From a virus, in IMG/VR virus record IMGVR_UViG_3300042922_000866, positions 1 through 26,113 of that record: 26,113 nucleotides of DNA; one strand, written 5' to 3'. Both the position numbers and the translations under genes were made by a program. Under the pieces are notes generated by a model. That model made no database searches, was not told where the DNA came from, and worked only from the letters and a program-made list of their open reading frames with translations. Position 1 is the first letter of the stretch, and every line of letters starts with the position of its first letter. Positions 1 to 26,113 of this stretch are shown here, one piece after another.

Positions 1-2671
1 TGGTTCTGTGTCCGTTTTTAAAGGTCTTTTTTAAACCAGTGAACATGGTTGAAGCGGCACCGTTTGTGTGTTTGTTCAACCAACTATGTTTGTCCGCAAC
101 CTGGTCAGCCATCTTTTTCGTTGCATCGACAGACCATTTTTTCATGTCATTGAACTTATCCTTGGCGGCGTTAGCCATCTTCTTGGCGTGATCGCTGACG
201 CCTTTTTTCATATCACCGAATTTATCTTTAATTCCACCAGCGAATTTTTTAACGCCGTCAGTGATCCCATTCCAAATCCCTTTAAACCACTTACCCATAC
301 TGCCAAAAATTTTCTTGATATTGGACCATATTCCATTAACAAAATCTCTGAATTTCTCATTATGCTTATATAGGGCAACGAATCCGGTCACTAAGAGTCC
401 GACTGCAGTGATAATGAGTCCGATGGGATTCGCTTTCAAGGCAAGGTTCAATGCTTTTTGAGCGAACGTCCAAGCCTTGGTAGCACTGGTAATAATTTTT
501 TGTCCAGCTGCAATGGCTACCGCTTTTGCTTTTGTCAGGAAACTTTTACTTAAGGATCCGACCCATTTAGCTGAGTCTTTGGCTGCCGATCCGACGCCTT
601 TAATACTAGAAGTAATCGCTGTGCCCGACCACTTGCCAATGCCTTTGATTCCTTTGCCGAGCCCTGTGACCGCTTTATGGCCAATCGTGCTTTCACTCCG
701 CATGTAGGCAATTGATTTTGAGGTAGCTGAGAATCCTTTACCGGCAAGCGACAGTGCCGGATTAAGCAGACTCATTGCCTTGTTCATCAGCAACATGCCT
801 GTGGCTAGTTCCGCAAACTGCTTCGGATGCTCCGCAATGAGGTTAAGCACCGGCTTTAGCACCTTATTCAACGTCTTCGCTGTTTCTGATACGGCCGGTC
901 CTACTTTCTTAAAGGTATCGGCGAATGTTGTGGCGAACGCTCCGGCTTGCTCCTTGGCTTTATTGAAGAACTTTACGATGTCTCCTGCGTGATCCGCAAT
1001 GAAGTTGCTGAATCGTGTGATGCCCTTGGTCAACGCGTTAACGGCCGCATCTGCAGTATGGGTCGCTCCCTTGGAGCCAAACACCTTACCAAACGCATTC
1101 AAAATGGTCGTCATGCCCTTGGAGGCTGCGTCGCCCATCTTTGAAAATTCTTTCTCAGTCGTTCCACTGCTTACCCATTTTGACATCACGCCAAACAAAT
1201 CAGCCTGAGCCTTCTGAAATGGTTTTTGAAAGGCACCGATCAGTGCCGGCACTCTTGATTTCACAATACGTTCCATACCGGGTAGAGTCTTCATCATGTT
1301 TTCAGAAGCTTTGGCGTACTTGTCGCCTAAAGACTCCATAACTGCTTCAGCGTCTTTTGCACTGATCTTGCCGGCAGACATTTCTTTTCGCAATTCAGCC
1401 ATCGTCAGCTTGCTATTTTTTTGAACTTTACGTTCGTACTCTAACAGCTGTTCCCCATACATTGGCAGCTGATCGGTGATGTTATTAAAGTCCTCAAGCT
1501 GCATCATGCCCGAGCCTAACATGTGTGTGAAGTTTAGGCCTAACCGTTGCAAATCAGCAGCACTCATGCCGAGCGTATCGCCTAACGTCAAAACGGATTT
1601 CGTCAGCTTTTCCGTTCTCGGCTGGTTTTCAAACACGTGATAGAACTGTTGATCCAGTTCATTCACAAGATCCGCGGATTGGCCAAAGGCCACAGACATC
1701 TGATTGACGCTGTCCACCATGGCCTTGCCTTTTTTTGCTGAGTCCGTAAGGGTTTTCCAGGTTGCGTTCATGACCTGCTGTTGTTTGTTATATTCAGATC
1801 CTGCCTCTCCCGCCTGATGGAGTGCAGAGGTGATTCGGGTAAACCCGGCAATAATCCCACTCGCAACGAGGTTGGCTCCAATCAGTTTGGCAAAGATACC
1901 TCGGGTCTTCTCGGCACGTGTCGAGAGTCCATCCAAACTTTTTGAAATCGAAGAAAAAGAAAAGCGAGGCTTCTTGGCCATCGCTTCATTCAAATCGTTA
2001 AATTCATTTTTGGTGTGTCCGATCTTTCCCGCCAGTTCATTCACACGAATGGCCTGTTGCCGGTATTCACGAGAGTTTTCACCGGATTCAGTCTTAATCC
2101 GTTCAAGCAGTGTCTGCTCTTTACTCTGAATCTCGGTCAGCTGTTCAATCTCTGCCCGCAGTCCCTTAGCTTTCGCCTGATTCGCTTCCTGCTCTTTTCC
2201 TTGAGCCCGGTACATCTTCACCGTCGATTCCATCTCACGTTGGAGAAGGGAGAGTTCCTGCTTATTATCGCGAATGCCGGTCTTCTCAAATTCGTACATA
2301 CGGCCGGCTTTCTGCTGTTGCTCAACCAATGAAGCCAGTTTGTTGGCATTCAAATTGATCTGTGCGGTGAGTTTATCGTAAGAGGCTGCGTTCTCAGATG
2401 TCCGTTGACCCATCGCCTTCAGTTGGCTCCGTTGTTCATCGACAACGTTGTTCTGCCGCTTGATCGATTCAGTCAGACCATCATATTTCGATTTGGCAGC
2501 CCCGACATGGTCACCCAGTTGATTAAAGATCGCAAATTGTGCCCGCCATTGCGTAGTTGCCGCACGTACGCTGTTCTGCATTGCTTTTAAGCCGACTGAT
2601 ACCTTGCTGTCGTCCAGTCCGACATGCACAACGAGATTGGCAATTGCTTGAGCATTTAATGATCCTGCCAT
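1..2671 (-). CDS. Phage tail tape measure protein (3' end cut off by window edge)
   Basis: The frame stays open from the ATG at 2671 to the window edge, giving about 890 residues with no stop; the C-terminus is missing. It begins MAGSLNAQAIANLVVHVGLD. The first ~240 residues are rich in K, E, Q and A and look coiled-coil, as in tape measure proteins, which set tail length and reach the host membrane on injection. Two hydrophobic stretches follow, near residues 256-277 (FAKLIGANLVASGIIAG) and 745-767 (NPIGLIITAVGLLVTGFVAL), the second typical of TP901-type tape measures. The last visible part is repetitive, with K/W-rich motifs such as KWFKGIWNGI and repeated KKM/KFNDMKK. It lies directly after the tail chaperone pair, the conserved order, and its start overlaps the end of the frameshifted chaperone frame. 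The ribosome site is AAGGGGGTG just upstream. Confidence 0.95.
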   Translation of the reverse strand, partial: MAGSLNAQAIANLVVHVGLDDSKVSVGLKAMQNSVRAATTQWRAQFAIFNQLGDHVGAAKSKYDGLTESIKRQNNVVDEQRSQLKAMGQRTSENAASYDKLTAQINLNANKLASLVEQQQKAGRMYEFEKTGIRDNKQELSLLQREMESTVKMYRAQGKEQEANQAKAKGLRAEIEQLTEIQSKEQTLLERIKTESGENSREYRQQAIRVNELAGKIGHTKNEFNDLNEAMAKKPRFSFSSISKSLDGLSTRAEKTRGIFAKLIGANLVASGIIAGFTRITSALHQAGEAGSEYNKQQQVMNATWKTLTDSAKKGKAMVDSVNQMSVAFGQSADLVNELDQQFYHVFENQPRTEKLTKSVLTLGDTLGMSAADLQRLGLNFTHMLGSGMMQLEDFNNITDQLPMYGEQLLEYERKVQKNSKLTMAELRKEMSAGKISAKDAEAVMESLGDKYAKASENMMKTLPGMERIVKSRVPALIGAFQKPFQKAQADLFGVMSKWVSSGTTEKEFSKMGDAASKGMTTILNAFGKVFGSKGATHTADAAVNALTKGITRFSNFIADHAGDIVKFFNKAKEQAGAFATTFADTFKKVGPAVSETAKTLNKVLKPVLNLIAEHPKQFAELATGMLLMNKAMSLLNPALSLAGKGFSATSKSIAYMRSESTIGHKAVTGLGKGIKGIGKWSGTAITSSIKGVGSAAKDSAKWVGSLSKSFLTKAKAVAIAAGQKIITSATKAWTFAQKALNLALKANPIGLIITAVGLLVTGFVALYKHNEKFRDFVNGIWSNIKKIFGSMGKWFKGIWNGITDGVKKFAGGIKDKFGDMKKGVSDHAKKMANAAKDKFNDMKKWSVDATKKMADQVADKHSWLNKHTNGAASTMFTGLKKTFKNGHRT

Positions 2672-3218
2672 GGTTTCACCCCCTTCTTGATCAGATCAGC
2701 AACAGAAATCTTATCTTGTTTCTCTGTGAACAGCTCACAGAGCTCGTAATAATCTGATTCATCAACGTCGTTCAGCGTCCAGCCAAATAATTCCTTGATG
2801 AGACCCTTTTTTAACTTTCGAATCCCCTCAAGAGCCTCATCAAGACTTACTTTTTTCCTTCCGCTGCACCTTCATCATCAATGTGCAAAATACCGTTGAT
2901 CAGCTTGAAAAGCAGGGATTGAAAGTCATCGTAAAGCAGATTGTCTTTCAGAAAATCAACGGTAATCGTCTCACTGTTAACCATGTCAGCAATGTACTCC
3001 GCAACCGCATTAAGGTTGTCAAGATTAGATTGGATGGTTTCCGTGATCGATGGCATTGCCGATGCATTGAGTTCCTCTGCATCAAAACTCTTGGCCGCTT
3101 CATCTGCTTTTCCTGCAAGACTCAGGAATTTCTTCTGAATAATATAGGTCTTTTCCACATTGCGTACTGTTTCTTTTACGGTGTACTCTTTACCTTTGAT
3201 GCGAACTCTAACGGACAT
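2656..3218 (-). CDS. Tail assembly chaperone gpGT-like, made by -1 ribosomal frameshift
   Basis: Reading the 123-codon upstream gene to its last sense codon (AAG, 2852-2850) and slipping back one base gives an open extension of 64 codons, starting VSLDEALEGIRKLKK and ending KKGVKPWQDH before a TAA at 2658-2656. The fusion is 187 residues. The extension contains no ATG, so it would be missed as an independent gene. The slip site is a canonical A AAA AAG heptamer immediately before the zero-frame TAA. The extended frame ends 16 bases inside the tape measure gene. In lambda and most long-tailed phages, the longer GT form binds tape measure protein and recruits tail tube subunits while the short form coats it. 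Position, frame, slippery site and downstream stem all agree; only the efficiency is unknown. Confidence 0.85.
2794..2844 (-). promoter_or_regulatory. Stem-loop downstream of the frameshift site
   Basis: On the - strand CTTGATGAG (2844-2836) is perfectly complementary to CTCATCAAG (2802-2794), with a 33-base loop. The stem begins five bases after the slippery heptamer, the usual spacing for an element that stalls the ribosome and promotes -1 slippage. The loop is long, so it may fold further or form a pseudoknot; that cannot be told by eye. Confidence 0.65.
2847..3218 (-). CDS. Tail assembly chaperone gpG-like (unshifted product)
   Basis: A 123-residue protein beginning MSVRVRIKGKEYTVKETVRN and ending EGAAEGKK. 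The mixed beta start followed by a helical, acidic body, and the position between the major tail protein and the tape measure gene, match the first product of the Gram-positive siphovirus tail chaperone pair. It is expected to act in the cytoplasm during tail assembly and to be absent from virions. The final codons GGA AAA AAG TAA make up the frameshift signal, so this is the form that terminates normally. The family is recognised from context and architecture rather than from a sharp motif. Confidence 0.85.
   Translation of the reverse strand: MSVRVRIKGKEYTVKETVRNVEKTYIIQKKFLSLAGKADEAAKSFDAEELNASAMPSITETIQSNLDNLNAVAEYIADMVNSETITVDFLKDNLLYDDFQSLLFKLINGILHIDDEGAAEGKK
2850..2856 (-). promoter_or_regulatory. 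-1 frameshift slippery heptamer A AAA AAG
   Basis: Read on the - strand in the zero frame the codons are GGA AAA AAG TAA, so the heptamer is in the X XXY YYZ register. A AAA AAG is the heptamer used by E. coli dnaX and is highly slip-prone in bacteria. The zero-frame stop follows at once, and the -1 frame is open for 64 codons. Confidence 0.85.
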
Positions 3219-3242
3219 TTCATTTCACCTCATCATAAAAAA

Positions 3243-3485
3243 TTAGCTTCCGGAAATAATTCCAGAAGCAATCAATGCTGTTACAATTTGTTCAGCGGTT
3301 GCAGTTGCTGGGTCAATATGGGCAGCTTGCTTTACCATTCCCGCGGTATCCGTAGTTGATGGACCCAGGTTGATGGTTGTTCCATCTTTAGTGATTTTCC
3401 CTGATCCTTGAAAGGCAAGCTCTCCGCCAATGACTAAGCGGCTTCCACTTTGATCGCTATAATTTTTAGTCGTATTCAATGGCAA
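3243..3485 (-). CDS. Head-fibre-like small virion protein
   Basis: An 80-residue protein beginning MPLNTTKNYSDQSGSRLVIG. The N-terminal TTKNY..Q.G...VIGG.L pattern followed by a short beta-rich part, then a C-terminal VKQAAHI and a small helix (AEQIVTALIASGI), resembles proteins annotated as head fibre or capsid-decoration proteins in Bacillus and Lactobacillus phages. Those usually sit beside the capsid gene; this one lies between the major tail protein and the tail chaperone, so a tail-decorating role is equally possible. It follows the major tail gene with an 18-base gap and is co-directional, so presumably in the late operon. The family call is tentative. Confidence 0.6.
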   Translation of the reverse strand: MPLNTTKNYSDQSGSRLVIGGELAFQGSGKITKDGTTINLGPSTTDTAGMVKQAAHIDPATATAEQIVTALIASGIISGS

Positions 3486-3502
3486 TTAGATCATCCCCCT
3501 CA

Positions 3503-4336
3503 TTAAGCTGCTGTGACTGTAACATTGGCAATGGCTTTCTTCGTGTTATCGGCACTAGATGTGGCAGTAATTGTTACTGTACCAGCGGCCACCCCGGTAA
3601 CTTTTCCTGTTGAATCAACGGTTGCGATCGCTTGAGCAGAGCTTGTCCAATCGATATTCTTGTCTGTGGCATTTGCCGGAAGAACTGTAGCCGCCAGTTG
3701 AACCGTGGAGCTGACCGCAACGGATGCTGTCGTTTTATCCAAGAACACACCTTCAACCGGTACGTTTACCGCTGTCGTTCCTGGGAACACCAATCCTTGC
3801 CAGTTCGTCAGCGAGAATTCCGAATCAGCTTCATAACCTTCAGAATAGACAAGGCTGTCAGAAAGCCGTGTAACAGCCGTGAAGGTCAATGCATCCGTTG
3901 AATCTGTTTCCTGTGCTTGGTTTGTTTGTGGGTTGCGGTCTGGATAACCGAATTGTCCCTTAACCAAAGCAAGAAAGGCTTGTTTACCGTCGGAATCATG
4001 GCTCATTGCTTCAATAGAGCAGTAAGGAGCTACAGTATCCTTGGTCAATTGATAGATACCGTTTATTTTTTTTGCTCCGGTAATCTTGTTAACCAAATCA
4101 AACGGAAGGTTTAGAGCAGTAAGAGCAGCGGTAACTGCTCCTGTCCCTTTTCCTGCAATACGAACTACTTGGTCACCGCCATACTGCGGTGTTGTCCCGT
4201 AATTCAAGTTCTGGATGTTCAACCCCTGGGGACCACCGCTTTTTGCCAAGACCGTATAAATATTTTCCGGTTCAATCGTTTCATCTTTGAAACTGTTATA
4301 AATACCAATTCGTAGTCGTTCAAAACCAACTAACAT
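3503..4336 (-). CDS. Major tail (tube) protein with C-terminal Ig-like Big2 domain
   Basis: 277 residues starting MLVGFERLRIGIYNSFKDET. Residues ~1-190 resemble the phi13-type major tail protein, which polymerises into the tail tube. Residues ~197-277 form a separate bacterial Ig-like group 2 domain: VFLDKTTASVAVSSTVQLA, then VLPANATDK, a core W at 230, then ATVDSTGKVTGVAAGTVTI, ending in an NVTVTA strand. Such domains project from the tail surface and are thought to bind cell-surface sugars weakly. Here the domain is fused in frame rather than added by frameshift, so if the whole gene is expressed every subunit would carry it. It sits between the tail terminator-like gene (6-base gap) and the head-fibre-like gene. 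Confidence 0.9.
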   Translation of the reverse strand: MLVGFERLRIGIYNSFKDETIEPENIYTVLAKSGGPQGLNIQNLNYGTTPQYGGDQVVRIAGKGTGAVTAALTALNLPFDLVNKITGAKKINGIYQLTKDTVAPYCSIEAMSHDSDGKQAFLALVKGQFGYPDRNPQTNQAQETDSTDALTFTAVTRLSDSLVYSEGYEADSEFSLTNWQGLVFPGTTAVNVPVEGVFLDKTTASVAVSSTVQLAATVLPANATDKNIDWTSSAQAIATVDSTGKVTGVAAGTVTITATSSADNTKKAIANVTVTAA

Positions 4337-4342
4337 AGTCGC

Positions 4343-4720
4343 TCACACTCCTAATTCTTGTTTTGAATACTGCATCGTAAAAAACAGCTCCGATGTATCG
4401 GGATCTTCATCGATTCCGCCATCGTAGCTGTTAAACCACTGATTATCTTCCAGTACTTGATTCATTTGTTTTTGAAATTCGTCGATCACATCATGATCCG
4501 GACTGAACCATGCTTGAATCTGCACAGTACGGTATCTTCCTTGTGCATGATTCCCACCAAAATTGGTAAAAGGAGCACGCACATCGGTGACGAGTAAACA
4601 CTCGGCATTATCTTGCATCTCCTTTGGGAGATTAAAAGACTTCATGTTTTCAGAAGGAATGATCTGCGTCAGTTCAGATGAGCCACGCAGAAGATCCCGT
4701 ACCTGATTCGGCGAGGACAT
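4343..4720 (-). CDS. Tail completion/terminator protein (DUF806-like)
   Basis: 125 residues beginning MSSPNQVRDLLRGSSELTQI. The length, the position just before the major tail protein, and the run ending FFTMQYSKQE match DUF806-like phage proteins thought to cap the tail tube. I chose the ATG at 4720 because AAGGAG lies eight bases upstream; the in-frame GTG and ATG at 4729 and 4726 lie on top of that ribosome site and are unlikely. The gene follows the gp10-like gene by five bases. Function is inferred mainly from gene order. Confidence 0.7.
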   Translation of the reverse strand: MSSPNQVRDLLRGSSELTQIIPSENMKSFNLPKEMQDNAECLLVTDVRAPFTNFGGNHAQGRYRTVQIQAWFSPDHDVIDEFQKQMNQVLEDNQWFNSYDGGIDEDPDTSELFFTMQYSKQELGV

Positions 4721-4725
4721 AGGCA

Positions 4726-5193
4726 TCACTCCTTGAGTACGTCATACATCGCTTGTTTCATGGCACCTTGTGCCTGGTCAAAGCTGTGTTCCATGAAGTG
4801 CAGACCTTGGACTTGTTTCGTTCCATTGTTAGCCGTTTTGATCGAAGTGGTCGTTGCTCTTTTCTTCCCCACGGCCTTGCCTTTTTTACGAATTTCATAA
4901 TGATAACCTGCAGTTGTCTGATGCCCATTATTGAGGAAACGCCCATAATATCCATCCTCAGCAAAACCGACATCTGTGGAACCATCCGGATATTGATTAG
5001 GTTTATAGGTCACCGTATCCCTCAAGTGCTTCCCTGTCTTTTTCTTTTCATCATAGGGAATATTTGGCTTCAGATGATCAATGAATACGTCAGCGGCCGC
5101 GTTAACCGCTTGGACACGTTTCTCTTTTGGAATGATCATCTTGTCTAAATTCTTGAAGAAATCATCCATGCCGGTAATCTCTGTATCAACCAT
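4726..5193 (-). CDS. HK97 gp10-like neck/tail protein
   Basis: 155 residues beginning MVDTEITGMDDFFKNLDKMI. The pattern of an N-terminal helix with repeated lysines, AADVFIDHLKPNIPYDEKK, then DTVTYKP and a G(Y)YGRFLNNGHQT segment is typical of the HK97 gp10 family, which lies between head closure and tail terminator genes and takes part in head-tail joining or tail completion. The start overlaps the end of the head closure gene by eight bases, suggesting translational coupling. The late-operon order (connector, closure, gp10, terminator, tail tube) is intact. Confidence 0.85.
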   Translation of the reverse strand: MVDTEITGMDDFFKNLDKMIIPKEKRVQAVNAAADVFIDHLKPNIPYDEKKKTGKHLRDTVTYKPNQYPDGSTDVGFAEDGYYGRFLNNGHQTTAGYHYEIRKKGKAVGKKRATTTSIKTANNGTKQVQGLHFMEHSFDQAQGAMKQAMYDVLKE

Positions 5194-5536
5194 TTTTACC
5201 CACCTTCTTCAATGTGACTGTGTCATATCCAATTGGATTAGCGGATTCATCCGGATTGACGTTCAGGAGGTTGTAGGTAACTCCGTCCAGTGTCGCCTGC
5301 AGGCTATCGTTTACCGCAGGGTTATGACGAATAACGACCGTTACCGTGTCCTGGTACTCCGTACCGATCAGCGAATAGGTTTGGCTCAATGATCGCACCC
5401 ACTTCTTACACCAAACGGAGAACTGTGGAACAAAAGTTGGCTTATTCACACCGCTTGGCAATTCAATCGACTGAACCGTGCCAAAGGTAATCCGCTTATT
5501 CAGTTCCGATGGATCCCGAATCAGCGCCACTATCAT
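5186..5536 (-). CDS. Head closure (head-tail adaptor) protein
   Basis: 116 residues beginning MIVALIRDPSELNKRITFGT. The early RDPSELNKRITF pattern (usually R.RI.F), a central W and the later segment YQDTVTVVIRHN before a V.YNLLNV strand match the small beta-barrel SPP1 gp16-like head-tail adaptor family. It plugs the connector after DNA packaging. The gene overlaps the connector gene by 41 bases in another frame. ATG at 5536 was preferred to the GTG three bases earlier because it leaves a better spacing from GGGGCGG; the choice is not certain. Confidence 0.8.
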   Translation of the reverse strand: MIVALIRDPSELNKRITFGTVQSIELPSGVNKPTFVPQFSVWCKKWVRSLSQTYSLIGTEYQDTVTVVIRHNPAVNDSLQATLDGVTYNLLNVNPDESANPIGYDTVTLKKVGKNG

Positions 5537-5855
5537 CACCGCCCCACATCATGCCTCGTAGTGAATTAATAATCATCTCAACCCCATAAGGAAGAACGGC
5601 CATTGGCACCTGTGTCACCGCCAGACGATTAAAGAACCAACTTCCAGCTAGCAGTGAGACGGCTCGGACAAACATAGGACGCTCATAATATTGAGCTGTC
5701 TCAATGGTTGAATCCACACTATGCATGATCACGTCCTCTGCTTGCTCAACAAGCTGACCGAGATATGCGGCGTCGCTTTCTGCATCGATACGTAGATCAT
5801 CCTTCATCTGTTCAACCAGACTGTCCGTATCACTTGGCGTTTTACGTTCTGTCAT
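5496..5855 (-). CDS. Head-tail connector protein (gp6/gp15-like)
   Basis: 119 residues beginning MTERKTPSDTDSLVEQMKDD. It is mostly helical, with LVEQMKDDLRIDAESDAAYL followed by LVEQAEDVI and a long helix containing RAVSLLAGSWFFNR, then LPYGVEMIINSLR. This is the arrangement of the phage gp6-like head-tail connector, a ring that binds under the portal. The ATG at 5855 was chosen over the GTG at 5864 because GGCGGTGAT lies at a proper distance. It starts 15 bases after the capsid gene. Confidence 0.85.
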   Translation of the reverse strand: MTERKTPSDTDSLVEQMKDDLRIDAESDAAYLGQLVEQAEDVIMHSVDSTIETAQYYERPMFVRAVSLLAGSWFFNRLAVTQVPMAVLPYGVEMIINSLRGMMWGGDDSGADSGSIGTE

Positions 5856-5870
5856 CAGGATCACCGCCGA

Positions 5871-7094
5871 TCATGCGAATTTCAGGGTGACGAACTTGCC
5901 GGCATCCGGATCGGCTTTTTTGAAATCGGCACGGAAGTACACGTAGAAGTTCACGCCGTAGACATCGTTTTGTACCCACTTCGCTGTTGCATCGGTTCGC
6001 ATCGCTTCTAGTACAAATGACTTCGGATCACCCACAAACACTTTAGAATCACCGGCTGCACCCAGCACCTCATCTTCGACAATCGTTACTGGAGCACCAA
6101 GAATGATCTTACCGGACGATGCAGTGATCGAGTCCTGAAGCAGGTATCGGCCATTACCATCTTTCAGCTTATCCAAGACTGCATAAGCCGATTGCGAGAC
6201 AATGAACTGTTTCGAATAGCCGATTGGGATCTGCACATTGAAAATGTCTTTAATTTCGTCGAGTGAAGTAGCTGGTAAAGCCGTAGCTGTTGCCAGTACG
6301 CCGCCAATCTTTCGTTGTTCCGTCAAATTGCGAGCATCATGAACAAACTCAGATACAAGTGCGTCAATATTCACCTGTCCATCGTCCAGGGACTCCTGAG
6401 AAACCGGAAGCTTACCGCTATACGTTTGCACCTGGTAAGGCACCGGAATAAACTGAGGAGCGTCAATGCCCGGCACATTGGCCAGTTCTTCTTTTGTGAC
6501 GAGCCCCGCCCCTTGCTTTTTCAGAATTGGCAACGTACCGGCAGGAAGTGAAACGGTCTGCTTGTTGACGAGTGTCGACAGCTGATTTGTTTTCGGTGGC
6601 TGTTTGTACAAATCCATAACCGCTTTTGGAATCGTGACTTCGGTGCCTGTCGTTGTCAGACCGTCACGAGTTTCACCACGCGAACGCATATATTGATCAA
6701 ACGCTCTGACTTCTTCATCAGCATTTTTGTTAGACACGGTTCGCGTATTCGGAACCACGCTGATAGAAGGAAGCTTACCTTTAAGGGAGCGAGTTTCCGC
6801 CTGTTGGTGTGGATCGTTTCGTTCTGTATTCGTCGGATCTGTCTCCGTATCTGCCGATTCATCATCGTTGGTTTCCGTCAATCCACATGCCTCCGCCAAC
6901 GTCGCAATGTCTTTGTCCAGTTTATCAATATCGCTCTGCAGTGTCTTGCAGGCATCCACGCACGCCTGCATATCGCCCATTTTTGCACCTCCACCATCTG
7001 TTAGAGCACGGGTCTCTTTGATCTTCGCTTTCAACTGTGCACGTTTTTCATTACGTTCTTTTTTGGCTTTTTCGAGCACTTCTTTTAGTGTCAT
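5871..7094 (-). CDS. Major capsid protein, HK97 fold
   Basis: 407 residues beginning MTLKEVLEKAKKERNEKRAQ. Residues ~1-115 are charged and helical, matching the delta (scaffold-like) domain removed by the prohead protease. The mature part contains TTGTEVTIPKAVMDLYKQPP, LPILKKQGAGLVTKEEL, the QTYSGKLPVSQESLDDGQVN segment and the C-terminal YFRADFKKADPDAGKFVTLK, typical of HK97-type shells. The exact cleavage site is not clear by eye. The ATG shares a base with the protease stop (TAATG), so the two are translationally coupled. Confidence 0.95.
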   Translation of the reverse strand: MTLKEVLEKAKKERNEKRAQLKAKIKETRALTDGGGAKMGDMQACVDACKTLQSDIDKLDKDIATLAEACGLTETNDDESADTETDPTNTERNDPHQQAETRSLKGKLPSISVVPNTRTVSNKNADEEVRAFDQYMRSRGETRDGLTTTGTEVTIPKAVMDLYKQPPKTNQLSTLVNKQTVSLPAGTLPILKKQGAGLVTKEELANVPGIDAPQFIPVPYQVQTYSGKLPVSQESLDDGQVNIDALVSEFVHDARNLTEQRKIGGVLATATALPATSLDEIKDIFNVQIPIGYSKQFIVSQSAYAVLDKLKDGNGRYLLQDSITASSGKIILGAPVTIVEDEVLGAAGDSKVFVGDPKSFVLEAMRTDATAKWVQNDVYGVNFYVYFRADFKKADPDAGKFVTLKFA

Positions 7095-7684
7095 TAATCT
7101 AATGCCTCCTCAGCGATTTCCGCTAATTGTAATTGCAACTTGATCTTCTCAAGCTGCTGATTTCTTACCTCATTCTTGTGCTGCTCAAGCGAGCGTGTTG
7201 CGGTGACCGTGGTATCGGCATACGCGGGCACGCACGTCAGAGAGATTTCAAACAGCTGGTCGATCTTGCGGACCAGCCGAGTATCCTTGCCTTCCTCGTT
7301 TGTGTTCCACTGGTCTTCCGCAACGGTAAAGCCAAAACTCATGCCCTGTACGTTGCCGTTACGGACATTTTCAAAGACATCACTGCCAAGCGTTGTGTGC
7401 GGGATCGTGCAGTCAAAGTGCAGTCCCTTTTTATCCACCCTGAGAAGCAGCGTTTTCGTGTCCGTCCGTGCGAGCACATTCGCCCAGTCGTGGTTGTAGA
7501 GACAGAACACGTTGCTTAAATCAACCTCATCCAACGCATGGGGATCTATCGTTTCAATAAACCCCAAGTCATTCGACGGTTGATTGAAGGCCAACGCATA
7601 ACCGCTGACAATGTGCCCGTTCTGTCCATTCTCCCGAACCTCGACCTTGACCGGTACCGAACGAATCTCTTTTTTCTTCGCCAA
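7094..7684 (-). CDS. HK97-family prohead protease
   Basis: 196 residues. The family's catalytic pattern is visible: H65 in YNHD, S116 in GMSFGF and an acidic residue, E146, in LFEISLT, close to the H65/S115/E148 reported for HK97 gp4. The N-terminal GYALAFN and GFIET(I)DPHAL motifs are also standard. It cleaves the capsid delta domain and itself inside the prohead. I use the TTG at 7684 because GGGGGTGAT lies about six bases upstream and no in-frame ATG fits. It sits between portal and capsid as expected. Confidence 0.95.
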   Translation of the reverse strand: MAKKKEIRSVPVKVEVRENGQNGHIVSGYALAFNQPSNDLGFIETIDPHALDEVDLSNVFCLYNHDWANVLARTDTKTLLLRVDKKGLHFDCTIPHTTLGSDVFENVRNGNVQGMSFGFTVAEDQWNTNEEGKDTRLVRKIDQLFEISLTCVPAYADTTVTATRSLEQHKNEVRNQQLEKIKLQLQLAEIAEEALD

Positions 7685-7691
7685 TTTGCCA

Positions 7692-8801
7692 TCACCCCCT
7701 TATCGCATTGGCCAGAATTTGCTGGGCTTGGTCTTGCGAGTACAATCCGTTTTTTACTGCTGTACTCATTCGGCCTTCGAGAGCGGAACCGTCCGGGTCA
7801 ATCGCCGGTTCAATGTCGAGACCAAAGCTTTGACCTGGCAGACAAAGTTTGCTGGTCAATTCACTGGTAACTGGGTTGGTGTACCGCGTCAGGCACGTCG
7901 CATAAAGTCCGCGGATCTGATCAATATTGCTGTGTTCGGATTCCGCATCCAACATGTCCTTCGGCACCGCAAACACTTTGGCAATCTGTTGCCGCGTCCA
8001 ATCGACACCGGACAGAATCTTGAGAACATCCGCATCGATTCCTGACGAAGAATCGTAAGTCATGGTACTGTCAAGCACCAAGAGACGGCCGGCATTAACA
8101 CCCGTATTGGCTTTCTCAAATTCTGTACGGATGTTGTCCTTAGCTTCTTTGTCAAGCAGCCCTTTTGCCACTGTCAACCTGCCGCTTGGGTTGATGCTTT
8201 GCATGAGTGTCGTCATCAGCAGCTTATCGGTTTGATTCTGCAGTTTCACTTCACTGGCCAGAGCCAGCAGCGGTGAAAGACCGATTACTCCGCCATCTTT
8301 CGAGAGCAGCCGAAAGTGCAGCACGTCTTTACTTCTCAATACCACCGGTGAACGTCCATCATTGAAGATGAATTGATAGAACAGCTGCTGACTGTCGTCG
8401 GTCATCAGGACATTGGTTTGGGCGTTCGGCACGAATTCAAGTTTCGTTGGTCGCCCGTCATTGGTTCGCCAAATACCGCAGTAGGAGTTCCCATTCAACA
8501 GGAGATTCAAGACCACGGATTGCCAAAAGGTAAACGCGTTGGTCAGTTGATTCGGGTGCCTCCCGACTAAATTCAATAAAGGATCATCTTGCAACCCTTT
8601 CAAAATGAATCGAGCACTGGACACATCACTGGCAATCAAGTTTGCACAGGAGAAAATGTCCGAATTTCTTAAAGCGGCATCCGTTGAAATCGCATCCGTT
8701 GACATGGTTAGCTGTCCGTTGCTGTTAAACCCAAGAAAGACGTTCCCGCCACCGCTACCAAGGTTCTGCATCCGTTGTTCCCCGCGTTTTCCAAAGAGCA
8801 T
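7692..8801 (-). CDS. Portal protein, HK97 family
   Basis: 369 residues starting MLFGKRGEQRMQNLGSGGGN. Visible portal features are the early helix DIFSCANLIASDVSSARF, the GNSYCGIWRTNDGRPTKLEF strand pair, DVLHFRLLSKDGGVIGLSPL and a long C-terminal helical region containing DWTRQQIAKVFAVPKDML. The portal dodecamer forms the DNA entry channel and the terminase dock. Length is slightly below the usual 380-420 residues but with no sign of truncation. The ribosome site GGGAGGTGAT lies at ideal spacing. Confidence 0.95.
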   Translation of the reverse strand: MLFGKRGEQRMQNLGSGGGNVFLGFNSNGQLTMSTDAISTDAALRNSDIFSCANLIASDVSSARFILKGLQDDPLLNLVGRHPNQLTNAFTFWQSVVLNLLLNGNSYCGIWRTNDGRPTKLEFVPNAQTNVLMTDDSQQLFYQFIFNDGRSPVVLRSKDVLHFRLLSKDGGVIGLSPLLALASEVKLQNQTDKLLMTTLMQSINPSGRLTVAKGLLDKEAKDNIRTEFEKANTGVNAGRLLVLDSTMTYDSSSGIDADVLKILSGVDWTRQQIAKVFAVPKDMLDAESEHSNIDQIRGLYATCLTRYTNPVTSELTSKLCLPGQSFGLDIEPAIDPDGSALEGRMSTAVKNGLYSQDQAQQILANAIRG

Positions 8802-8807
8802 CGCTTA

Positions 8808-9005
8808 TCACCTCCCACCCGGTGACTTACCGTCAGAAAGAACAGCCACTACCATAAGGGCAACGGATAAGGCAAAAAGTCCCGCAGTTTGGTTGATACA
8901 GAACGTGGCGTAAACAAAAACACCTAGCCCAATGAGAAAGAGCAAGGTGTGCACATTCGATAGAATAAAGGTTGTTAGTTTCGTTAAGTTCAAGGTTTCA
9001 TCCAC
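8808..9005 (-). CDS. Small membrane protein between terminase and portal (DUF1056-like)
   Basis: 65 residues with two predicted membrane helices, TFILSNVHTLLFLIGLGVFV and FALSVALMVVAVL, and a short charged tail. Small two-helix proteins at exactly this place, between large terminase and portal, are common in Lactobacillus and Bacillus phages (DUF1056). Role unknown. The GTG at 9005 is the longest start, but it lies almost on the AAAGGGGG ribosome site; an in-frame TTG at 8993 has better spacing, so the true product may be four residues shorter. Confidence 0.75.
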   Translation of the reverse strand: MDETLNLTKLTTFILSNVHTLLFLIGLGVFVYATFCINQTAGLFALSVALMVVAVLSDGKSPGGR

Positions 9006-9010
9006 CCCCT

Positions 9011-10756
9011 TTAAAAACTGAATCGATTACTTTTAAAAAAGTCATTGAGGTCATCATCACTCATGCGATCTAATTCGCTCTTGCCAGCTTCATCCTCAAA
9101 ATAGAACATCGCCTGATAATGTGCGTCCATCGCAGCATCGACAACATCAATACGTTCGGTATTTTTGTCCTTGTCGATCTTGATCCCATTGTTATCCGTC
9201 AAGATGACCGCATTCGCAAACGCGACCTCCATGATACGATCCGGATCATGCGTGATGTTTCCCGATAAGACTTTCAATCTAAAATCTCGTGTTGGCGAAT
9301 TAAGCGACTTAGTCCCTTGACGGATAGCCACGAGATTCCACTCTGTATTGTTTTCAATCATCTTGATGATCTTGTCAGCATGCCATTGATCGTAGAGAAA
9401 ACCCAAGACCTTAAGCCCGTTTTTCTCAACGTAAGTCATGATCCAATCGTATACTTGGCCATCATTGATGATCCCGCTCTTTTCTTTCGTGATCGTGCAC
9501 TCGCCTTTCTTTTCGAGTTCACGGTACGGGATATTGTCCATCTTTTCTTTTTCCTCAATACCGCCTGCATACCGCGTTGGCACAAAGGAATGTTGCCTAA
9601 TATGAAACATCTGCTGACCGTCATCGGAAAGATAGGGGAATTCAAAAACAATCCCCACATCGTCATTAGACATTGACACATCAAGGCCAATGAAGACGTC
9701 ACGACCAGTACTATCAAACCCAGATCGTTCCGTCGCTTTCCAACTCTTCGCATCCATGTACGAGTTTTCTTTGGCCGACATCCATAGATTCATATTTTTA
9801 ACAAGAAACGCATTGACCCGTCCAGTCGCAATTGCCTGATCACGTTCGCTGATAATGCCCTTGGTGAGTGATCGCCGTTTCGGTGGAAAAGCCATCAGCG
9901 GATTTGATTTCTCCCAGCTGGTCGGATCATTCATTTCTTCCGAATCATCCTGCTCAAAAACAGCAGCAAAATAATCGTCCATCTGCAGTTGACCATCTAG
10001 CACCTTACTGATCATCACATATTCCTCATAAAGTGGAACTTTCAAATCAGTTCCGGCTGTTGACGACTGCAGAAGTAACGCTTCCTCATTAGCAACCATG
10101 CCGGAACTCACCTTTGAGAGAAACGAACGATCCGTGCATTGATGCGTTTCGTCCAGACAAGCCAAAGTCGCGTGAATGGAGTCAATGCCCTTCGTATCGG
10201 TTGAGATCCGTTTGATGAACGTTCCGGATTTTTTGATGCGGATCTCATTAAACAAAACGTCCGCGACTTTATTAACTTCCGGATCCATACTTTTCAGCTT
10301 CTCAATCGTTAAGCTGTTGTACTGAAACAAGCGGTCTGCCTGATCGATGCTGTTAGCTCCACATACAATCTGTCGGTTATTCTTTGGCGTTCCAAAAAAG
10401 AAGTCGTACACGCATAGCCACGAATCAATCTGTGTTTTACTGTTGGTTCGAGCCATACTGATCAAGCCTTTTTTCCAACGCTTACCACCATCTTTTCGTC
10501 GCCAAGCGTGAATCATACACACCAGCCATTTTTGAAACGGCATCGGTGTGATGCGTTCGCCTGTATCAATATCCGGAAGAAACGAAATAAATTGGACGAT
10601 CTTATCAGCGATTGCCTCATCATAGAAGTAGGGAAAATCATCATCCTTCACACGCTTCAAATCATTAAGATGCCGCTGGCACGCTTGTTGAATCTTTTTA
10701 CAGGCAAGGATTTTTCCCTGCAACACGTCACGGCAATATTGTGTCCCTGCATCCAT
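9011..10756 (-). CDS. Terminase large subunit
   Basis: 581 residues beginning MDAGTQYCRDVLQGKILACK. The ATPase domain shows a Walker A-like ARTNSKT at 102-108 and Walker B ATLACLDE with D202 and E203. The nuclease domain starts near 350, with VFIGLDVSMSNDD providing the first metal-binding Asp (D359). A late DKDKNTERIDVVDAAMDAH segment is typical of the HK97/phi105 large terminase type. It packages DNA into proheads and cuts it. The start overlaps the small terminase stop (TAATG). Together with the HNH gene upstream, this suggests a cohesive-end packager. Confidence 0.95.
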   Translation of the reverse strand: MDAGTQYCRDVLQGKILACKKIQQACQRHLNDLKRVKDDDFPYFYDEAIADKIVQFISFLPDIDTGERITPMPFQKWLVCMIHAWRRKDGGKRWKKGLISMARTNSKTQIDSWLCVYDFFFGTPKNNRQIVCGANSIDQADRLFQYNSLTIEKLKSMDPEVNKVADVLFNEIRIKKSGTFIKRISTDTKGIDSIHATLACLDETHQCTDRSFLSKVSSGMVANEEALLLQSSTAGTDLKVPLYEEYVMISKVLDGQLQMDDYFAAVFEQDDSEEMNDPTSWEKSNPLMAFPPKRRSLTKGIISERDQAIATGRVNAFLVKNMNLWMSAKENSYMDAKSWKATERSGFDSTGRDVFIGLDVSMSNDDVGIVFEFPYLSDDGQQMFHIRQHSFVPTRYAGGIEEKEKMDNIPYRELEKKGECTITKEKSGIINDGQVYDWIMTYVEKNGLKVLGFLYDQWHADKIIKMIENNTEWNLVAIRQGTKSLNSPTRDFRLKVLSGNITHDPDRIMEVAFANAVILTDNNGIKIDKDKNTERIDVVDAAMDAHYQAMFYFEDEAGKSELDRMSDDDLNDFFKSNRFSF

Positions 10757-11253
10757 TAAGCACCACCGCCAAACATTTGAAAGAAGCCGGATGGTTCTTC
10801 ATTATCCTTTTTCTTTGTGGGCAACATGCTTGATCGTGAAGCATAGGTCAAACCCAACTCTCGGGCACACTGTTTAATTTGTACCGAAGATTCTTTCATG
10901 ACCGTAAATGCCGGATTCTTATGTATACCATCCGGAGCGATACCTTGCTTTTTCACATCACGAGTCGCCCGAATCCACGTATCATAAAAGGTGCACATCA
11001 ATTCTAGAACAGATTGATCGATCTCTTTCAGTAAATGAAGTTGCTTGAGTTGCGGCACCAATTTTTTCCACAGTTTTTTCCCATAGGTCGGAATATACGC
11101 AGGCGGATCATCAGGCAAATCATCCAGAACGCTCATCTGTTCTTCAATGGATTCCAGTTCCTCGCGTTCTTCCGGACGCACATATGATTTTCTGCCGTCA
11201 ATTGGTTTCAAACGTCGTCCGCCTTGGTTGTTTGAACCCTTCGGAGCCCCCAT
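10756..11253 (-). CDS. Terminase small subunit, P27 family
   Basis: 165 residues beginning MGAPKGSNNQGGRRLKPIDG, the usual N-terminus of P27-type small terminases, followed by the helical core YGKKLWKKLVPQLKQLHLLK and a terminal LGLTYASRSSM motif. It recognises the packaging site and stimulates the large subunit. The ATG at 11253 is preceded by GGGGGAGGG at good spacing; an in-frame GTG at 11301 would add 16 poorly conserved residues with no ribosome site. Its stop shares a base with the large subunit start. Confidence 0.9.
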   Translation of the reverse strand: MGAPKGSNNQGGRRLKPIDGRKSYVRPEEREELESIEEQMSVLDDLPDDPPAYIPTYGKKLWKKLVPQLKQLHLLKEIDQSVLELMCTFYDTWIRATRDVKKQGIAPDGIHKNPAFTVMKESSVQIKQCARELGLTYASRSSMLPTKKKDNEEPSGFFQMFGGGA

Positions 11254-11355
11254 TTTTTGCCCTCCCCCAAAAAATTTTAGAAAAAACACTTTTATACACA
11301 CGCGAACACCTAGCTACATCGTTCCTCCCTAAGAGGATGAGGCCCCCCGTCAAAA
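11254..11355. other. Intergenic segment before terS; candidate packaging (cos) region
   Basis: About 100 bases between the 51-codon frame and the small terminase. On the + strand it holds a GATGAGGCCCCCCGTC run (a block of six C) flanked by AT-rich DNA, and a CCTCCCT block. G-blocks near the HNH/terS junction are typical of cos sites in HNH-terminase phages. On the - strand there is also a ribosome-site-like GGGAGG followed by ATG TAG, which encodes nothing. The cos assignment is inference only. Confidence 0.3.
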
Positions 11356-11511
11356 TTATTTTTCACTCATAGTCTCTTCAATTGCATTGATAACATTGGA
11401 TATTCGGTCAATGACCATGTCATTTGGTCCTAATACATTGACCCCTGACTTCCTCAGTTGGATTAATTGATCCAAATAGTTCAATTGAGCATCAAATTTG
11501 TTTTTATTCAA
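11356..11511 (-). CDS. Small hypothetical protein overlapping the HNH gene
   Basis: A 51-codon frame with a TTG start: MNKNKFDAQLNYLDQLIQLR then a GVNVLGPNDMVIDRI segment, ending TMSEK. An AAGAAGG element lies eight or nine bases upstream, and the start overlaps the HNH stop by eight bases. The amphipathic helix-loop-helix composition looks protein-like and fills most of the space between HNH and small terminase. I recognise no family. It could also be chance reading frame, since starts by TTG are weak. Confidence 0.45.
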   Translation of the reverse strand: MNKNKFDAQLNYLDQLIQLRKSGVNVLGPNDMVIDRISNVINAIEETMSEK

Positions 11512-11953
11512 CGCTTTTCGCCTTCTTTTTAGCCTGTATTGCCTTCCACTTCTCTGCCTTGGTCTTCCGGTTGTGACAAGTCGGGCATAGATACTGAAGG
11601 TTCGTCACGTCGAGTCTTGAATCCCAATTCTGTTTCAGCGGTTTGATGTGATCGACGATCTTCCCTTGTCGGATCCGTCCATACTTCAAGCAGCTCTCAC
11701 ACAATCCATTCGCTCGAGCCACCACATAACCCCTTGTCTTCTTCCATGCAGTTGATTTATAAAACTCCGTGAACAGAGCATTATCATCGCTGTATCGTTG
11801 CTTGTTATATTGTCGATCACGAATCTTCTTCCGCACATCGTTGCCGTTACTTGTGGTTCGTTTAACGGTCATCGAATGTTTTTCGCAATAATACTGACTG
11901 GTCGGAATCAATTCATGACACGTTGGATAATGGCATTGTCTAAGTCGTGGCAC
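11504..11953 (-). CDS. HNH endonuclease of the packaging module
   Basis: 149 residues. The HNH core is clear: D101-H102 in IVDHIKPL, N118 in DVTNLQYL and H127 in CPTCHNRK. Structural zinc cysteines are C85/C88 and C123/C126. A second N-terminal set, C7, C12, C23 and H26, suggests another zinc finger. HNH proteins directly upstream of terminase genes assist the large subunit in cutting cos ends in many siphoviruses. The start is GTG at 11953, with AGGTGATT at correct spacing; the upstream gene ends ten bases away. Confidence 0.95.
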   Translation of the reverse strand: MPRLRQCHYPTCHELIPTSQYYCEKHSMTVKRTTSNGNDVRKKIRDRQYNKQRYSDDNALFTEFYKSTAWKKTRGYVVARANGLCESCLKYGRIRQGKIVDHIKPLKQNWDSRLDVTNLQYLCPTCHNRKTKAEKWKAIQAKKKAKSVE

Positions 11954-11962
11954 GTAATCACC

Positions 11963-12166
11963 TCAGTATCCAAACGGTCCAATACGCCTAATCCTTTTCT
12001 CCATATAAGCAAAACGTTGATCAAACGTTTTGACCTTATCTTGAAATCTCATCCGTTTAATTAGGGACACCGCATTAGTCAAGTCATCTGTACTCATACC
12101 GTTGTTCTCTGCAAATTCCGCAATCATTTGTGCATGCTTAAGTGATCTGGCTATTGGTTTAATCAT
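11963..12166 (-). CDS. Hypothetical small phage protein
   Basis: 67 residues beginning MIKPIARSLKHAQMIAEFAE and ending RIRRIGPFGY. It is helical and basic, with SLIKRMRFQDKVKTF in the middle. I do not recognise the family. The ATG at 12166 overlaps the previous gene's stop by eight bases and follows GGAGGGCGAGG, so coupling with the upstream gene is likely. Longer in-frame starts would run through the coding part of the previous gene and have no ribosome site. It lies just upstream of the HNH gene, a place where small late-region proteins of unknown function are common. Confidence 0.65.
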   Translation of the reverse strand: MIKPIARSLKHAQMIAEFAENNGMSTDDLTNAVSLIKRMRFQDKVKTFDQRFAYMEKRIRRIGPFGY

Positions 12167-12596
12167 GATCCTCGCCCTCCAGTCCAGCTGCAGTAATGCT
12201 CCAGCCACCAGGTAAAACAGCAATCTTATTTTCAGGAAACACTTTTCTGAAACGTGCTTCGATATCATCGATCTGTAATTTGGAGATATTCCCCAGATAA
12301 TTTGTATAGACGACAATCACATCATCTCGATGAACAATCATCCGGCCAACATCGACGATTGGCAATCCTGCCTTGTCCAGTTCATTCAATGCGTGTGTCG
12401 TTTCCTTTGCTTCGCGACGCAATGCTTTCATGGCTTTTAGAACATCACTGCAGTCAGCACCGATTTTCACTGTTAAATCATTTGGCTTGCTCTGATCGGC
12501 TTTTGATTTTGCTTCCTGCAACGCATCAATATAAGTCTTGCGTGCTTCATCGGGCATCGATTCTTTTTCGATATAACCGCGATTGTCTTTTGCCAT
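12159..12596 (-). CDS. Hypothetical phage protein
   Basis: 145 residues beginning MAKDNRGYIEKESMPDEARK. The centre, SDVLKAMKALRREAKETTHA, is a strongly helical stretch of a kind seen in several Bacillus and Listeria phage proteins of unknown function; the C-terminal half alternates strands (VGRMIVHRDDVIVVYT) and ends acidic (EGEDHD). AAGGAGG lies ten bases before the ATG. It is the first gene after the terminator at 12623-12652, so it probably heads the packaging transcription unit or depends on a late promoter nearby that I cannot identify. No function proposed. Confidence 0.7.
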   Translation of the reverse strand: MAKDNRGYIEKESMPDEARKTYIDALQEAKSKADQSKPNDLTVKIGADCSDVLKAMKALRREAKETTHALNELDKAGLPIVDVGRMIVHRDDVIVVYTNYLGNISKLQIDDIEARFRKVFPENKIAVLPGGWSITAAGLEGEDHD

Positions 12597-12622
12597 CCCT
12601 GCACAACCTCCTTAAATTTGGG

Positions 12623-12652
12623 CATAAAAAATAGAGCACCGTTTGAGTGCTC
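12623..12652 (-). terminator. Rho-independent terminator after the HTH pair
   Basis: On the - strand GAGCAC, a seven-base loop, GTGCTC, then TATTTTTTATG. The six-pair stem plus U-run is a good intrinsic terminator. It follows the HTH gene ending at 12695 by about 40 bases and would separate the accessory unit from the packaging unit unless late transcription reads through. Confidence 0.75.
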
Positions 12653-12694
12653 ATAACGTATTCAATATATATATGACAATTCGTAAGACAAAAA

Positions 12695-12874
12695 TTATTG
12701 ATTCGTTTCCTGATTCTTAATCCACTCATCAATTCGTTCTTTCGAAAACATTATTTGACTTCTTACTCGCCAATGCGGAATCTCTTTGTTCCTTACCATC
12801 GTGTAGATTGTGGAACGGCTGACGCCAATGTACTCTGCACATTCAACTGTAGTCATCCGATCATGGTTAATCAT
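12695..12874 (-). CDS. Excisionase-like helix-turn-helix protein, copy 2
   Basis: 59 residues with one MerR/excisionase-type HTH: TTVECAEYIGVSRSTIYTMV followed by a wing containing KEIPHWRVRSQIMFSKERID and ending EWIKNQETNQ. These proteins bind DNA and often act as recombination directionality factors or small regulators. The ATG at 12874 overlaps the upstream gene's TGA as ATGA, the main reason for this start; an in-frame ATG at 12922 has no ribosome site. It is clearly paralogous to the upstream copy, sharing KEIPHW, FSK and IDEWIK. It is far from int, so a regulatory role is as likely as excision. Confidence 0.8.
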   Translation of the reverse strand: MINHDRMTTVECAEYIGVSRSTIYTMVRNKEIPHWRVRSQIMFSKERIDEWIKNQETNQ

Positions 12875-13068
12875 GCTTTTATTTCTCGTGAAATGCTTAA
12901 AACTTTCTGTTTTTTTATCCATTCATCAATCGATGTTTTGGAAAAACGAATTTCATGTCCAATATGCCAATGTGGAATTTCTTTTTTCCTAACCTTCCTA
13001 TAAATAGTTTCACGGTGACAGCCAGTATACCCCGTAGCTTCTTTAGCATTACGCTCTCCATCATTCAT
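12871..13068 (-). CDS. Excisionase-like helix-turn-helix protein, copy 1
   Basis: 65 residues beginning MNDGERNAKEATGYTGCHRE. The HTH (AKEATGYTGCHRETIYRKV) and wing (KKEIPHWHIGHEIRFSKTSI) match the MerR/excisionase-like HTH_17 type. The ATG at 13068 has GGAG eight bases upstream; a GTG at 13107 would add 13 residues without a clear ribosome site. It is paralogous to the next gene and coupled to it by ATGA. Two tandem copies of a single-domain DNA binder are unusual and suggest heterodimers or adjacent binding to neighbouring half-sites. Confidence 0.8.
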   Translation of the reverse strand: MNDGERNAKEATGYTGCHRETIYRKVRKKEIPHWHIGHEIRFSKTSIDEWIKKQKVLSISREIKA

Positions 13069-13170
13069 GTTACCAACTCCATTTATCCATAATAGAGATT
13101 TTTCCACAGATAGTAGAGATAGTCCTGCTATAAAAAAGTTTTTAGAATTGAAAAAGGGTGGTTTAACTAA

Positions 13171-14571
13171 TTACCTTGACTCGTATTCTCTTGAAACTTC
13201 TCTGAGTTCTGTCAGTTCTTTTCTACTGTACTTCTTACCTCTCTCTTTAAGGTAAGACTTTAAATCTTTTTCATCAAAATTTTCAAGATTAAATATTTGT
13301 ATTTTATATTGATTAAAAAAGTCAATGAGTGGCGTTACATAAACCATTTGCTCTTTATTATCGTAAATATCAATTTCTCCCAATTCAATATAATCCACTG
13401 TCTCATTGTTAAGCAAAGAAAAAATATTTACTTTTTTTAGTTGTTCTCCAATTACATCAATTATTTTTGATAACGTACTCGAATCAGAATAAGTACTTAT
13501 TCTAACAATGTTCTTTAAACTAACTTTTGCGTTGTACTTGCTATCACCAACTAAGATCCATCCATAACAAGATAGTATGTCCTTGAATTTTGAAAATAAC
13601 TTGATGGATGAATTCTTGTATGGCTTAATGACGAAACCGTTTTTTTCAAAATTGCAATGAACAATCATGACATTAATGTCGTCAAAAATAAAATTAAGTC
13701 TGTCAACAATAGAAGTAATAAAATTGTGTTCATATATCATTGATATTGTTTTAGAGTCAATAAAACCATCTCTCTTTAAATAGTCTAAAGTTTGAAGATC
13801 ATTTCTTTTTCTGAGCCATTTGACAATATTACGGGTTACTACAAACTCACTTTCCCTATTCTCCTCAACATACTCACCTATTGCACAATCACATTTTTCT
13901 GCTTCAACCAAAAGTGAATTGATTAAGTCCATTCTATCTTCTACGCTACGGTCACTTTTGTAATCCTCAATTATATCTTTAATTTTTTCTCCTATTTCTA
14001 GATATGGATTGACTAAGTCATTTGTAATTAGTATTTCATAATTGTTAACTTGACTATCCCAATTTTCGATTTTTTTTAGAATACCTGGATAATAATGCGT
14101 AACCTGCTTATTCCATGCAAGCCTTTCCGCTTCTTTTTGAAGCTGTGATCTTGTTTTTCCCCTTCTTAATTCTATGGAAGGGAATTCATCGATGCAAGTA
14201 CTACCGACGTTCATCTTTTTTCCATTGATTTTATTTCGAATATTAAATACCCATTTGTTATTTGGTTGATTACAAAGTGAGCAATGTTTTCTCTTTGATT
14301 CGTCCTCAATAATTTCAACAGGATTATTACCGCCAATCCATTCATCTTTACAAAGATTGACTACGCCTTGTAACATTTCATTTAAAGTATTAGTCTCATC
14401 ATCATCAAGTTTTTCTAATTCAAGATCTATTTCATCAGCACTTTTATCCAAGTTTTTTACCATGAACTCAAATATTTCAGGTAAGTTTCCTTTGCACGAC
14501 TCACTATTTACAATAAGCGATCTGTTTTTCCTATCTAAAATGAGCTTCCTACATAGCTCGGATAATCCCAA
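13171..14571 (-). CDS. 466-residue AT-rich accessory protein with zinc-ribbon-like motif, unknown function
   Basis: Long protein beginning MGLSELCRKLILDRKNRSLI. Residues ~95-130 hold a zinc-ribbon-like pattern: H96, C97 and C100 (KHCSLCNQPN), then INGKKMNVGSTCIDEF with C126, the xVGSxCI form seen in several small nucleic-acid-related zinc modules. The rest is charged and mixed helix/strand, with acidic early helices (EIDLELEKLDDDE). I recognise no enzyme motif. Start is TTG at 14571 after GGGGGAT. It is much richer in A+T than its neighbours (7 G/C in the 60 bases 13261-13320), a mark of recent acquisition. A candidate promoter lies in the 72-base upstream gap. Placement between the late activator and packaging genes is a known cargo position; a host-benefit or anti-phage role is possible but unproven. 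Confidence 0.8.
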   Translation of the reverse strand: MGLSELCRKLILDRKNRSLIVNSESCKGNLPEIFEFMVKNLDKSADEIDLELEKLDDDETNTLNEMLQGVVNLCKDEWIGGNNPVEIIEDESKRKHCSLCNQPNNKWVFNIRNKINGKKMNVGSTCIDEFPSIELRRGKTRSQLQKEAERLAWNKQVTHYYPGILKKIENWDSQVNNYEILITNDLVNPYLEIGEKIKDIIEDYKSDRSVEDRMDLINSLLVEAEKCDCAIGEYVEENRESEFVVTRNIVKWLRKRNDLQTLDYLKRDGFIDSKTISMIYEHNFITSIVDRLNFIFDDINVMIVHCNFEKNGFVIKPYKNSSIKLFSKFKDILSCYGWILVGDSKYNAKVSLKNIVRISTYSDSSTLSKIIDVIGEQLKKVNIFSLLNNETVDYIELGEIDIYDNKEQMVYVTPLIDFFNQYKIQIFNLENFDEKDLKSYLKERGKKYSRKELTELREVSREYESR

Positions 14572-14643
14572 TATGCCCCATCCCCCATAGCTAATTTATA
14601 TAACTATAGTATTCGATTCAATTACCTAAAATACCTTCTGAAA
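14572..14643 (-). promoter_or_regulatory. AT-rich gap with candidate promoter for the 466-residue gene
   Basis: On the - strand TTGAAT is followed 15 bases later by TATAAA, with other TATAGT/TTATAT hexamers nearby. The spacing is short of the ideal 17, so the assignment is weak, but a private promoter would suit a gene expressed from the lysogen. Confidence 0.3.
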
Positions 14644-15126
14644 TTACATATTTATACAAAAAATGCTAGTTAGTTTCCTTATTTCAATCTTTTTATTTGC
14701 TCTTTCCATATATGACTGAACCGTTCCCTTGCTGATCTCCAACAATTCAGCTATTTTGCCATAAGAATAAAGTTCACCTATCGCCAGTATGTACACTTGC
14801 CGCTCCTTCTCTGTCAACTCACACAGGACATCTTCGATCTGTTCCTTCTCTGCTTGGCTCAAATCTCCTTTCGGTGCTTTGTGCAGGACTTCATGCCTAA
14901 CCGCGTCCAGTGTTAACGGATCAGATGGATATAATCGGTTACGTTCCGCATTCATATAATGACTGCCGGGATCCCGTCCTGTCTTGAGCCATCTCACCGC
15001 ATACCGCATATCTCGAATCATTCTGCCAATGATCTCTTTATCTTCTTCAGACGCCTCAGAATAGGCTTTCTCAGCGATCCGTATAGAGTTCCGATAGTCA
15101 ATTACCATTCGACTGAAACTGCTCAT
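14644..15126 (-). CDS. Sigma-70 region-4-like late transcription activator (positive control factor)
   Basis: 160 residues beginning MSSFSRMVIDYRNSIRIAEK. The C-terminal part holds a sigma-region-4 helix-turn-helix: LTEKERQVYILAIGELYSYG followed by KIAELLEISKGTVQSYMERA. The middle has the AVRWLKTGRDPG..... and NRLYPSDPLTLD motifs shared by PBSX Xpf-like proteins and related phage late regulators. It should recruit host RNA polymerase to the late promoter, switching on packaging and structural genes to its left. Its ribosome site is AAAGGAG/GGCGGAG. It is the last recognisable regulator before the accessory segment. Confidence 0.85.
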   Translation of the reverse strand: MSSFSRMVIDYRNSIRIAEKAYSEASEEDKEIIGRMIRDMRYAVRWLKTGRDPGSHYMNAERNRLYPSDPLTLDAVRHEVLHKAPKGDLSQAEKEQIEDVLCELTEKERQVYILAIGELYSYGKIAELLEISKGTVQSYMERANKKIEIRKLTSIFCINM

Positions 15127-15156
15127 TCTCCGCCATCTCCTTTTCCAATCACACCC

Positions 15157-15173
15157 AATTCCTTTAAGGAATT
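15157..15173. repeat. Perfect 17-bp palindrome upstream of the late activator
   Basis: AATTCCTTTAAGGAATT is an exact inverted repeat (eight-base arms, one central base) in the 54-base gap between the 42-residue gene and the activator. It has no U-run after it, so it is not a standard terminator. It could be an operator or an mRNA hairpin near the activator's ribosome site. Confidence 0.5.
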
Positions 15174-15180
15174 CAGTTCA

Positions 15181-15309
15181 TCACTTCTGTTTCAACGCCC
15201 CACCCTTGGTTCTCTTGTAAACGGAGTCATGAGCACCCATCAGTTCCTCAAGTTGCCACTGCTTCATAGGCTTGTCTTTTTTGATCTTTTTGGGTTTGTT
15301 CGTTTTCAC
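15181..15309 (-). CDS. Short phage protein upstream of late activator
   Basis: 42 residues with a GTG start: MKTNKPKKIKKDKPMKQWQL then EELMGAHDSVYKRTKGGALKQK. Short basic proteins with the (L)MG....VY.R.KGGA..QK ending occur beside late-activator genes in many Gram-positive phages; their role is unknown. GGGGGAA lies about seven bases before the GTG. Longer in-frame starts (to 15366) would run into the terminator hairpin just upstream and are rejected. Confidence 0.65.
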   Translation of the reverse strand: MKTNKPKKIKKDKPMKQWQLEELMGAHDSVYKRTKGGALKQK

Positions 15310-15329
15310 GTCGTTTCCCCCAATCTCTA

Positions 15330-15380
15330 ATAAATAAAAGAGGCACCTACTCTCGCATCTCTGCAAAAAGTAAGTGCCTC
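15330..15380 (-). terminator. Rho-independent terminator in the early operon
   Basis: On the - strand GAGGCAC (15380-15374) pairs with GTGCCTC (15346-15340), extended by a TACT/AGTA pairing after one mismatch, and is followed by TTTTATTTATT. The loop is about 16 bases. It would stop or attenuate early transcription after the 45-residue gene, leaving the late activator under separate or read-through control. Confidence 0.75.
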
Positions 15381-15424
15381 CGTTCTCTCCGGTTAGGCAT
15401 TATTATTTAATTATCCAAAGATTC

Positions 15425-15562
15425 TCATGAAAGTAGTTTTAATAATATGGTCATGAAGACAACCGCTTCAAATAATCCTGTCCCTACTATCCAGCATATA
15501 ATTTCACGACGGTATTTTACATGTTCGTCATGAATTTCTTTAGCCATGTCATCAAATTTCAT
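15425..15562 (-). CDS. 45-residue single-pass membrane microprotein
   Basis: The sequence begins MKFDDMAKEIHDEHVKYRRE and continues with one hydrophobic helix, IICWIVGTGLFEAVVFMTIL, then LKLLS. The charged N-terminal half followed by one membrane span is typical of phage small membrane proteins, and the residue order favours an N-in topology. GGTGA lies eight bases upstream. It lies between the 71-residue protein (23-base gap) and the terminator. No function recognised. Confidence 0.6.
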   Translation of the reverse strand: MKFDDMAKEIHDEHVKYRREIICWIVGTGLFEAVVFMTILLKLLS

Positions 15563-15585
15563 TGAACTTCACCATCACAATGCAA

Positions 15586-15801
15586 TTATTTTTCAGCAAA
15601 CAAATGATACTGTGGATGATCCACCTGAGCATGATGACATTTGATTTCTACCGTGCCGAACTCTGGTAGTGGGTACATCACAACTTTTCCCTTACTTACA
15701 ATATAAATCTTTCCGTCATCCTTTGCATTAACTGTGGCAGATAATGTTTCAGAATCGACTGGGATTTCCGTCTTCTCTATTCTCAACTGGTTTCTTGTCA
15801 T
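15586..15801 (-). CDS. Hypothetical protein, possibly XtrA-like
   Basis: 71 residues beginning MTRNQLRIEKTEIPVDSETL. It is beta-rich, with KIYIVSKGKVVMYPLPEFG in the middle and EIKCHHAQVDHPQYHLFAEK at the end. The D.....I.I..KGK....LPE.G pattern and its place a few genes before the sigma-like activator resemble the xtrA-xpf order of the B. subtilis PBSX element, but similarity by eye is limited. AAAGGGGA lies rather far (about 12 bases) from the ATG. Confidence 0.65.
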   Translation of the reverse strand: MTRNQLRIEKTEIPVDSETLSATVNAKDDGKIYIVSKGKVVMYPLPEFGTVEIKCHHAQVDHPQYHLFAEK

Positions 15802-15827
15802 AATAAATTCATTCCCCTTTGTTCTGT

Positions 15828-16142
15828 TTATGGGCTAGGAACCAATCTATTTCCCCTGTAGTAAGGTCGAAATTGACTTTGATCATCAACCCAATCAATC
15901 AAAGACCAAATTGGCACACACTTTTTCCCAACATTCCGCACACGCGGAAAACCTTGAATGTTCATGATCCGGCTTGCTGTCGGTTGGCTGCATCGGAAAA
16001 ATTTCATAATGTCATGATAATCGAGCATTGCTGGCCACTGTGAAGCAACCGCATATTTTGCTGATAATTCTTTTACCACTTGCTTGGTAATTTGATTCGA
16101 CAGCTGATTAATAAATTCTTGATCAATCTCTAATTTGATCAT
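15828..16142 (-). CDS. HTH DNA-binding protein (phage early region)
   Basis: 104 residues from the ATG at 16142 (MIKLEIDQEFINQLSNQITK). A helical N-terminus is followed by an HTH: LDYHDIMKFFRCSQPTASRI with a wing containing GFPRVRNVGKKCVPIWSLID. This resembles the excisionase/DUF771-like DNA binders of Gram-positive phages. AGGATGG lies eight bases before this ATG; an ATG at 16154 is in frame but falls on the ribosome site. A regulatory role in the early operon is likely, target unknown. Confidence 0.7.
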   Translation of the reverse strand: MIKLEIDQEFINQLSNQITKQVVKELSAKYAVASQWPAMLDYHDIMKFFRCSQPTASRIMNIQGFPRVRNVGKKCVPIWSLIDWVDDQSQFRPYYRGNRLVPSP

Positions 16143-16204
16143 TTGAGACACCATCCTTTGAAGTTTTATTCCCCTCTTCTTCAGATAGATGCCTTAATCC
16201 TGCT

Positions 16205-16591
16205 TCAAAAGTTAACTTCTTTGGCAATGGATAGAAGGTCATTCACAGCATCTGTCTTAGAATACATGTCATCATCAATCAACGTTCGTGCGATGGTTAA
16301 AACAGATTTACGAACATATGCATTGTGTTCTAGCATCCATAATCTTTCTGAATCAATTTTCTGTTCACCATATTTTAATGGCTTATCTTGCTGCATCTTG
16401 AGAATATGCCGCAGTTCCTTAATTTCCTTGTTCTGCCACTGCTCTCGCTTCATCTGATCAAGAGCCGTATACTTTTCCTGGATCGTTTTCAGTTGACCTC
16501 TAAGAGCCTCTATGGTTGCATCCTTAACCTTTTCATCTGCCTGAAACTTTGCTAATGATAACACCGCACCTACATTCTTTTCTTCGATCAT
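16205..16591 (-). CDS. Coiled-coil hypothetical protein downstream of DnaB
   Basis: 128 residues beginning MIEEKNVGAVLSLAKFQADE. Residues ~20-65 form a probable coiled coil (VKDATIEALRGQLKTIQEKY, then ALDQMKREQWQNKEIKELRH). The C-terminal part is helical, containing LTIARTLIDDDMYSKTDAVN. No family recognised. The start overlaps the helicase stop by four bases (ATGA), so it is translated with it and may be a replication accessory. Confidence 0.7.
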   Translation of the reverse strand: MIEEKNVGAVLSLAKFQADEKVKDATIEALRGQLKTIQEKYTALDQMKREQWQNKEIKELRHILKMQQDKPLKYGEQKIDSERLWMLEHNAYVRKSVLTIARTLIDDDMYSKTDAVNDLLSIAKEVNF

Positions 16592-17886
16592 TGTAAAACC
16601 GCTCTCCTTTCAAGATCGCAAAATTTTCCGTACTCCTTGAGAAACGCCAATTCAATGGTTCCCGTTGGTCCATTCCTTTGTTTACTTACAATCACTTCCG
16701 CAATGTTCTGCTTGTCCGTCTGACGGTTGTAATACTCATCCCTGTATAAAAACATGATCACGTCTGCATCCTGCTCAATATTGCCGCTGTCCCTCAAGTC
16801 GCTCATCATTGGACGCTTGTCCTGCCGCTGCTCTACTCCGCGTGATAACTGGCACAAGAGCAGGACGGGAATGTTATACTTCCGGGCGATCTGCTTCAGT
16901 CCCTTGGTAATGGATCCAATCTCTTGATCACTACGATCAAACTTTCCAAGAGCTTTGACATACCCGAGATAGTCAATAATTAGCAAATGCCTTTGATTCG
17001 GATTATCTCTCATGGCTTTCCGGATCACTGATCGGATACTCAAAACTGTTTGAGACGATTCATCATGGATCTTGATGTTCATCTGAGAATAAATACCGAT
17101 TGCCTTGGTGATCCGTTGAACGTCCTCGTCATTCATCAACCGCTTCGGATTTCGCCACTTACCGTTATTCACACGCCCTATGGCTGATATAGACCGTTGA
17201 AGAACTGTTTTCTTTGGCATCTCCATACTGAATAAATCTACTGCCGTGCCCTTCTGTGCGGCCGCGAGAGCCACGTTTATGGCGAATGCTGATTTACCTA
17301 CAGAAGGACGTGCGGCAACCACAATCAAATCTGAATCCTGCAATCCGTTTGTCATCTCATTGAGTGCGTGTGATCCAGTTGTAATGCCTGACAGGTCACC
17401 TTGATCCGTTCCCAGGGATTCCATCAGGTCAACCAATACTTCTTGATCTGATCGCCCCTCACTTGCCGCAGCCGATTCGTTTACAACGCTATCAATCTCT
17501 CGGGCTACGTTCGCTAGATTATCTTCATCGGGATTTTGTATAAAGCCGGACATGACCTCTTGCAGTTTTCGCTGCTGGTAGTTGTAATGGACAAGTCTTT
17601 GATTCATTTCGAAGTCAGCGGTTGTCGGGATAGAATTAAGCAACTCCATCAGGTAGCCGGTACCGCCGATCTCAGCCAATCTATCTCCGCCTAGTTCTTG
17701 AAACACAGTTGCTGGTTCAATGCGTATGCCTCTCTTATCCAAGTCCCTGAAGGCCTTGAATAAGATCTTATGCCGTGCGAAGGTGAAATTTTCGACACTA
17801 AGCGTGCATTCGTCAATGAGCTCTGGCTCGCTCAGAATCGATCCGATCACGGTTTGTTCTGCTAATTCGTTCTCTATCTGCATCAA
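16588..17886 (-). CDS. Replicative DNA helicase, DnaB family
   Basis: 432 residues, close to the usual 440-470. The N-terminal domain opens with ENELAEQTVIGSIL, the DnaB E.EQ.VLG.IL signature. Walker A is ARPSVGKS (192-199) and Walker B is LLIIDYLG with D305. The later CQLSRGVEQRQDKRPMMSDL and SGNIEQDADVIMFLYR motifs are diagnostic. As a ring hexamer it unwinds DNA at the phage fork. GGGAGG lies eight bases before the ATG. The 5' end overlaps the upstream loader gene by 74 bases in another frame. With its own loader and initiator, the phage can bypass host loading. Confidence 0.95.
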   Translation of the reverse strand: MMQIENELAEQTVIGSILSEPELIDECTLSVENFTFARHKILFKAFRDLDKRGIRIEPATVFQELGGDRLAEIGGTGYLMELLNSIPTTADFEMNQRLVHYNYQQRKLQEVMSGFIQNPDEDNLANVAREIDSVVNESAAASEGRSDQEVLVDLMESLGTDQGDLSGITTGSHALNEMTNGLQDSDLIVVAARPSVGKSAFAINVALAAAQKGTAVDLFSMEMPKKTVLQRSISAIGRVNNGKWRNPKRLMNDEDVQRITKAIGIYSQMNIKIHDESSQTVLSIRSVIRKAMRDNPNQRHLLIIDYLGYVKALGKFDRSDQEIGSITKGLKQIARKYNIPVLLLCQLSRGVEQRQDKRPMMSDLRDSGNIEQDADVIMFLYRDEYYNRQTDKQNIAEVIVSKQRNGPTGTIELAFLKEYGKFCDLERRAVLQ

Positions 17887-18217
17887 GGACGCCTCCCATC
17901 TTCACCCGCTTGAGAAATTCATTGAACCGTTCCCAGTCCGGGGGATTTGCCCTTGCCTGCTCTTCCCAACCCTTTATGTTCTCTTTCTCTTGATCGAAGC
18001 CGTCTTTCTCCGGACGGACAAGAATATCACCGGGCAATGGCGGGCGACGTGTGTTGGCTGGGTTGTTCACATAGTCATAAAAACGCTGAAGCGTTGGCTT
18101 GAACTCTGCATCCTTGGCTGCATTCTTCCAGACGCCCATGTATGTGGCATCGTTAACCACGTAGGTATACATCCGGGCGATCTGTGTGGTTAATTTTGCT
18201 ATTTCAGCTGGTGTCAT
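17813..18217 (-). CDS. Putative helicase loader (G39P-like)
   Basis: 134 residues from the ATG at 18217 (MTPAEIAKLTTQIARMYTYV), which has GAAGGTGA at proper spacing; a GTG at 18226 is in frame but on the ribosome site. Residues ~1-70 form a helical domain ending in RPPLPGDI, resembling the N-terminal domain of SPP1 G39P-type loaders and replicative helicase-loading proteins. The C-terminus is charged and probably unstructured (DADRERISRTNRDRIDSERA), as in G39P, where the flexible tail grips the helicase. Its position between initiator and DnaB supports this. Call made by architecture and order, not a catalytic motif. Confidence 0.65.
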   Translation of the reverse strand: MTPAEIAKLTTQIARMYTYVVNDATYMGVWKNAAKDAEFKPTLQRFYDYVNNPANTRRPPLPGDILVRPEKDGFDQEKENIKGWEEQARANPPDWERFNEFLKRVKMGGVLDADRERISRTNRDRIDSERARAH

Positions 18218-19034
18218 TGGCTTCACCTTCTAGGAATTTATTGATTTCTTGCTGCTCTGCTTCAAGTCTTCTAGGAACAGCGGGAGACGCATTATTCTGC
18301 CGCTCCGCTCTTTCATGCTGCTTAGTGATGATCCCAACAAGTTGGACATATTTCTCTCTTAGCTTGCGTGTAGAAAGAATGTTGTTGCACCAAAAAGAAT
18401 CTTTCTGTGACCACTTGATAACGTATTCTATCTGCTCTTTGGTTCTGTTGTCTTGCTCCATCATGAGACGTATATCGTTTGCCCATGACTCAATGTTTGA
18501 AGGATCGTTTGCTGCTGGGTTATTTTGCTTTATGAGATTGGCTAGTAATTTTGCTAACCCCATTTGAGTGTCGTCAAATTTATTTGCACGACGTTTATTC
18601 TTTTTCTTTACTTCTTTAGTTCTTACATTCTTGTTAGCTGTTAGTTGCCTGTTAGTCGCCTGTTGATTGCCTGTTGCCTCGTCTGTTGATTCACTTTCCT
18701 TTGCCTGATATAATCCCCAATTTACAATGGTTATCAGCCTGTTTTGGTTTGTTGACTGATCTGTTAGAAATCCATATGAACCAAACCTGCTCAAGGCAGT
18801 GCGTACATTCTGAATTGAGACACCTTTTCCGCACTTTTCGGCGATTTTAGGCAGACTTGTGATCATCTGTCCCGGCTTCGCCATGAACTTTTCCCCATGG
18901 AACTCCCAACTTTTTTCTTCATGGTTTGCCATGCAAAGTAACGTGATTAGAATGGTTTTCTGCTCAGGGGTAGACTCCACCCATATTGGCTTGTCAATCA
19001 ATTCACGGTATATTTTTATCCAACCTCCGGGCAT
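18204..19034 (-). CDS. Replisome organiser / replication initiator (DnaD-like)
   Basis: 276 residues beginning MPGGWIKIYRELIDKPIWVE. The N-terminal part is a winged-helix region of the phage replisome organiser type (GWIKIYREL...., TLLCMANHEEKSW, then KPGQMITSLPKIAEK). A low-complexity linker near residues 112-150 (ESTDEATGNQQATNRQLTAN) is encoded by a tandem 11-bp repeat array. The C-terminal domain, from about 155, is helical (QMGLAKLLANLIKQ...). Proteins of this kind bind the origin inside their own gene and recruit loader and helicase. The ATG at 19034 follows AGGTGAT at five bases; a GTG at 19043 lies upstream but on the ribosome site. Confidence 0.85.
   Translation of the reverse strand: MPGGWIKIYRELIDKPIWVESTPEQKTILITLLCMANHEEKSWEFHGEKFMAKPGQMITSLPKIAEKCGKGVSIQNVRTALSRFGSYGFLTDQSTNQNRLITIVNWGLYQAKESESTDEATGNQQATNRQLTANKNVRTKEVKKKNKRRANKFDDTQMGLAKLLANLIKQNNPAANDPSNIESWANDIRLMMEQDNRTKEQIEYVIKWSQKDSFWCNNILSTRKLREKYVQLVGIITKQHERAERQNNASPAVPRRLEAEQQEINKFLEGEANDTS
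18634..18688. repeat. Five tandem 11-bp iterons, candidate phage replication origin
   Basis: Exactly phased units: TTAGCTGTTAG, TTGCCTGTTAG, TCGCCTGTTGA, TTGCCTGTTGC and the more divergent CTCGTCTGTTG, consensus TTGCCTGTTRR. A further TTGCCTGATAT starts at 18701. Eleven bases is one helical turn, so all sites face the same side. An AT-rich stretch lies next to it at about 18570-18630. Gram-positive phages usually carry the origin inside the initiator gene, as here. The repeat also encodes a flexible protein linker, so selection could be at either level. Confidence 0.7.
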
Positions 19035-19072
19035 TGCTATCACCTGATTTCATTTCTGATCGTGATTTTCTG

Positions 19073-19095
19073 CCGTCACTGTGTTATAATGACGG
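19073..19095 (-). other. Hairpin between the initiator and the preceding gene
   Basis: CCGTCA (19073-19078) and TGACGG (19090-19095) form a six-pair stem with an 11-base loop. No U-run follows on the - strand. It overlaps the end region of the 113-residue gene and could slow transcription or protect mRNA ends. Weak call. Confidence 0.35.
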
Positions 19096-19425
19096 GCGAA
19101 GTATTTCTTTGACATCATCATGAACTTTGCTGAACAGGAATTCCGATACGTTGGTGGGGCCAACGGGTTTTCCATTCTCAGCAAGCCATGTCGTGATGAA
19201 CTGATCAAAGTATTTATATTGTTTTTTTACCGCTCGTTCGGCTAATTCCGGACGATTTTCTTTTTTAAACACCAACTCTGCAAATACGCAGTAATTAAAC
19301 AGCTTGGACAATTCATTGGCCGTTCTGATTAGTCCAACCGTCTTGCCTTCTACATACACCGATATCATTTTTCCGTTTGGTCCTGGCTGCTCGCCTACTT
19401 TGATGTGCTCAACAATTGGGATCAT
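19084..19425 (-). CDS. Hypothetical early phage protein
   Basis: 113 residues beginning MIPIVEHIKVGEQPGPNGKM. A beta-rich start (ISVYVEGKTVGLIRT) is followed by helices with FNYCVFAELVFKKENRPELA and KKQYKYFDQFITTWLAENGK. Family not recognised. The ATG at 19425 has AAGGAG eight bases upstream; the longer in-frame start at 19485 would lie inside the promoter/operator region and is rejected. It is the first gene after that promoter and so may head a replication sub-operon. Confidence 0.7.
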   Translation of the reverse strand: MIPIVEHIKVGEQPGPNGKMISVYVEGKTVGLIRTANELSKLFNYCVFAELVFKKENRPELAERAVKKQYKYFDQFITTWLAENGKPVGPTNVSEFLFSKVHDDVKEILRPSL

Positions 19426-19448
19426 TGAATTCAACTCCTTAAAATTTT

Positions 19449-19463
19449 TAGTAGAATCTACTA
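19449..19463. repeat. 15-bp palindrome in the leader of the 113-residue gene
   Basis: TAGTAGAATCTACTA has seven-base arms around one central base, located between the TATAAT and the ribosome site. Related half-sites GTAGA (19520-19524) and TCTAC (near 19537-19541) flank the -35 side. Probably a second operator or a 5' mRNA hairpin. Confidence 0.45.
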
Positions 19464-19487
19464 CCTGTATCGCCTGAAGAACCACTT

Positions 19488-19509
19488 ATTATACTTGTCT
19501 CATAGACAA
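19488..19509 (-). promoter_or_regulatory. Promoter -10 with palindromic operator
   Basis: On the - strand a perfect TATAAT (19493-19488) is preceded one base upstream by the inverted repeat TTGTCTATGAGACAA (six-base arms TTGTCT/AGACAA, 19509-19495). The -35 is weak (TGGAAT 18 bases upstream). A palindrome in the spacer is a classic repressor or activator site. The + strand arm TTGTCTCA also occurs at 22105-22112 in the lysogeny control region. Confidence 0.55.
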
Positions 19510-19537
19510 TTATTCCAAAGTAGATTCATAGACTGTT

Positions 19538-19813
19538 CTACCTCCTTCTTTGTTCATCGAGCCATTTGAGAAGGAATATCCGTGTTTCACGTGCTGGGAA
19601 GTACCATTTCTGGCCAATCTTGTATTTTTTCAATCGGTCATCTCGAAAGAAAGTGTTCTGAACAGTTCCCCAGCTCATGCATGTTCGCTTGCACAATTCC
19701 TTCGAATCCCAGTAGACAAGCTCGCCATCGATTTTTTTGAGGTGTTCCTCAACTTTCTGAAGAAACAATTCACGTGTTTCGGATTCATCAATTTCAACAC
19801 TGACCATGGACAT
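19538..19813 (-). CDS. DUF771-like HTH DNA-binding protein
   Basis: 91 residues beginning MSMVSVEIDESETRELFLQK. The pattern WDSKELCKRTCMSWGTVQNT, FFRDDRLKKYKIGQKWYFPA, then ETRIFLLKWLDEQRR fits the DUF771-type phage DNA binders (HTH, then a wing and a final FL..WL helix). The ribosome site AAGGAGG is at ideal spacing. It lies immediately before the 19488 promoter in transcription order, so it may regulate it. Such proteins are common early genes whose role is mostly unproven. Confidence 0.75.
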   Translation of the reverse strand: MSMVSVEIDESETRELFLQKVEEHLKKIDGELVYWDSKELCKRTCMSWGTVQNTFFRDDRLKKYKIGQKWYFPARETRIFLLKWLDEQRRR

Positions 19814-19920
19814 CTTTATCGCCTCCTTTTTTCGTTATACGTTATTAAAAGCACTTGAAAAGAATTTATAACTTAATCACTCAAAGAACATGTTCGACCC
19901 CTGCTTTACCTCTGATGAAT

Positions 19921-20553
19921 TTATTTCACCCTTCGAATCCATTTAGGCTTGCGTTTACGCGGTACGACTTTAGCAATCTCACCTGTTTTCTTATTTTGCA
20001 TGTACTGCCCGGAACCGTCTGAAAAGGATTCAAAGAGTGTCAGATTGCTTTCTTCTGCAAATTGCTCAAACCAGTCTTTTTCTCCTCTTGCTTTTTGGAG
20101 ATGTCCAAGTGCGACCATCTTCAAAGCAGAATATGAAAATATGGTTTTGTTATTTACATACTCCCAAAGGAATTCAGACAGACCTTCTCTGCCAATTGGC
20201 TTGTCCATATCAACCGATTTCAAATAGTTCATGGTGTAAAAGTAATCTTTAATTCCATATTTTTCACCGTCATACGTTTTATCAACCGGAAAAACCTGAA
20301 TAAATTCACGTGGCGTAAATTGGCCAAGATAATTATCAACCATAAAGATAAAATTCATTGTATCCTCGGCTTCTTTTGCTGAAGGGTTCTTTAGCTCCTT
20401 ACGGCTGAGCAAATATTTAACAGACAGAATAGCCATTTTCTTTTTTTCTTCACGAGTATAATCATTCTCGCCTTTCTCATAAGCCGCGTTAATCAATCTT
20501 CCTAAGGCTCTTAGATAAACGTTGGGTATTCCTTTAACCGGCACGCTTTTCAA
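19921..20553 (-). CDS. Hypothetical early phage protein
   Basis: 210 residues beginning MKSVPVKGIPNVYLRALGRL with a TTG start at 20553; GAGGGG is eight or nine bases upstream. It is mainly helical, with a central FMVDNYLGQFTPREFIQVFP and KTYDGEKYGIKDYFYTMNYL, and ends very basic (VVPRKRKPKWIRRVK), which suggests nucleic-acid contact. I recognise the type from Gram-positive prophages but no function. It is co-directional with the antirepressor-like gene and the 85-residue gene upstream. Confidence 0.7.
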   Translation of the reverse strand: MKSVPVKGIPNVYLRALGRLINAAYEKGENDYTREEKKKMAILSVKYLLSRKELKNPSAKEAEDTMNFIFMVDNYLGQFTPREFIQVFPVDKTYDGEKYGIKDYFYTMNYLKSVDMDKPIGREGLSEFLWEYVNNKTIFSYSALKMVALGHLQKARGEKDWFEQFAEESNLTLFESFSDGSGQYMQNKKTGEIAKVVPRKRKPKWIRRVK

Positions 20554-20567
20554 ATTGACATCCCCTC

Positions 20568-20825
20568 TCAGTAAACTGAATTATCGTCACGATCACTTTC
20601 TACTCCAGTTTCGTCTGTGATCTCTTCCATCAGATTTGTAATTTGTGTTTCTGCAAAATCGATGGTATTGCTTAACCATTCCTCACGGCTCACGATGTCT
20701 GATACTTCACCCTCAGAACTAATTGTCTTAATGACAAGGAGGCCTTTTTTGGATCTCATGCACTCCATATCTTCGCTGAGCTGATCAAGACGATTTTGGA
20801 TCTTTTTAAGAAGCTGATGATTCAT
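20568..20825 (-). CDS. Small acidic hypothetical protein
   Basis: 85 residues beginning MNHQLLKKIQNRLDQLSEDM. The N-terminal ~25 residues look coiled-coil; the rest has KKGLLVIKTISSEGEVSDIV and a second helix DFAETQITNLMEEI, with an acidic tail. The ATG at 20825 overlaps the end of the antirepressor-like gene by 20 bases and follows GGCGGAAG. Longer in-frame starts run through the upstream gene and are rejected. Unknown function. Confidence 0.65.
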   Translation of the reverse strand: MNHQLLKKIQNRLDQLSEDMECMRSKKGLLVIKTISSEGEVSDIVSREEWLSNTIDFAETQITNLMEEITDETGVESDRDDNSVY

Positions 20826-21684
20826 TTGTTTCTTCCGCCTTTCGATAGTTAACTGTATAATTTTTATTTGCACCTTTGATCTGAGTCGGATAACCTTGAT
20901 CATCAAGCCACTGGCTGACCTTTGTGACAACCGACGGGGCGTACTTCTCAACCGTTCCCTGCCACCCATCACGGCTTTGTAGGAACGTCTTTGATTCATT
21001 ATCGAGAACATCAATATAGCCCTTTATAAGCTGACTCACAGCCGTTGTTGCAGGTTTGCCTGTTTTGGTGTACATGCCTAACTCGCGTGCAATCTGAGCC
21101 GTGTCCAAATACTTTTCTTGCGATGCAACCGGAAAAGGTAAATCAATTCCTCCAGTTTTATAAATGGATTTGATTGTGGCTGCCTTTACTTCAGGTGAGA
21201 GCCCCAATGCATCCATGTAAGGACCGACAATTTTCACTGTGTTATTGAGACTGCCTATTGGGGCTTTGATTGCCTTTACTCTCGCTCTCTTTGGAGTTGC
21301 TTCTTCGAGATTTAACAGATAAGTTCGCACTTGTTTGGCAACCTCGCTGTCACGGAGCATCATCCCCATCCGGAGAACGGCCCGACGAGGGATGATGGTT
21401 AAACTACCGGCACGGCTGCTTATCTGACTCTCCTTCTTAAAGGAGGAGAGTTCATCACCCGTTAAAACTCTTAAACCGTCCGATTCCAGTTCATCTTTAT
21501 TGTCAAAAATTAAGCTCTCAATAGTCTTATCGCTTACTTCAAAATACTCGGCTGCCAGCTGAATAGTAATGTGAAGATCATCTGGCAACATGACCAGTCC
21601 TTTCACCTTGTCCAATACTTCTGTGTGTCTGATCACCGACTCACGCAATGATTTACTTTCGATAAATGCATCTGATTTGGTCAT
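20806..21684 (-). CDS. Antirepressor-like phage regulatory protein
   Basis: 292 residues from the ATG at 21684 (MTKSDAFIESKSLRESVIRH), which follows GAGAGGGG; a TTG at 21711 is in frame without a better site. The N-terminal third holds LPDDLHITIQLAAEYFEVSD and TIIPRRAVLRMGMMLRDSEV then AKQVRTYLLNLEE, the RG.LLRDSEVA..VR.YLL..E pattern of a group of phage antirepressor/Bro-like proteins. The C-terminal third (EKYLDTAQIARELGMYTKTG, then KYAPSVVTKVSQWLDDQGY) resembles a DNA-binding ANT-like domain. It directly follows the Cro-like gene, the usual place for antirepressors. The exact family is uncertain. Confidence 0.65.
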   Translation of the reverse strand: MTKSDAFIESKSLRESVIRHTEVLDKVKGLVMLPDDLHITIQLAAEYFEVSDKTIESLIFDNKDELESDGLRVLTGDELSSFKKESQISSRAGSLTIIPRRAVLRMGMMLRDSEVAKQVRTYLLNLEEATPKRARVKAIKAPIGSLNNTVKIVGPYMDALGLSPEVKAATIKSIYKTGGIDLPFPVASQEKYLDTAQIARELGMYTKTGKPATTAVSQLIKGYIDVLDNESKTFLQSRDGWQGTVEKYAPSVVTKVSQWLDDQGYPTQIKGANKNYTVNYRKAEETNESSAS

Positions 21685-21883
21685 TTTGCTGCCCCTCTCT
21701 TTCGTCTTCAAGTTTAATGTCTAGCATTTCAGCAATCCGTTTCTTCTGTGCTTCTGCCTTTCTGTTTCCGCGGAGTATATCAGATAGATATGCATTGGTA
21801 ATTCCTAAATCATCGGCGAGTGAACGCATTGATTTGTCTTTTTCCAACAGCTTGATTCGCACCGCCATGCCAAAGTTTGTCAT
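21653..21883 (-). CDS. Cro-like repressor (small XRE HTH protein)
   Basis: 76 residues from the ATG at 21883 (MTNFGMAVRIKLLEKDKSMR), which has GGGAGG at good spacing. The XRE HTH is plain: KSMRSLADDLGITNAYLSDI followed by LRGNRKAEAQKKRIAEMLDI. It is the first leftward gene and faces the repressor gene across the control region, the classic cro position: it likely blocks repressor transcription and modulates its own promoter. The 3' end overlaps the next gene by 32 bases. Confidence 0.85.
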   Translation of the reverse strand: MTNFGMAVRIKLLEKDKSMRSLADDLGITNAYLSDILRGNRKAEAQKKRIAEMLDIKLEDEREGQQNDQIRCIYRK

Positions 21884-21958
21884 TTTGTGACCTCCCATTT
21901 TAGATTATAAGTTGATATTTTTATCTCTTATACATTTACACAAATGAGATAATATGCT

Positions 21959-21986
21959 AATATATAAGCGTAGAAATAGTAAGCAA
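21959..21986 (-). promoter_or_regulatory. Candidate second leftward promoter
   Basis: TTGCTT (21986-21981), 16-base spacer, TATATT (21964-21959), about 70 bases before the Cro-like start. The -35 lies inside the inverted-repeat arm AAGCAAACA. Weaker than the promoter at 22060-22088, but the shorter leader makes it plausible. Confidence 0.35.
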
Positions 21987-22047
21987 ACACATTATTTCCT
22001 AGGTCCGCCAAGACTTTATTAGGTTATTATGTTTGCTTTTCGTATCA

Positions 22048-22121
22048 GCTTACAGGATTAGTATAACGGCTAATAATCTGTTTGTCAAACCAATAAGCAG
22101 ATTATTGTCTCACCTGTAAGC
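22048..22121. promoter_or_regulatory. Nested inverted repeats, candidate operators
   Basis: Outer arms GCTTACAGG (22048-22056) and CCTGTAAGC (22113-22121); inner arms AATAATCTG (22072-22080) and CAGATTATT (22098-22106). Both pairs are exact and centred on the -35 of the leftward promoter. A further pair, AAGCAAACA (21981-21989) and TGTTTGCTT (22030-22038), lies to the left, and GTAAGCAAA occurs at both 21979 and 22117. Pairwise operator arrangements like this suit cooperative repressor binding with looping. Confidence 0.6.
22060..22088 (-). promoter_or_regulatory. Leftward early promoter (PR-like)
   Basis: On the - strand TTGACA (22088-22083), a 17-base spacer, and TATACT (22065-22060): a near-consensus vegetative promoter reading toward the Cro-like gene. 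The -35 lies inside the palindrome GTTTGTCAAAC (22080-22090), and inverted repeats flank both elements, as expected for repressor control. Confidence 0.75.
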
Positions 22122-22148
22122 AAAAAATAGTTGTGAATGGGTGATATA

Positions 22149-22481
22149 ATGCCGCTAGTTGAAAAAATTAAAGAACTCGCGAAAATCAAAGGTACTACGA
22201 TTGCTGAACTCGAACGAAAGCTTGATTTCGGTAACAGTACTATACGAAAATGGTCAACCCAATCTCCCTCTGTGGAAAGGCTTCAAAAAGTTGCTGACTA
22301 TTTTAATGTACCAATTGACTATTTACTGAATGACGATTTTTCAGCAGCAAATGAATCAAAATCGTGGTTACGTGCCGATCCAGATCTCTCTAAAGAAGAG
22401 CAACTAACCATTGCCTCTGAAATGGCCGACTATTACGAAATGCGTAAAAGAAGATATTTAGAGCGTCAAAAGAGGAAGTGA
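22149..22481 (+). CDS. CI/ImmR-like phage repressor (XRE HTH)
   Basis: 110 residues from the ATG at 22149 (MPLVEKIKELAKIKGTTIAE); GGTGAT lies five bases upstream, while the in-frame ATG at 22137 has no ribosome site. The HTH spans ~10-60 (ELERKLDFGNSTIRKWSTQS, then VERLQKVADYFNVPIDYLL). The short C-terminal tail (EQLTIASEMADYYEMRKRRY) lacks an S24 self-cleavage domain. With an ImmA-like peptidase six bases downstream, it matches the ImmR-ImmA pair of ICEBs1 and phi105-type phages, in which induction is by proteolysis in trans rather than RecA-driven self-cleavage. Confidence 0.85.
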   Translation: MPLVEKIKELAKIKGTTIAELERKLDFGNSTIRKWSTQSPSVERLQKVADYFNVPIDYLLNDDFSAANESKSWLRADPDLSKEEQLTIASEMADYYEMRKRRYLERQKRK

Positions 22482-22487
22482 CGATGT

Positions 22488-23288
22488 GTGAATATTAATC
22501 GAAAAAAAGAAGTGATTTTAGTAGCTTATTCAATATTTCAAATGTTTCCGATCAGAAATCCATTACGATACAATCCACAAGTTACTTTATCTTTTCTAAC
22601 AAGTAAAAATGACATCGATGTTGATATGATAAATATTACTTCTGATTCGGTAAGCGGAAAATTAGACATTGATTTATTTGGAATTTCAATCCTAATAAAC
22701 AAGAATATGATTGCACCAAGAAGATATTTTACCCTGGCACATGAATTGGGTCATTTCTATCTACACCGAGATAAGAAATCTCAAAGCCCTCAAACTTTTC
22801 GTGATACCAGAAAAAGTATTATTGAAGCAAACATAGAGATGTTGAATAACACAATTGATCCATTTGAGCAAGAAGCCAACTTATTTGCTTCAGAAATGTT
22901 AATTCCCAAATCTGTTTTATATAGTTTTTTGGCACAAAAATACAATTTTTTTAGAATATCAAAAATTTTAAATGTTTCCCATGAGTGTCTTAAATGGCGT
23001 ATTGTTAGACAGCTTAAAGAAAAATATAATTTTGATAATGATGATTGTGTTTTACTGGTTGATAACTATAAAGAATTGTCGAAATCAAAATATCAAAAAT
23101 CAGCTTCAATCTTTTATCTTGATAATCCGAATGTAGATCATCAATATATTTTTAATGGTATTGAAAATAATATTGACTTTCCATGTCCCATTGAACACAT
23201 GTTTAAAAATTATTTCTACAATAGCACATTAATAATTGATAAAAAAGTAACCTATAATTCAGACGACGATGATATCCTGCCATTTTAA
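22488..23288 (+). CDS. ImmA/IrrE-family metallopeptidase (antirepressor protease)
   Basis: 266 residues with a GTG start after AGAGGAAG. The zinc site HELGH lies at residues 85-89, followed by FYLHRDK, and the third-ligand region EQEANLFASEMLIPK at ~127-141 (E129 in E.AN.FA). This is the IrrE/ImmA pattern. In ICEBs1 and related elements ImmA cleaves the ImmR repressor to induce the element. The protein is longer than ICEBs1 ImmA, with about 90 extra C-terminal residues ending SDDDDILPF. It is AT-rich. Overlap of function with the repressor gene is supported by the six-base gap. Confidence 0.9.
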   Translation: MNINRKKEVILVAYSIFQMFPIRNPLRYNPQVTLSFLTSKNDIDVDMINITSDSVSGKLDIDLFGISILINKNMIAPRRYFTLAHELGHFYLHRDKKSQSPQTFRDTRKSIIEANIEMLNNTIDPFEQEANLFASEMLIPKSVLYSFLAQKYNFFRISKILNVSHECLKWRIVRQLKEKYNFDNDDCVLLVDNYKELSKSKYQKSASIFYLDNPNVDHQYIFNGIENNIDFPCPIEHMFKNYFYNSTLIIDKKVTYNSDDDDILPF

Positions 23289-23311
23289 AAATTATAAGGG
23301 GATGAATCAAT

Positions 23312-24253
23312 GTGGAAGGACTAAATTATGTTGTCCTAGATTTTGAAACAGCAAATGAATCTCGCGCATCAGCTTGTTCGCTTGGTATGCTCAAAGTCAT
23401 CAATGGAGATATGGCCGATTCTTATTACAGCTTAATAAATCCAGAAACCTACTTTGACTCCTACAATACATATATTCATGGAATCACTGAAGAGGATGTT
23501 ATTGGAGCTCCTACCTATCCTGAAATTGCAAATGATATTCAAAATTTTATTACTGGTCTCCCGGCTGTTGCACACTTTGCTCCTTTTGATACTGGTGTAA
23601 TAAGGGACAGCAATCGAAGATATGATGTCCACTTCGAATTCGATTATTTTGATTCATATTCTCTCTCCAGATCCCTTATAGATCCAAAATTGTTATCCTA
23701 TAAACTAAATAAAGTTGCTGATCACTTTGGCTACCAATCGTTTGATCACCATCACGCATTGGAAGATTGCAAAGCATGCTCATTTATAGTAAATGAATTA
23801 GCCGAAGAAAATAAAATAGAATCGCTAGAAGAACTGATTAAATTAGCTGGCTATCCTCATTTTGGACATGTCAATCCCGATGAAAGTTGGAAACCTTTTA
23901 GAAAAAGGTACTCGTCTGGAAGTTCTTCGGACATATTTAATTCACTGGATTTCAGCAAAGCTAAAGATGCGAATTTAGATGGTTACTTCTATGAAAAAAA
24001 TGTTGTTTTCACAGGAAAACTGCTGAGCATGCAAAGAAAAAATGCCATGCAGCATGTGATAAATGCTGGCGGTACTCCCCAAAAAGGAATTAATAAATTG
24101 ACTAATGTCCTTGTTGTTGGTCAGGAAGACCCAAAAGTCGTTGGATCAGATGGTAAGTCAAACAAAATAAAAAAAGCAGAGAAGCTATTGTCTGATGGAT
24201 TGGACATTCAAGTTTTAGGTGAAGACGACTTTCTGAGAATGATAAGTGAATAA
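23312..24253 (+). CDS. DEDDh 3'-5' exonuclease fused to BRCT domain
   Basis: 313 residues with a GTG start after AGGGGAT. The exonuclease domain (1-165) has Exo I VVLDFETAN (D10, E12), Exo II VAHFAPFD (D93) and Exo III HHALEDCKA (H147, D152), so all DEDDh residues are present. Residues ~223-311 form a BRCT domain: GYFYEKNVVFTGKLLSMQRK, AGGTPQKGINKLTNVLVVG, then a KIKKAEKLL helix and ending LGEDDFLRMI. Such DnaQ-BRCT proteins degrade or proofread single-stranded ends and occur in bacteria and prophages. Its place in the lysogeny operon suggests expression in the lysogen: perhaps DNA repair, superinfection interference or excision support. That role is inference. Confidence 0.9.
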   Translation: MEGLNYVVLDFETANESRASACSLGMLKVINGDMADSYYSLINPETYFDSYNTYIHGITEEDVIGAPTYPEIANDIQNFITGLPAVAHFAPFDTGVIRDSNRRYDVHFEFDYFDSYSLSRSLIDPKLLSYKLNKVADHFGYQSFDHHHALEDCKACSFIVNELAEENKIESLEELIKLAGYPHFGHVNPDESWKPFRKRYSSGSSSDIFNSLDFSKAKDANLDGYFYEKNVVFTGKLLSMQRKNAMQHVINAGGTPQKGINKLTNVLVVGQEDPKVVGSDGKSNKIKKAEKLLSDGLDIQVLGEDDFLRMISE

Positions 24254-24321
24254 CAGATAAATTAAATTGTGAGGAGGTGATGCCCTATTTTTGCTACACT
24301 ATAACTAAGGGGGTGAAACTA

Positions 24322-24636
24322 ATGGAGGATAAAACATTAAAACAGATCATGGATCGTTTTGATCATATGGATGATCTTTTAAGTCAAGTTATTGACCATC
24401 AGGGCAAGGCGAACCAAAAACTGGACGAATTGAAAACGACCACAGACACAATCAAAGAACAAGTTGTAAGGAATTCAGAGAAACTGAGCACTCATGATGA
24501 ACTGCTGAAAGAATTAACTAGGACTCAAGCGTCTATCATAAAAGGTCAGCAAAAACAGGACAAGATCCTTGAGATGCTGGCCATGCGTTCACTCGAACAA
24601 GAATCAGACATCAAGGATCTGAAACGCATTAAATGA
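24322..24636 (+). CDS. Small coiled-coil protein upstream of integrase
   Basis: 104 residues from the ATG at 24322 (MEDKTLKQIMDRFDHMDDLL), with AGGGGGTG six bases upstream. Nearly the whole protein is a heptad-like helix: VIDHQGKANQKLDELKTTTD, then TIKEQVVRNSEKLSTHDELL, ending in a charged DLKRIK tail. Oligomer-forming, function unknown. An in-frame start at 24277 is preceded by GAGGAGGTG but lies only two or three bases from it, so is unlikely. Similar coiled-coil proteins lie next to int in other Bacillales prophages. Confidence 0.7.
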   Translation: MEDKTLKQIMDRFDHMDDLLSQVIDHQGKANQKLDELKTTTDTIKEQVVRNSEKLSTHDELLKELTRTQASIIKGQQKQDKILEMLAMRSLEQESDIKDLKRIK

Positions 24637-24667
24637 CCCTTAATCATTCCATGAAAGGAGCCAATTC

Positions 24668-25882
24668 ATGGCAACATACACAAAAGTAGGACCGCATAAT
24701 TGGACGTTCCGGATCCGTCACACGGACAAGCGAACCAAACAGAAGAAAGAATTCAAACGCAGTGGATTCTATTCTAAACCAGATGCTGAAATAGCAGCAG
24801 CTGATCTAAAAAAACAGCTTGATCTTGGCTATAAAGAAAATAACCAAGAAACGGTCGTTGAATGTATTGGGCGATGGCTCAAAACGTACAAGCTTGGCAA
24901 AGTCGCAAAGAACACGTACCAACTCCATCAGAGTAATTTGAAGAACCACATCGCCCCATACTTCCAAAAGCTACTTGTCACTGATTTCTCGCATCCCCTT
25001 TACCAAGAATTCATTAACCACTTGATTGAGGAAACAAAGCTAAGTAAACGATCGATTGAGATCATTCACGGAACTATCTATGGAGCCATGGCACGAGCAA
25101 AAATCAATAAAGAAATATTGGACAATCCCTGTGAAGGTGTCATCATTTATTCAGCCCGGGAAAAGAATGAGCGAAAAGCCAAAAAAGAAAAGCCAGCGTT
25201 TATCCCCTACGATAAAATCGCTGACTTTCTCGAACAAGCTCTGCTTGACAATTATGATTACTACATCTTCTTCAAGTTTCTCATAGAAACCGGCTCACGT
25301 AAAGGAGAAGCCATGGCTCTACGCTGGGAAGATGTTGACTTGAAAAATGGGATCATTAATGTCGAGCACACGATTGACTATGACGCGATGTACACGAATG
25401 ACAGCCTTTTCAGCGACACCAAGACGGTGAATTCGGAACGTGGGTTCAAAATAACCAATGACTTCTTGATGGAACTCAGAGGACATCAGGTGCGTCAGAA
25501 CGCCAATAGAGACCGTTTCGGAGGTCTTTATAAGATGGACCTTGATTTAGTCTTCTGCCGTGAGGACGGGTCGCCACATCGCAAATCAACGCTTTTTAAT
25601 GCATTTCGTAGGGTGCTAAAAAAAGCCGATCTGCCTAACCTCCCCATTCACTCGCTGCGGCATACTCATTCTGTGCTTATGCTCGAATCAGGGGCGATGA
25701 TGAAGGACCTGCAGATGCGGCTCGGTCATAGTTCAATGCAGATCACAGAAGATATTTATTCACACACGAGCGACATTATTCAAAATGATTCGATCACTAA
25801 GTTTGCAAAACATACCGATAAAATTTTAAATCGGCGGTCAAAAAGCGGTCAAAATTTTGAGGGATTGCATGAGACACGATAA
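24668..25882 (+). CDS. int: Phage tyrosine integrase
   Basis: 404 residues beginning MATYTKVGPHNWTFRIRHTD, with AAAGGAG upstream. Domain order: N-terminal arm-binding AP2-like region (W12, RSGFYSKPDAEIA), a core-binding domain near 62-165, then the catalytic domain with R211 (GSRKGEAMALRW), H328 and R331 (HSLRHTH), H354 (LGHSS) and Tyr364 (DIYSHTS). All catalytic residues are present. The last residues (NRRSKSGQNFEGLHETR) are encoded over direct repeats that are probably arm-type sites, a common economy in Gram-positive phage integrases. It joins phage and host DNA at the attachment site just downstream. Confidence 0.95.
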   Translation: MATYTKVGPHNWTFRIRHTDKRTKQKKEFKRSGFYSKPDAEIAAADLKKQLDLGYKENNQETVVECIGRWLKTYKLGKVAKNTYQLHQSNLKNHIAPYFQKLLVTDFSHPLYQEFINHLIEETKLSKRSIEIIHGTIYGAMARAKINKEILDNPCEGVIIYSAREKNERKAKKEKPAFIPYDKIADFLEQALLDNYDYYIFFKFLIETGSRKGEAMALRWEDVDLKNGIINVEHTIDYDAMYTNDSLFSDTKTVNSERGFKITNDFLMELRGHQVRQNANRDRFGGLYKMDLDLVFCREDGSPHRKSTLFNAFRRVLKKADLPNLPIHSLRHTHSVLMLESGAMMKDLQMRLGHSSMQITEDIYSHTSDIIQNDSITKFAKHTDKILNRRSKSGQNFEGLHETR

Positions 25883-25904
25883 ACAGCGATTTTGGCGGTC
25901 AAAA
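25833..25904 (+). repeat. Three GCGGTCAAAA direct repeats at the int 3' end (candidate arm-type att sites)
   Basis: Copies start at 25834, 25845 and 25895; the first and third extend to GGCGGTCAAAA. The first two are 11 bases apart, one helical turn. They run across the int stop toward the host junction, where the integrase's N-terminal domain normally binds arm sites. Confidence 0.6.
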
Positions 25905-25906
25905 CA

Positions 25907-25939
25907 AAACCCCTCAAAGCCATACGGCTCAAGGGGTTT
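25907..25939. terminator. Terminator shared by int and glnA
   Basis: AAACCCCT (25907-25914) pairs with AGGGGTTT (25932-25939), with an inner AGCC/GGCT stem around a four-base ATAC loop. The strand ends in A- or T-rich DNA on both sides, so it can act for the convergent int (+) and glnA (-) transcripts. It may be the original glnA terminator, which would make it a candidate attachment-site element. Confidence 0.7.
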
Positions 25940-25955
25940 CAGCAAATCTATTTGA

Positions 25956-26113
25956 TTAATATTGTTCCATGTATTGATCGCGTTCCCATGGGTGTACTTG
26001 AGTACGGAACATATCCCATTCGATTTCTTTTGCATCGTTGAAGTGGGAAACCGTATGTTCGCCAAGTGCGCCTGTGATGACTTCGTCTGCATTAAATGCT
26101 TCGACAGCTTCTT
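25956..26113 (-). CDS. glnA: Glutamine synthetase, C-terminal end (host gene, partial)
   Basis: 51 codons plus stop are visible; the 5' part is beyond the window. The end reads [20 protein letters not shown], then [17 protein letters not shown], matching the C-terminus of type I glutamine synthetases of Bacillus relatives. The enzyme makes glutamine from glutamate, ammonia and ATP. The coding end is intact, so the prophage did not disrupt the gene. This is the first host DNA to the right of the phage. Confidence 0.9.

Follow-up and report, generated by a model that had tools for sequence, protein, structure and literature searches.

In a 26,113-base virus record, hereafter the window, a long AT-rich gene lies between a sigma-like late transcription regulator and a late operon that includes HNH and terminase genes. 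The question raised by this locus is whether the gene serves the phage that carries it or is cargo and, if it is cargo, what its product might do. At the base composition of the gene, 466 open codons would arise by chance with a probability of ~3e-20. This length and the homology with full-length relatives indicate a real gene, located on the minus strand at the positions given in the first-pass annotation. Its GC content is 30.5%, compared with 43.2% in the remaining window, and GC3 is 26.6%. AT-richness is not unique to this gene, since an ImmA/IrrE-type metallopeptidase gene of the window (22488-23288, plus strand) has 28% GC.

A mobile cargo gene under selection and its recurrent slot

The placement proposed in the first-pass annotation, between a late activator and an HTH pair followed by a terminator, is borne out by profile matches on both sides and by a hairpin that closes the cassette (Table 1). 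The upstream regulator also matches NF005385 (positive control sigma-like factor), under the cut-off of that model. The two HTH genes resemble a tandem duplication. The 466-residue protein gene is separated from the regulator by 72 bp and from the HTH pair by 63 bp. The upstream gap described in the first-pass annotation thus exists; a scan of it (14572-14643) gave none of the promoter-like hexamers that it was said to contain. In addition, the region around the gene is no richer in promoter-like sites than chance (10 versus 11.8 in shuffles), and a promoter of its own is thus not supported. The gene would probably be co-transcribed from the regulator side, and transcription would end at the terminator-like hairpin, ahead of the late genes.

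Table 1 Features of the cassette and its borders (window positions)
Feature	Position	Strand	Basis
Sigma-like late transcription regulator, upstream border of the slot	14644..15126	-	phrog_1190, E 4.6e-33
Gene of the 466-aa accessory protein	13171..14571	-	TTG start; homologues; AF2 model
Putative zinc module, residues 97-130 (C97, C100, G123, C126)	14182..14283	-	Invariant columns
Two overlapping, similar HTH_17/excisionase-type genes, downstream	12871-13107 and 12695-12922	-	HTH_17, E 2.5e-12 and 5.7e-14; TIGR01764
Intrinsic-terminator-like hairpin closing the cassette	12634..12652	-	Sequence scan
First conserved gene past the cassette, 145 aa	12159..12596	-	77% aa identity to sister phage L028

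A second virus record, IMGVR_UViG_3300042934_000853, is 100% identical to the window across the compared stretch (window positions 3174-22824). No near DNA match was found among 50,697 phage records, and the window terminase shares ~41% identity with its counterpart in Leuconostoc phage phiMH1. A sister phage, L028 (IMGVR_UViG_3300042922_000504), shows ~86% DNA identity to window positions 1-4802 and 4925-11952, and 78% to positions 12177-12632. The similarity ends at position 12632, two bases from the terminator-like hairpin. Past this breakpoint, L028 has neither the 466-residue protein gene nor the HTH pair, and carries other sequence instead. The contents of the slot therefore vary between close relatives, and the gene, missing at ~86% DNA identity, is dispensable. 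The slot of L028 holds a different 126-aa open reading frame (L028:1533-1913, plus strand) without a PADLOC match.

The first-pass annotation had called the protein an orphan. This holds for its annotation; as to its being a singleton, it does not, since a rare but real family was found. Full-length relatives share 23-33% identity and are sparsely distributed in Bacillota, on plasmids, on a 100-kb Paenibacillus larvae viral or plasmid element, in an unrelated prophage and in chromosomal islands. With tblastn, relatives were detected on five plasmids, four of them full-length; the carriers are P. larvae pPLP3 (31%), P. peoriae, two P. polymyxa and Alkalihalophilus pseudofirmus pBpOF4-01. The 100-kb contig, from a viral collection, encodes a 32% relative that is near-identical to the pPLP3 gene. 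Genome scans added relatives in P. glucanolyticus and P. terrae. The search of ~1,200 Bacillota genomes yielded only five new full-length carriers (G501, G862, G976, G1100 and G1102), showing that the family is rare. No relative was found in INPHARED (50,697 phage records), three scans of viral contigs, each from a single relative, returned no additional family members, and a literature search retrieved the pPLP3 genome paper and general work on prophage defence hotspots, with no publication on the family.

Among these loci, the most telling is the G862 homologue (L052:9098-10465; 26% identity, E 4e-39), which is located in a prophage immediately downstream of a late regulator (phrog_36); small genes come next, then a terminase and a portal. 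The window phage and this prophage have only one other detected gene in common (19921-20553 and L052:17221-17823). As the homologue sits between late regulator and terminase, one and the same slot is used by two unrelated phages. The remaining copies occupy diverse surroundings. The G976 homologue (L053:8656-10284, plus strand), which reaches 542 aa through an N-terminal extension, lies in a chromosomal island with leuS on one side and type I restriction fragments on the other, at 32% GC in a 55% context. The G1102 copy adjoins a BRO-type gene and an integrase, and the G501 copy adjoins transposases; other neighbours of the latter read from their sequence as PRTRC-type plasmid genes. Two neighbours of the G1100 copy are similar to genes close to the pPLP3 copy. 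Across the family loci no partner gene is conserved, and the HTH pair stands beside no other homologue. A DUF2538-like gene was considered as a conserved partner and rejected, being common to two loci only, at differing distances.

In all 11 of the 11 family copies measured, the GC content of the gene is lower than that of its own flanks. Among close relatives, in the P. polymyxa group, dN/dS is 0.20-0.22, which indicates purifying selection on the gene. Presence or absence at one slot among relatives and atypical GC are features of morons, and both are found here. Overall, the patchy family, the dN/dS values, the absence from L028 and the same-slot homologue of G862 show a horizontally mobile, selected, moron-like accessory gene whose cargo slot is recurrent, in line with the cargo position suggested in the first-pass annotation. 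In the window, it is inserted together with the two small HTH genes and the terminator-like site between late regulator and late operon of a temperate phage.

Fold and three-cysteine module

No Pfam or NCBIfam family matched the protein above threshold, and neither these collections nor solved structures gave an enzyme, transport or secretion signature, in agreement with the earlier remark that no enzyme motif is visible. Two weak hits, SNAPC3 (E 0.024) and TRAPPC3 (E 0.009), both isolated and unrelated, were set aside as chance matches. AlphaFold2 models were obtained for the window protein (mean pLDDT 83.8, pTM 0.69) and for the P. glucanolyticus relative (pLDDT 85.8). In both, the protein is mostly helical and contains two small alpha/beta regions besides the hairpin module. 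Foldseek searches of the PDB with these two independent models gave nothing at E below 0.7; pieces of aminoacyl-tRNA synthetases in the second list were dismissed on account of their low coverage and TM-score. Profile search and structure prediction, the checks that the first-pass annotation had called for, thus placed the protein in none of the known structural or housekeeping families. When viral models were searched, a 161-aa protein came first (E 1.5e-4), consistent with the class of short module proteins described below, followed by S5MST5 of Bacillus phage JL (E 3e-3).

The part of the protein that can be followed beyond the family is a small module of three cysteines. The motif noted in the first-pass annotation is present, with KHCSLC at residues 95-100 and GKKMNVGSTCIDEF at residues 117-130; its pattern is CSLC-x25-C within CSLCNQPNNKWVFNIRNKINGKKMNVGSTCIDEF. 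The AF2 model predicts a beta-hairpin here, with a short helix after it. In 16 aligned sequences from several protein families, the three cysteines and one glycine are the sole invariant columns. We infer that the cysteines bind zinc, with Cys3 and one further putative ligand. In the G862 homologue, an Asp occupies the position of C100; a complete set of three cysteines is thus not an absolute requirement, and the site may tolerate change. An internal repeat of the hairpin-helix unit was not supported by hhalign. The module is not among Pfam hits, and its profile matched none of the solved-structure sequences.

Outside the family, the CSLC...NVGSTC segment is found again in several groups of phage and plasmid proteins, among them phrog_2319 and phrog_26485. 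The former (~399 aa; Ackermannviridae, Straboviridae and Gordonia Stormageddonvirus) shares the CxxC...VGxxC module with the 466-residue protein. Comparison of the family with phrog_2319 by hhalign gave E 2.9e-4 over 50 columns (probability 40%), and hmmscan gave repeated weak hits over ~40-60 of the 399 positions, in both cases within the module only. The remainder of phrog_2319 is unrelated in sequence, and its strand-rich end, K..KQT...R, is not found in the 466-residue protein. The match to phrog_26485 covers residues 73-142 (E 0.001). In phrog_26485 and in short proteins that consist of an EW stretch and the module, E/W residues precede the module, as they do in the 466-residue protein. 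These short module proteins (~150-260 aa) occur on Enterococcus and Enterobacter plasmids, in Paenibacillus and in Bacillus phage Adastra, and lack the ~330-residue C-terminal part of the family. A small non-Pfam module thus ties proteins of Bacillota plasmids and temperate phages to common hypothetical proteins of large phages, and establishing what one module protein does would give a starting point for the rest.

Among viral models, two weak structural matches were also observed in BFVD, W8W1U3 from an iridescent virus (probability 0.91, E 0.06) and A0A481Z520 from a pithovirus (probability 0.63, E 0.32); the hairpin module might thus also occur in DNA viruses of eukaryotes.

Possible functions of the accessory protein

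Module relatives are encoded near UvsX, helicase and ligase genes, near a DprA-like gene, near RecA-like, helicase and nuclease genes, near SSB and, further off, ArdA. This neighbourhood suggests a role involving nucleic acid. The window protein is acidic (pI 5.3, net charge -11), as are most of its relatives, and this acidity, together with the family member that lacks one cysteine, argues against simple DNA binding. The nucleic-acid or sensor role put forward in the first-pass annotation is thus supported in a suggestive way by the genes near the module; against it stand the acidic protein and the lack of a fold or profile that names it.

The reading that we favour, tentatively, is that the family acts in conflict between genetic elements, in defence or counter-defence, via nucleic acid or nucleoprotein. 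It is favoured by the spread over phages, plasmids and islands, by the slot and by the defence-like neighbours at some loci, namely DUF262/NsnA-like genes on two elements, a Mokosh-like helicase and the type I restriction fragments. Other homologue loci have no such neighbours, and defence-like genes are common on mobile elements generally. The protein may contact nucleic acid or nucleoprotein, and the carrier would benefit against other mobile elements or host defences, the protein being a defence, superinfection-exclusion or counter-defence factor. Accessory genes at variable positions in prophages are also known from single-gene defence proteins such as BstA (PMC8585504), which serves here as an analogy only, and from prophage defence hotspots (PMC9122126). 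Unlike known prophage defence proteins, the 466-residue protein matches no PADLOC model (0 families in PADLOC-DB 2.0.0 at E up to 1). With this result, and with defence-like neighbours at only some loci, the host-benefit or anti-phage role proposed at first did not find confirmation. The more specific combination, in which CxxC...VGxxC marks an unrecognised zinc-binding domain common to many phage and plasmid proteins and is used by the 450-aa family, as a single-gene inter-element conflict factor retained in the recurrent regulator-terminase slot of Bacillota temperate phages, we regard as rather doubtful.

The same neighbourhood of the module can be read in favour of the phage itself. The protein could be an accessory of DNA metabolism or of the early-to-late switch, helping replication, recombination or packaging, with plasmids using it likewise for DNA maintenance. 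The regulator-terminase position in two unrelated phages fits this, as do the module relatives amid replication and recombination genes of Ackermannviridae, SPO1-like and Streptomyces phages. However, the gene is dispensable, as the sister phage indicates, it has no relative in the phage records searched, and its full-length homologues are very patchy and have no conserved replication partner; we therefore consider such a service to the phage unlikely. The surroundings in the window, with the HTH pair and the sigma-like regulator as neighbours of the gene and a terminator-like site as boundary, could instead point to a transcriptional or post-transcriptional regulator acting with the HTH pair, in a cassette that controls late genes or lysogeny. 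This is improbable, given that no recognised DNA-binding fold is seen in the protein and that the pair accompanies none of the other homologues. An AT-rich mobile accessory gene under purifying selection would also be expected of lysogenic conversion, with a benefit to the host apart from phages and plasmids, in stress or metabolism. Here, the searches for enzyme, transport and secretion signatures were negative and no common host trait is evident among the diverse element types, which makes lysogenic conversion quite improbable.

Irrespective of the function, the features that merit further attention are the module shared with other proteins and the recurrence of the slot, and the gap between late regulator and terminase is a cargo slot worth scanning in Bacillota prophages. 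Two further genes of the window deserve mention. The AT-rich ImmA/IrrE-type gene adjoins the repressor and matches PADLOC capP (E 7.8e-18) as well as RmrA models, matches that probably reflect a generic repressor-cleaving protease. Next to the integrase, a DnaQ-type exonuclease is encoded (23312-24253, plus strand); its C-terminal part is BRCT-like, and its best NCBIfam match is PRK06195 (E 2e-62, under cut-off).
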